Assembly (NCBI GenBank): GCA_033182465.1 | Contig: CP137322.1 | Location: 2,294,001 to 2,358,000, forward strand | Reading direction: 5' to 3' | Length of the DNA: 64,000 nt | Origin: Sanghuangporus weigelae | Lineage: Eukaryota; Basidiomycota; Agaricomycetes; Hymenochaetales; Hymenochaetaceae | Part shown: positions 1-64,000 of the stretch, piece by piece | Layout: each line of letters opens with the position of its first letter | How positions within the stretch are numbered: position 1 is the stretch's first letter | Made by a program: the position numbers and the translations under genes | Notes under the pieces: model-generated | What the model was told of the DNA's origin: nothing | The model's database searches: none | Seen by the model: the letters and a program-made list of their open reading frames with translations, nothing else

Positions 1-3000
1 GTGGATATTCTCAATGTATTCTGTCCTAATTTATTGGCATTTTTTGTTGATGAACGAAATGCTAAAATGAATATTCACTACGGCATGTCATAATAAACAC
101 TCGTTAAGGTCTTGATCGACCTGATGTTGAACAGCACCGGAGAGCTTCCGATGTGCGGAGAACTCGCAGAAAAGGATCGTTCCGTTACCAAGATATCGTT
201 TTATTTCAATTACTCTGGAGCGGAAATCTCGTAACTCGGCAAGTAACATTCAAAAGAGAGCCACATGCATCACGTAAAACAGATGACTATGACTTGTCCT
301 GTGGACTCTCTTCCGTACTCACATGCATTCAACCGGTGGAACATTGCATCTCAGTCCACAGTTTTGGGAGCGTCCGCTTCATTCAATGCCTGAGAATATA
401 CGAGAAATGCTGCAAGATCTCAAATCTCGTGCCATTTTGTCCGGATGAAGTCCAGGTCCGTAGTAAAATTTCTTCAATTTGATCTGTCTCCAAACATATG
501 TAATTTTATCGCCGAAGGAAGTTGTTGCAGCGGCCCGCAGCTTCCGTGTGCTATGCAAGCCAGTTCAGCCATGGGTTTCCGTCTTTGAAACCCCGATCGA
601 TGCGTATTATAATCCCACCTAGACGTGTTTATGGCTTTCCCGGCTCTCATCAGAGGGTAATACGGATTTTTGTTCTGCAAGGTGAAGAAGGTTTTGATGA
701 GTGTGCATAAAGAACCTTGTGTTCTCTGCAAACTGTCAGAGCAACGTCAACCAGGAGGTGGTCAAATTCGGACACGAAGAGCCTTTACGCATTGCTATTT
801 CTCTAACCTGTTATGGCGAGAAAGAGCCCGCGCTCGACGTCTATCGGACCGGCTGTTTGGGATCTTTCTTTCGAGGATGACCGGGCGGCGAACTCAAAAC
901 CCTGGCTCAAAAGATAGGGTGAACCCGTGAAGAACTATCGATCCTTGCACAGAAATGCATTATTCTCATGGTCCCAACGTATCTGTCTGTGATGACGGTC
1001 TGTTCTTGGGGCATCTGTCTCGATTTTCTCGTCCAACAAAACTGCGCTGAAGGAGCGGGGTTAGAAAGTTATGAATAGGTATACGCTTCTGGGCAGTAAC
1101 GTTACCAGAAGGGAGGAAAACTTCGCGCTTCCTATAAACGCCGAGCGCTAGGCCGCTGTGTCAAAGCCTAACGAGACCGTACGCAACAACCAGAACTCTG
1201 GTGTAATGCATCCGGGCGATGCTCGTTTCGTACATCATGTTCTAACTAGTAAACTGCGGAATACTCCCGCGCCGAATCCCATCCCGTTGTCACAGACTTA
1301 TGCTAATTAGGGATAGTCCAACTGGAACGGCATCGCTTCAGAGCTTTTGTTACAGAGGCTCCCAAGGTGATTCGCACCGCTATTGTTTCAGAAGATTTGA
1401 TGTATCGAAAGATCGGTGTCAGACAGGCTTTTAGCACTGATCTTCATCTGGTATGTGATCCGGGAGCTCCTATTAGCGTTTCCATCTGTTACGGTTGATC
1501 AAATGACTTCTAGGATCCTTGCCGATGCCGTTAGATACCGATCCGTCCGCGGGCATGCAAACCACTCTTTTAATATCAGATACTCAGAAGGAAAGTCAGT
1601 GTCCAGACGTGGGCGATAACATCGAACCAGAATCATCACCAGAATCATCCGCAGAATCATCCGTGGAATCACCCGCAGAATCACGACAAGTGGTGCTTGG
1701 ACTGGAACCCCATTGATTCATATCGATCAAGCACACAAGAGCTACCGCGTTTCCTATTGTATGAACTTGCGAAGAAACAGGTGGTCAGAAATCGGCGTTA
1801 ACGATGTAATTGTGTACCTATTGCTCAGCAACGGTGGATACATGGTCTTTTAGATCATGGAACTTCCTTTGTCGCAGAGATAGCAAGAACGCCGCCATAT
1901 TTTTGGTCAAAGGACGGCGCGCCGACAAACTCGGGCAATCCATGAAACGCCTGAGCGGCGATATGTATCACTCTGTCTTGTTTCTATGACGTTCTTGTGG
2001 CGCGCTAACGTTCATCTCTTTATGGATAGATAAGTGTGTTTGTTATGAAGCCGTCTTGTTTGATTTGAGATGCAATCTAACTACCGGTGCAGACGGTTTG
2101 CCTTGATGAGCTCCAAATCCTTCCTTGAATATTTAGACAGTGGGTTCCAGTGTCTCTATCACCGCTTGTCGTCATTGCTAACAACATCTTTTCGTGCCTC
2201 TTGTAAAGCGGCTATTAGATCAAGACTCTCAGGAAGATTCGTGTGTGACAATACAGATGTAAGTTCGTTTGGAATGCGAGAATTTGATGTTCATTACCGT
2301 GTTAGTACCGGCTTAAGGTCCTTAAGGTAAAAGTTCGCGAGCATAAATGAAGTCAGGTGTAGGCTACAATTCGAGGTTGATCTTACACAAGAGGGTATCG
2401 GAAGAAAGTGAACCGCGCTACCCCGATGGAGGGAAGAGGTAACCAGCATTCTATTCAACGACGTCGCTAGCACGAGGTCAAAATACTTCGTCGCGCAGTC
2501 ACGAGGCTGCGGGGAGTCAGTTTCAAATTGGTGAGGCCATCCACGATGCATACTTCCTGAAGTTCGCTGTATTACCGCGGTAAAGATGAGCACATTGCTC
2601 CTCTGCCGTACTCTTCGAGTGCATGGAGAGCCCTTCTCGAAATCTCTTGGTGCGACGAATAGCTCTTCCTCGTCCACGTTTCCAAATCTTACCGGTTTAC
2701 CCGGTAGTCTTCACCCTCTTCGAAGTCAATGCGAGCCTTGCTAGAGGATCATTGACATCCCTGGGAGAGCGTGTATGCAAGGTTCACGGCTAAGACCAAT
2801 GATGTCCAGAGACTTTCGAGCATGCGACTCATAGGGAAGAAGAACACCGTGCGCAGCTCCACGACGTGTGTAGTCGAAAGGCCGAACCTGTGGGCTACTT
2901 TCAGCATACATTCTGAAATTACATCGTATCTCCTTTTAATTCCCCAGCTTCCGGAGAAGATGCTGAGAGTAAATTTTTCATCAATGAAGTTACTTCCTTT

Positions 3001-5195
3001 TCTAGGTCTAGCCCTCGATTTAAATGTCCTGCTGTGCTTTGCGGGATGTGGTCACCCTCAGACTTGCTGGACGTGCCCGCTCAAAAGATCCCGATCCGAA
3101 ATCAAAATACCACTGTTTGAATAGCATCACTATACCTAGACCTTCTCCCTCAGATTTCCGAGGCCGCGCCGAGCGGTGTCCGGTTTGCCCGTGTGAGTGG
3201 CTTCAGCGGTGAACTCACAACGAAGGCGTAGCCATCCGAACAAGAGTGGGAGATGCGAGGTCTTTCATGAGATGCCTCTTGTTCTTGAGCAAGACTTGAG
3301 AAATAATGGCGAACGCGTAGCTTCGCGAGTTCACATCATTCCAGGCGGGCTTCTTCCGCATGATTCTTTCGCACAAGGCTGGATTAGACTTCTTTGGTAT
3401 TTGAGGGGTTCCCCGCACCTCCAACAAATGAGCTTTGAGAAACGCCGCCACCTTCGAATCATCTCCCTTTTTCTCTTTCTTCTGCGAAGTTTGTGAATTC
3501 AGTACGGAAAGGTCGTCGTGTCCTGGAAGAAAGGAAGTTGCCGAACATGCCTTCTTCTCGTTTGGAACTCCTTCAGATTATCTTCGTGTCATAGTCCTGT
3601 TCTTGCACTGTCGCTTGGAAGAATGAGGTACAGTACGTCAATGTGTGTACCACATTCCAGGTTATATAGAGAACAAACATTAAGATCCCGTCTCGCTCTG
3701 GCCCCTTCTGGCCCGTCATGCACAGCCTAGGGAATAAAGCGAGGCGGCGGGCCGTTGACGGCTATACAGGTACGCGATATCTGCGATATTCAGCTGAGAA
3801 ATTTGGCCCCGTAATTTATCTCGAGTTGAATCTTCTCTGACTAAAAGGTACTAGTACAAGCGACAATACTCGGAACCTATCGAGTCGCAGAAACACAAAA
3901 GCAATAAACTCAATCCTTCCCGCATTCCAGAATTGCATAGCCTATTTACCTCCTGTCCGCAATCAGACCTGATCAAAAGAAAGATTCAATCCATGAGTCC
4001 TTCCTACCGCCCTGCGCGTATCAAAGTTCATTGGGTTGCATCAAACTCACAGGCATGAGGAGAAATTACAAGAGATTGAGTTCTACACAGAACGCAGAAC
4101 GAACTGGACGAGTCTCGATTAGACAAATTAGCACTTAAGCGGGATTTTCGCGCAGGAGCCAATCCACGTACCTGACAACGTTCTTGAGACCCGCTCGTGC
4201 CGCCTCCATGCCGTGCTCCTTGGCGCGCTCGGAGGTCGGAGTAAGCTTTCATCCAGTTGATAGGTCAAGAAGCTGCTAAACCTTCAGAGGAACGAGGAGT
4301 AACGCGGAAATAAATTATCCGCTCAGACATCAGAAATTCACGAAGTAAACTGAATATGGAAGGCAAAAGCGCATGCAGCTCGCCCTGCAGATTTCTATTC
4401 TTCCATCCTTCTCGGCTGGAGCGAAGACGGGAGTCGGATGGTGGCAGAAACGGGAAGGAATCCAACCAAGTGATTCAAGTACAGCAGTAATATTTCCCAA
4501 GATTAGCTATTAGATTGGAACCTGTCTTCTTTCTTACGTAATTTCCCCATATGTAGAAGTTAAGTCTCTATCGCGGGTGCTGATCATGCTGTGCCGCGTT
4601 CAAATTCTGCTGTGAGTTTTTCTTTTCCTCGGATTTTTCTGCTCACTCGCAATTTCCACCTCTCCGTCTCGTGTGAGCATTGTGATATAAATCGAGCTTT
4701 GCGAAGGTAGCGAATGAGCTATTGCGCATGGAAACTCGTAAAAAGCATAGGCAGAAGTCCCTCGGATGCTTTCCCTGTTCACGACCATTCGGTTGAATAT
4801 ATAGTGAAAAAAATAGGGCCACTCTGTCTATCATGTGGGCCGATCATCAACCCATCTGGCAAAGCGTCTATAGCATGTGGAAGGAGGCGGGAGAACTACG
4901 TATGACGACTGTCCGACGGGCGATACTCGCGCATGTTAAGATACATAATTGAATTTACACGACTTTCTTGTGCTTGAGATCAAGGAACAAAATGGGATAT
5001 CCAGACTCAAGAAGACAGATCTGATTTCGTCAGGGAAAAGCTGAGCAGAAAAGAAACGTGAGGAAGAATGCATAAGTCAAGAATAAGACGAAGAGAAGAA
5101 GTCCGATGCAAGGACGAAGGGAATCAGCCTCTCCTTTTTTTCTCAGCTTGCAATTTGATACTTTATTTTGGCGAGTGAGTGACAGAGAAGAGCGG
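1..5195. other. Gene-free stretch at the left edge
   Basis: About 5.2 kb with no reading frame that I can link to a protein family and no convincing chain of exons on either strand. The longest open frames are 100-130 codons, about what random sequence of this composition gives. A degenerate 12-base tandem repeat at about 1626-1684 is the only internal structure I noticed. The stretch lies downstream of WOPR-A. Decayed genes or transposons too old to read by eye are possible, but I have no positive evidence for them. Confidence 0.5.
1626..1684. repeat. Degenerate 12-base tandem repeat, about 5 copies
   Basis: Units resembling CCAGAATCATCA follow each other with a few substitutions per copy. 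On the plus strand they read as a Pro-Glu-Ser-Ser-like peptide repeat inside a short open frame (1519-1716), but nothing around that frame supports a gene. Confidence 0.6.
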
Positions 5196-6588
5196 TTACA
5201 ACAGCCGAAATGATCTAAGAATCTCATCGTCCGCGGGCTCACGGCGATGCGCCAACTGGCCTGCTCGCAGGTGTTCGAGAGGCACAAGCGAACGAGGGTC
5301 ACAAGAACCTGATGGAAGAACCGGAGTTGCGGGTGTAAGGAGCAGAGGGCTCGGACCCGCATTGTCAGAAGCCGCTGGCGATGGAAGAGAAGACAAATGT
5401 GAGGACGTTGCGGAAGGTGCAGGCGACGGTGAAGCGAAATGTGTTTTGTTCCGATGATGATCTTCGTAAGCAGGTCTTTGGCTAGCTGCGACCAGTACAG
5501 GTCGAGGTTGACGTTGACCGTCCGATACGGGTGCACATTCTGAGAGTATGGGTGTACGCGTCCGAACACATAGTTGTGATGACGATGCTATGGCGGAGAC
5601 AGGGCTTGGCGGAAAGGGAGAGTAGCGTGCTTGAACGATGAACGGCGAAAAACCCTGTGAGAGCGACTGATCCCGGTCGGATTGAGAACTCTGTGAAGCT
5701 GCTGAAATCGAGTTTCTCCGCGGAGCAAAGGACATGGACACATCGGTCGGTAATGCCTCTCGCGGTCCTCGCTCGGCTTTCTTGTTTGAGCCGACGGTAC
5801 TTGAACGCGCGCGCTGGTAACATTCATGTGGAACATGCAAATTCGCGAGAATAGGGACATCATCCACGATACGAAGATGTTCGAGAGTGTCTTCCGTGTA
5901 ATAAGCATCTGGATTGACGAAAAGAACAGAGCAAATGAGCTTTCGACAACATTATGTCAAAAAGAATGGAGGTTGAGGGACGGACGTACTCATGTGCCAT
6001 TTCTTGAGACTTGTTCCAGTGTTAACCCAAGCCGAATAGGTCTGTTTCACAAGAGGTTGCCGCTTCACGGGCTGTGTAGTATAGGAGTTGGATGAGTAAG
6101 ACTCGCGATTGTGTCTATAAGCTCTTAGTTTGGGATACGGGAATAGTAATTGAGAACCACAAAGATAAGACCTACCTGAGCATTCGGTTCCTTTCAGAGG
6201 TGTGAGTTTCATTCGTATCCCAGTCCTTCTCGATATATAGCAAGAAGTCCTAGGAACGGGAAGGAGAACGGAGAGCGGACAATGTCTGAGAGTTAGTTTC
6301 GAAAGACAGAAACGGAGCCGACGTTGAACTCACGTCACGAACGCGCGAAGGGTGCCAATGTCGTCCCTCCGTGAAGCGCTCCATGCCTGCACCGGTAGCG
6401 TCGGAAGCTGGCGAACGTTCTTCCCAAACGTATACGCAACCTGGTCGAAGAGTGGCACGATCTGCAGCATCAAGACGACGAGTAACCATGGGAAGTATGC
6501 CACAGGTAACAGCATGAAACAGTACATTGGCATCGCGCGTTGAGCGGACGCGCATGCCAGTCGCCGTCGGCCGCTGAGTGGGCCGCAT
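5196..6588 (-). CDS. WOPR-domain transcription regulator, paralogue A
   Basis: A Gti1/Pac2 (WOPR) family DNA-binding protein, the class that includes Wor1, Ryp1, Mit1, Pac2 and Ustilago Ros1, which act as nuclear master regulators of cell state or development. The start is the ATG at 6588, opening MRPTQRPTATGMRVRSTRDA. WOPRa is visible as VRSTRDANVLFHAV, GILPMVTRRLD, VYVWEERSP, ERFTEG and HPSRVRD. An intron follows RVRD, then DFLLYIEKDW, another intron, and WOPRb (VKQTYSAWV, KKWHMNAYYTEDT, LRIVDDVP). The rest is a Ser/Pro/Ala-rich, probably disordered tail ending in DDEILRSFRLL. Relative to paralogue C the domain has changed residues: GAGMERF for GLGIERF and RHWHPSR for RRWGPSR. It points away from the other two copies, and nearly 6 kb of gene-free DNA lies upstream. 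The family call is firm. Its targets cannot be read from sequence. Confidence 0.88.
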
Positions 6589-9500
6589 CTGGGAGCTCTT
6601 TGTGGGAGACGTCGTGAGAGAGAAGATGAGCAATGGACCAGGTATGAGACAGCAACGGTCAAGTAGACACACAAGAGGCCTTTCAGTGAGCGAGTGGGAG
6701 ACCAAGCAATGCGGCAGGAGAGAGACAAAAGAGGAGAAATTGCAGATTAGTCTCGGCGGCGGATGTAGGTCTTTATAGCGATCAAAAAATAAGCGAAAAG
6801 AGATTAGGGCCGAGGAGTGAAATCACAAGTAGATTAGCGATCTGAGGAGCCCTTGTATTCTCAGGATCAAAGATGCGAGCATTGCCATTTGCCAGTGCCA
6901 GAGAGTTGCGTGTTTGCGTGCGCGATCTATGTATATGCGTCGCGCGTCGAGTGGATGTCGCTGTTGAGCGATCGCATAAGATACAAGGTTCATGGCAGTT
7001 GAAAGGCCGCCTGAACGGTATCCTAAAGCTTCTAAGCTTACCGTACCCCGGGCTCAGGCTCATCCTGGCTCATCCTGGGTCCTGGTCTGGTCTTCACTTC
7101 CTCTCTTCTTTTCTCAGCCGCCTTCTGTTGGAACCCAGCATGTGCTGCAAATGTTCTGTTCATCTAGATGAGCAACAATCACAATCACCTAATCTTCGCG
7201 GTATCCTTTTTCGCTCTCTATTCTTTGCTGGCCCGTCTCGCTAGCGTTACGCATTGGCTTCCGCTGCACCTTCGGTGATCTGATCCGGTACAGTGGCCTG
7301 TCTACCTTGTCTTTGAAAATCCAAATGGCATCGCTGTTGCCACTTACCACTGGTGATGGTGGTCGTTGCGTTGGATTGATCTTGGTTATGAACCAAAAAG
7401 GTACGACGCGTGCCCCTTGCCACCCCAATCGACCAGACCATCAATTTTCAAACTCTGATCGTCACTATCATCATGCACCGCTCTGCCTACTCAAAAGTCT
7501 CCAGCCCCTGCTCTTTTCGGCGTACCTTCCTAAGCCGATCAAAATTTTATACCATGTTCATCCTCCCACGCGCGTGGCCGAAATTCTCAGAAAGAGAATC
7601 CTGGCCACGCGTTGCACTATGTCGACCACAATGCCACTGCGGCAGAGTTCAATAGATGCATCTGCCGGAAAGAACCTGTTCATTTTCACCGGGTCGACGA
7701 ATATGGGGCATCAGGTGTCATTGATGCATCAGCCAGCATCCCAGCAAGAACAGTCTTTCTCCACGTTGAGACAGGTGGAATAGACCCAAGTACAACGTCG
7801 CTCGAGAAACACGATCGCGAGCGCTAGTTCCATGGCACTACATCACTCTTTTGTGAAAGTGAGACTCAACCTCTCGGCCGCGGATACTTCCGTTTTCATA
7901 ATCGTGCTTCTGACAGAGAACGAGCAGCCACCTCGTATCCCGGGCGGTCTAGTACTTAGCCATCAGCGCGCTCTAAAGTTCGAACTAATAAGAACAAGGT
8001 CTTGCTGGCAAGTGCGGTGGATCCGATGGTTTCGCTTGTGGTCGCATCTTGTTCGACCTGTTTCCTATGACGAGGCATCCAATGCATCGACATTTCAAGA
8101 CTAGCCTCGACTTGAGCTTGACAGCGAGAATAAGGAGCACCTAAATCGACAATCCGCCTAAGATGTCCCTGCCATGGACGAATTTGCATGACGATGCTTC
8201 GCGGAGCTTCCAGCACTTCGGACCCAGTCGCGTCCTCAACTTGGGTCCGTACCCCAATTCTCGATGAAAAAAGCTACAGAAGCTACGAGCAGCCCGCAAA
8301 GATAATACAGAAGCTGCATTCCCGGACGTTGTTGACTATGGATAGCAATTCACGTAAGTGCGCATATTCGCCGCGCATGCACCTGGTCCTGAATTGTAGT
8401 TGACTTCTCTATGTATGCGTCAAGGCTAAGGAATTCACGAGTTCTGCCTTGCCTCATTTGTTCCTGTGCTTGAATATTCTTCGCCGCAACTTTGAAGATG
8501 GATCAGCCGGGAAATCCTACCTCTTCTTGTCTAGGATGGGAATTGAAATCGTGTACCACATCTTGGATCTCTTCCCCGACTTCCGGCGAAGTCCAATCTG
8601 AGCCCCTTCCTCCTATTTGTGGCGTTCATTTCGTATTTTCACCTAACGCAACTCCGAGGACGACGGTTCTGTTGAGCGTTGGAACAAGGGTCAAACTATC
8701 TCGATCCTAGAAAACCCTGGTCATCGTGATCGAGAACTGTCGGCCGTACAGTTCGTATTGGCAGCATGTCTTCCGTCTTTGTCTCCTGCTTGGCCCCAGA
8801 AATCGCTAGCATTTATGACAGTCCATTGCAGTTGTCTTCGCTTCGGAAGCAACCGACCTATCACCGGTTCCCTGCCCGAGGAGTTGGCCTTAATAAAGGG
8901 GCTCAACGGTACCCAATTAGCCTTTTGCTCGGACGTTTCAGCGTGCCCTTGGAGCCATGGCGCAATACCATAGTCAGGTACTATTGAGATCAGGTCTTAC
9001 GCGTGTCTTATGCGGCAAGTGCTAGGCTCAGTCATCGAACCATGAGCCACTCATTTGTCTTCATTCCAGAAGTGAGTAGCTGTTGCTAATTATTCTCGAT
9101 ATGATTTGATAAGAAGATACTACAAGGTGTTAATAGCGTGAAGCCCAAGCATCACTTTAGTGCTTGGTGAATGGAAGCCACGTCGTGCTATTAAGTATAG
9201 CGGTTCCAAGCCCTCCGGCGTTAAGTTTGTAATTCAATCATCATGGACCATTTATTTGATGCGGCGACCTGGCTACCAGAACATTTCAAGCAAGTGCCTT
9301 CTCACTGGAAGACACTCATACAATCCGGAACGTCCCGCTGTACCGACTTCCGCATACGAAGTAACGGAGAAACAAATACGCGATTCGCAATTGTTCAATT
9401 ACAACAAGAGCGCCCGATGAATTATCGCTAGCTTGCATAGAGACTATTCTCGGCGAGTTGTTTTGCCTGAGCTACTGCGTTATTCAAGTACCTTGGACAG

Positions 9501-12493
9501 GGGCGAGCGGAACCAAATTAGGCTACTGAAAGGAAAATCATCAATGAACAACAGCAAGCAAGACCAAGTCGTTGACCAAGTGGATCAAGATCACCGTTAC
9601 TAGGCACGTGCGTTCGAGGTGGTCAAAGCGAAACCTTAATTCATTGTCCGACTGACCGGCCACGACTCTTTCAGCGACGGCGGTGTTATTTTGCACAATT
9701 CTACGCTTATCAGGACACCGTCTGTTGTGAACTCGAAAGGAAAAGAGGAATAATGGAAGACGACTCTATATGAAAAAGTTTTTTTCAAATCGTCTTCTTC
9801 GTTCGCGGTGCACGTCAAGCGATTGGCGCGAATCACTGCAATGTTGTTGCCTTGCTTGATTCCTCCAGTGAACGCGGGAAGAACCGACCGTCTTAATTTA
9901 AGGATATCCAGTGTGCGTGGGACGATCGTCAAACTGTGGTTTACAGTGTACATGCAGGCGCTGTTACACGTTCAGGCGGCAAGGGTGCAGTGAAGTCTCT
10001 CATCATCATTGTCTCATTGTTCAGATGTTATTGCCATGGATATCCCAGAGCGGGCATGTCAGATCGGTGGGCTTGAAGGGGCCATTAGTCGGTGCTTTCG
10101 CAGGCGTGCGTCTTATCGAATTTGGGGTTGCGCAGCTTCCGCCGCCCGAGGATCTAAGAGAATAACCTGTTGATTTCTTCATAGGAGCAGACTAGGTACG
10201 AATCGTTTCTTATGGCAAGCGTTGGCGATACGAACTTCCTTCGAGCAAGCAAGATCCTCAGTCGTCTCGGCCGCGCGGCGTCCGACCAAAAACAAACAAA
10301 CAAACAAATATGAGGAAAATCGGCCATGCAATGCAACTTAACTGTATTAATGGACGCGGAAAGTGTGACTCCGACGGAGTTGGGCCTTAGAACCGGCTTC
10401 AACAGCGTAACATCTAAAGCACCGAGCGAGAGCTTCCTTTTGAAAAGGAGCCGACTTCAACTTCCCCCGCTGACTTCCTACTTATCTTTGCAGGGATCCT
10501 CATTCTCCAACGGCGTACTCGTCTTTAGCAACGTGTACGTAGGCGCAGCGTGTGGGGCTTTGGGCTTCTCCAGTTCACTCTGCGCCTCAGCGCCGATATA
10601 TTGCTGTGAGACTTTGACCAGACCTCTCCGCCTAACGTTACTTGAACGTCTTCTAGAGCTCAAGCTCCTCGTCTTCCTGTTGGTCTGCACCAGGACGTGA
10701 GAGTCTTATCCTTCATCCTCAGGATATCGTGCGGAGAAGACCCGTGGGAGTAAGAACATCGCAAGAGCTTCGGGCAAGCAAGTGCTCTCATCGATTCAAG
10801 TTCTACCTTCTGTGCCAGAGCTTGTTCGAACAGTGAATTGATAGAGAATGTACCGTGGAAGTGCGTTCTAGTGAACTGAAATTAGACCTGGTTCTGATTT
10901 TTGACCTGACCGCGTCTTTTCAGCGCCTCAATTTCTCAATGCATAAAAAATTGCCGTCGGCGAAACCAATTCCGCTTCAGGACCAGGCTAGCATTAGATG
11001 AATTGCTCAGGACTGTTAGAAATAAAAGTCAAGTATATAGACTAACCAAAGACTCCCCTTTTTATTTAATAGATTCGCCCTGCACCTCTCAATTCTATAT
11101 TCAGCTAATCATTTCTGAGTTCTTTGCAGCCGAAGCTTACAAAATCGCAGCTAAATTTGCCTTGCTATCGTGACAAGGGCCCTCGTGGTCTCTGTCCCAC
11201 GGCCTCTCCTGACTGAGAGTTACTACTTCGGAATCCGGTCTCCATCTTTATGTGTGCCCATGCTTCTTCGCGTTCTGAAAGCATCCAGAGTACATTCCCT
11301 ATGCCTCGGCACCTCTGTGCTTTCAGGGATCTGTCTTTTTTTCATCTTTGGAGATCAGTAATGTGCGATACAGTCGTCGGCAGCGTGGATCCGGGATCTT
11401 TTGGGTCATCCTCTTTCGGGAATGAACGGACGATCGAATTCCTATGGACAGTATACGAGAATAGCTTAGTTGGAAGGCTAAATGGTAACTCTTTTCTCCT
11501 GGAGCTTATACGGCAGATCTTCGATAACTTTATTTCCCAAAGGTGTAGGAAAGACAGTCCATTGGCTGAAGGCCACCCGGTAGCCGCTCTGGGGCACGTT
11601 ATTCTTACACTAGGGCAAAATTTTCATGATTCGCTTCTCCGTTCTGGCAATTCTACGCGCATGGGAAACGCGATCGCTGATCCGGGTACACGTCGTCCAA
11701 AAACGCCTTCGCTTTGCATTTCTTGAGCCAATAATGAATACGAGAAATCGTGAGAAGACTTATCGATCACTCACAGGGACAACTTAGGAGAGGCGGTCGC
11801 TTTAAGATGGGCGGAAGATCCGGGTAATCTAGAACTCGGAAATGCAGGGAAGGACGCGATCTAGCCTAAGCTTATGAGCGAGGGAAACGAAGATGCTCGG
11901 AGCTTTCTGTAGGAAGGTTAGTGCATAAGGTTCTCTCAAGCTCAGATGCGCTACGCACCTCAAGTAGGAGTATTAATAGAACGTCAACCTTCACTCGTGG
12001 GTCTGCCTGTCAAAGTAGCACCTTCCTTAATTCCACAAAGAGCGCACAAAACCAAGCCTTGCAGTTCTCGTGGTAGTCTGGGAGGGTTTGGTTGAGATAA
12101 GCGTGTTCCTTGAGTGCTGGCGTCATAGCAGGCGAGAAGAAAATAGCTTGTCTGGAATAGCGCAAGGCGGAATGAGATATGCTTCACATATAGCATCTGG
12201 ATGAATGATAGGAAAATCTACATAGCGCAAAACAGAGTTCCAGCATGAAGTGAAAGAGTGACGGATTGAGCGACAACGGTGAACCTTTTTTGCCTAACTT
12301 GTCAAGAGCAAGACCTTGAAGGCTCGTTAGGCTCTCACGTCAATATCAGAGGAAGCCGCATTGGCGCAGAACATCTTCCCCGCGCGCTTCGTTAGTACGG
12401 AAGGTTGTTTCGCAATCTTCACCATCTGTATGGGTGGTGCAAGACAGGGGTCACCTGTATTGATGTACATGCTACGACCCCGACATATGGCGT
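6589..12493. other. Long gene-free stretch upstream of WOPR-A
   Basis: About 5.9 kb between the WOPR-A start and the 3' end of the glycolipid transfer protein gene. I see no family-like protein sequence and no exon chain. There is a short near-tandem of GGCTCATCCT around 7057-7082 and an (ACAA)n run near 10291-10307. Long upstream regions are known for some WOPR regulators (Candida albicans WOR1), so this may be an extended control region, but that is an inference. Confidence 0.5.
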
Positions 12494-13387
12494 TTACAAG
12501 CCCTTCTTATATTTGTTGTCCTCCAAAAACGTGTCGATTCTCGTTGCGATTTGCTCCAGAGCAGCTAGCCACTTGTTTAACTTTTCGTCTAGTTGTTCCT
12601 GAGTGGCAGGCGGTCCTCCATCCTTGTCTTCCTTCAATTTGACATACATTTCTTCTCTCGCGGGACACACACTCATTGCCACCTGCATTTTTAGTTGTCA
12701 GTTTGAATCTCCGTTCGTTCGCGCAGTACTCACGGCAAAAACACCCCTTACTATGAAGTTATGGAATGGCCTGAGAGTGGCGGTATACGATTGCTGGAAA
12801 GCTTCCGAAAGCTTCAGATTCGGGTTTCCTTGTGTGCGTTTGAGAGCACCACTTGTGAAAAGCAATCCTCGGATGAGCCAGACTAAGCCCTGGGTCGCTG
12901 TATGACTTCCCTCGCTCATTTCGTTTCTAACGAGTTCTTCCACAGTGACAGACTTCGTCTGAGCTGCCAGGTAGCGCTTTCTTATTTTCTGAGAAGATGA
13001 TTAGCAGATGAACTTGAAAAGCATGCATGTGAATGGTTACTGTTGGTCCATGACGGGACCATGAACTGAAAGATACGAAATAGAGTTAGCTCACTTCGAT
13101 GTTTCCATTCATGTCATCTATCACCGGTTTGAAGGTTATTGGATTCAGAAGCTCTAAAAAATGGTTCCCCAGGAGTGTAAGCTGGGCGGCACTCTTAGAC
13201 GAGTATCTCCATACCAAGGATTCTAACGACGCCCGTGGCAGCCTCCAGAAACTGGGGCGTGTTGACACCAGCATCAGATTGCTCGACATCTGCGAATGAC
13301 TGGAAGTAGTTTAACAAGCGGTCCAAGCGCCATGTCAATATCACTCACTCTCACGGCTGGTTGAGCGAAATCGATGAAGGGGGCCAT
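12494..13387 (-). CDS. Glycolipid transfer protein (GLTP fold)
   Basis: A cytosolic protein predicted to carry a single sphingolipid with a sugar headgroup between membranes, related to human GLTP and fungal HET-C2. The ATG at 13387 gives MAPFIDFAQPA, then an intron, then SFADVEQSDAGVNTPQFLEA. A further intron ending in TTTTTTAG at 13154 joins to ILELLNPITFKPVIDD, restoring the family spacing. Headgroup residues known in GLTP appear in order: Asp and Asn in DDMNGNI, Lys in KIRKRY, Trp in LVWLIRGL and His in PFHNFIVR. Trp at that site argues for glycolipid and against ceramide-1-phosphate specificity. The C-terminus (YVKLKEDKDG, LNKWLAALEQI) matches the last family helices. The start lies 127 bases from the divergent methionine sulfoxide reductase gene. 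Confidence 0.9.
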
Positions 13388-13514
13388 GATGAGTGCTTTG
13401 TGCAAGACGTGATTGACGACCACGACGGGAGCACGCGACCGTCGATCATCATCATCATTGATTATTATTTTTATGGCCAACAGTCTCCTTTGAAGCTTAC
13501 AACGAACTATAGCC
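13388..13514. promoter_or_regulatory. Compact bidirectional promoter
   Basis: Only 127 bases separate the start codons of the glycolipid transfer protein (minus) and the free-methionine-sulfoxide reductase (plus). Both promoters must lie here or overlap the 5' exons. A TCATCATCATCATTG run at 13444-13459 is the only visible pattern. Co-regulation is plausible but unproven. Confidence 0.6.
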
Positions 13515-14238
13515 ATGCCTCACGCCGATTCCTCCTTCGTCCCTTCGACCATCACTACGAAGGCTCAATTCTGGGCCCATGTTCTCGAGCAGCTTGAAGG
13601 TTTGTTGTCGGGACAAAGAACCTGGGTAACGGATTACATAACAGATCCAGTGACCACGAAGAAATTATTAACATGGGTTTATCAAGGTATCAAATTGTGC
13701 CAATACAGCCTCTCTAGTACATCATTCACTTCTTGCATTTCCGTCTCATTTCGGATCCGGGGAAGGAGCTATCAACTGGTGTGGTGAGAAAAATTGATCG
13801 TCTGTAATTTCGTTAATTTAATTATTATCTCTGTGACGATTAGGATTTTATATTGATTCTTCGTTATTTCCGCGGGCTTCTCTTTCGCAAAGCAGGATCA
13901 TTGATCGGACTGAAGGCGAGAACAAGCTGTTTCTGGGACCATTCAGTGGGAAACCAGCTTGTCAATTTATTGATACGTCGCCTAGCAAGGCGCGTGGAGT
14001 ATGTGCGGACGCATTCATGCAGAAGAAGACCATTCTAGTCCCTGAAGTTGACTTGTATCCCGGGCATATCGCTTGCGATGCAGAGACCAAGAGTGAGATC
14101 GTCTGCCCTCTCTTACTAGAAGGGCGCAGCATTGGTGTATTAGATTTGGACTGTCTTGTGGTTAACGGATTCGACGAGGATGATAGGGTAGCACTGGAGA
14201 GAATAGCAAGCCTGGTCGTGAAGTCATGCGATTGGTGA
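13515..14238 (+). CDS. Free methionine-(R)-sulfoxide reductase, GAF domain
   Basis: Reduces free methionine-R-sulfoxide to methionine in the cytosol, as yeast YKL069W does. The ATG at 13515 opens MPHADSSFVPSTITTKAQFW. The family signature follows across two introns: SLLAFPSHFGSGEGAINWCG, then GFYIDSSLF, then KLFLGPFSGKPACQFI, GVCADAF, VPEVDLYPGHIACDAETKSE and IGVLDLDCLVVNGFDEDD. The three cysteines of the catalytic and resolving set are present (ACQF, GVCA, HIAC). The second and third are 24 residues apart, as in characterised members. The first and second are 14 apart where I expect 10, so the loop is slightly longer. The length is close to the usual 170-190 residues. Confidence 0.9.
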
Positions 14239-14340
14239 CTCGTTAGATTCCACTCCGTGCAAGTACAGTACTAGTAGTACTATTAGTTTCGTGCTGAAAG
14301 CAGAAACAGATTAGATTAAGACAAAACAAAATATACTTGC

Positions 14341-15004
14341 TATACAGGCATTTACCGGTCCTTTGAACACCCAATACAGATCCACTCGTACACAACACCA
14401 CAAACATTTAAAAAAAAATCTAATTACATATCTGAGTAGTCTGCTATGGAGGCTATATGCTGAAATTTTTTTGAGCTGTAAAATGTGCAGGAAAAATCAA
14501 ATTGTGCGTGTGAAAAAAGTAGGGTAAATGTCACGAAATTAACTCCTTTGAACACCTTGTGACATAAGTGTCATGCTGGTGCGAGATGAGAACCGCCCGA
14601 TTACATAATAATGTTGATAAGTCTGCCTGTCACGCTTTTCAAGTCACCTTTATTGTATGCCTTATATTAATTCATTGGACAGCTCTTTCGCCACACAAAC
14701 TAGGCTGCATGTACTTACAGTAGTGGAGTACTAGCATATCTGCTTTTGAGTCATGCTCAAAGCATGAATGAATAGCAAAATGCATCTGATTCATTGTTTC
14801 TCATTGAGTTTCACTGAAATTCAGCAGTAAATAATTTCTCTGTATTTAACGGGTCATAGTAATTTGCTGAAATTTCGCAGCATGACTAATGTGTATTCTG
14901 TCCACCTATGATGAAAATTTCAAGTTGCAAATTGGAGGTTTGAGTGAGTAAATGTAGGGTGTTCAAAGGAAGGGTACTTTAAAGGACCAGTAAATGCCTG
15001 TATA
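14341..15004. mobile_element. MITE-like element with 24-base terminal inverted repeats
   Basis: The left end reads TATACAGGCATTTACC followed by GGTCCTTT. The reverse complement of the right end is the same 24 bases with one mismatch (C to T at base 16). Just inside, CCTTTGAACACCC occurs at 14360-14372 and inverted at 14957-14969, and a copy of CCTTTGAACACC lies at 14545-14556. The body is AT-rich and has no open frame of note, so the element is non-autonomous. The flanks fit a TA (or TATA) target duplication, as in Tc1/mariner-type or PIF-type elements. It lies between two genes, and its right end is 111 bases from the first in-frame ATG of cysteinyl-tRNA synthetase. Confidence 0.8.
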
Positions 15005-15199
15005 CGGTATTATATAATATTGTCGGAATAATTTCTGTGATCTATCGATCGACGATCACTTCCATTTTCGAATTTGTGAGTCACGACTTCTCGCCAGCAC
15101 GTCTTCCAGTCGTGGATGCTCGCTCTCCCTTGCTCTCGACTAAACTGGCGCACCTGCACATATTGGAAACGATTTCCATTGCTGACAAGAGCTCAGAGC

Positions 15200-18100
15200 A
15201 TGTCTTCTCAGCCGACTTGGATTCAGCCTGTGAAAGTATCCGACGAACCAACCTTAAGGGTCTTCAATTCGTTAACCAAAACAAAGGTCGTCAATTTATT
15301 TCGTTCTCAAAACGACGTGGCACTGAGACGGAAGCGTTAGACTGGATTTACTCCAAGAGAAGGGCGACTAATTAAATGGTATAATTGCGGTCCGACGGTT
15401 TACGACGCATCTCATATGGGGCACGCTCGGTGAGGGACCGGTGCCCTTCGCGCGCTCAGTTCAGCTAATTTCGCTCTCGATAGAAACTACGTAACACAAG
15501 ACATCATCAGGCGCATTCTTACTGACTATTTCGGTTATGATGTTCATTTTGTGATGAACATTACTGACATAGACGACAAGGTATGTGGATGTGTTCACGA
15601 TCATATCCGGACGTCTGCTCAAAGGGACCGTAGATCATTAGAAGATCTCGAGAAACTCACCTCTTGGAAAAGTTTCGGGCCGGTTCGAATCTACTCACGA
15701 ACGAGCTCATATCAGAGATTGAAGATGCCTGGAAGGTCTACCTACATTCCCAGCTCGCAAAGGCAATGGACGACGCAGAATTTCCGAGCGATACGGGCGA
15801 AGCAGAACTATGGGAGGACATCCTGGTGAAGTCGCAGAATGAGGGATGGAAGTCCGAACGAACAAAGAGGGATGAGAAATTTGACATGCATCTGAAGGCT
15901 CTGGTAAGCAGGAGAACGCCGTAAACTCTGCAGCATGCCGTTAATCGAGGTAATCGATCAAAGGACAAAACCAATAGGGCCTTAACCGAGGCAAAAGTTC
16001 TCGTCGCGAAGGGACACAGCTCATCCGACAGTGCTTCACGTCTCATCGATGCGTCTCAAGATATTCTTGCTAAGGCACTCGATAAAAAGGTTCGCCGGTC
16101 CGTCGGACTCTACCCGTTATGAAATAGTGTGAACTAACGAAGCCTGAAAGTATGGCGACGAGCTTACGGATCCTGCGCTTTCACGGTCGCTCGCACAGCA
16201 TTGGGAAGCTGAGTTTTTCAAGGATATGGGGCGTTTGCGCGTGCGACCGCCTGACACCCTTACTCGCGTGACCGAGTACGTCCCGGAGATCGTTACATTT
16301 ATCGAGCGAATCATCGAAAATGGTTTTGCGTATGAGAGCGAAGGCAGTGTATATTTCGACACGGGTGCATTTGAGCACGCTGATGGGCATACATATCCAA
16401 AGCTTCAGCCCGGCAGTAAGGGTAATAGGGAGCTTCTCGAGGAAGGAGAAGGTGTAGAGCTTATCTGGATGTTACAAAACCTTTAAATGGTGTGCTGATG
16501 CTAAGACTAGGTGCATTGGCGCCGAAGGCGGTGGGCCAGCGGTCAAAGAGTGATTTCGCCTTGTGGAAGAAGTCGAAGCCTGGTGAACCATCCTGGCCTT
16601 CTGCATGGGGCGCGGGTCGTCCTGGGTGGCACATAGAGTGCTCAGTGATGGCGGGCGCTGTTTTCGGAGACAATATGGATATTCACTCTGGAGGCATTGA
16701 CTTAGCGTTTCCTCATCACGACAATGAATTAGCCCAATCTGAAGTGAGCTGATGACCACTCATTAGCGTCCTCATGTTACTGACTTTAGCCGTAACCGTT
16801 TATTTTCCTTCCGAACTTTCATATATCACCGTAACTAACTGTTTGACGCCATCAAACTTTGCAATGCGTTGTTTTTCCGCAAGGCGTACCACCAATGCAG
16901 TCAGTGGGTGAACTATTTCTTACACACGGGACATCTTCACATAGAAGGCCTGAAAATGAGCAAGTCGCTCAAGAATTTCATCACCGTTGACGTGAGCGAA
17001 TTCAAATCCTTGTTCGGTTCTATCCTCGCCTTCCTGACAGCACGACGATGCACTTTTGACGATAATCTCATTCTATCCGCGCAGGAAATACTCCAGAAGT
17101 ACTCTGCGCGGCAATTGCGGCTTGCGTTCCTAACACAGCTTTGGAATTCAAAAATCGATTTTACCGATAGCCTCATGACGGGAGAAGTGCGCACCATAGA
17201 AACAACCCTTAATGTATGTGCTTCTTCTCTTCAGCGACCCAATCCAACGGCGAACTCATGCAATTCCTCCATTGTCTACATAATGTCGACTTCTCGGTTT
17301 CCTTTTTGGCTTCACATCATTCATTATCCATGCTGGTCGTTAATTTCGGCACAAAAAAAAAAAAAACCGCGTACATCCCGCTCGCTCCGTGGACCGATCT
17401 GTAGAATTTCTTCGCTACTATCAAAGCCATTGTCTTGGCGCCGACGGGGAGTTCAAGTGACGGCCATCATAAATATGGTGCTCTAGAACGCGATATACAG
17501 AATTCGTAAGTACTTCCCAGGACTACGCATGCGGACATCTTTACAGATTGTGCCACGTATTACCTTAATTCCTTTCTCCGATCCTGACGCAAGGGCTTTT
17601 CTTTTAGCTTCCGGGAGGCCCAGCGTGCATTCCGGGCCGCGTTGTGCGATTCCTTCAATACGCCGCTGGCACTTGAAACATTATTGAAACTTGTCTCTCG
17701 GACAAATGTATATATCAATTCACAGGGAAGAAATTTGGATATCGATGTGGTAGAACAAATTGCGCGATGGGTCGGAAGGATGTTGCGTGTCTTCGGCCTC
17801 GGTGAAGGTCCCATTGTGAGTTCGGATGCCGAGATTGGTTGGGGAGAAGAGCGGAAAAGCTCTGTAGTGAACGTAAGTCGCTCATCTTTGAAGCACTTAT
17901 TAGGTTATACTGCTCCACGCAGTATTAATTTACTGCTCTCGGCGGATTACAATATTGAAGACTTACTAAATTTATCCCAGAGAGATGAAATGGTTATGCC
18001 CTACTTGCGGGCTCTATCGTCATTCCGAGATAGGGTTAGGCGACTTGCGATCGCAGGTGGAGATGGCGCGCTCAAGGACATCCTTGCTCTTTGCGACCAT

Positions 18101-18590
18101 CTGAGAGACGTAGATCTTGTCCCTTTGGGCGTTGCTCTTGATGACCAAGACGGTGCGTCCGTGGCCAGGCGAACTAGTATCTGGCATTTGACTGATTCAA
18201 ACTCGTTCCTCGGAACGTTATACGAACCACCTTCTAGACGGCAATGCTCTTGTGAAATTAGTCGATCCTGCGCAGCTACAGAGAGCACGCGACGAGAAAC
18301 GGACGCTAGCGGAAGCGAAGGCTGCTAAGAAAGCCGCAGCGGCTGACGCAGAGACGCAGAGACGCTTCGCCAGTCTTGAGAAGGGACGCATACCACCCGA
18401 TCAACTTTTCAGACCTCCAAACGTACCTGAAGACTTGTACGGAAGCTACGATGATCAGGGTATCCCCTTAACTGACGGCGAAGGGAAATCGTTGAGTAAG
18501 AACGCTATGAAGAATATCCGGAAAAAGTACGATGCCCAGGTGAAGGCACACCGGGAGTTTCTGGGATGGCAAGCAAACGAAGTTAGTTAA
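15200..18590 (+). CDS. CRS1: Cysteinyl-tRNA synthetase
   Basis: Charges tRNA-Cys with cysteine; class I synthetase. The chosen ATG at 15200 opens [20 protein letters not shown], with an in-frame ATG further up at 15116. Spliced exons give the zinc-site cysteine and HIGH box ([17 protein letters not shown]), [36 protein letters not shown] and KMSKSLKNF. The anticodon-binding half follows ([17 protein letters not shown]), then the Lys/Ala-rich eukaryotic tail with LRSLY-type replaced by [20 protein letters not shown] and [14 protein letters not shown], ending GWQANEVS. A long poly-A run sits in the intron near 17351. About ten introns are inferred. Catalytic motifs are intact, so the gene should be functional. 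The MITE lies immediately upstream. Confidence 0.93.
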
Positions 18591-20053
18591 CGGACTTGGT
18601 CCTCACGCGTTGCGTCTATCTACACTGGCCGTGCCGTTAACTCCTGGCTTTGATCAACTTGTAATTCAATTAACCTGGAGAGGTGCATTTGAATTGCCAT
18701 GCTTCTACGTTCCCTCCCGTGTGAGGCTGAGCGATGATCATCGCCATATATCAAAGGAAACTTCTTTTACTGAATACCAAGCCATTTCTTGAGCAAAACT
18801 AACAAATTACGACATCGCGGGATCCTGAGCCTTTCAATGACAAGGATAATTTTTTTCGGTCTACCCGCTCTTGAATGACAAGCCGTCTCCGGGATTGGTT
18901 CGGCAGAAGCAACTCCGCGGCAATGCATGCGGAACAACCTGTATGGTACTGGAAGGTTTTTGGAAGCAGCCTTAATCCCCGGACGCTTGTCTTGTGATCA
19001 TCAGCCCGCGTTCGAATGTGATTATATGGCTTGAAAATTTCCAAAGTGGAGACCTGAGAGGATTTGGTTTGGGGCGACATTATCGAGATTACCCACTATC
19101 TTTTTCTTTCAATACCGACAATAATAGTCGGACGGTCAGAGGCAAGCAGGGGAAAGAAGAATCGACCTTGTCAGATCCCGCAGTTTGTGAATGTACAGGA
19201 GATTTTGCGATACAAGGACTAGAGCATATCAATGCCATCTCCGTAGTTCATGAGAAAGACGTTTAACTTTGCCGTCTTGTGCCCCAAGGTAGGACAAAGA
19301 CTTGGTGAAGAAGATCCAGGAACCAGAATGAATCCCTGGGCAGTTGTCGTATTCCACGAAGCGGAATAATACTTCGTGGTGAATCTAGATTACAGGTTAT
19401 CGTTCTCATCGGCGCGTTACGGGAGGAAGCATATGCGGTCTTTGCCTTGCGGGGGTCCGTGGTTCTAAGTCCTTTTGTATCGAATAACGACTTCCTCTTT
19501 CATGTAGACGGACATTAACGTAGTCGTGTCCAAGGAAGCCAGCATAGTCAGTTCCCGGATTTGCTTATTGGCTGCCGCGAAGATCGTGGGTTATTGACAT
19601 CTAATCAAGATCTGAGGTGTGATTTCGAGTTTTGCATTTATTACGTTCCTGGAGCTAGTCATTTATGCGCGTCACACAAGAAGGCGCATCAACGGCGTCT
19701 TGCTAGTCATTGAAGACTAAATAGTACGTACATTGATCCCGAAGTTCTATTCTGCTCCTAAATCAGGCCTAGGAACTCGATGCGAAACAAATAAGGTTTC
19801 TGACCGAATCACCGATGGAGAAGAAATTTAGGATTCGGTTATGAAGAATGGGCGGATGCATCTAATCCATCTGGCTAATGCAAATTGGATAAGCCGAACA
19901 TCTTTGTCCTGCTGAGACAGAGCCATCGGTGTTTAGCAAAACCCAATCAAGCTCCCTTAGCTTAAATATGCCTGCGATGGCTGATCAGAGGATCCCAGAT
20001 CCCCCACTACTCAAGCCATGTACCGTCTCCATAACCCGTCTACCTTACCAAGA
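18591..20053. other. Gene-free stretch upstream of WOPR-B
   Basis: About 1.46 kb between the end of cysteinyl-tRNA synthetase and WOPR-B. I see no family-like reading frame. It contains a perfect 8-base inverted repeat with a 10-base loop (CCACGAAG at 19354-19361, CTTCGTGG at 19372-19379) and one TTAACTTT at 19263-19270. This should contain the promoter of WOPR-B. Confidence 0.5.
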
Positions 20054-21150
20054 ATGCAACCTCCGACCTGTACTGGAATACGGGTCCGCTCCGTCCATGA
20101 TGCTCACATCCTCTTTCATGCTGTCTATCTTGAAGTTCTTCCGATGGTGACTAGGCGCCTTGATACCGAAGAGCGCCGTGCTGTGCGATCCGGCAACGTT
20201 TATATCTGGGAAGAGCGTGGCCGCAATTCTGAGGCCACTGGCGTAAGATAATACCATTTTACTCGAGGATTACTATCTTATGCTCCTTTAGTTAGGGATT
20301 GAGCGATGGACAGACGGAATCCGATGGAGTGCATCCCGCGTCCGTGATGTACGGCTGTTTCATTGTTCTGATTCCTTAAATACCTCGACTGAATTGGGTG
20401 TCTGTTAGGAATTCCTCCTATATCACGAACGGGAGCCAAACACCGACTACGAATTCACAGACATCGAGCTGTGAGTTGTTACATTCCGCTTGGCGATCCG
20501 AAGTGCTGACCAGCGTGTAGAGGTGCGAGCTATCGTCTCGTCAAGCAAACATATTCCGTTTTCGTCGAAACGAGCCAGGGACGACGCAAGTGGCATCTGA
20601 GTACGTTTCTGATTATCCTAGAGAAAGACTTCACTCTCAAAGATGAATGCGTCTTTGCGTGACGATAGCTGCATACTTTATTCCTGCGACCGTCGGCCAA
20701 CTACGTACAATTGATGATATCCCGGCCCTTGCAAATATTCGTCCGCCCGAAGGCATGTACACCAGTGCTAAGATGGGTAAAGGTCGAGCTCGCGGTGAGT
20801 ATTACCCTTCCGATATCCACAGCGGTATCTCCGCCACCGCGAGCCCGTCAACGCCGGGAGAGCAATACCCACCACCGCCCATCTATGCCCCGTATCCAGG
20901 CCCGCAGTTGCCTTCACCGGTATCACGCGAGAGCGGTTCACCACAATCACTTCGCGCACCGAATTGGGCTGGATCTTCTCCATCTTTGCCTCCTTCATCC
21001 AGCTCTGAAAGACAAATGCTACCGAACGCAGCGCGTATTCTACCTCCTCCTTCTCTTGGACTGCACCCCGCTCCACCGGTACAAAGCCCTTATTCACCTC
21101 GCCATCCACTCGACAACGAGGCTCTACGGTCACTAGGAAGGAACTTTTAG
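20054..21150 (+). CDS. WOPR-domain transcription regulator, paralogue B
   Basis: Second WOPR (Gti1/Pac2) regulator. I chose the ATG at 20054 because MQPPTCTGIRVRS lines up with the start of paralogue C; an in-frame ATG at 20018 would add 12 residues. WOPRa shows DAHILFHAVYLEVLPMVTRR, VYIWEERGRNSEATG, an intron, LGIERWTDGIRW and SASRVRD, an intron, then EFLLYHEREP. WOPRb shows YRLVKQTYSVFV and GRRKWHL, a phase-1 intron inside a Thr codon, then AYFIPATVGQLRTIDDIP. A Pro/Ser-rich tail with many short tyrosine and proline motifs ends LDNEALRSLGRNF. The canonical RRWGPSR segment reads IRWSASR here. The introns after RVRD and in the WHLT codon are at the same places as in C. Confidence 0.9.
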
Positions 21151-24100
21151 TTTGAATTCCGGATTGACCGGCGTCTCGAAATCAGAAAGAATCCCACCTT
21201 CCAAATCGTCCGTTAAACTTGTACTTATCGCGAAGTTTCATCTCATCGTCCGTGTGTATCAAATGCTACCAGGCTATAGCTCTTTGAGAAGAAAAAAAAA
21301 ATCTTCTCTGATGGTGTTTTATGATCGTCCGAGTCCTTGAAATGGAGGATAGATCTTGAGAAAACAAAGACTTTAACCATTACTTCAATATGGTATGGAT
21401 TAAGTTCGAGCCATCATGTGATAGAGATGCATAAAGTACTCACAATCATATTCGTTACGCCAAGGAAGGTGGTGATATGGTCAAGTACCCTCATATGATG
21501 GCCGCATGTTTCGATAGTTCGTTCCTGGAACGCTAAGATCGTTTCGCCGAACGTCTAAACCGAGCCTAGTGGTCTCCGAGTGAGAATCCATCTGAATCCA
21601 TGGGCTCCTCACGGACCACACGCGTGCTGTACTAACATACACTTAATCAAGACCGCAATCGGCATCGATCACGCATCGGGAACACTAATAGGCATTTTAC
21701 CATTTCATTTCTCATCATGCCGTGGCTACCGTTACAGAGGAACACGGCCCGGTTACCGCGCCGGCGGCTGGGACGCAGGATCGGAAGTGCACCTGCACGG
21801 CACGAGGGGCGACGAGCAAGGGACCCATGCTTCGTGTATTTCTATCCAGAGTTAGTTCATCTTTCTTCGACTGATTAATATATTGTTGGTGCGATTGCTC
21901 GAGAAGCTACGTGAAGATTGAGACGTAGCTAAGTATATGTAACCATGATGATCACTTTTTACGTTGCCAGGGATGACGCTCCAGTAAATAGAGCCCGCAT
22001 CAGAGCAAAATAAACTTGCCCACCCTCTTTTGCGCTGACCCGTTAGGTAAAGCCAAAGTGCAGGAAAGAAACCCAGACAGATGACCATGCTATGTAAGTA
22101 CCTTGGCGTGTCAGGTCTAATCAATAGTGAGCGCCATCGCTATGGACTACTTTGATATATACAATCCTCAGAATTTTCAAATGGATAGTGATTCCATGAG
22201 AGATACTCCATATATCCTTGGAGAGTCGCTCCAGAGTTGCTGCCCCGGCGAGCCGCATGTGTGAGAGGCACCTTGGTGAGTGCAGTGAGGTTCTCCCGCA
22301 AGGGACGAAGGTAGCTAACGCATATTGACGAGATCTACGCTTTAAGGGGATCTCCGTCTTAGCGCCATTCGGCCTCACTTAGATCGAATTATCACATAGG
22401 GCCTGAGAAAGGTCTATGCTGGTCCATGCCGTTGCGGCTCCACCGCGTGTACATAAGTCTATTCCCATTTATTCGGCAACCTGCGATTCCTGGAGCCTTT
22501 GGGGACGAATGGATCCCGAATAGCGAGGAACGTATCGCTTGGATAAACCGGACAATGCAAACATATATCTAATACGAATTCGATATGAAATACGTATGGC
22601 GCAGGCCGCGCCTGCGCTCATGCATACATTCAAGATGACCAGTGACGCATACTGTATTTACGGGCATCATCGGTATGGAAGTACTCAGAAGCTCGGAGAT
22701 TCCCAGCACGACTGGTTGGAAGCGCCCTATATGAAATCATTCTCAAAGCATAGAATTGAAATGCAAAGTAACATAAAGGCAATCCATAACCTAATTATGA
22801 TATACCAGGCGGTTAAAGAGCATAAGAAAAGCGATTTGATAAGACGTCTTTCATCCGCTAATTATCATTTTGGCGTCCTCGAGTCTGGGCTCCCACTGAG
22901 AAGAAACTAATGCCATTGACTTTCGTTTTCGTTTAGAAAGCACCGAGAATACCACAACACGGGCTAAGTTCCTCATCGGCGGAATACTTGAGGATTAGCG
23001 TCCTCTTTGTCTCCTAAAGAAAGACCAAGCGTTTCAGGTGAAATGAACGAGGCACCGAGTCCGGCACAACGGATGAGTTGTCTAATCAACCTGCTACCGT
23101 TCACAATGAACACTCGAGCGGAGATAGCACCTTTGTGCAATGAAGTACGAAGTCAGCCAGAAATTCGCGCTCAGGGAAAATCTGAGCAATCTGTAATTGC
23201 TACGATTCTGCTATTCGCTGCTGAATGCTACCGATCTTAACATAAGATTGTCTGCGCGAAGTCGTGAAGTTGTGGGAGAGTTATCAGTAAAATTAAACGG
23301 AAGAATCTCCTTCGGTAACGTCGGCTGCAGTCATGTATGCGCGTGTTTGAAAAAGCAAGAGCTTGCCGTGAGCTTATGTGCGACGGGTGTATATCATTCC
23401 TACGATGGCCGCAAAAGCTCCAATAAACATGAACAAGACGTCAGCTAACCAACTCTTCCATTTCATGTATGGGAGAGTTTTACCATCTGAGTTGTTTGTC
23501 GGAGAAAGTGTGGTCAGTTGATATTTTCGATCCTCGGCTGAAAGCCAGAGACTTTGAGAGAAAACGGGACAAGAATTAGCCATGCACGGAGCGATAGGGA
23601 TGTGTACGATACGTGTATTAAACTGTGAGAGACATCAGAGGGATCAATCGGCATAGTCTTTCTTGATATTGACTGGGACATCCATGAGGTATGAAGAAGA
23701 TCCCCTCAACCCTGCACGTTCTAGCCACGAAAATGTATGCAACGTGAGCCGTAGAGAGAAGAGTCACAAGAAGCACATGTGTACACTTACCGGCCGCACG
23801 AGGCTCCGAGGTTCAGATAGAAAATTGGCTATTTTCTGCTCGATGCTTCGCGATGTCATGGCAAAAACAAATTGGACATCGCCACTGGGAGTCGAACAAA
23901 ATAATAACAAACTGGGATTTAATTACTGTGGTTCTCGCTGCGGATCATCCTTATATAGACAGTCTTAAGACGAAAAGCGAGTGATTTGGCTGTTCAACAT
24001 GCCTTGAATATCGGCGGAAACGACAACAGATTTGTCTGCGGAAGGCACCGTCGCCATTCTCCGAAACCACTTATGCTCTGTCCCTAAGTTGTATGCATCG

Positions 24101-26051
24101 GTGTACTGGAAAACGACGATGCGGGATAACGACAGCGTCCTCATACTCGCGCGTTCATACGTATGTCCATAGACTCGGGTCGGATGGAACCGAGGCATAA
24201 TAGAGCTGCCGGCGGGTACGTTTAGTCCGTTAAATGATAAACCTCCTATCATGAAGGTTGAGAGCAGACTGACCCCGAAATATCAGTTACAGAGAAAAGG
24301 GGATAATATACATGGTAGTAAGTCGGAGAAAATGTACATTTGTGAGTACGAGACACGTGCCGGGACAAACGGCAGCGAGATGATTCCGTTCTTTCGATCC
24401 TCTCAGATCTTGTTGCATCCGATTCATTGCGATTCATGTTAGGTCCATTGCGGTTAGTACGGGTTCAAGCTCGTCGACAACCACTTCCGGCCTTGAGCCC
24501 CGAAATATCAATAACGAATTCGGTCAGAAAAAGGACATATTTAGGTCTCTTGAGTCGAGGACCATTTTGGAATGGAGTGAATCCGACTTATTGGAAATGC
24601 ACGAGATCAAAGCTTACCTTGGGATGCAGCAAATGGTGCGCGTCTAGGCCAATCAAGCTCAGATATGATTGATTTCTGAGTCGCGGAATTAAAGTAGATG
24701 CATTTTCAGATAACATTTTGGCGAGTGATGACGAGATGGGCCTGGAGAAGAATGTATTCTCCCGAAGATCTTGACCGTACTCAGATCGGCTGGGAGCTTC
24801 TTCATGCAATGCGCAAAGTTTGCGCCCGAGTAAAAACGTCAGAGTATTTCCAAATACGCATAGCGGAAAAACAATAACTCACGGTACATGGGAAGGGAAG
24901 GGTAGGGAAGGGTTGACACTATTTCCGATCGATTCAACTGTACGTGTCGATCGAGATAAGCTTTCTAACATTCATTTGTGAGGCCGATAAGAGGAGATGA
25001 AACCTGATGAGACATAGACAGGTGCTAGATTGTATTACCCTGCGGCGCCGTAAACTTCGCGCGCGAAGGACGACAAGGCAAAAGGCGGTAGTGAACCAGA
25101 CTGTTTGCCGTAGTTCCATGATCGCAACTTCCCGAAAACCAGCACTTGATCCATTCTATATTTTTACTGCATCCCGTTCGCCAGCTGTCATCGGTATTTG
25201 AGTATACCCGTACGGATTTCCTTCCATTTGAACACTGAAGCAATTTGCGAGCCTAGACGTACAATATAATCACGCTTGGCGACACCGGCGCAACTGTTCT
25301 AACGTCTTATCTGCAGCAAGATGGAAAAGACACCAGAAAGCTCGCAGCCTGCCCAGCCGCGCGGCCTGACGGCATGTAGAAGAGAGTGAAAGGTAGCTGA
25401 GAAAATGTGCTCGTAAAGCTACGCGGGAGAAGCGCGCTATTGGGCGCTTATCCTATTCGGAACTCAACGTGCTGACAGTGCAGGTCGAGTATAGTAGCTG
25501 CCATGGAGGAGATAGGATATGGTTACCAGACTGGGCAGGCCCGCGGAGAATTCGCACATGAATTAGGAGCAAGAACGAGGAGGCGAGGCGAGTCTGATTT
25601 TCGCTGTAGAAACAAACCTAAACTGATCGGGAAGAAAAGATCTTCCACAAGCAGCAACAAAGGACGCACCAATCAAGTTGCTTTAGGTTGGCGAAATATG
25701 GCCAATTTGTTTCCTTTTGCTGGTCTGCGACAAGACACAACCCCAGAGATGGAAACTGGTATGCTTTGATGGGAGTTCAAAGTTAAGAAAAGGCGTGAGA
25801 AAGAAATTGAGGATTTAACTTTAGTCGGTGTTGAGTTTTAAGGTTAGCCGCTTGTATCCGTATCCGATCCGACATGTGCCTGCTTGAGTGATTGCCTTTC
25901 TCGGAAAATATAATTCGTAACCATTATGTAACTCCAAGACGCGCCAGTTTCCAGTCCCAGAGAGCTCTTTCTCTCCCTTCCCTCTCTCAACACCTATCTA
26001 CCACCTTCCCTGCGGTGGCAAACGCTCTTCGGCATCGCTCGCGCCTTCAAA
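21151..26051. other. Long gene-free stretch upstream of WOPR-C
   Basis: About 4.9 kb with no recognised gene. A short possible first exon with a TATA box lies on the minus strand near 23.8-23.96 kb and is listed separately. Near WOPR-C there is an inverted pair AAAGTTAA (25779-25786) and TTAACTTT (25815-25822), and a pyrimidine-rich tract at about 25960-26005 of the kind seen in fungal core promoters. A GGGAAG-type purine run occurs at about 24893-24914. Confidence 0.5.
23791..23859 (-). CDS. Possible first exon of an unrecognised gene
   Basis: On the minus strand a TATA-like CTATATAAGG (23949-23958) is followed about 90 bases later by an ATG at 23859 that opens 23 codons (MTSRSIEQKIANFLSEPRSL, then VRP), ending exactly at a strong GTAAGTG donor. 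Downstream on the same strand is an open frame with a good membrane segment (WLADVLFMFIGAFAAIVGMI, about 23397-23459). I could not join the pieces in frame with good splice sites, so this may be a decayed gene or coincidence. No family is recognised. Confidence 0.22.
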
Positions 26052-27743
26052 ATGCAACAGCCGACGTGTACAAACATCCGTATCCGTTCCACTCGTGACG
26101 CCCATATTATATTTCACGCCGTTTCGCTCAACATCTTACCCATCATTTCAAGACGCCTAGACGCCGATGAGCGCGCAGCACTTCGCTCAGGCTGCGTATA
26201 TGCCTGGGAAGAACGTGGCCCGCATACAGAAGTGACGGGCCTTGGCATAGAGCGCTTTACTGAGGGCAGGCGTTGGGGACCGTCCCGCGTTCGAGACGTG
26301 AGCCTCTTCCATCAAGTATACTTGCCAAATTTGACGACATCTCTATACTTCAGGAATTTCTCTTTTACTATGAGAAGAGTCCTCCAGGCCATCTTAGAGA
26401 TAAAGAAAACCCTCTGCTTGATGAGCGTGCTCGTAAGCATTGGGATCCCCTAGTCAAGCAGACTTACTCCGTCTGGGTGGACGGTCCCAGAGGTCGCCGA
26501 AAGTGGCATTTAAGTAAGCCTTCCGTGTTGATTTAGAAGTTGGCCCCTATACGGGATGACTTACTTTGCGGCTCCGTCACTCGTTCTTAGCCGCTTACTT
26601 CACTCAGGCGACCGTTGACCGTTTGCAAACGGTCGATGACTTGCCTCAGTTAAGAGGATTGGAGGTCCCTCCAGGAAAATATATCTCGACGCGCCAAGGA
26701 AAGCCGCGGAGACAAGATGACCATATTGCGGCCGGTCCCATCGCCAACGGAGCCGACCTGCTAACGCCTGGTATTTCCCGGCCGACAAATGTATCCGCCT
26801 CGCGCACTTATGCGCCATTCCCCTTGCCTTATCAAGTCACTCCTCCAACTATGCCTTCAATTCCCCAGCATCATCTCTATGACCCACGCCTACAATATTT
26901 TGGACAACCTCCGCATTCAGTGAATGGCTATAATCATCCTGATCAGCCTTCCAGGTCTTTGCGTGTGGACCTAGAAGCCCAAAGGCATCATTACGGTATA
27001 ACTTCATTTTTCAATCAACTTATCCCATAGTGTACTGACTTTCATGAATCATTATAGGTCCACCTGCCGACATTCCTCGCCCTGCCGAACACCCTCGGGT
27101 ACAGCCACATGGCTACTACAATGTTCCCCCTTCCTTTCAGCATCATTACCCTGCATCTCAATATTCGTACGGTCTCTCAGCAGCAAACTCTCATACCAAC
27201 TTGCAACTCCCGACCCCTACGGCGACAAGTTGCCAATCCAGCCCAGGATATTCTCCTCACGACTATACAGGTGAGCCGACTGCTTACTCCGGATCACCAC
27301 CGTTACTATATGGGTCACCGGCGGCGGCGGGCGGATCCGTGCCATTACCTTCGCAAGTCTACCATTCTCTTTTGCCGATCCCCGTCGATCGGCTAAAACG
27401 TCCACCACCTATCAATATTCCGTCGTTAACAAGGCCCGGGCTTCCGTCTCCAGAGTCCATGTCTCCGGGCGAGACGCGCCCCACCTTGTCATTGCCACCG
27501 CATTTGGCCAGTCGATTTTCGCCTCCTATGTCGGACGCAAGAGACGAGCACCCACAGGGAAACTCTGTGTCGCTCTCCCCGCCGCAATCCCCACGTAGTG
27601 CGGTTTCCTCCTCCGGTCTTCCTGGCGGGAAGCAACTCAGCCTCGCCCCGCTTCGGTCACTTGCTCGTCCGCATCCATATCGACGCGACAAGTTCGATGA
27701 CAAGGCCTTGATGGCGCTGAGTGGGCGTAGGGCTCCTGATTAA
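26052..27743 (+). CDS. WOPR-domain transcription regulator, paralogue C
   Basis: The most canonical of the three WOPR regulators here. The ATG at 26052 opens MQQPTCTNIRIRSTRDAHII. WOPRa continues FHAVSLNILPIISRRLDADE, VYAWEERGPHTEVTG, LGIERFTEGRRWGPSRVRD, an intron, then EFLFYYEKSPPGH. WOPRb is WDPLVKQTYSVWVDG and RRKWHL, a phase-1 intron in the Thr codon, then AYFTQATVDRLQTVDDLPQL. The long C-terminal part is Pro/Ser/Tyr/Gln-rich and continues through a last exon to FDDKALMALSGRRAPD; the intron near 27029-27058 is inferred. Such low-complexity tails are typical of the family and often act in activation or condensate formation. A pyrimidine-rich tract sits 45-90 bases upstream of the ATG. It is nearest the Wor1/Ryp1 pattern and so the likeliest to keep the ancestral role. 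Confidence 0.92.
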
Positions 27744-30655
27744 CCTGCAGGACCCTTCTATCCGATCATGCCCGTAGAGTGTGAATCTTGAGCGAAATTA
27801 AGACTCTGAGCAACCTCAAGTGGGTTATTTTTCAGGCTTCTGCATTCGAATTGCGCGTCATGAATTATACTATTTTTACCGAGACGCGGAACCGAATCGG
27901 CCGACGGCTGTTATCCCTTGTTTCCTGCAGTGTCACACGTTGACTTCTGTTACTTGACGTACGAAACCTGCAGCTCTTATCCATGCCTCATGCGCTCCTT
28001 CCTGCTTTTCATTCTCGGACATAACCGTATACATATGAGTGTATACATATGAGTGTTGTCCCAAGATTAATGCTGCGATCCAACAATGCCCCAAACCGTA
28101 ACGTTCCTAGCTGGCGCTCTTTCTTATTATTCGAAGATATTTCACTATGTAAACACTTTATTCCTCCTTTAACTTCTTTCATCCGGTTCCAGTATGTACC
28201 GCGAAGATGCCTTGCAACATTTGAAGGGCGATATTACCATTGTGTGGGTAGACTAAGCTTCCTCGTTGATTCTTACGCATGTTGTTGTTTTCCTGCTACC
28301 AGCCCTTGTTACTTGTATATTGAATATCCTTTTGCTCCACTAGTTCCTAGTTCCACCGATTTATCCCTTTTCTCTTGTTTATATCAAGTCACAGCTCTTA
28401 GGATGCTTGTAATAGTGTTTTCCTGTCGTCGTACCAATGTCAGTTTTTGTCATCTTGACGTGAATGGAAAGATGCCGTGAAGGCAAACGCGCGATGCTCC
28501 AACTTCCATGCTAGCTCTAATCTTCACATTCGCAAAACGTCTTAGAGCTGAAGTTCTCTGGTCTCTGTCGCTAAACAACTATCTGGTGAGTCCTTCAAGA
28601 GTTCGGTTCTCATGGTCCCATCTCCCTTCTGGAGTTTCTTCTTCGCTGACATCGGCAGTGATTATATCTCGCTGCAGCGCGGCGACTCTTTTTCTTTTTC
28701 TCCTTCATATCTCGATCTCTTCCGTTGAGGACTCATGGTAGTATCTCTGCATTCTATTGTCCTTTTCGCTGCACAGTGCAGATGCTATGCTCTCGGTCTT
28801 ATTGGTCAGGAATACTAGACTCTCATGACGAATCTCGGGTCAGGATCCTCCGTTCGATCGCTGCTGGCTTCTGTGAACGTAGGCTAGAATACAAATAGCT
28901 TTCGGTAACTTACAGGTCTGGGTTCGCAAGTTCTTGTTATACGATCAATCTCTTGCATCACGATACCTTGCCGCGTGTTTTCATGCCTCTTATAACTGAA
29001 AAGCATTCACTGTGCATAATGACGTTTCATGCATGTGCATTGTATTTTTTAGATGCAGTGGAAGGTGCCTTGGGGATACGATGAAGGCTTTACCAAGAAT
29101 GTCTAGATAGAGAGCGGGAACTAAGTTATACCGAAGGGTTTTGCTACTTTCTTCTGATAGGCGTCTCCCAGCACTTCTGATCTAAGATACCTGTATTCAC
29201 TGGGCGCAGAGTTTTGGGGTTTGATCTTTATCAAGCCAGTTATTCTCCTCGTTGAGGAAGGAAGCATCTCGCGGTTCCCGTCCTATGTGCACTGCTTTCG
29301 CGCAGAGGGATCCAGCGCACCTTAATCTGAATTAGATGCTTACCGAAAGAATAGCGCGGACGGAGCGGAATTTCTTGATATTAGTTCTTTATTGATATCG
29401 TATCTCGTCTCATCGTCCAAGGTAAGTATATTCCTTGTCTTCGAATCCATTTAGCGGGTCTTGCGGTTTCACGGACGTGCGATGCCACGCCTGAATTTCA
29501 CCATAAATGAGCAGCACAACGCAACTTGAAACTGCCTCACTTCTGACTTCTATCGATGCTGATGGACCTGGCAGATGCTTACAATCATAATTCGAGCCTT
29601 TAGTTTAGCGCATATACTGCGCAATGTCCCTCATCGGTCTTGTCGATCACGCTGCAAGTGAGGTATGGGGTGGGTGTTAGGTAAAACAAAGAAGCGATGC
29701 GATACCGCCGGCACGCATCATGTTCGACCCTTCGTCCCGGACTCTGGTGTAGATATGAAATTGACAGCATTTTTTTCATTTCTTTGACCGACTACGGGGA
29801 CCTTGGAATCATGAAATAATTCATTTCGATTAGCGACGAGCTCGCTGTGTCCTTGACGGTGATCGCCCTGAGAACATGGAAATACAAGGGCCTCTATTGA
29901 TTTGAAAGTATGTGCCCGGATGCTAACTCGACCGTGTTCGCAAATGACCTAGATTACCTAGACACAGGCACACTGATACTCAAGCCCGCCGCGGCACGGT
30001 GTGACGTTCTGTCCTCTCTCGGCCTGTCTTCCTTCTTTCTTGGATGCTACAGATTCTTACCACCAAGAACCGCCGTAATGGCCATGATAATGCATTTCCC
30101 TGCACGAGTGAATCCATGTAGGACCGATCAATGCCTTTGTCATGTATACCACCTCATCCGGTCCGTGTCGCATCCCTGTATCCCAGATGATCGGACACCA
30201 ACTCGGTCGCATGCAGTGTTCGCACCTGCCAGTGCATGGCTCGACAGAAGCGCGTGCGGGAAGCATTGAAACTGGGGTTAAGTAGTCACAAATGTTACTA
30301 GAATTCTGCCTCGACGTGGGATACGTAGACCACGAATTCTTCCTATCTCTTGCAGCGACACCTAAAATCAGCCGAACAAGGTTTTGCATCGTGCCGGCGG
30401 AAAGAGCCTGATCTAAAACTATCACAGGAGGATTTATCTTCGAATTCCAAAATTAACTCGCGATGTACGCCACCTGGGAAGTGAAGTAGATATCGGAAAC
30501 AAAAAGATGCCACAGGATGCAATTGTATGACACAAATACAAGTGATAAGAGATGAGAATGAGACGTGTGGAGCAATCTAAGCAATATGCAAGGCTGCACA
30601 AAGATAGAGCATGTAAAAAAACCGCACATGCAGTATCGATGGTTCATCAAATAAA
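27744..30655. other. Gene-free stretch between convergent 3' ends
   Basis: About 2.9 kb between WOPR-C (plus) and the TFIIA gene (minus), both ending toward it, so no promoter for either gene is needed here. No family-like frame is seen. The part at about 28.05-28.75 kb is rich in C and T on the plus strand, as transcribed non-coding or UTR sequence often is. A 14-base direct duplication around TACATATGAGTG lies at about 28029-28055. Confidence 0.45.
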
Positions 30656-31808
30656 TTACCATTCAAATTCGCTAAACGATGACAATGTCAGTAAGTAACC
30701 GAAGCTTGCTGCTTGGAATGGAATCACGAACCAAGTGCACTTCGCAAATAAATAGTCCTTTCCGTTAACGTGGATCATGCCATCTTTTAAAACGCATTTC
30801 CACTTATTTTTGACGCGAGCAACCTGCATGTTTAAGTTGCCATCAGCCTCTTGCGACCCTTTCATTGATGCATATGCAAATCAAAGCGCAGCCTGGCATG
30901 AATAAACCTCACCTTATCATAGGTACAAAATACAATGTCCGTTTCTCCAAGAGCACCTTCTTGCTCTTCCTCTTCTGCATCCGAGTCAGAGTCGTCCAAA
31001 TCGGAATTGATCTCCTCGGAGTCCGCAACAGTTCCCTGACTCTGGACAGGCTGAGGCAAAGAAGGGTGTAAAGTTCGAGGCAGCGCATATGATTGGGGAG
31101 GAGATGAAGAATCTGATGCCGAAGAAGAAGGTCCATCTACTTGAGGAATGCGATTCTGCGTTGCCTGGCCATTGGTGGCGGCGGTTGTACTCTGAGAATA
31201 GCCAGGGCGTGCTGGCATATTCTGAGATGCGGCACCATAATGATGTTGTACTCCTGCAGGGATGGACGGTGGACGTGGTACAGATAAGGTTGGCCCAGGA
31301 AGAGTTGGAATGTATGTCGGCATGTTGTTCGGTAAAGGAAAACGACTCTCAATTGGCTCCGTCTTCACATGTGGCTGAGGTGGAGCAGGAGCGTATTGTG
31401 TGTACGCCGCGTGCATCTGCGGCAAAGAAGGGTGGGACACATGGGGCGGATAATTAGGCTGGGGAGGATTCTGTTGCTGAGGAACTGCTGGATGTGGTTC
31501 GAATTCTGCAACATGCGATGCGACCACTTTGTTCTCCCATCTCTGAAATTAAATGAATAAGCCTATTGAACACTAAACATATGTGGCAGCCGCCGAGCCT
31601 TCAAGATACTTCGCATCAACTCACACTCTGTAAATCACTCAAGACATCCTCACTAACGCCATAGTCGTCAAAGTCGCTCTTTATGTTGGCAATTACATCG
31701 TCGATAATCGCCCGATAAATCATAGGCTCAAAATGACAGACTCTAGTGTTACCAGCTGCACCATTCCAGGAAGAACAGTGTTCAGCTTACCACAATTTTA
31801 TTAGACAT
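30656..31808 (-). CDS. TOA1: Transcription initiation factor IIA large subunit
   Basis: Nuclear general transcription factor subunit that, with the small subunit, stabilises TBP on the TATA box. The ATG at 31808 gives MSNKIV; after an intron comes PMIYRAIIDDVIANIKSDF and DVLSDLQSRWENKV, the N-terminal helical domain. The middle is a low-complexity Pro/Gln/Ser linker. An acidic stretch (SDLDDSDSDAEEEEQEG) leads to the C-terminal beta-barrel: DIVFCTYDKVARVKNKWKC, LKDGMIHVNGKDYLFAK, ending CEFEW. A last small intron must be removed to bring EFEW into frame; unspliced frames run past it. Domain order and ends match yeast Toa1. Confidence 0.93.
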
Positions 31809-32047
31809 GCTGCGCTACGCCAACCTCGACAGCGACGACGATGCGGCGGGGGCGCGTTGGTGATGGGAAGAAGCGAAGACGTGGCCTTTTATACCTCATG
31901 ACTTCTCGGGTGAAGCCCGTTCACCCCAAACGGGGATAACTTGTTCCCACGCACAGACCAGGTGGCTGACATCATAATGTTGAATATCAATCAATTCCAA
32001 CTCTACCTGCTTGAACTTAAAGGACGTTGAAAATTAACTTGGATGCT
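31809..32047. promoter_or_regulatory. Divergent intergenic promoter region
   Basis: 239 bases between the start codons of the TFIIA large subunit (minus) and the cysteine-synthase-like gene (plus). It must hold promoter elements for both. No strong motif stands out. Confidence 0.5.
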
Positions 32048-34309
32048 ATGGGCGTTCTACCTTACTCTTGGCCATCTCATACTTTGGATATTCCTGGCAG
32101 ACATTTTCTCCTTCTTGGCTTGGTCTTTGGTCTTTCTTTGGGATTGAGTTCTACAAGCCTACTCAACTACGGAAAGCGGAAGAGGGTCAGGAGCACGGAA
32201 CCGCCTGATATCCCACCCAGACCAATCGAGGTGCGGACTGGTGAGATAGTCAACGGCATACCTGGTCTTATTGGTAAACAAACTTTGCCGATGCAATCCA
32301 CACGAGATCTTACAAAGGGATAGGAAATACACACCTGGTTCGGATAAACTCCCTCAGCGATGCTTTAGGTGTAGATATCCTCGGGAAGGCGGAGGTAAAT
32401 ATTATATATTATCACTTGGCTTCACAACCAAAATCTAAGTATTGCAGTTTCTCAATCCGGGCGGGAGTGTCAAAGACCGTGTCGCACTCAAAAGTAGGAT
32501 CATTTTGTTGTTCTTCAAAGAAACCAGGTTTACTTCATCTAGTCATTGAGGATGCCGAAAGCGATGGCCTTCTTCACCCGCACACCGGTTCCAGGATATT
32601 TGAAGGCACTGTAGGGTCGACAGGCATTTCAATTGCGATGGTGGCTCGCGCCCGGTATTGTTTTCTCTCGAACAGCTTCTTGAAGCCTAAGATTGATGTT
32701 TACTTCCTAGAGGCTACGAATCGAGTAAGCCAAGTTGCCTGCCATGAACAGATGAAGAACAGATGTAGTTGAACTGCTTGCTAGCCATTATAATGCCTGA
32801 TGACGTTGCAGAAGAGAAAGTCAAGGCTTTACAGGCGCTCGGTGCCGAAGTCGAGAGAGTCAGACCAGCTAGTATAGTAGACAAGAAACAGGCTCGTTTT
32901 TGAACTTTTTCGTACAGACCAGTATCCGCGTCATCTGACACAAATTTCTAGTTTGTTGTGCGCCCTTCTATCCCATCTGGCCAGACTACACTCGATACTC
33001 ACATAAGCTTGAAAGAACCTAGCAAAGCAACGGGCCCGGGATTTCGGAAGGACAGACGTCGTAGAGACTCTCAAATCATCAATTGCTACTACTTTCGATA
33101 CCTCATCTTCGAGCACTTCAGCTGTTGTAGTCACCTCAACAGCAAACGAATCAGAAGTGAAGCAAGCATCTGATGCTCTAGAGTCACGCCCTCGGGGCTT
33201 TTTTGCAGATCAGTTCGAAGTGAGTCTCCGTTTTGATGGCGACATTCGCAGCGAGCTCACGACAGATTTTTTGAATCAGAACAGAAGCAACTTCAAAGCC
33301 CATTACGAGGGCACAGGTCCCGAAATCTGGAGACAGACGAATGGAAATATCATTGCTTTCGTGTCTGGAGCAGGTTTAGATTGATGTCCTTCAGTTGACC
33401 AAGATTCCTAATTCTGACATTACGGCCTCTAGGTACAGGAGGAACACTAGCAGGGACAGGAAGATATCTGAAAGACATGGACGATAATGTCCTTGTTGTC
33501 CTAAGCGATCCCGAAGGATCGGGGTTGTACAACAAGGTTCGTATGATAACAATCTGCAAGATGACTTATATTGATGGTCTGTCAGGTCAAATATGGAGTC
33601 ATGTACGACGCAAGAGAAAAGGAAGGCACGAAACGACGACATCAAGTGGATACCGTCGTAGAGGGAATGTAAGGCTACGATCTCTCTCCTGTTCTTGTTG
33701 AAGTGTGCGCTCAGTACGTGGTCCTCAGAGGCCTCAATCGATTAACGAACAACTTCGACCTTGCAATTTCGATTATTGACGATGCCTTCCGGTGAGTCTT
33801 TGGACACTTGTAATTCCGTCTTTGCAGACGAAGGTTAACTCATTCTGCACTCATCTGCAGGATAACCGATGCGGAGGCAGTTGCCATGTCCCGCTATGTT
33901 ATGCTAAACGATGGCTTTTTCTTGGGTTCCAGCAGTGCCTGCAACCTATTTGCTTGCGTTAAGCTTGCCAAGAAGATGAAGTGGTCCAAGGGCGAGAGGA
34001 TCGTAACAATTCTGTATGTCGACTCTTGTGAAGCTTTTCCAGATGCCACCTCCTTATTCAGGCCTTTTGTCTACCCAGATGCGACTCAGGCTCTCGTCAT
34101 TATTCAAAGGTGAGATTTATCACCACCGAGATTGCGTTAAGTGACTCATCTGGTAGCCAACAACGCATGCCATTTTCAGTTTTGGTACGTCCGAGTTTGT
34201 CTTATGCACGAGGATGATGCTCATCACCATTCTCAGGAATGACGACTATCTCCGTAAAGCCGGGATTCCGATTGACACAACAATAGTACAGAATGCATTG
34301 ACATCGTAG
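32048..34309 (+). CDS. Membrane-anchored cysteine-synthase-like PLP enzyme
   Basis: A fold-type II PLP enzyme of the cysteine synthase family, closest in layout to yeast Mcy1/YGR012W and fission yeast cysteine synthase 2, which sit on mitochondrial membranes. The ATG at 32048 opens MGVLPYSWPSHTLDIPG, followed by one membrane span (FLLLGLVFGLSLGLSS) and a basic stretch. The catalytic domain shows GLIGNTHLVRINSLSDALG, the PLP lysine in NPGGSVKDR, the phosphate-binding EGTVGSTGIS, MPDDVAEEKVKALQALGAEV, FVSGAGTGGTLAGTGRYL, and near the end FLGSSSACNLFACVKLAKKM with TILCDSGTRHYSKF-type sequence. It carries the Ser/Thr-rich insert (about 33080-33180) and the EGTVGSTG variant of the usual TSGNTG loop. 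Sulfhydrylase activity is inferred from the fold only; for this branch the true substrate is less certain. Confidence 0.88.
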
Positions 34310-34453
34310 TACGAAATGGAAAACTAAGACTTATAATAAAGACAAGTAAAGGTACAAAAGAGCAATGAAAACGATGGAAGAGAAATAAGTTTTGCGATGA
34401 TATACTGTTCCATAAATAGGAAGAGAAAAAGAGCACATAGATCTGAAATCCTG

Positions 34454-37002
34454 TCAACTCTGCGACCAGGATGGGACCGGATTATGTATGAAGTGCGATT
34501 CCTTCCCTGGTGAGGGATTAGGAGGGTTGAAGGGAGGCAAAGATGTCCGTGGGGTAACGAAAGTGGAGTTAGAGGACCCCGACAGACTGGATTGAGTTAA
34601 TGAAGGAGTCGAGCCGTTCACGGTAGAAGTACTACCAGATTCGAACATCCCAACAATAAGCAACATGCGTCAAGCATGGGTCGAGAACATCACTCACGGA
34701 GTACCAGCATTGTTCGCATTCTCGCGCTCTTCCATGGGCGCTGTCTTCAAGAAACCCGCACGGTGCAGGAAGTCCCATACGCGACTTGTCTTATTGACGT
34801 CGATCTTGAGCAACTCCCTTGCTTCTCGTCGTCGGAGTTGTCCACCGCGCCGTGCGTATTCCCGCACGAGTGTCTCCTTCATCGCAAGATAGGGCTTCGG
34901 CATGATACGTAGCTGAGAACAAAGCATCTGCTCTGCAGGTGTAAGGAGGTGAAGTGATGGACTATTAGATAGGTTGAGGGGTACAGCTGGTGGAGCAGAT
35001 AAGTATATTAGTTTGAGATGCTTTGTGGCGTGAGAAGAAGATGCAACGTACGTTGTCTACGGATGAAGGACGACGCTGCGCTAGATCCAGGTGCATTCGA
35101 GCGAACGGGTGCATCTACGTCCTTTGCACCTTCTAAATCCTGGAACGAACCCACACTGCCTTGTCGTCGACTATCGGGACCAATAGAGCCACGATTACTC
35201 CCAACACGAAGTTGTAAGCGGTCGTACGAGGTCGCTGCCAAGTTGGCTTTTGCTTGGGCCTGAAAACATAATGAGAGGCTGTCTTGAATGTGAAGAAAAG
35301 AGAAGCATACCCTTTTCTGAACGTCTAACTCATATCGCTCAATATCTGTGGCCGTCCTCAGTCCCATCCGTCGGTAAAACTGGAGATCTTGTATCCTTTT
35401 GCGTAGAATAGACTCCCCTACAAAGTTATCGTCTATTAATCTTGAAGGAATCTTTTAAGCATGGACAGACTAACAGATCATCCCGTCGACGAACTGATCA
35501 TAATCATCCGCAGTCTGAAGCTTCGCCATAGGCTTCAGTCGCTGTGCAATATCCTTTTCCTCCTTCGGTCGCTTTTTCTCCAAGGCTTGCATCTGGACGC
35601 AGGTATCAGTACTAATGCAAGCACAGCAGGAAGAGACACGCCTTCTTATACTCTAACAGTCCACGATCAAACATAATCGCCTTGTTCTCAAGCCGCTTCT
35701 CAACGCGTTGATTATACATCGTCAGAAGAGACAGCTTGAAATTAACGGAGTCACGTGTCTCGTAGGGTGGTGGCAAGACAGGTTCCTCGGTTTCTCCTCC
35801 TTCTCCTTGCGCGTCCTTCCCTTCTTTTCCCTCTTCCTTCGGTAACTTCTCTCTCCGCACCTCAGCATGTCCATTTGCTAGTTCATAACCATTGATCAGC
35901 GAAGCCATGACGTCTACACTGTCTGTACTCTGTTCCCTGCCGTCAGGCCCGATGAGTGCTTTCCCTCGTTCCTTCCCTCTTCGTCTCTCCTCCTCAAGTT
36001 TGTTTCGAGCTTGGACATCGACGTCATTTGTGTCTATGGGGATCTCTTCACCCCCGAACTCTCTTACGACGCCAAACTCGAGGTCTTTAATAAGATCTTC
36101 CGCGTCGTTGTCAAGCTCATGTTCAAACTCGAGGCGACCAGGGAGGAATGTAGCAACGTCATGTACGCCTGGAGCAGAAGTCGGAGCAGGCACGGGCTTC
36201 GAGTTTGCCACAGCAGCGGTCATAGCAGATATTCGTCTTCGCTTCCGCTCGTGAAAGGTCGAAGGATCAACATCAAAAGAGAGGTCCATTCTCTGTACAT
36301 GAAGATCAGCACGAGGCTTACAGAAGGGAGGGAATGCGCAATGAAACGTACTGGTAAAGGCCAACTGGGTGAATTGATGTAGACATTACGGTAATGTTCC
36401 TCAACTTCCTCCTTTGTTCGAGTGCCAACGTGTTTTGCTATCTCCTGCCAGTTTCCGAGTCCCTGTAATGCGATGCCTTCGATAAGTAGAAGTTCCCTAA
36501 ACCGTCCAAGGGTAAGCAAAGACAGCGGCCCATTTCGGAATGACAGACTTACTCGTCTGCACCCCAATCCTCAGCGAAGATCGGGTACGAGTGCAGTTCC
36601 TACGAGATGCGAGAACTAAATCCTGCGTTTCGATTTGTAACTCTGGAAACTTACCACGATCCGGTAGGCATGCCATCTTTTATGTGACTTGAATTCCTTC
36701 CCAGCACAGAAGCAAGATGGACAGATATCAATCCCATCGCCGACTTCACATACGGGATCGGCACATTTAATGCGTATTGAATGTGTCAAGTCGCGTGAAC
36801 ACGAGTCGCAGTGGATTTGAAGACCAGGCTCGCTGACGGCTGGATTAAAATCAAAAAAGTTACGTAAGCACCCAAGTCGAAAGAAGTATAAGTAGAAGCA
36901 GGGTGGCATCTCATTATGAGATAGAGCAGCCAGAGAAGACGACGAAAACACACCTTGGATTTCGTCTGGGAGCAGCGTTCGTTTCCTCTGTGTGATCGTC
37001 AT
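34454..37002 (-). CDS. ADA2: Transcriptional adaptor Ada2 (SAGA/ADA complexes)
   Basis: Adaptor that binds and stimulates the Gcn5 histone acetyltransferase. The ATG at 37002 opens MTITQRKRTLLPDEIQ. The ZZ zinc finger follows: GLQIHCDSCSRDLTHSIRIK, CADPVCEVGDGIDICPSCFC and HKRWHAYRIV. An intron leads to ELHSYPIFAEDWGADE and the SANT domain (LLLIEGIALQGLGNWQEIAK, HVGTRTKEEVEEHY). The long middle region has the family linker (FHERKRRRIS, LPGRLEFEHELDNDAEDLIK, NFKLSLLTMYNQRVEKRLEN). The C-terminal SWIRM domain is at about 34.7-34.95 kb (LCSQLRIMPKPYLAMKETLV, LLKIDVNKTSRVWDFLHRAG). A final intron whose 3' site is near 34630 joins a Ser/Thr/Pro tail ending SWSQS. The tail after SWIRM is longer than in yeast Ada2 and its splicing is my least certain point. 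Confidence 0.92.
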
Positions 37003-37580
37003 CGCCCGCCACGGCCGCCCTTCGTCTCTGAAGGCGACTGCGACTTTGGTAGTTATCCAACTCCTTCCACGTGATATGAAATCTGCTCGAATGTAACGTA
37101 CGATTTGTCTCGCTGCGTCGACGAGGCGGAAAACAATAAAATCAGAGACAACCCTAAAGCAAAGGTCGTCGTCGGCGTCGTGTTCCCACGGTCAAAACTC
37201 CTGTCTCAGTGGATTTCAGACCACGGGAATTATTGTGAGATGTTCAGTGACGGACGAGGACCACGTTGAACCGTGAGTCGAGATGAAGGGTACAGAGTTT
37301 CAGTGAGTGTTGACGAGCGCCGTCGTCGTCGGGAGCGTGGCCATTGACGTCGGACTTGTGGTCGTGATCACGAACCCTTTCCGGGAGTCATCACGTTACG
37401 TAACCACTCCGGCACCACCCGCGCTTTGTCGATCTTACTTGTTTACTAAACTTTGAAGTGTACACATCTTTGATCGCTAGAGCTAGAGATGTTCGAAATC
37501 CTCGAGTCAAAGATCCACGGTATCATTTGAGAAGATTGTTATGAATAAAAGTATATAAATATCGTACAAAACCCGTCCAT
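37003..37580. other. Intergenic, presumed ADA2 promoter
   Basis: 578 bases between the ADA2 start and the 3' end of the phosphatase gene, which lies on the same strand. It has several CG-rich and GTCGTCG-like runs but no gene. Confidence 0.5.
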
Positions 37581-38168
37581 TTATAAGATCAAAGGTCTTT
37601 TGTGGCGAAGCTCCTTCTCCCAATCTCGGAGTGTAGTTTCGAAACCTGCGTTAGGTTTGACGCAGAGTCGCTTGCTCCTCACAGTCTGTAGGGCTTCATC
37701 ATACTCCATGCCCCTCTCACGCATAAGATAAGCAACGACTATTGCTGCGCTTCGCGAGATGCCCTTTAAACAACGTAATTTTAGCATCAAATGTACATTC
37801 ATCAATCCGAAGAAGCTCACCTGTTGGCAGTGTACGAGTACATTATTGCCTTTCGCAAGGCTATCGGAAATGCAACGGCATGCATCCTCAAGATAAGGTT
37901 TCAAGTCCGCGCAGACGCTATCCGCAATGGGGATGTTGTATGCCTTTCGCCCATTCGACGGAGGTATTCTCGCCATCTCGCTGTCGAGAACGGCAACGAT
38001 CTGGCGTATCTTGTAAGCGTCAAGCAGCTCCGTGTCGGCGCTCGCAAGCCACGAGCCGATGTAAAGCGCCCCTCGGCGATTTCGCTCGTCTGCGGGAAGG
38101 ATTTCGTTGATAGGTGTGCACATCGCGCGCCATTCCTCGGACTTCATTCCATCGAAGCGGATCATCAT
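37581..38168 (-). CDS. Dual-specificity protein phosphatase
   Basis: Small cysteine-based phosphatase acting on phospho-Tyr and phospho-Ser/Thr. The first usable ATG is at 38168 (MMIRFDGMKSEEWRAMCTPI). The catalytic domain begins GALYIGSWLASADTELLDAY, has the general-acid loop region IPIADSVCADLKPYLEDAC, and the P-loop HCQQGISRSAAIV, which needs an intron of about 57 bases removed right after HCQQ. It ends AYLMRERGMEYDEALQTVR, KPNAGFETTLRDWEKEL. The Cys and Arg of HCx5R are intact, so it should be active. About 180 residues, typical for an atypical DSP. The substrate cannot be inferred. The open frame extends upstream without an ATG, so an earlier exon is possible. Confidence 0.9.
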   Translation of the reverse strand: MMIRFDGMKSEEWRAMCTPINEILPADERNRRGALYIGSWLASADTELLDAYKIRQIVAVLDSEMARIPPSNGRKAYNIPIADSVCADLKPYLEDACRCISDSLAKGNNVLVHCQQVSFFGLMNVHLMLKLRCLKGISRSAAIVVAYLMRERGMEYDEALQTVRSKRLCVKPNAGFETTLRDWEKELRHKRPLIL

Positions 38169-39621
38169 CCCGGATAGATATGAAATAGTATAGAGTTTCT
38201 CGTGAGTGGTTGGCTGCGTGTGCGCGTCTCGAACTCCGTGTATCGTCCTACTCTGCAACCCAAGTCACTGATATATGGTTGAGGAGGTTAATGTTTCGAG
38301 TGTATGGATGTGTTAGTCGGTCGTAAAAAGTAGGTTTGATAAGTATAAGCAGGCGCTTGCTTTATACTCCGAAGGGGATGTGGAGAGGTCTCGTGAGGAA
38401 TCGGTGATGGATAATCTTGTGCCGGGAGTCGCACATCTTATATACCAACGGGGACGAGCTCCAGCGGATTGTGGAGTAAGTGGGTCGAGACCTTCTGTCG
38501 ATCTTGCATAGCGCTCACACGCCAAATCATCGCGTCACTGTCTTGGCATCCCGAACGCCTAAGCCTAAAAAGCTTGCTTCTGACTGATACTGTCCTATCA
38601 GTTCTTTGAGGAACATACCAAGTAATTTTCTTCGATATCTGTCAACGTGTAGTGGATTAACACCTATATACACCCTTTCCCACCTGCTCTATCAACCAAT
38701 ACTGCTCTTTTTCGAATAGCAAAGTGAAGTCAAGTTCCAGTGTCCACGTATTCTAAATGTCTATTGTCTCGTCTCGAGAGCAGTAAGGACACAGTCCAGC
38801 CGACTCATCACACCCGAGATCTTTTTTGCGTCATTCTGTGTCCAATTCGAGCATCTGGGCAAAACTTGCAATTGTTCTTTCTTGACAAACTGACCTCTTA
38901 ACGAAGTGAACTGTCTCGCATATCGACAACAAATAGCTCGGAATAAGTACGGGCGTCCGATTATCATGAAGCGGAAGCAAGCGTAAGTGCTGAGTCCGAC
39001 ATTTCTTCGTTCTTCAGTCACGTGCCTCGAGGACGCGTCGACATTTGTTTATATCTATTTGCTCAAGCCTCGATGCGAAGTATCGATTTCAGAATGGTTT
39101 ATTCTAGAATACCTATTTGAAAATGGATAAAAGGGATTCTTTTGACATCTCACGCCAACGTCTCAAGAGAAAGCAGATACAAGTAAGCTCTCTTTTTATT
39201 GCGCAATGCCAAATGTATCTCTGTCACTCCAATTTCGCATCATCTACTTCGTTAATAACAATAAAGGATGAATGTCTCTGACATCCGAACTAGAATTATA
39301 CGTTCAGAGTCAGAGTTCTTTCATAAGTTGCGGCACTTGATATCCATAATTACCTAACGCACAGAAGTGTCTTGAGTTGAGACGACTGATACCCTTCTGA
39401 TTAACTTCTTTCTTGATGTTCATTCCCGCGAGACAAGTACGAGTATAACTTATTTCTAAGGAATGCCATTGATGTGAGCTTGCAGATCCGAATCTCCATT
39501 GTACTTGCAATAGACCAATAGACTGCACGCAAAGTAACAGCAACTTTCTTGCACGAGACAAATTAACCAATTGTTAATCTATTTGGCCCGCGTAATATCT
39601 AAGACGGAACGTCATTCTGGA
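38169..39621. other. Gene-free stretch
   Basis: About 1.45 kb between the phosphatase start and the 3' end of the long membrane/WD-like gene. Two open frames of under 90 codons on the minus strand (38761-39021 and 39310-39570) show no family resemblance. I see nothing else. Confidence 0.45.
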
Positions 39622-42600
39622 TCAGGGAACAATTACGCTCTCATCTTCTGAGCCAAAATGCGTTTCGGTGGGATTCATGGGAGGCGGGAGAGTCAAAATT
39701 TTGCCCATCGTCGCTACTGGATGATATCGACCTTCTCGTCGATCGTGAACCTCAAATTCTTCTGCTGCATTGCATTCTGCGAGGGTGCGATTGCTCTGTA
39801 CAGACCAGATCATCACAGAGCCATCTTTGTCTCCAAAAGCGAAAAGATATGGAAGTGTTTGATCAGGATGCAGTCCGACCGCAAAGCTCGTGGGATCCTT
39901 TGCAAGTGCTTTCGAGGTTGGAGTAGTAATTAGGTGCAACGGCGAGCAATATTTTTGCCGTTCCAAGGGTCGATAAAATATGCCAATCTCCCCTGTTGAA
40001 ACTCAGCTTAATTTGGATCGATTAACTGTGTGAATTGAACGTACTGTCCGTGACATCGAAGATCATGCTGTCAGTTTTACCAAGAAAGCCGATTGTTCTC
40101 ACCATAGGCGAATGTGAGTGAGACATTCCGCGTAGAGCGTAATGATCATCAGTCTCCACTGAGTCCCGAAGCTCGATTACCTCAGTCTCTCTCTGAAGTT
40201 CATATTTTGAGTTCACGTCGGATAGGACCCTATATGCGAGAATATACCTCTCCACCATGGACCAGAATTTGTGAAGATGATCGAGAGATTGTAAGACGCG
40301 TGTGATGGGAGTACATGGTGTACTTCCTGGGACTTGGCGTTACTAGGCATAACTTATGAAAGATTATCTATGAAGCTCACAGTTTGACCGCTTTAGTAGT
40401 CCTATCTATGACTATATCCATAAGATGGGTCAGTACTTTCCTAGTCAGGGAGAGAATTCTACCATATAGTTGTGACCCGCGATCTGTGCTGCTTTGCATC
40501 TCTGCAAGGCATATAATCTTATTGGTGCCAAAGAATGCCGCATCCGAGACATGAACGATAGACGAAATTTCGCGGAGATCGCAATACTCTAACTCCTGTA
40601 TTCAAAGGTGAAAATTTGAATTGTCGTAGATTAGAATGCCGAAGTACGAAGCACCTTGCAAGTGTTGTCCTATATTGACCACATTATAGATCGACGAACT
40701 CAAAGTATTAAAGGAACATGCTCACGAAAGCCGCGATACACGTACCAAGCAGACATGAGAAACCTGTACGGTATCAATATAATACAAGTTGCTGTCCTTC
40801 TCATAGTCTCACTTACCGGAAATCCTGTAATTCCCTGCATGAAACCATCGTGCTGGCCCAATGTCGCAGTCGAGTCGGCCCATAAGTTTCGTACTCACAG
40901 AATTCTGGTGATCTGCCGTCTTGGCAAAAATATTAGGACAAGGACTGTAGCAGCAATGAAACTGATTACCTTTCGGATAAGAACTGCCCATGTGGAGATG
41001 CCCTTGGATGATCTCACTAAAAGGTTCTGTTCTTGTTCTTCCCCCGAATGGGGTACTTCGCTTTCTCTCGGAGACCTTGGGGGGAAACAAACAGTAAATG
41101 CCGTTGCTTGCGCCATTTTACTTGAGACTACCATGCAATTTGCCTTATTTGACCGCAGTCCGGAACTACGAACGTATCCAGGACCGTGAATGAATTGTTC
41201 TATAATTGCGTTCTTAATACGATCGTTATAACTCGTAATCCAGAGTCCTTGGACTTACGACATCGTAGAATGTCACAGTATCAGAGCTGTCCAAAAGGAA
41301 TGATCATGCCAATGCAAACAGATATTAGAGATGAAAGAAACGTACAATACTGAAGCCAATAATCTGCAATCGCGTGAGAACTGAAGCAAATCCTCATAAT
41401 GGCTGGTCCTAGCCTCAGACTAATGATAGTGATGGGTAAATTAGACGCAATTAACTCCACATTGCATGCTGGAATATGCGAAGTTGCGTACTGAATATTG
41501 AGAAGACTCTCCCGGGTTTGACGAGGAAGGCTTTGTCGTGAGAGATGCAGCTTTAGGGAAGGAAAGTTGGTTTCTTGGTACAGAAGTCAGGTCCGCTCTT
41601 TGCTCCAAACATGTTTGAACAAAAATGTGTGTCGCTGAAGTACTATTATTCATGTTCGAGTTCGGAAAGCGACGACCTAAATCGAGAACGTCAGTATCAC
41701 CCCTTAACTGGAAAGCCGGCTAATTACCTAGTTCAACTTCGCTGAGGGGTCTCGTCTCCGAGGCAGAGAGTTTGAAGCATAGTACTGTCCTACTAAAGAC
41801 CACAGCCAGTTCCCTTACTAGTTGTTTTATCCGAGAGCCATGCTGTTTTGTCTGTTCCGCGCGTTCCCTAATGCTCCGGGCTGTGTTGAGAAGGTATTTG
41901 TCTCTTACTCTCATCCATCTCTCCGAATTCATTACTTTCCAGTGCTCGAAAAGATACCAGGCCGAAAGAAATAACATTGCGTATGCATGAAGACCCGCAA
42001 ACGTGGTTGGTACAACAGCGGGCGCTATACCTCCCTGGAGTACAAGGGAAAATTAGCATACGCGAGGCGATCGAATTAGTTGCATACCTGCTGGTCCGTG
42101 ACAAGAAATGCTAAAAGGCACAGTCCAATTGAGAACGTCACCAGAGCAGCAATAAGCGCAAACATGGGTCCCTCGCGTAGCCAAGCGTGTGCCAACCAGG
42201 GAAGTGACAGCTCCGGTCGGCGGCTGAAGATACAATCAAAAAGATTGGCACCGAAGAGACTGTATTAACGCACATGGACGATCGACGCCATGACATGTCC
42301 AGAAGACTATAAACTATAGACGCGGAGCTGCAGACGAGTGAAACGAACCATATCGAGTTCGTGACCGTAGCTAGTGTGGAGACGGGCCCAGCGGTGCTGA
42401 TCTGCAATGTCGTTGCAGTGACGCTGGATAGAAAAGTTGCGATAGTAGGGAGATTTAGATATTGCTGACTAGCAGATTCCTGAGATCGCCGAACCGCTGT
42501 TATTTCTATCAACATGGAAATCAGACGTATTCAGTCTCCGAAGAATAGATGTTCTAAATCTTACCTCCATTGGATATGCTCGCTAACTCGTGTATATACG

Positions 42601-43857
42601 TTTCCAAGTGAGCGACCAATGGTTCAAACAATGAATCCAGATATTCATCCACGATGCAACTTCCATCGGAAGCATATTCACGCAGCGCTGGAGGCAATTT
42701 CATATCAACTTGCTTCACCATTTCTTTATCAGATTGGCCGTATTCGCTATCAAGCTTCAAAGCGATCTCCTGTTCTTCGCCTTCAGCATTGTTATGAAGA
42801 GTAATAATGGAATTGATGCGATGCTTTACCCGGGATTTGAGTGCAAGACACACGAGTTCATCAAAAAATTTGGTTCCAAAGACTCCAAAGTCTTGGAAAG
42901 CCGCGATCATCTCTTCGAAAGTCCCACTGAAAGCCAAGAGGGCTTCCACACATTTGTTTGGATCTACGGATCGTCATTATTTCGAAATCATTGAACAAAT
43001 TAGAATCCTCACACAGTCGAACACGGCTATCTTCGTGATCACGAGAAGTACAGTAGCGGCTAAGCGGAAAATGTATCAGATACCAGTGGATTCGGAATGG
43101 TATTTTGACCTGCATGACCATGTTTAGGCTTTCGTGCATTTTCTCCAAAGCTTTCGCCGTTCGATCACCACCGCCGAGTGTATTGAGCATAGCCCGAATT
43201 TGGAATGTCTAGAGGATAGGACAGTGAGAAGTTGTTTTGGATATATTTATAGAAGATCACAAACTAGCTCATTGTGCTTCTCCAGAAACCTTCTCGTATT
43301 CATTAGCTATATTTTCGGCATTATGTTGATAGGTTTCTCACCTGGAAAGAGCGGCAAGGTTCTTTGACGTTAACTTTGAGCTCTTTTCCAAGTAGAAGTT
43401 GGTTATCGCATCATGGGCGTATCCAAGTACCATGTTCGTAACCCAGAAAGGACGCACTCTTTGCTTGGATTGATCAACTTCTTGGGTCAGATAATATATA
43501 CACGTGCCTTTAATTCATAGACAAGATCGCTCACCTATCTGAGTCTCATCTTCGCTGCTACTTTCTTCGACGATCATGGAGCTATCATCATCTAGAAGAA
43601 TTTAAGATGAGACGTTATCTGCTGTAACCAATAGATATATACCATCATCGGTCTGGAAATGGGGTCTCTCGTCGATGATTTCCACCAAAACATGGACCAA
43701 TTTGCGAATAAACCTCTTTTGCTTGTTTGTCAACTGGTTTGATGAGGCCTTGGACCGCCCTGAACTGGATACATGACCTGATCGTGTATATTGAGCAGCA
43801 TCCAGTGATATAAATCAAGTGAGAGTACTCGCCTGCTCTTGGTCGCGAAACAGGCAT
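39622..43857 (-). CDS. Large membrane protein with WD-like C-terminal half
   Basis: A many-exon gene of a type I associate with Agaricomycete hypothetical proteins. I start it at the ATG at 43857 (MPVSRPRAG), but the start is uncertain. Coding blocks in order: KRFIRKLVHVLVEIIDERPH; acidic DDSSMIVEESSSEDETQIG; RPFWVTNMVLGYAHDAITNF; MLNTLGGGDRTAKALEKMHE; a helical block (42554-42949) with AFQDFGVFGTKFFDELV. A membrane block at about 42.3-42.45 kb follows (YLNLPTIATFLSSVTATTLQ, SIWFVSLVCSSASIVYSLLD), then another at about 41.95 kb (YAMLFLSAWYLFEHW) with a coiled tail. A phase-0 splice near 41.49 kb links to WD-like blades: SDTVTFYDVNNSFTVLDTF, PDCGQIRQIAWSPRESEV, LVRSSKGISTWAVLIRK, EYCDLREISSIVHVSDAAFF, IGFLGKTDSMIFDVTD and FAFGDKDGSVMIWSV. 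It ends FGSEDESVIVP. If the link at 41.49 kb is wrong, these are two adjacent genes. Function unknown. Confidence 0.6.
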
Positions 43858-44233
43858 GATAGTCTCTACGAGGCCAGAAAACAGAAACGATGGCGCTAGT
43901 AAGTACTCTGGTAGTACGTCTGAGTTCGACAAACCAGTCGTTGATGACATCAATATCATTTCATTGTACCGCGTGAGCGTGTCCAAATTGTTTGCGCTTA
44001 TTTGATCCGCGGAGCTGGTGTTCCCAACCCAACCCAATAAAACATAATAATGAGCAGTAATTCTAGTCTAGTACTAGTCCTAGTATCCAACGGTAATAAA
44101 CTATCAAACAAACAGTGAATATTGTAATCTAGCATTTTGACGAAGTCGAAAACAAAAGCGCGCGCCCAGCTCCAGGTTCTCTAAACCTATCCAGAATTAT
44201 TTTCCTACTCATTCTGTTCGTCCCTTTGTGGTA
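43858..44233. other. Intergenic, upstream of the membrane/WD-like gene
   Basis: 376 bases that should hold the promoter of the minus-strand membrane gene, or its 5' end if an earlier start is used (an open frame in phase continues to about 44037). A CTAGT-rich run at about 44064-44090 is the only pattern seen. Confidence 0.4.
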
Positions 44234-45546
44234 TCAGAGATGTTCTAGTGCCCGGCTTGCAAGCTCGAAGCCGAGGAAGGTAGCGCCATTGGCAAATGGA
44301 GAACTAATAAGAACGTGAGTATATGCAGGATTGGAGGCGGCGCTGGACTCTGCTCACCGAATGAGAGTCGGAACGAGACCACGAGTAAAGGCGTTTATGC
44401 CCTCCGTTCGCCAAACGGTGCGCACGCAGTCTAGCATAGATTTGTACTTTCGTCCGTCGGTGGAGGTGAACCCGTCAGTCTGCATGCGGGACTTGATCAT
44501 GTCGATCGGGTAGATGCAGAACCATAACTATTCACGGGAACATTCGCTCTTAGTCAACTCACGCCACCATGTAAGATAGCCGCAACGACACGCACCGCAT
44601 ATCCAGCCGCAGCACCAAATAGCACGGCTTTCACAGGGCTCACATCTTCACGTCTGACACCCTTCCTCTGCTCTCGTTGCATGAGCTTCTCATACGCCCA
44701 GAAATACGCGCCATAACCGATCCCCTCGCGAGCAAGCGTAGGGACCTGGCCCTTGTAAATCCCAGCGATCCCATGTTGTGAGATGATCTTCTTCACTGCG
44801 TCGGCCGGTCCAGAGTAGATTTTGTTATCCGTCGCCTGGATCTGTAAGCCTATGCGAGCGTAATGTGTAAGTTTAACTTCGCTCATTTGCGCGGGGATGT
44901 CAATGACGTACGTATACGAATGTGCTCGACCGGACCGGATACCACACTATTGGCGAGACCAGCTACAGAACCCGCGAAAACGAGTTGGTCGCCAGCCAGT
45001 TCCTTCCCATCCGGACCGCCTCGACCGGACTTGATGTTCATCTGAGCCAGAGCGCGCTTCGTGTACTCCAGTGCACCAAACTGAATTGATACACACACAC
45101 CGATACCAAGAAGCGGGGAAACCGTGCCCTGAACACGTACATCTATTAGCGAAACTGTCTATATGAAATATGAAAAATGTCCAATGATATCACATACCTT
45201 GTAAAACGCAAGAGGACCCTCGTTCCTAAGAATACCTGCTGCACAGTGAAGCATTCCCGAGTACGTCCCTTTCGGCGCCGTTTGCATCCTCTTTAAAGAC
45301 GTGTACACAAGCATATCAACAATGGAAATAAACAGCTAGAAGGCATGGACACGCACCACTTTGACGATATCAAACGGCTGGCCTACAAGCACCTATATCA
45401 CGTCCGAAAAACACCTCGATTCAAATCACCGTCGTGGGGGAGCATCCATGAGTCTGACAGAAACCATGCGTTACCTGTAAGATACCTCCAGCCGTCCCCG
45501 CAGCCAGGTCTTTAATCGTCTTCTTTGTCGAGTTCTTCTCAGCCAT
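44234..45546 (-). CDS. Mitochondrial carrier, YMC1/YMC2-like
   Basis: Inner mitochondrial membrane transporter with three carrier repeats. The ATG at 45546 opens MAEKNSTKKTIKDLAAGTAG. The three signature motifs are QPFDIVK, GPVEHIR and YPIDMIK. Between them are TAPKGTYSGMLHCAAGILRN, FYKGTVSPLLGIGVCVSIQF, GKELAGDQLVFAGSVAGLAN, RIRLQIQATDNKIYSGPADA and GIYKGQVPTLAREGIGYGAY. It ends RGLVPTLIRSPFANGATFLG and SRALEHL. The second motif P-x-E-H-x-R followed by LQ matches the YMC1/YMC2 branch, implicated in glycine or organic acid transport, better than the carnitine or ornithine carriers. Length is near 300 residues, with about five introns. The substrate assignment is tentative. Confidence 0.9.
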
Positions 45547-45950
45547 CTTGAACGGATCCTCGAAGAGATGAACGACACCAGACGATAATGGTCGTGGATG
45601 CAGAACACGGTGAGTCACGCAAAAAAAAAAGCTCGAACCGTGATCGTAGTGAAAATAAAATAGTCGTGCGTGCGAAAACTTGTCGATACATAAATTTAAG
45701 CAACCAATGCAACAACAATAATCAATACAAAATCCAAAAAGAGTCAAGCAAAGGGATCAAATACGAAGAGAATCGAAATCCGAAATGAAAACTCGAAGAT
45801 TATAATAAATGCGAAGAATGCAATATGATGCAAAGTCCACTGCCAAAAACGAAAACGAAAATGAAAAACGAATGATAATAACGATCGACTTCAGCCTGCT
45901 TGTCGATCAGATCTTCTCCGTCTCCTCCCCAATCCAATCCAATCCGTGTT
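45547..45950. other. Intergenic, presumed carrier promoter
   Basis: 404 AT-rich bases between the carrier start and the small HMG-like ORF on the same strand. It contains a poly-A run at about 45620 and many GAAAA/CGAAA-like words. No gene is seen. Confidence 0.45.
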
Positions 45951-46187
45951 TCATTTCCTGCTCTTATGATGATGATCTCTACTGGACACCTTCTTCGATC
46001 TTGAAGTTGAATCGGCCCTGCCGTCTGCGCGTCGCCAGTACGCCTGCCTTTCCTGCTCCGTCATCTGGTTCCACGCACGAGCAACAGCGTCGAACGGCGA
46101 TGCGGGCATCGCGCCGCGTCCCGGTCCCGGTCCCGAATGTACAGGAGCAGAGTTACGCGAGACGTTTACAAAATCGTTCATTGCCAT
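45951..46187 (-). CDS. Small 78-residue ORF with HMG-helix-like segment
   Basis: A single-exon frame with a true ATG at 46187: MAMNDFVNVSRNSAPVHSGP at the start, then a Gly/Pro stretch. The segment FDAVARAWNQMTEQERQAYW resembles the second and third helices of an HMG box (compare the common pattern W-x-x-M/L-x-x-E-E/Q-x-x-x-Y). The end is basic and His/Ser-rich. It lacks the first HMG helix, so it would be only part of a box. GC-ending codons are common, which supports coding. It could be a real small nuclear protein or the last exon of a longer gene. No function is assigned. Confidence 0.42.
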   Translation of the reverse strand: MAMNDFVNVSRNSAPVHSGPGPGRGAMPASPFDAVARAWNQMTEQERQAYWRRADGRADSTSRSKKVSSRDHHHKSRK

Positions 46188-47775
46188 CGTCGCAGATAGG
46201 GAATTGAATTAACGACAGATGAATTCGGCGTTTTGATAATAGGTTGAATATAATCGTCGTGTAGTCGTGCGAAATAAATGGTCGTGCTCTGCCGCAGTTG
46301 TATGGTATGTAGTTGCAGCGCGGGCGTGGACGAATTAGGAAATGTACAATAGAACGTCCCGCCGCCCGATCGAAGTGTGCTAAAGGTTCCGGATATGCAT
46401 AGACAAAGAGATGAGATGAGATGAGATGAGATGAGACGAAGAAGGCTAATCAGCTCGGAGACGAAGCGGAAACAAGAACAATAGCGTAGTCAGGGGAAAT
46501 TCCTCACCGATTAAAAATCCTTCGCGTTTCCCTTTTTTTTTATTGTTTCACTTCGTTTGCTCGTACCGTATACGCACTGCGTAGACACGTCGCTATGGTG
46601 GGATAAGTTGAGTGGTGGGAGGTTGCTTTGGTGTTCATGGCGACACTCAGCTCTCGTCCTTTTATGCTTTGCGCGAAAGCATTTCCAGACGGAATGATTC
46701 AAGTGCCTTTGTCTCTCGATTACGACTCCCCAGCCAACAAAAAGTCACACCTTGAACGAAGCTAGAGCGACACGCGCTTCACGTATTCTATCACGGAGAT
46801 GATCGCAGGAAAAGGCAAGGTTAACCACTCTGGAAATCCGTTCCCGGAATGTTGGATACAGTCATGAACCCGATGTACTCGCGCCGCAGTAAGTCACCTT
46901 CAGTCGACGTTTCAAGTCTAACTTGAGCAGCGTGGATCAAGGCGTGTTTGGGAAACCTGCCGAATTATATTAGAGAAATATATGTAAAGCCGCAAAAACA
47001 CAAACTTCAGACCTCTTCGTGTAAGACACGCGCAATTTGTTGTGGGGTGAAATCTACTTAAGCGCTTCAGGACGGAGATCCAAAAGACCACAACGTTGCA
47101 GACGTGCAAAATAAGGTTTGTCTTCTTAGCTCAGTTGACAGAAACACGCTGTTTAAGCATGGTAGAAGCGGCCTTCGAGAGTGTCCCGGCTTAGCCTGTT
47201 ACAGTGATTGATACACGGTAAGTAAAAGCATCCCGAGTACCGATTGCGTCAAATTTACTTCATCGACACATTCTGCCGTCTGAACTCTGAAGTCATAAGC
47301 TGCTAAGAGCAGGCTCATCGAACACTTCCCAGCTTCTGCTCTTCAATATTATCAGTCACGGGAATATGCGGGAAGCAACCGGCCGTGCCAGAGACGTCGA
47401 AGAACGGATTTACTTTCACGGACGCAAATCGAGGTGCTGAGCATTCATCAACCTTTCTCCGAGCCCCCAACTGCGTCAGAATGTGAGCATTCCTGACTTA
47501 ACGACAAAAAAACCGATGCCAAGCTTTGTCGCAAGGAAAGAGATGATTTCACAATCGGAGAGGTGCAAGTTGTGCTTCGAGGTCTTGAGAAAATATCCTA
47601 AAGCGCGTTCATGTTATCGAAGCCTCGGGGAAAAGCTCTCAGAGTAACTTCGTTGCGGAGGCAATAAATAAAGACTAATCTTGCCTGATGCATCTCCAGC
47701 TCGAAAGAACAGTTTGAACTAGGAAAGAGCCTGAGACAAGAATTCGAAGCTCCAGGGAAGTTTGTACCGTACCTT
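46188..47775. other. Gene-free stretch with a pentanucleotide microsatellite
   Basis: About 1.6 kb with no recognised gene. It contains an (ATGAG)n microsatellite at about 46411-46436. Open frames are short and show no family features. Confidence 0.45.
46411..46436. repeat. (ATGAG)n microsatellite, about 5 copies
   Basis: Perfect tandem of the five-base unit ATGAG, interrupted only at its end by GACGA. Confidence 0.85.
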
Positions 47776-48079
47776 TTACGACGGCTGAGAAATCTCTCGG
47801 GGAGACGTGACATAAACTGCCGGACCTTCTTCGAATTCGAGTTTCAAGAGAGCTGTGTTTTGCTCGATGTAAGAGTGGGATAGGATGCTGGATTTTGCCA
47901 TTTGGAAGTTGATAACGAGCGGCGGATACTGACGAATGTAGGAGAAGTCGCTGGAGAGTGAAACGAAACGCACGTTCATCAGTCCCACGTGATAAAATCA
48001 CGTAAACAAGTGTACACAACGCGCTTCCCAGGGCCTTAAACTTGACTTCGATCTTATCGCGCGGACACTGTACTGACAT
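47776..48079 (-). CDS. Possible small gene, unrecognised
   Basis: The ATG at 48079 opens MSVQCPRDKIEVKFKALGSA. A GTGTAC donor and a CTCTCCAG acceptor would remove 66 bases in phase 2 and join to FDFSYIRQYPPLVINFQMAK, continuing LLKLEFEEGPAVYVTSPREI and ending SQPS, about 78 residues in all. Codons in both exons favour C in the third position, like the real genes nearby. Read unspliced, the same ATG gives a 134-residue frame that looks less protein-like. I recognise no domain. The reading is tentative. Confidence 0.3.
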
Positions 48080-48225
48080 GAGTACAAGTTCTAGATGAGC
48101 AGTCTTGTGCGCCGCGGCAGTCTTGAGGCCGAGTTTACCTCGGCCTCTGAGTGCACATTGTGAAGATATATATCATATGATCCCCTTCGTCCCTTTGCAT
48201 AGGCTACATCACGTTGCAGCAGCGA

Positions 48226-48860
48226 TTACAATTTACTCAGGCTCTCCCCTATATTATCTCCATCACGCAGAACACACGGTCCGCCCAAGATAACCCGATC
48301 CTGGAGTCCTGCCTCCTCGACGTATTTCCGCACGGCTTCGTCTTCTGCGCCAGGCTGAAGCCAGAGCGCAGGTACGTTGAGCGCTTTGGCGGATTCGAGG
48401 ATACCTAGGGTGACCTACTCAGAAGAATGTGCGTTAGGCTCGGGGATGATCGTGCATAATAAAATACGTACCTTTGGCGAAGTGATGATGCTCACGGCCG
48501 TTTCGGAAGCCTCGGGAAGGTCGTCAAGCGACTTGACAGTGCTCAATCCCTCCAACTCGGTTTCTTTCTGAGTGTACGAAAGACATATCGGCAATATTAA
48601 TATGAGCATGAAGGTCGCTTTTGAGTTCTGCTGATCTTACAGGATGTACGGGTGTGACTGGCAAGTTTCGCGCCTATCATATCACGCCAAGGAATATGAT
48701 AATAAGTAAGGATTAAGGCGGCGTGAAATGACTTGGAACGAACCTGATACCATTTGAGCACCCTCGTCCCGTACTTTGTCTGGTCCTTCGAGGCGCCAAC
48801 GACCGCAAATTGTTTCGCGGAGAGAAAGGCGCGCTGAATGTCTAAGGATGATTCAGCCAT
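48226..48860 (-). CDS. CoA-binding-fold protein (YccU-like)
   Basis: Small Rossmann-fold protein of the CoA_binding_2 family. The ATG at 48860 opens MAESSLDIQRAFLSAKQFAV, with the nucleotide-loop sequence VVGASKDQTKYGTRVLKWYQ. After an intron with tiny exon joins come NLPVTPVHPKETELEGL-type sequence and TVKSLDDLPEASETAVSIIT. After another intron come VTLGILESAKALNVPALWLQ, PGAEDEAVRKYVEEAGL and VILGGPCVLRDGDNIGESL, ending SKL. The GASxxxxKYG loop and WLQPGAE motif are typical. The terminal Ser-Lys-Leu is a canonical PTS1 peroxisomal signal, so matrix targeting is possible. The biochemical role of the family is unclear. Confidence 0.88.
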
Positions 48861-49302
48861 TTTAGTATGTCGAGATTGAGAAGTTACTGAGGAAGTTGGA
48901 TGAAGCCAAGTCTGAGGATTCTCTGAAGGATGGTGCTACCCGACGCGTTATATAGCATCTGGCTGATATTTACAGCCCCAGATGCCAGCGTATAGTTGTG
49001 TGAAGGAGATCGTGATTGAACGTGACCACCTGAATTATGGATTACGAAGCGCAGATGTCGCCATACTCACTGACCAGCGCCATTGACATTACTGAATTGA
49101 TACCGCCAAGACAGGCTCCGGAGCGGTGAGGACTCAACTGCAGCTTAGACTACTTTGTCCGGGCGAACTGAAGGAGCCGTCGAGCAAACCAGAAAATTAC
49201 TGGAATTTTATTTTGAGAATTTGAGCGGTGAGAGTGAGAACAACTAGAGCCGTGTCCAATTCATTCAATCTCTCGATCGCATCGGCTAAATCCGAGCACA
49301 CC
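48861..49302. promoter_or_regulatory. Divergent intergenic region
   Basis: 442 bases between the start codons of the CoA-binding-fold gene (minus) and the Dap1-like gene (plus). It must contain both promoters. No distinct motif was noticed. Confidence 0.5.
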
Positions 49303-50120
49303 ATGTCTCTCTTCCAATCACTGCAGTCCCTCTCTGCAGCGCAGCTCATCCTCCTCTCCCTCCTCTCCCTCCCAGCGCTATTCATCCTCAAACGCGCGCT
49401 GCTCCCTACTTCGTTCCTTGCAGTATCCGAGGGTATCTTGGACGAGGACGACGAGCCGAACGAGGGACAGGAGCAGGAATCTGCTGGTACTGGGGAATCT
49501 GAAGCTGGAAGTTCGAGCGTAATGTCGGCTGAGAACCCAGAACTCGACCCGCCGAAGGATACGCCCTTCAGGCTCGAAGAGCTCAGAGAGTTCGACGGGA
49601 GCGATCCTTCCAAGCCTATCTACGTGTCTATCAAAGGTACGTCTCTCACTCTCGGTCCCCTACCCACACGATCGACTTCAATACTCACGTCATTCCAACC
49701 AACTTACTTTTCTCCCAATAACCAACAATCGTGTGAAACTGCAATTGACGAAACTCTCGAACCCCAGGCGCGGTGTTCGACGTGAGCAACAAGCGCGAGA
49801 TGTACGGGCCCGGCAAGTCCTACAACATCTTCGCCGGGAAGGACGGGTCGCGCGGGCTGGGGATGTCGAGCCTCAAAGAGGCCGACGCCGTCCCGGACTA
49901 CTCGACCCTCCCGCCGAGCGAGCGGAAGGTGCTGGACGATTGGCATTCCTTCTTCTCGTGCGTGGTTTCTCTTTAGCCTCTTTCTGGGACAGCCGCGCGG
50001 TACTGTACTTTGAACTGACACACTCGATGTGATGGAATGTCCGTTTATTATTATTATAGGAAGCGATACAATATCGTCGGGAGGGTGGTCGACTTGCCCG
50101 AGGCGGTTGCGCACCTATAG
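49303..50120 (+). CDS. DAP1: Dap1/MAPR cytochrome-b5-like heme-binding protein
   Basis: ER-membrane heme protein of the membrane-associated progesterone receptor family; in yeasts Dap1 supports the P450 Erg11/Cyp51 and hence sterol synthesis. The ATG at 49303 opens MSLFQSLQSLSAAQLILLSL, giving one N-terminal membrane span. An acidic linker with DEDDEPNEGQEQES follows. The b5-like domain starts FRLEELREFDGSDPSKPIYV and SIKG, then after an intron AVFDVSNKREMYGPGKSYNI, FAGKDGSRGLGMSSLKEADA, ending in a small last exon, KRYNIVGRVVDLPEAVAHL. The heme-ligating Tyr region (MYGPGKSY) is intact. The length fits the family. Confidence 0.92.
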
Positions 50121-51064
50121 ACCTTACATCTACTTACTTACTTGCTATGGGCACTCTTGTTCACATCCGCGCGCCTGCACGAAATGTTAATTGCATCCGA
50201 ATTCTCTCCCCTACCAGTCAAGTTGTTCGACGTCGGTGTCGGTGGCTCGCCTGTGTCTACGATCGATAATGCGCCTATGTGGACCCGGACCTGGGACTTT
50301 TGCCAGCCATGACAATGACAATGACAATGACAATGCATGATCCTCTGCGGATCGACCGACACCGGCGAGACTGAGACAGCTCATAATCAATCAATATAAT
50401 CCTTTCATGCATTCGGTATTGATGTCGATAAAGATGGTCCCGTACACACGCTGCGATAGCGGGGGAAGAAAGGTGGAGATATTAAAATACTTATCTTTTG
50501 ATGAATTAGATGTGTTCTGTCTACTATCTGCTTGCATTTGCTTGCACCGTCTATTGTCCATTGTACTTACTTATCTATGTGTTCATCAATCTATTCTTGA
50601 TGTACTCATGCAAAGTATCCTGGTCATCAAGTCGGTTGATATTCATCGATAGTATACGAGACTTCTGGTGTCTTTGATGAGGTGCAATTCCTCAAAACCA
50701 GTGGTACATACATACACATGTAAATTGAACGAAATCGAAATAACGAAAGCGATAGGCCGCCGAGCAATCGCTGTGAATGGCATTTGTGTGGTAAGTACCG
50801 TAGTAAAGTAGTCAGTAATCAGTGGTTGAAAGTCGAATGAAATGAACAATCCAAGTTAATAAATGTGAAAACTCAGAGATTTAAGTACGACGAAGATAGA
50901 GGTTAGGTCAGCATGATCAGATTCAGGAGATGGGGGCGGGGGAAGAAGCGATGGGATTAACATAGAACGACTACATCAGCTTCGAATTCGACGGATCGAT
51001 CGGTTTAGATTTTGAGGCGATGATGATATGCGCGGTGCGTCACAACACGTGTTCGAGACCATCA
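50121..51064. other. Intergenic between convergent genes
   Basis: 944 bases between the 3' ends of the Dap1-like and peroxidase genes. It contains a (GACAAT)n microsatellite at about 50309-50335. No gene is seen. Confidence 0.5.
50309..50335. repeat. (GACAAT)n microsatellite, about 4 copies
   Basis: Four consecutive GACAAT units just downstream of the Dap1-like gene, followed by GCATGATC. Confidence 0.8.
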
Positions 51065-52336
51065 TCAGCAGGATGATGATGATGTCCGAGAATGAGATCG
51101 GTGAAGGAGCACTTGTTGAGAATGAGGCCTGTGCTTCTCGTCGCCGACGGGCGACGCGGGAGCGATGGAGGTAGGAGTCGGAGGCGGAGGGGAGGACGTA
51201 GCCGAGCTGGAGGCTGACTCCGAGTCGGACGCGCCGTTCGTACTCGGAGGGGTAGCAGACCCGTTCCCGTACGCGTCCCCGTCCCTGTGTCGGTGCATCT
51301 GAGCGGGAACATCGAAGAGTCGCACCTCCGGCGGTACCGCTCCTCGCGCGCGCTCGTCCTTGTGCTGGACGTCCCTCCCTGCGTCTCTCACCTCCTGCAT
51401 CGCCTGCCGGATCCTCGCCGCCCAGCTGATCGTCCCCAGCAGCGTCGTGCGCGTCGCCGGCTTCTTCCACCCCTCCTCCGGGAGCCTCTCCTCGCCCCAC
51501 CATGTCTTTATCGTCTCGACGGGGACGGCGCGCGCGTCCCCCCCGAAGATCTGTATCACCAGCGCGACCTCCCCGCGCGCGATCTCCTGCTGCACGCTCG
51601 TCATCCCCGCCCCACGCTCGCTCTCCCGCCGCACGCGCGCGCGCGCCAGCTCGCGCACCCCAATCCTCCCGCCCCTCGCGTCGTCCAGAAACGCGCCGAA
51701 GAGCCCCGCGTCAGAACGAACGGGCGCGTACTCCTCGCCGCGCACCGCGTCCGGATGCGTGAGCGAGGCGTCGTGCTCGATGCGATCGTGCCGCGCGAGG
51801 TCGTGCAGGGACAGAGCCCCCACCTGCCCGAGCAGGAGGACCCCGCCCCATGCGAGGAACGCGGCGAGCGGCCAGGAGAGGTTGTAGCACTCCATGAGCC
51901 CGCGCGTGAGGTTCGTGCCTGTGAGGTTCTTCCCGTCTCGCGGACTGTGTGTACGTACGTACGGTCAAGCGATATCAGAGGAAGGACAGGGAGGGGAGGG
52001 GAGGGGAGGGGAGACTCACATGTACCCGTGGTTCGCCATCGCGTTCAGCGCAGGACACGGGGACCGATAGTCATTCGGTCCGGGCTCTCTGAACTCGTGC
52101 AATCCCAGGTCCCCCACTCCATTCGCATTCGCACTCGCATACGGGCACGGCTTCCTCGTACGTCCCCCCGGTAAAGGCAGCGACGCCAAAGAGAAGAACG
52201 TGCTATCCGCGCCGGGGTCGATGCGGAGGAGCTTGTAGAGCACGGAGAGGAAGAAGAACTTGACGGTGTTGAGCATGATGGGTATGCTATCGCGGAAGAA
52301 CAGGATGTGGAATTTGAGGGAGGATACGAGTGACAT
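51065..52336 (-). CDS. Heme-thiolate peroxidase (chloroperoxidase/UPO family), membrane-anchored
   Basis: Peroxidase family 2 enzyme; relatives oxidise or halogenate organic substrates with hydrogen peroxide. The ATG at 52336 opens MSLVSSLKFHILFFRDSIPI, followed by a hydrophobic anchor (MLNTVKFFFLSVLYKLL) with no signal-peptide cleavage pattern. The proximal heme-ligand motif PCP lies in SPCPALNAMANHGY, with Cys near residue 94. An intron of about 70 bases, with a GGGGA repeat, joins GY to IPRDGKNLTGTNLTRGLMEC. Then come FLAWGGVLLLGQVGALSLHD and the distal EHD in DRIEHDASLTHPDAV. A likely catalytic-region helix is TWWGEERLPEEGWKKPATRT. The tail beyond about residue 300 is Ser/Thr/Pro-rich and ends HSRTSSSSC. 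The second exon is very GC-rich, and long antisense frames there are shadows. EHD rather than EGD points to chloroperoxidase-like chemistry. Substrate unknown. Confidence 0.9.
51989..52013. repeat. (GGGGA)n run inside peroxidase intron
   Basis: Five-base tandem of GAGGG/GGGGA in the single intron of the peroxidase gene. Confidence 0.7.
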
Positions 52337-53176
52337 CCGTATTCCCTTGGTGTTCCCGAGGGGGGAGGGATGGATGAAGGAGAGATGGGGGAAGATAGTT
52401 TGAGAGAGTAGACGAAGGCAGGGAAGGCCCTAGCTTTTATGCATGTATGTATGTATGCGATATCGCCTGGATTACCAGAGGAGGATAAACTACCTCCAAA
52501 GATACAAGCCTTTATAAAGGGCTCCCGTTTTCATTTCCGAGCCGCACAGCCTATGAGGGAATGAGTTTCTGTTAACGTATCAGGATGGCGGATCTTTGTT
52601 CCAGGAAACCTAGACTAAACTGTCCTTATCAAAACCGAGAATTTAATTTGATCGCGAGATCACTCATGATCAGAGAGTTGATCAGCCTGGGCGCCTCAAC
52701 ACTCCTCATTTTTTTCTTCGTGAGTGTGTGGTCGCACCGGAGATAGAAATCCCGCGACACTATGGGAGTAAAAATACCGAGCATGGATGATAGATCTATA
52801 GACCGTCCTTCGAGGAGGGCTAGAAGACAGACTACGCCTCGAGGACTTGGAGCAGAAGCTGCGAGTCTGCAAGCTAAGAGCCCGAGCCCGAGGTATATTC
52901 TCGAGTGAGAGTGAGGCCAAAGAGCAGACTCGGAGCCATTTGAGGGGGAAAGCATACAATGAATGCTGAAATTAGAGGCTGTGTTTCGGGGGGTAATTGA
53001 TCTTTGATCGCATGATCGTGATCGGCTGTTCCTCTCCATCAATTTTCCAAACACGGCCTTACTCTGCCACCGACACCTCGTTCACCGTCTAATCTTCGCG
53101 ACCTGAGAGAGAATCAAGGAAAGCAGAGAACGACAACGACAACGACAACGACAACGAGGACAAGGAGCAAGTGAAG
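52337..53176. other. Divergent intergenic region
   Basis: 840 bases between the start codons of the peroxidase (minus) and HIT zinc-finger (plus) genes. It contains an ATGT-rich run near 52440 and an (AACGAC)n repeat at about 53128-53156, just upstream of the plus-strand start. Open frames here (for example 52629-53054 minus) look like chance. Confidence 0.45.
53128..53156. repeat. (AACGAC)n microsatellite
   Basis: About four and a half copies of AACGAC end roughly 20 bases before the start codon of the HIT zinc-finger gene, so they lie in its promoter or 5' leader. Confidence 0.8.
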
Positions 53177-54495
53177 ATGGCGTCGCAGCGACAGCGTCGA
53201 GCGGACTGCCAGATTTGCACGGAGAGGGAATCCAAGTACGCTTGTCCGCAGTGCGAGGTGTTGTAGTACGTACGTGGTCCCGCCCCATCTCTCCTCCGTT
53301 CGTTCTTGTTTGGTATCTTCACTTACATGCCCTCCCGCCTCGTCGGGCGTTTCGTTTCGTTTCGTTTCTGCACAGTTGCTCCGTATCGTGCTACAAGGAA
53401 CATAAACGTGCGTTTCCGAGTCTCCCCTCTCCGTCGCACATAAGCTACGTAGTAACTGACTGAAAGAGTCTTATTATTTTATTGCCTTGATTGGGAATTG
53501 AATTGCTTGCTACATATGTAGGTTACTCATGCAGTGCGAGCGCGAGCGCGAATATTGGCTCTGATACCTCAAGCGTGATCGTGGATGGAAACTCGATGAA
53601 TACGGATATTGTTCGAATCGAGGTATCTCCCTCTGCTAGCCGTGTGGAAGACGATGACTCAAGGAAGCGCCAGCCAAGTTTATTGGCGTCCGATGGAGAT
53701 GGAGCCAACGCAGCTCAGCCTCAGGTTTTGCATTTACCATCTACGTCTGAACCTGGAAGTAGCGTGCAACTACCGCTCGATTCCGGTGCCTTTCCGACTA
53801 CTATCCTTCCGTCTCGGTCTGGCGGTGCTGGTGATATTGATACGGAATCCTCAAAAATAGACGAGAAGAGCATTCATCTGGAGATGCAGAAGCGAGCGGA
53901 AGTAGAAAGCGAGAATATCTGTCCAATGGACGCGCGTCTTGATTCTGGTTCTGGTTCTGCCGAACCCAGCCCTCGACGAGAAACCAGATCAAATCCAAGT
54001 CGGTCCGATTCCCCATTCTCAGATGCACCCACGCTCCGCAAGCTCTCCTCGCTCAAATGGCCCTACGTACCGGACATGCCATCGTACCCCGACCCGCTCA
54101 CGCGGGACGACCCCAAGCCTCTCAGCCTGCGCCAGTACGAGGCCATAGCGCGCTCTCCAGCAATTCGCCGTGCACTCTCCTCCCACGCGCGTCTTCCTGC
54201 GCTCTTACGATCGCTCGACGCACTGCGCGGAGACGCGCGCGAAAAGGCTATCGAGCGCGTGCTGGGCGTCGCGCCCGACCAAGCATCGTCGTTCGCTCCT
54301 GCCGGGCTGCCCTCTTCCTCCGATTTACGCAGCTCTACTAGGTCGGCAGGGAAGGACGGTTTGCCGGGAGTGGATGAAGAGGATGTGCGAGCGCTGAGAG
54401 CGCTGGCTGAGGCTGTTGAAGCTGCTGTGAGGGGCGTTGGGAACCCCGATGCGACGGACGCGCTTGGGTTGGATTGGGAGAGTATGGAGGCGTAG
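53177..54495 (+). CDS. HIT-type zinc-finger protein
   Basis: Nuclear protein with an N-terminal zf-HIT, a domain found in snoRNP-assembly and chromatin-remodelling factors. The ATG at 53177 opens MASQRQRRADCQICTERESK. Two short introns (near 53272-53374 and 53409-53520) split the finger. Joined, its ligands are CQIC, ACPQC, YCSVSC, H in YKEHKR and a last C in RYSC, the full C4-C2-H-C pattern. The rest is a long Ser/Asp-rich, probably disordered region, then a helical domain: TLRKLSSLKWPYVPDMPSYP, LSLRQYEAIARSPAIRRALS, LLRSLDALRGDAREKAIERV. It ends ALGLDWESMEA. The helical C-terminal part resembles ZNHIT3/Hit1-like proteins that bind box C/D assembly partners, but that assignment is tentative. 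Confidence 0.85.
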
Positions 54496-54832
54496 TTTAT
54501 TTATTTAGTGTATGCTATCTAATCTGTTTATCTCAATTCGTTAACGCAACCCGCGCCCCCACCACCCCGGCGACTGACAGAAACTCAAAAACGACGCGAG
54601 ACCCAGCTATCTTCCCACACTCGTACTTGTGGCTGGGGTGACCACAAATAACCAATGCCCTCGCCTTTTACTAGGGCATTCCGTGTGTCCGCCCCGCGTT
54701 AAAGCCACTTACCCAATCTTTGGAATCAAATCTACTTGGAGTAGTAAATTTATCTTATTGTTTTTATTTTATTATTAATCTCTCACTTCTCGTTTTCGAA
54801 CGAAGCAAAAGCAAAGCAACTTCTGTCTTCTG
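54496..54832. other. Intergenic between tandem plus-strand genes
   Basis: 337 bases between the HIT zinc-finger and twin-CX9C genes, AT-rich near its right end (TTATTTTATTATTA at about 54765). It presumably holds the terminator of the first gene and the promoter of the second. Confidence 0.45.
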
Positions 54833-55131
54833 ATGTCCTCCCCTGCCACGCCTGTCCCGTCGTCTGCGATGAAACCTCTCCGGCGGTTCGCGCACCACGC
54901 ATCGACGACCTGCGCAGCCCACGCGGGCGCGTACGGGAAATGCATAGTCGCGAGGTACCAGGACGACATACGTAAGGATGCCTGCGGGCCTGAGTTTGAG
55001 GCGTTTGGGAAGTGTCTGCGGGAGGCGGTGCGTGGGCTTCTTTTCTTTCTTTTTCTTTTTCTTTCTTTGCGTGGTGGACTGAATGTGTATTCTTTGATGG
55101 ATATTGATTGTAGATGAAGCGGAGTTGGTGA
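54833..55131 (+). CDS. Twin-CX9C protein, NDUFAF8-like
   Basis: Small mitochondrial intermembrane-space protein of the disulfide-relay (Mia40) substrate type. The ATG at 54833 opens MSSPATPVPSSAMKPLRRFA; a second in-frame Met at 54869 could also be used. Two CX9C units are visible: CAAHAGAYGKC and CGPEFEAFGKC, joined by IVARYQDDIRKDA. A short intron (GTGCGTGG to TTGTAG, about 55028-55113) must be removed to end LREAMKRSW. About 70 residues, matching the NDUFAF8 (complex I assembly) size and cysteine spacing. All four cysteines are present. Other small CX9C proteins remain possible. Confidence 0.8.
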
Positions 55132-55382
55132 ATCGACTTTGCGGGGTACGGGAAACTGACGGTCCTCGATCCTCGAGCGATGATGGGATGGAGAGAGAAA
55201 TGATGCATTATAATTAAAAGCGCCCGAGCATATTAAATAGCGATACAACTACAGTCGAGCGCATCATCGGGGTGAGGAGAGAACCTCGTGTATGTAAAGC
55301 GAGGGAGCGCAGACGACCGAAAGCAACAGAAGAACGGACATGAGACGAATCGTTAGTGTTAATATCCAATGTTGGTGTGGTG

Positions 55383-55879
55383 CTATCCTTCGTCCTCATC
55401 TTCAATCGCGCCGGGTATTCGAGCCGTCCTCGGTCGCCTTTCATCTCCATCGGCGTTCTCTTCTCGATTTCGAGCTGGCCCTCCTCCTCCTCCTCGACCC
55501 GCTCCCCTTCCCTCCCCATCCGCGCCGTTCCCATTCCCATTCCCATTCCCGTTCCCACTACCGCCCCCATCCGCCCTCGAAGCGCGCCGCAACCGCCTCG
55601 CAGCCTGCTGCTGCTCCCTCTCCCTCTGGCTCTGCCTCTGCCGCGCCTGCGCGAAGATCCGCAGCGTGTGCGCGAAGCGCACGGTCGCGGTGTTCGGTAG
55701 CGGCAGCGTGAGCACGGCGAGCTCGTCGTCCCCCCCGTCGAGCCCCTCGTTCGCACCTCCCGTCCGCGAGGAAGGAAGCTCGGGGATGGGGGACGTGAGT
55801 CGGTATAGGATCCGTCGGAGGGAGAGATCGATTATCGGGATTGGGGGTGGGAGGGGATCGCGGGGTGTTGGTTTGGCGT

Positions 55880-55914
<35 letters not shown>

Positions 55915-56944
55915 TCGACATCATCGTCGATGGACGAAGATGACGGCTGGTCCGTCGATGCATCTGGGCGTGTAGTAAGCGAGGAGGAAGTCGGGATTGG
56001 AGGCGTCGGAGGGTATGTAGTCGCCGAGCTCGCCGTAGTGGCGATCGACGATGTGTCGGGTGAAGAATAGGGGAGGAACGGTGCCGTTTCTCCAGAAGAG
56101 GAGAGCTCGGAACTGATCGAGGAAGATGCTGGGAAGAGAGGGTCAGGGGCGCCAGACGGCATGGCATGCGATAGTGAAGTCTCGTAGGATATCGTCGTGA
56201 GCATCGCTTGGAGGAACATAATAGTCGCGTCCAGCAGTAAGAGCTGGAATTTCGTAGGTTTGTGTCCTGTAGGGATCGCAAAAGAATGAGTACGTAGAGC
56301 CAAGAAAGCACGTTCGAAAATAAAAAAAATCCGGGCTTTTCGAAGCCGCAATCAGAACGAACGACCAATCTCAAACCAAAAACTCACCCGTCCCAACGAA
56401 GTCAAGTACGACACTCTTCTCCTCCCCTGCTCCTCCTCCACCGCTGCGGCCATCGCCATCGCCATCGCCGAACGCATGCGCCCACACGGCGCTAACGTTA
56501 ACCAGCGCAACGAGCATGAACCAAAATCGCAGGGAACGCCGTCCGTCGAGCTCGCGCGCGCGGGAGAACTGGAACTGCGTGATGCACCTGCAGAGGAGGA
56601 CGAAGACGCTCGGCGCGAGGACGAACGAGAGCGTGTGCAGCTCGTAGAGCAGGCTGTCCAGCTGGCGCGTGTCGGTTTTCCCCATCATGTCGTGCGTCCA
56701 CGTCGTAAGCCCAGTCGTGAAAAGTCGAAAAGCGCCAGCCAGCCAGCCAGGACAAACGTTCCCCAAATCGATATAATCAAATCAAATCAACACAATACAG
56801 GCAAATCCCAATCCGTGAATATAAAAAGCAAATATCATCAATCAGCACCACCTTCTCTTCTCATCCAGCAACCAACTCATCCACTAGCTAGTTACTCACC
56901 GAGCAGATGACGTGCTTCCTCTGGGCATAGTATCGTATCCGCAT
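55383..56944 (-). CDS. DUF1746 membrane protein
   Basis: Fungal membrane protein of unknown function. The start is the ATG at 56944 in a small first exon reading MRIRYYAQRKHVICS, which splices across an intron (about 56668-56897) to LDSLLYELHTLSFVLAPSVF. Membrane helices include FVLAPSVFVLLCRCITQFQF and SLRFWFMLVALVNVSAVWAH, then VVLDFVGTG, an intron, and HKPTKFQLLLLDATIMFLQA. The remainder is a long cytosolic Ser/Pro-rich region. Two nucleotide-repeat tracts are translated, giving Asn-Ser repeats (about 55874-55916) and Gly-Asn repeats (about 55526-55559). It ends GAIEDEDEG. Without the first exon the unspliced frame begins with no ATG, which is why I use the upstream one. Confidence 0.82.
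55526..55559. repeat. (CCCATT)n coding microsatellite
   Basis: Hexamer repeat inside the DUF1746 gene, read on the minus strand as alternating Gly and Asn. Length changes stay in frame because the unit is six bases. Confidence 0.8.
55874..55916. repeat. (GTTGCT)n coding microsatellite
   Basis: Hexamer repeat inside the DUF1746 gene, read on the minus strand as alternating Ser and Asn. Likely variable between strains. Confidence 0.85.
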
Positions 56945-57386
56945 GGCATCTCATCCGTATACGACAACTATTACAACCCCAACTCGTAGCAGTCTTCTAT
57001 CTGCTCCTTCTTTAAATCGAAATCGAAATCGAGCCGCACGCGTCGTGCGATGAATAGAGGGGAAAGGGAAAGACTGAGCTGATTGGATTGATAGTCAGGA
57101 CTGGACTCGCAGCGCAGCGCAGATGACCGTACCTCTTTTAGTCGTGCCGATCAAGTAATCGTATTTACGTTTGTTTACTCAGACAGTGCATGTGTGTTAA
57201 GAGTGTTTTTCTGTCATTATCACGAACGGGTACAGAAGCACAAAACACAACCAGTCGTACGAGCTTGAATGAAAGAGAGTCCCGGAGTGGAGATACAGAA
57301 TGGGAAACGAGGGCTCGCAACGACAATGAACAAGAGTAGAAAGTCCAAAGAACTCGTAAAAGAAAGAAAATAAGTTCCGTGATAGC
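56945..57386. other. Intergenic, presumed DUF1746 promoter
   Basis: 442 bases between the DUF1746 start and the 3' end of the four-span protein gene on the same strand. It contains a short GAAATC repeat near 57020-57031. No gene is seen. Confidence 0.45.
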
Positions 57387-58964
57387 TCAGCTGCGATACG
57401 CAGGTGGCGGAGAAAGTGCGTGCAATACAACCGAGGAATCCCGAGACCGAGAGGTCGGCGGGATAGCAGGTGCAGCACCAGGAGGTAGCGACAAAACATC
57501 ACTACTACCCCTGCTCCGTCCTCTCTCCTCACCGGAAGCATGCTCGGTCAATTCCGAACTTGTATCGGCTCCAGCGTTGGTGCTTGCACTCGTAAGCTGT
57601 CTCTCGGCTTCGTTACGATGGCGCTCTATACTAGCACCCCCGTCGGGGCTGATACTCCTGTCCCTTTCCCCCATAGGTGCAGGTGCGAGGGTCGACGTCG
57701 GCGAGTAGCTCCTTCGATGCGGGTCATAAATCGCGTACGGATCGAATGGCTCTACGCGCGGTGCATTTAGTAAACCCTCCTTATTCGCTTCGAGATCCTC
57801 TGTTGTACTGCTGAGTGCAGAGTAATGCTTGCTATGAGCTTCTGAGACTCCCAGTCCATCAACGGATGAGAAACGTCGATGGAAGGCGTCATATGCGCTT
57901 TGCCTTGCCTTGATACGTGACTGTCGTGCATCTCGCTTCTCGTATCGTAGTTGGTTAACGTAGCGCGTTACTACGAGAGTACAGTCTATTTGATGAGTGA
58001 CGGTCAATATCAATCCGGAGAGATCATACTAGAGTAGCATTAACTTACAAGCTTCAATCGCCAGCACGAGAACTGAGATTGCCCAATACACGCCCTTTGT
58101 GATATTCAACAATCCCTTGCACTGGTCTTGTCCTTGCGGATTGCGTATACCGTCCTCGCAAAGCTTGACGATATCCACGTTCGCAGTATGTGTGATCATC
58201 CATAAGAAGTATGCGGCGACACCAAAGTTGATGAGAAAGTGAATGTAGAGAAAAACGGCAAAGATCAGTACGAAGGACTGCTTCTTCGCGCATGAGCCGA
58301 TGAACCTGGTGAAAAGTATAAATCAATAAGTCCTGCGGGATTACAAAGGCAAGCGACGAAATAATCTTGGGAACATAGACCTAAGTAAAGCGACGCATCA
58401 CGATTGTAACCGTACACACGGCCCAACAATCAAGTCAAAATGACAGGTCGTGACACATCCAACCAGAAGCATATATACCCATCGCCATGAAAGGAACTCA
58501 AAATTTCCTTATTCACACCTCAGCTCGCCATCTTAAATAGATATATCATGCTGCGATGCTCTCCCAGCCCACAACCCGACACAGCCCCGCGTCACCTCCG
58601 TCGTCAACTCATTCGACAGCAAGCGCCACCAACATGACTCGATGAGAGAGTACTCACCCAAGCGTAGAGGCTATGCACAAGAAAGTCTCCAGGATGGCCG
58701 CCAAGATGAACGCAGTCTTCTCCTTGTCGGACATGAAGTAGTTTGCTGCATCACATCAAAGATCACCGTAACTTTTCATCAGCACAATGAGACTGTAAGG
58801 ACGGAGGGAGCGGACGTACTAGCCACTTCAAACCACAGGATAACCGCAAGGAGACCCGATACGAGTAGAGTGAGTAGGGCAAGTACGGCCGCGCCGAGGC
58901 GCGCAGGGAGGCAGCAGCAGAAGCGCTGACGCCTAAAGACCCAGTCTGTCACGCAGTTGCCCAT
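57387..58964 (-). CDS. Four-span membrane protein, fungal, unknown function
   Basis: The ATG at 58964 opens MGNCVTDWVFRRQRFCCCLP. The Gly at position 2 with nearby Cys residues suggests myristoylation and palmitoylation. Membrane spans in order: AAVLALLTLLVSGLLAVILW; FILAAILETFLCIASTLG (small exon near 58.65-58.74 kb); FVLIFAVFLYIHFLINFGVA; GVYWAISVLVLAIEA. A loop with two Cys (KLCEDGIRNP, GQDQCKGLL) lies between spans 3 and 4. The cytosolic tail is Ser/Arg-rich (RYEKRDARQSRIKARQSAYD) and ends LSPPPAYRS. The layout resembles tetraspan/MARVEL-like fungal proteins, but I cannot name a family. Introns occur at about 58.02-58.05, 58.31-58.64 and 58.75-58.82 kb. Confidence 0.75.
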
Positions 58965-60292
58965 TGCCACCTTCGCAGCGCGACTCGATCAAGCTTAAAT
59001 TCCACCCGGTCCCAGGCAGACAAGAGCACAAGAGCAAGATGAGTGTTAATAAATGGAGAGAGGCAGAAAGGCGCTGCGGCGCTCGAAGCGGCGAGCAAAG
59101 GAGGCGGTGACAGAGGAGCTAAAGCTGGAAATGCGGCATAGTGACGACGAGAATACCCAATAATAATAATAATAATAATCCCAGCGTGTGGGAAGCATGT
59201 TCTGTTCTGCATGATGGTGAGAAAATACTGGGATTTCCTTTTATGGTAAAACCTTGAGTGGCACTGTCGACCCTGATCTGCGACAAAACAAAAACACTTT
59301 CAACGCCTCGGTGGCCTGCGCGCCTTTGGCCTCAAAGTCGTTGGCTGGTTTCGCAGCTCTTGTGCGTCCTCGATGAGAAAGTCACCAGCAACAGTCGAGC
59401 TAGTCAGGTGAGCCGCGACTGTGCCTCACGAGCCTGTTTACTTCCGTCGCATCATGATATCAATCACACTCGAAGCAAGGCTATCCTTGGCTATCAGGCA
59501 GCGGCATCTCGTTCGTGTTGTGCCTCACCGCTTTGACCTCTTAAACATCGATGATCAAGGCAACAAGATGGGGGGATTACAGGCGGCCGATGCTTTCTTC
59601 CGTAGTCTGTCTGTCTCTGGTACTGGCTGGGTCAGTTTCACATGCATCCATCGGCTGATTATGTAACTTACTTACTCCATTCGGCGTTTACATGCTTTCT
59701 TCCAATTATTCCGATAAACATCACAGCATCATGGACAAGCAAGGGCGAGCTTAGGATAAGTTCTTCATAGCGAGGACGACTATTTTTATGATGGGCGCTT
59801 TGTTGGTGTGATACAGCGACGAGGTGCGACGGCGTCGGACGGCCTCCATAGTCTTGGCAGTAATGGGCGCATCCCGGACCCGGACTGCTGGGCCAAACAC
59901 GGCAGTTCACGGCTCCAGTCATCCATTCTTTTTGGCAATGAGGTGAGCGATGATGATGATTGATGGTGATGTCTCAACTCAAGCCGTGTTGGGCTCCATT
60001 CCATGCCGCCTTTGCGTGGAACGCAGGAGCCGATCCGGCGTTTCCAAGCACCCAGAGACGAATCAGCGTTGCGCATGCGCCGAATGGCCCGGCTGCGACC
60101 CCCACCTTGGAGATCCAGGGACCCGACTTGACCTTTAGGAGACGGAGACGGCTGACCCTCCGATGATTACTGCGCACCGCCCTTTAGGTTAAAAAATAAA
60201 ACTCGGTTTTCTGATATTGATAACGTCTTCCTCCTTACTCCTTCATCCCTCCTCCTCTCTTGGCGTCTCTCCTTCACTAGGCAGCGCCAACA
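58965..60292. other. Divergent intergenic region, 1.3 kb
   Basis: Lies between the start codons of the four-span protein (minus) and the glycosyltransferase (plus). It contains an (AAT)n run at about 59160-59179. A stretch at about 59300-59640 has some C-ending codons in a plus-strand frame and one good donor (AGGTGAGC near 59406), but I could not build a gene from it. Confidence 0.45.
59160..59179. repeat. (AAT)n microsatellite
   Basis: About six to seven AAT units in the divergent intergenic region. Confidence 0.85.
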
Positions 60293-61893
60293 ATGCTCTC
60301 CGTATCCCTCCAGCGTCGACATTACATTCGCATCGGCATCCTCCTTTTCGTGCTGATTGTCTTTTGGCAGCGTATAACCGTTGGCTTGACTCTTGCATAT
60401 ACCTATTTCGCGTTCACTTTTTTGCCGACGGCTGTACTGGGCCAGGGCGATGGTTGGGATCTCGAAAATCTCATTTCTCCACCAGATGCGCCGGAGGTCG
60501 TTCCTCGCATTATTCATCAAGCGCGTCTCGGAGACCTCAAGATGAAGGACAGCTGGATCGAGGCGAATGAGAGCTGTGCAGCTCTACACCCGTCACCGGA
60601 ATGGCGGTTTGAGTTTTGGGACACTCCGCGCGCCAACGCGTTCGTTGAGGAAAACTACCCAGATTTGTTGGAAACGTACCTGGGGTACGGGCAAGGTACA
60701 TTTTCTTTTCGCAATCATATGCCAAGAAATCACTGGCGTCGCTAACACACCTGCCGTCTTGTTCCAGAGATCCAACGATCCAACGTCATTCGATATCTGG
60801 TTCTCTACAAGATGGGCGGCATGTACATGGACCTTGACATCAAGTGCAAGGTGCCTCTTGACTTCTTCACCACCGTCGACTGGGTGTCGCCTCCAGGCGT
60901 GCCTACAGGGATCAACAATGCGTTCATGGCTGCCGCACCTGGTCACCCATTCCTCAAACACGCGATCGATAACCTGAAACGATACGACCTCAACTGGATT
61001 TCGCTGTATGCAACAGACATGTGAGTTCTAAAATCCTCCGTTTGTGAAAAGTCCGAGAGGCGCACTCGTCCAAGTGCGCTGACGCGTGTATCATCGCGTC
61101 AGTGATTCCCATTCGCCAAACGTCGTCATCGCATTAGCTCCCGGGCCTCGTGCCTGCCATCAGCACGAGCGGGACCCGGATGATCCATCCAGACCAGATG
61201 ATGACGGAATATTGCAAACCATTTCGAACGGGACCGGTGCCTTCTATCTCGGGATAATTTTAGCTCATTGCTTCTTTTCCCAGGTTCACGGCCGGGTGTC
61301 ATTACATCTCGACAATGCACGCGACGTTCTCGGGGCACAGCAAGCTGCGCGTGCTGCCGCACGAGTACAAGCTCGGTGAGTCCGCAGCTAGTGCAACGAA
61401 ACTCGTTGACTGACAATTTCTTGTAGGCGGATACTCTGTTACGCCAATTTTTGAGCACCTCGGTGCGGCCAGCTGGCACCGTGGAGACGCCAATGCGATC
61501 AAGAAGATCGGCGACGTCGTGACATGGCTTCTCGTACCCTGGAAGATCATCGCGATCACACTGATCAGCTTGACCGGCTGCGTCTGGTTCTGTCGCCGGC
61601 GGGTGCGCAGGGCAGAGAAGATCCGCGCGCAGGATGTTGAGCTGTTCGATATGGAGCGCGAGATGCTGCTGGAGGGCGGCGCTCAGGCGGAAGGCGGAAG
61701 GCAGCCCGAGCACGAGCGGAGAAACCTGCTGTTGAGACTCTGGCGCGACTCGATATCTGCATCTGGACCAGACGAAGAGGCGGAAGCGTATCGCTCGGTC
61801 TCGCCTGCATCTCGCATGAGCTCGTCGGACAGCACGCTGCGCGAGGACGAGGACGAGATGGATGAGATGAAGAAGGAGCGCAAGTCTTCTTAA
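60293..61893 (+). CDS. Glycosyltransferase family 32 (MIPC synthase/Och1-like)
   Basis: Golgi-type transferase with the DXD sugar-binding motif. The ATG at 60293 opens MLSVSLQRRHYIRIGILLFV, containing an N-terminal anchor. Catalytic sequence: VPRIIHQARLGDLKMKDSW, WRFEFWDTPRANAFVEENYP, EIQRSNVIRYLVLYKMGG, MYMDLDIKCKVPLDFF (the DLD), GINNAFMAAAPGHPFLKHAI, then after introns FTAGCHYISTMHATFSGHSK, LRVLPHEYKLGG and HLGAASWHRGDA. A second membrane segment (WLLVPWKIIAITLISLTGCV) and a basic-acidic tail ending KKERKSS follow. The double-anchored layout resembles yeast Sur1/Csh1, which add mannose to inositol-phosphoceramide, more than Och1. Three introns are inferred (about 60.70-60.77, 61.02-61.28 and 61.37-61.43 kb). 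Confidence 0.88.
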
Positions 61894-63142
61894 TAAGTCC
61901 ATTTCCCGATCCACCAAAATATATCATTCGACATCTCGGTCTGGGCCTGTTTGAACCTTTTCGATTTCAGGGCCTGGTTAATGGTCTCGACCTCAATACG
62001 AATATCACTCACGCTGACGCTGCCTCAACTTCCCACTTATTTTTTATCGGTCTTGGATATGGTTCGCACATCCCTATTGTAGCTGCCAGTGTATTCTACG
62101 TATACCTTGTCCGCCTGTGCCTGCACACTTACTTTTTTCCCTCCGTAAATGTCTGTCCTGCTTTATCGTGCATGGAATTTGCAAAAATGCAATGCGAGTA
62201 TCTTTCTACGAGGTCATTTTGAAGGTCCTACATCGGTTTGTCCGTGCGTGCGAATATCTGGCTCGGAATGTGCAATCCAATATTACAGCAATCTATTATG
62301 ACTTCATTACGTTGAAATTAATTCATGTGGCTCGACCTCATCCAAAGAATACGGAAAATCACTTGAACAGATAGCGCTCAGCAGTGCGGGAATAGAATAT
62401 GCCTGTGCGGTATGCGAACGAGAAATTCAATCCTCATTTGAGCGTCAGGGAAAGGCGGACATCATCCTGTGAACACGCCAGTGAGAAACATGCTCCCAGT
62501 TCGGGTGAACACTTCTCCTTTCTCCGCAAATAACCCCGCAGTGCCTCCAATCTAGGGCAACCTTGCTCAGAATGCGGGTCGGGGTGTGGTTAGAACCGCC
62601 TTGTTATGGGTTTCTGCTTGACAGTAACTGAGTAAGTTTTCTGTTGGCTTTCCGACTCGGACTGCTGATAATCTCACAGCTTGCTCATGGTCTCATGAAA
62701 GAGTCGTCGAGGACTTTACGGTGAATTTGATTTTCATGGTGCTTTCTAGGTCGAGTTAATTCAATATAAACCTAGAGATTATATAAGAGTCCCGATGCCG
62801 ACACTAGTACTCCAAAACAAAACTACAAAAGTATAGCTTCTCTCAATTAAATTTACTCTGTGAACTACCCGATCTTGGCTCATCTGCGTACGGTTCTACA
62901 GTTTATCTCCAGCTTGGGAAATACACTCCAGTCCAGCCTAACTCGTCCGTACTCGCACACGGTGTATCGGGTGAGTGAGGATAAAGAGATGGGATTTTAT
63001 ACGCATATCGGGATTGCGCTCGATAGCGTCATCCGTTGCACGGGACCGTATATAAGCACGACAACATCGGGATGGGTCCCTCAGCAGTATTGGCGTTTTC
63101 TTCTGTGTCTAGTCTGGTACTACAGCTACGAGCCGCCGAGCC
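61894..63142. other. Intergenic, presumed promoter of the dioxygenase gene
   Basis: About 1.25 kb between two plus-strand genes. TATA-like words occur at about 62764 (ATATAAACC) and 62779 (TATATAAGAG), some 360-380 bases before the dioxygenase ATG, so a long leader or an upstream exon is possible. The open frame at 62860-63153 lacks family features. Confidence 0.4.
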
Positions 63143-64000
63143 ATGGCTTCTAAGCACGACTTCACTAGCGTCCCCGTTCTCGACTACAACCTGCTCCTGA
63201 CACCGGAAGGGCGCGCTTCATTCATCCTGCAGCTCCGACATGCCCTCATCTTTGTCGGGTTCTTCTACCTCAAGAACCCGCCAGTCCCGCCTGCGCTCGT
63301 CTCTTCGCTTATTGACTATATACCGAAACTCTTCGCGCTCCCGCAGGAGAAGAAAGATGCCCTGCGGATGGCGAACTCCCCGCACTTCCTCGGATATTCG
63401 CGCTTCGGCGCGGAGCTCACGCGCGGCGCTACGGATCAGCGCGAACAGTTTGACTTTGGGACTGAGTTTAGAGGCCGACAACAGGAGGATGGGCCTGAAT
63501 ACTTGAAATTACAAGGCGAATCGCAGGTATGCAATACATTTCGTGCCGGAAATGTTACAGTCTTACCGATCATCGAATTTAGTTCCCAGATGAGCGGGAT
63601 ATTCCTGGATTCAAGGCTACTATCAGCGAATACTATGCTCGGTTGACGGACTTGAGCTATGAGCTTATTGGCCTTCTCTCCGAAGCTCTGGGTCTCCCTC
63701 CGGATGCGCTGTCAGCCTACTTCGAGTCGCCAGAAAAGATCCAGCACCGCGGCAAGATCGTGAAATACCCGGCACCCAAATCTGAATCGGATTCTTCGCA
63801 AGGCGTCGGCCCACACTTCGACGCTGGGTTCCTTACGCTCCTACTTCAGGCCTCTCCGCACCGGGGTCTGCAGGTCCAATCCCTCTCTGGTCAATGGATT
63901 GACGCGCCTCCTCTGCCCGACACGCTCGTGATTAATCTTGGGAAGGGCCTGGAAGCAGTGACGCGTGGCCTGGCTCGCGCAACAAGCCATCGTGTCTTGA
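63143..64000 (+). CDS. 2-oxoglutarate/Fe(II) dioxygenase, isopenicillin-N-synthase-like (cut by window edge)
   Basis: An oxidoreductase of the DIOX_N plus 2OG-FeII_Oxy architecture. The ATG at 63143 opens MASKHDFTSVPVLDYNLLLT. The N-terminal domain has HALIFVGFFYLKNPPVPPAL, LPQEKKDALRMANSPHFLGY and GATDQREQFDFGTEF. An intron (about 63527-63582) leads to FPDERDIPGFKATISEYYAR. The catalytic core has VGPHFDAGFLTLLLQ, with the iron-binding His and Asp, and SHRVL near the right edge, with the distal His. The 2OG-binding Arg would lie beyond the edge. Relatives include plant and fungal gibberellin-, penicillin- and flavonoid-type oxidases, so the substrate cannot be guessed. Confidence 0.9.

Follow-up and report, generated by a model that had tools for sequence, protein, structure and literature searches.

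Three genes for WOPR-domain proteins lie within 22.5 kb of one another on contig 5 of the Sanghuangporus weigelae genome, which raises the question of how old this group is and how it came to be assembled at one locus. The window analyzed is the 64,000-nucleotide stretch of contig CP137322.1 from position 2,294,001 to 2,358,000, and coordinates are those of the window unless otherwise given (Table 1). The genes WOPR-A, -B and -C were spliced by hand from genomic DNA alone, and each of the three models keeps its reading frame from ATG through to the stop codon; the interval 5196-27743 runs exactly from the stop of A to the stop of C. The proteins score well above the curated Pfam cut-off of 23.6 bits for PF09729 (Gti1_Pac2), with 78.3 bits for A (E-value 9.8e-22), 93.6 bits for B (1.9e-26) and 75.2 bits for C (8.9e-21). 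In B, C and a fourth gene, D, the Pfam match covers the WOPRa box only, and WOPRb was recognized by alignment. Both boxes, separated by a variable linker, are present in A-C in an alignment of nine proteins, and 37 columns distributed over both boxes are invariant in an alignment of six domains (A, B, C, E, F and G). A sequence-only reading of the locus had proposed three WOPR paralogues within this interval, each with both boxes, and had suggested a PF09729 search as a check; on each of these points it was right.

Table 1. Features of the WOPR locus on contig 5, in window coordinates.
Feature	Position	Strand	Description
WOPR-A gene	6588..5196	-	388 aa, four exons, hand-spliced
WOPR-A exon 1	6334..6588	-	WOPRa box, RVRD at end; model, Pfam
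WOPR-A exon 2	6176..6249	-	model
WOPR-A exon 3	5990..6114	-	linker and WOPRb start, WHM at end; model, alignment
WOPR-A exon 4	5196..5908	-	remaining WOPRb, tail, stop; model, alignment
WOPR-A C-terminal motif	5208..5246	-	RREPADDEILRSF; coordinates from hand-spliced model
Upstream of WOPR-A	6589..13700	-	about 7.1 kb, right edge approximate; candidate long regulatory region
GAF-domain exon	13837-14235		between A and B; Pfam
Cysteinyl-tRNA synthetase	15434..18590	+	between A and B; stop-to-stop exon pieces, unfinished model; Pfam
Duplication source	16149..21469	+	gave rise to WOPR-D; self-comparison
WOPR-B gene	20018..21150	+	301 aa, five exons, hand-spliced
WOPR-B exon 1	20018..20242	+	part of WOPRa; ends at the intron between TG and LG, common only to B and D
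WOPR-B exon 2	20292..20348	+	RVRD at end; model
WOPR-B exon 3	20409..20470	+	model
WOPR-B exon 4	20521..20600	+	WOPRb start, WHL at end; model
WOPR-B exon 5	20669..21150	+	remaining WOPRb, tail, stop; model
WOPR-B C-terminal motif	21100..21135	+	RHPLDNEALRSL; coordinates from hand-spliced model
B-C spacer	21151..26051	+	about 4.9 kb; 21600-25900 single copy
WOPR-C gene	26052..27743	+	498 aa, four exons, hand-spliced
WOPR-C exon 1	26052..26297	+	WOPRa, RVRD at end; model, Pfam
WOPR-C exon 2	26354..26513	+	linker and WOPRb start, WHL at end; without linker intron
WOPR-C exon 3	26591..26995	+	model
WOPR-C exon 4	27058..27743	+	tail, stop; model
WOPR-C C-terminal motif	27681..27719	+	RRDKFDDKALMAL; coordinates from hand-spliced model
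TOA1/TFIIA	30865-31548	-	PF03153
WOPR-D	106262-107353 (C5:2400262-2401353)		outside the window; 286 aa, hand-spliced model

A Pfam search of the whole 33.87-Mb genome (13 contigs) placed these genes among nine WOPR matches at nine loci, a number to be read as a lower bound; a protein search with the domain of E (E-value up to 1) recovered these loci and no others, as 18 exon matches. Contig 5 carries A-D and contig 13 carries E and G, and F, H and I sit singly on contigs 3, 7 and 11, respectively. PF09729 scores are 75.2-93.6 bits for A-D, 96.7-169.3 for E-H, of which N-terminal parts were scored, and 173.8 for I. H and I are the best PF09729 matches and are 56% identical to each other; they appear to resemble the canonical two-gene WOPR set of most fungi. 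By their domain the proteins belong to a known family; what is unusual is the nine loci, four of them on one 102-kb stretch of contig 5, set against the two WOPR genes that most fungal genomes are said to carry (as given in PMC4917244). When nine genes were placed uniformly 200,000 times, three fell within 22.5 kb with a frequency of 9.5e-5, and four within 102 kb with a frequency of 1e-5. Apart from the four known genes, tblastn (E-value 0.01) found no WOPR relics in the 134 kb around the array, and viral and prokaryote collections returned 28 and 98 pattern matches, among which no WOPR relative was confirmed. E and G, both minus-strand genes, are separated by about 106 kb of contig 13 (C13:602169-708757).

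The joined WOPR boxes of the nine proteins, all from this one genome, gave ((A,C),((B,D),E)) as the best tree, with (F,G) beside this group, against H and I. Support (SH-aLRT/UFboot) was 91.7/81 for A-E, 99.9/100 for A-G and 100/100 for B-D, and weaker for A-C (77.2/66) and for E with B-D (75.6/65). Within the tree of this single genome, A, B and C do not fall into separate ancient clades. Two of nine topologies were rejected by the AU test at 0.05: one made the array a clade by itself, B/D being closest to C (0.022), and the other joined A with F and G (0.032). For ((A,C),(B,D)) as a clade of the array alone, sister to E, p-AU was 0.34; the best tree has E inside. Domain identities are 53% for A-B, 57% for A-C, 63% for B-C and 50% for A-E; E is 63% identical to B and 66% identical to C, and is thus as close to C as the array members are to each other. 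Since their domains are only 53-63% identical, and E is 66% identical to C, A, B and C are old copies. The near-identity expected of a recent tandem array is absent among them and is seen only in B-D (92%); the recent duplication that the sequence-only reading envisaged for A, B and C is not supported.

The introns lead to a similar division. A phase 0 intron directly after RVRD is found in six of the nine genes (A-F; after RMRE in F), and a phase 1 intron after WH[LM] in five (A-E only). Both had been noted in A, B and C from the letters alone, both are real, and they had been taken to indicate local duplication of one intron-bearing gene. The part of that claim concerning ancestry stands: the three genes go back to a single ancestor that carried introns, as indicated by the A-E group and by the restriction of the WH[LM] intron to it. 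Local duplication is not shown by the shared introns, because the unlinked gene E has both and the unlinked gene F has the RVRD intron, and these introns were discarded as proof of it. The intron distribution therefore backs the group A-E without singling out the array. Every gene from A to G except C has a phase 2 intron in the linker, and the homology of this intron is presumed from phase and place, as the linker aligns poorly. One private intron, between TG and LG, is common to B and D only.

A younger event is recorded about 79 kb beyond C, past the end of the window, where WOPR-D is found. In a self-comparison of 134 kb of contig 5, the segment 16149-21469 is repeated at 101237-107663 in several collinear pieces. 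The duplicated block contains the later exons of the cysteinyl-tRNA synthetase gene and all of B, and the piece containing B is 78% identical over 1652 columns (81% over its main part in a second comparison). The later part of the synthetase was copied to about 101.2-104.6 kb and has decayed there. Of seven pieces of 15434-18900 compared, the first (15434-15829) has no match, the next five, all coding, match with stops inside and frame changes, and the last, mostly past the gene, also matches; the pieces are stop-to-stop frames, in which some stops may be intronic, and one is also seen in the Pfam match.

In the same block D has remained open over 286 codons. For the B-D pair, the NG86 method gives dN/dS of 0.039/0.378 for the domain part, 0.186/0.385 for the tail and 0.095/0.381 for the whole, and YN00 gives 0.107/0.287 for the whole. 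Neutral evolution was simulated with B as the starting sequence (289 codons, substitutions only, 4000 runs at each rate). With 0.19 substitutions per site the frame stayed open in 33 of 4000 runs (0.8%), and identity over the first 155 codons averaged 67% and reached at most 82%; at 0.15 the figures were 1.7% open and a maximum identity of 85%, and at 0.10 they were 5.9% and 93%. The observed B-D identity is 92% over the WOPR boxes, a stretch that differs slightly from the 155 codons of the simulation. Because simulated frame survival and identity vary with the rate, the argument for retention of D hinges on the estimate of dS. With C, E and A as outgroups, seven domain changes since the B-D split fall on D, one on B and three are unclear, and D has changed at two positions otherwise invariant in A-G. 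D is constrained but faster-evolving than B, and because of this rate and the two changed invariant positions it may be drifting. The donor of D intron 3 (L014:2686-2735) reads GTTGGT, compared with GTGAGT in B, a weak splice site that could leave D partly mis-spliced. Together with the decayed part of the synthetase, the B/D pair lets the survival of a copied regulator be judged against an internal control.

The surroundings of the array were compared with those of the other five WOPR loci, and no flanking genes were found in common within 10 kb of them; the matches were WOPR exons, or open reading frames (ORFs) on the strand opposite them, and nothing else. Downstream of C are exons of TFIIA, an ADA2-like gene and a dual-specificity phosphatase. 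Of the two flanking genes named by the sequence-only reading, TOA1 is supported by a PF03153 match; GLTP was not confirmed, with a Pfam match in none of four ORFs tested within 108-3577. The region upstream of A is single copy (6700-13600 searched) except for about 120 bp with a copy on contig 2, and none of seven ORFs tested there has a Pfam match; nor does any of three tested in the B-C spacer. About 4.5 kb upstream of C is single copy, and about 1.2 kb lies upstream of B. The published S. weigelae assembly is given as 33.96 Mb with 9377 genes of mean length 2061 bp (PMC10803629), from which simple arithmetic yields a mean intergenic stretch of about 1.6 kb. By this measure the upstream stretches of A and C count as long and that of B does not; unannotated or RNA genes are possible in those of A and C. 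The conserved core site of WOPR proteins is reported as TTAAAGTTT (PMC4567300). The Wor1 core TTAAAGTT, an ascomycete site, occurs zero times upstream of each of A, B, C and D, and the shorter TAAAGTT is present in two copies upstream of A, against 0.5 expected, and in a single copy upstream of C, against 0.3, counts too few to judge. Because the former is absent and the latter so sparse, autoregulation through the Wor1 core has no real support.

Linkage of the array to a mating-type locus was rejected: all 14 STE3 exon matches are on contigs 7 and 10 and the four Homeobox_KN matches on contigs 1 and 9, while the array is on contig 5. Between the window and D lies an inverted pair of 4.2-kb copies that are 89% identical, at C5:2362550-2366712 and 2371058-2375221 (68550-72712 and 77058-81221 in window coordinates), with related shorter stretches at 41936-42525 within the window and at coordinate 110373-110951. 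One ORF of at least 150 aa, lying where the first copy has its edge, overlaps L010:4000-10000. G+C content is 0.50-0.575 in 48001-62000 and 0.44-0.49 in 28001-48000, and none of seven long ORFs tested in the former has a Pfam match.

These data bear on several accounts of the array. A single, fairly recent local tandem duplication giving A, B and C, with E as an outgroup or a late escape, would fit the physical clustering (p about 1e-4), the topology, left standing by the AU test, in which A-D form a clade sister to E, and the existence of D as a truly younger local copy. It is nevertheless unlikely, given the low domain identities, the presence of both introns in E and a best tree that joins E, if weakly, with B/D; moreover, the sole DNA match among A, B and C at an E-value of 1e-5 pairs the first exons of A and C. 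There is a small but real chance that the array was assembled secondarily, either by A, B and C diverging elsewhere and then coming together or with E as the source. Such an assembly would call for at least two independent landings in 22.5 kb, which is less economical than local duplication, and the 10 kb around E shares no flanking genes with the array; its attraction lies in the weakly supported branching order of A, C, B/D and E, in the inversion of A relative to B and C, and in the identified genes between the copies, a GAF-domain gene and a tRNA synthetase, which are not relatives.

Two further alternatives concern individual copies. The long branch of A (0.57, the longest among A-E) and, for D, the excess of changed conserved positions over B and the altered intron 3 donor might mark these two genes as decaying relics. 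This is quite unlikely, as both are open, A over 388 and D over 286 codons, an open D is improbable under the neutral simulation, and the part of the synthetase copied with D, by comparison, has stops in all five matching coding pieces. The similarity of D to B over about 1.6 kb could also mean that D is an error of assembly, or an allele put in the wrong place on the contig, to which we give next to no credence: DNA identity of 78-81% together with a decayed synthetase part is too divergent for an allele, and the published assembly is described as coming from a monokaryon (PMC10803629).

Features of the proteins set A-G apart from H and I. A segment [RK]KWH in WOPRb is common to A-G and lacking in H, I and the Saccharomyces cerevisiae protein YHR177W, as well as in Candida albicans Wor1, whose WOPRb match is weak (1.3 bits); A-G also carry KQ at a place occupied by KK in YHR177W, H and I. 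The R[WF]T stretch is one that we take to belong to the DNA-recognition loop; the residue directly preceding its Arg is Glu in A-E and G, in contrast to the Lys of H, I, Wor1, YHR177W and F, a difference that could change or weaken DNA binding. The last 28 residues of six of the nine proteins (A-F) contain the motif R-x(2,4)-D-x-x-[AVIL]-[ILV]-x-x-[FLM], in tails that otherwise hardly align; G has a looser form (RPLLPEDRRALSTF), and none was found in the tails of H and I. Shuffled tails match the pattern in 0.02-0.26% of cases (5000 shuffles each), rates to be read in the light of A-F being related and of the pattern having been drawn after the sequences were seen. In A, C and E, SL[VA]PLxxL directly precedes the motif. 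The motif is a possible partner-docking helix, and offers a concrete target in the hunt for a partner protein.

The explanation we consider probable is that of an old local WOPR array, from which the segment with B was later copied to give a retained gene, D, and whose copies have diverged toward a division of labor between stages or tissues. The gene models, the Pfam matches, the nine loci, the tree and identities, the introns, the B-D block with its dN/dS values and neutral simulation, the decayed synthetase, the long upstream stretches of A and C and the reported regulation of Gti1/Pac2 genes in mushroom development all point this way. Weighing against it are the absence of the Wor1 core upstream of A-D, the Glu of A-E and G before the Arg of R[WF]T and the faster change of D. 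A, B and C would have come from duplications that also gave their unlinked sister E on another contig, and their domains, tails and upstream sequences would then have drawn apart. At a later point, part of the synthetase and the whole of B would have been copied about 85 kb along the chromosome, where the synthetase part decayed and the WOPR copy was kept. By analogy with Wor1 and Ros1, the proteins most likely bind DNA through paired WOPRa and WOPRb, and the divergent tail with its short conserved ending may reach partner proteins, such that the copies would act in different stages or tissues. A bolder proposal, which we regard as a long shot, is that A-G constitute a distinct WOPR branch, marked by the KWH insertion, the docking motif and, in A-E and G, the charge reversal, and that the chromosome-5 array is still growing, with members that recognize different DNA sites and vie for a single partner protein, the successive stages of fruiting being set by the number of copies and the time of their expression.

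A developmental role for A-D is suggested by the family as a whole. WOPR regulators that have been studied are reported to control development (PMC4917244, PMC4567300). Gti1/Pac2 genes are described as developmentally regulated in six mushroom-forming species, with a rank of fourth among the genes induced in primordia of Flammulina (PMC7567395), and one member as strongly regulated in Laccaria ectomycorrhiza (PMC8708209). The genes of Flammulina, Coprinopsis and other species (fruiting-induced) and of Laccaria (ectomycorrhiza) thus share the Pfam family and the mushroom-forming host with those described here, and the relevant passages of these two sources describe no array. Nor is a WOPR array described in the literature searched, in which subscription journals were covered thinly, mainly at the level of listings. 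Wor1 and YHR177W share the WOPR domain and have solved structures; they were the only two distinct sequences among PDB chains matched by the domain of C with phmmer (E-value up to 10), at 1.4e-6 and 4.4e-7, respectively. Ros1 of Ustilago maydis is a basidiomycete WOPR regulator of sporogenesis, and ros1, like other core regulators, is said to have an unusually long promoter (PMC4917244); the upstream stretches of A and C are also long. At the level of that description, Ros1 differs in its 879-aa length and 156-aa linker, compared with 286-498 aa for A-D and a linker of about 18 aa in B. Relative to the canonical two-gene set, S. weigelae has seven further genes, A-G, that form a separate group (99.9/100); if this branch is general in mushroom-forming fungi, it would provide a natural set in which to follow the diversification of a master-regulator family.
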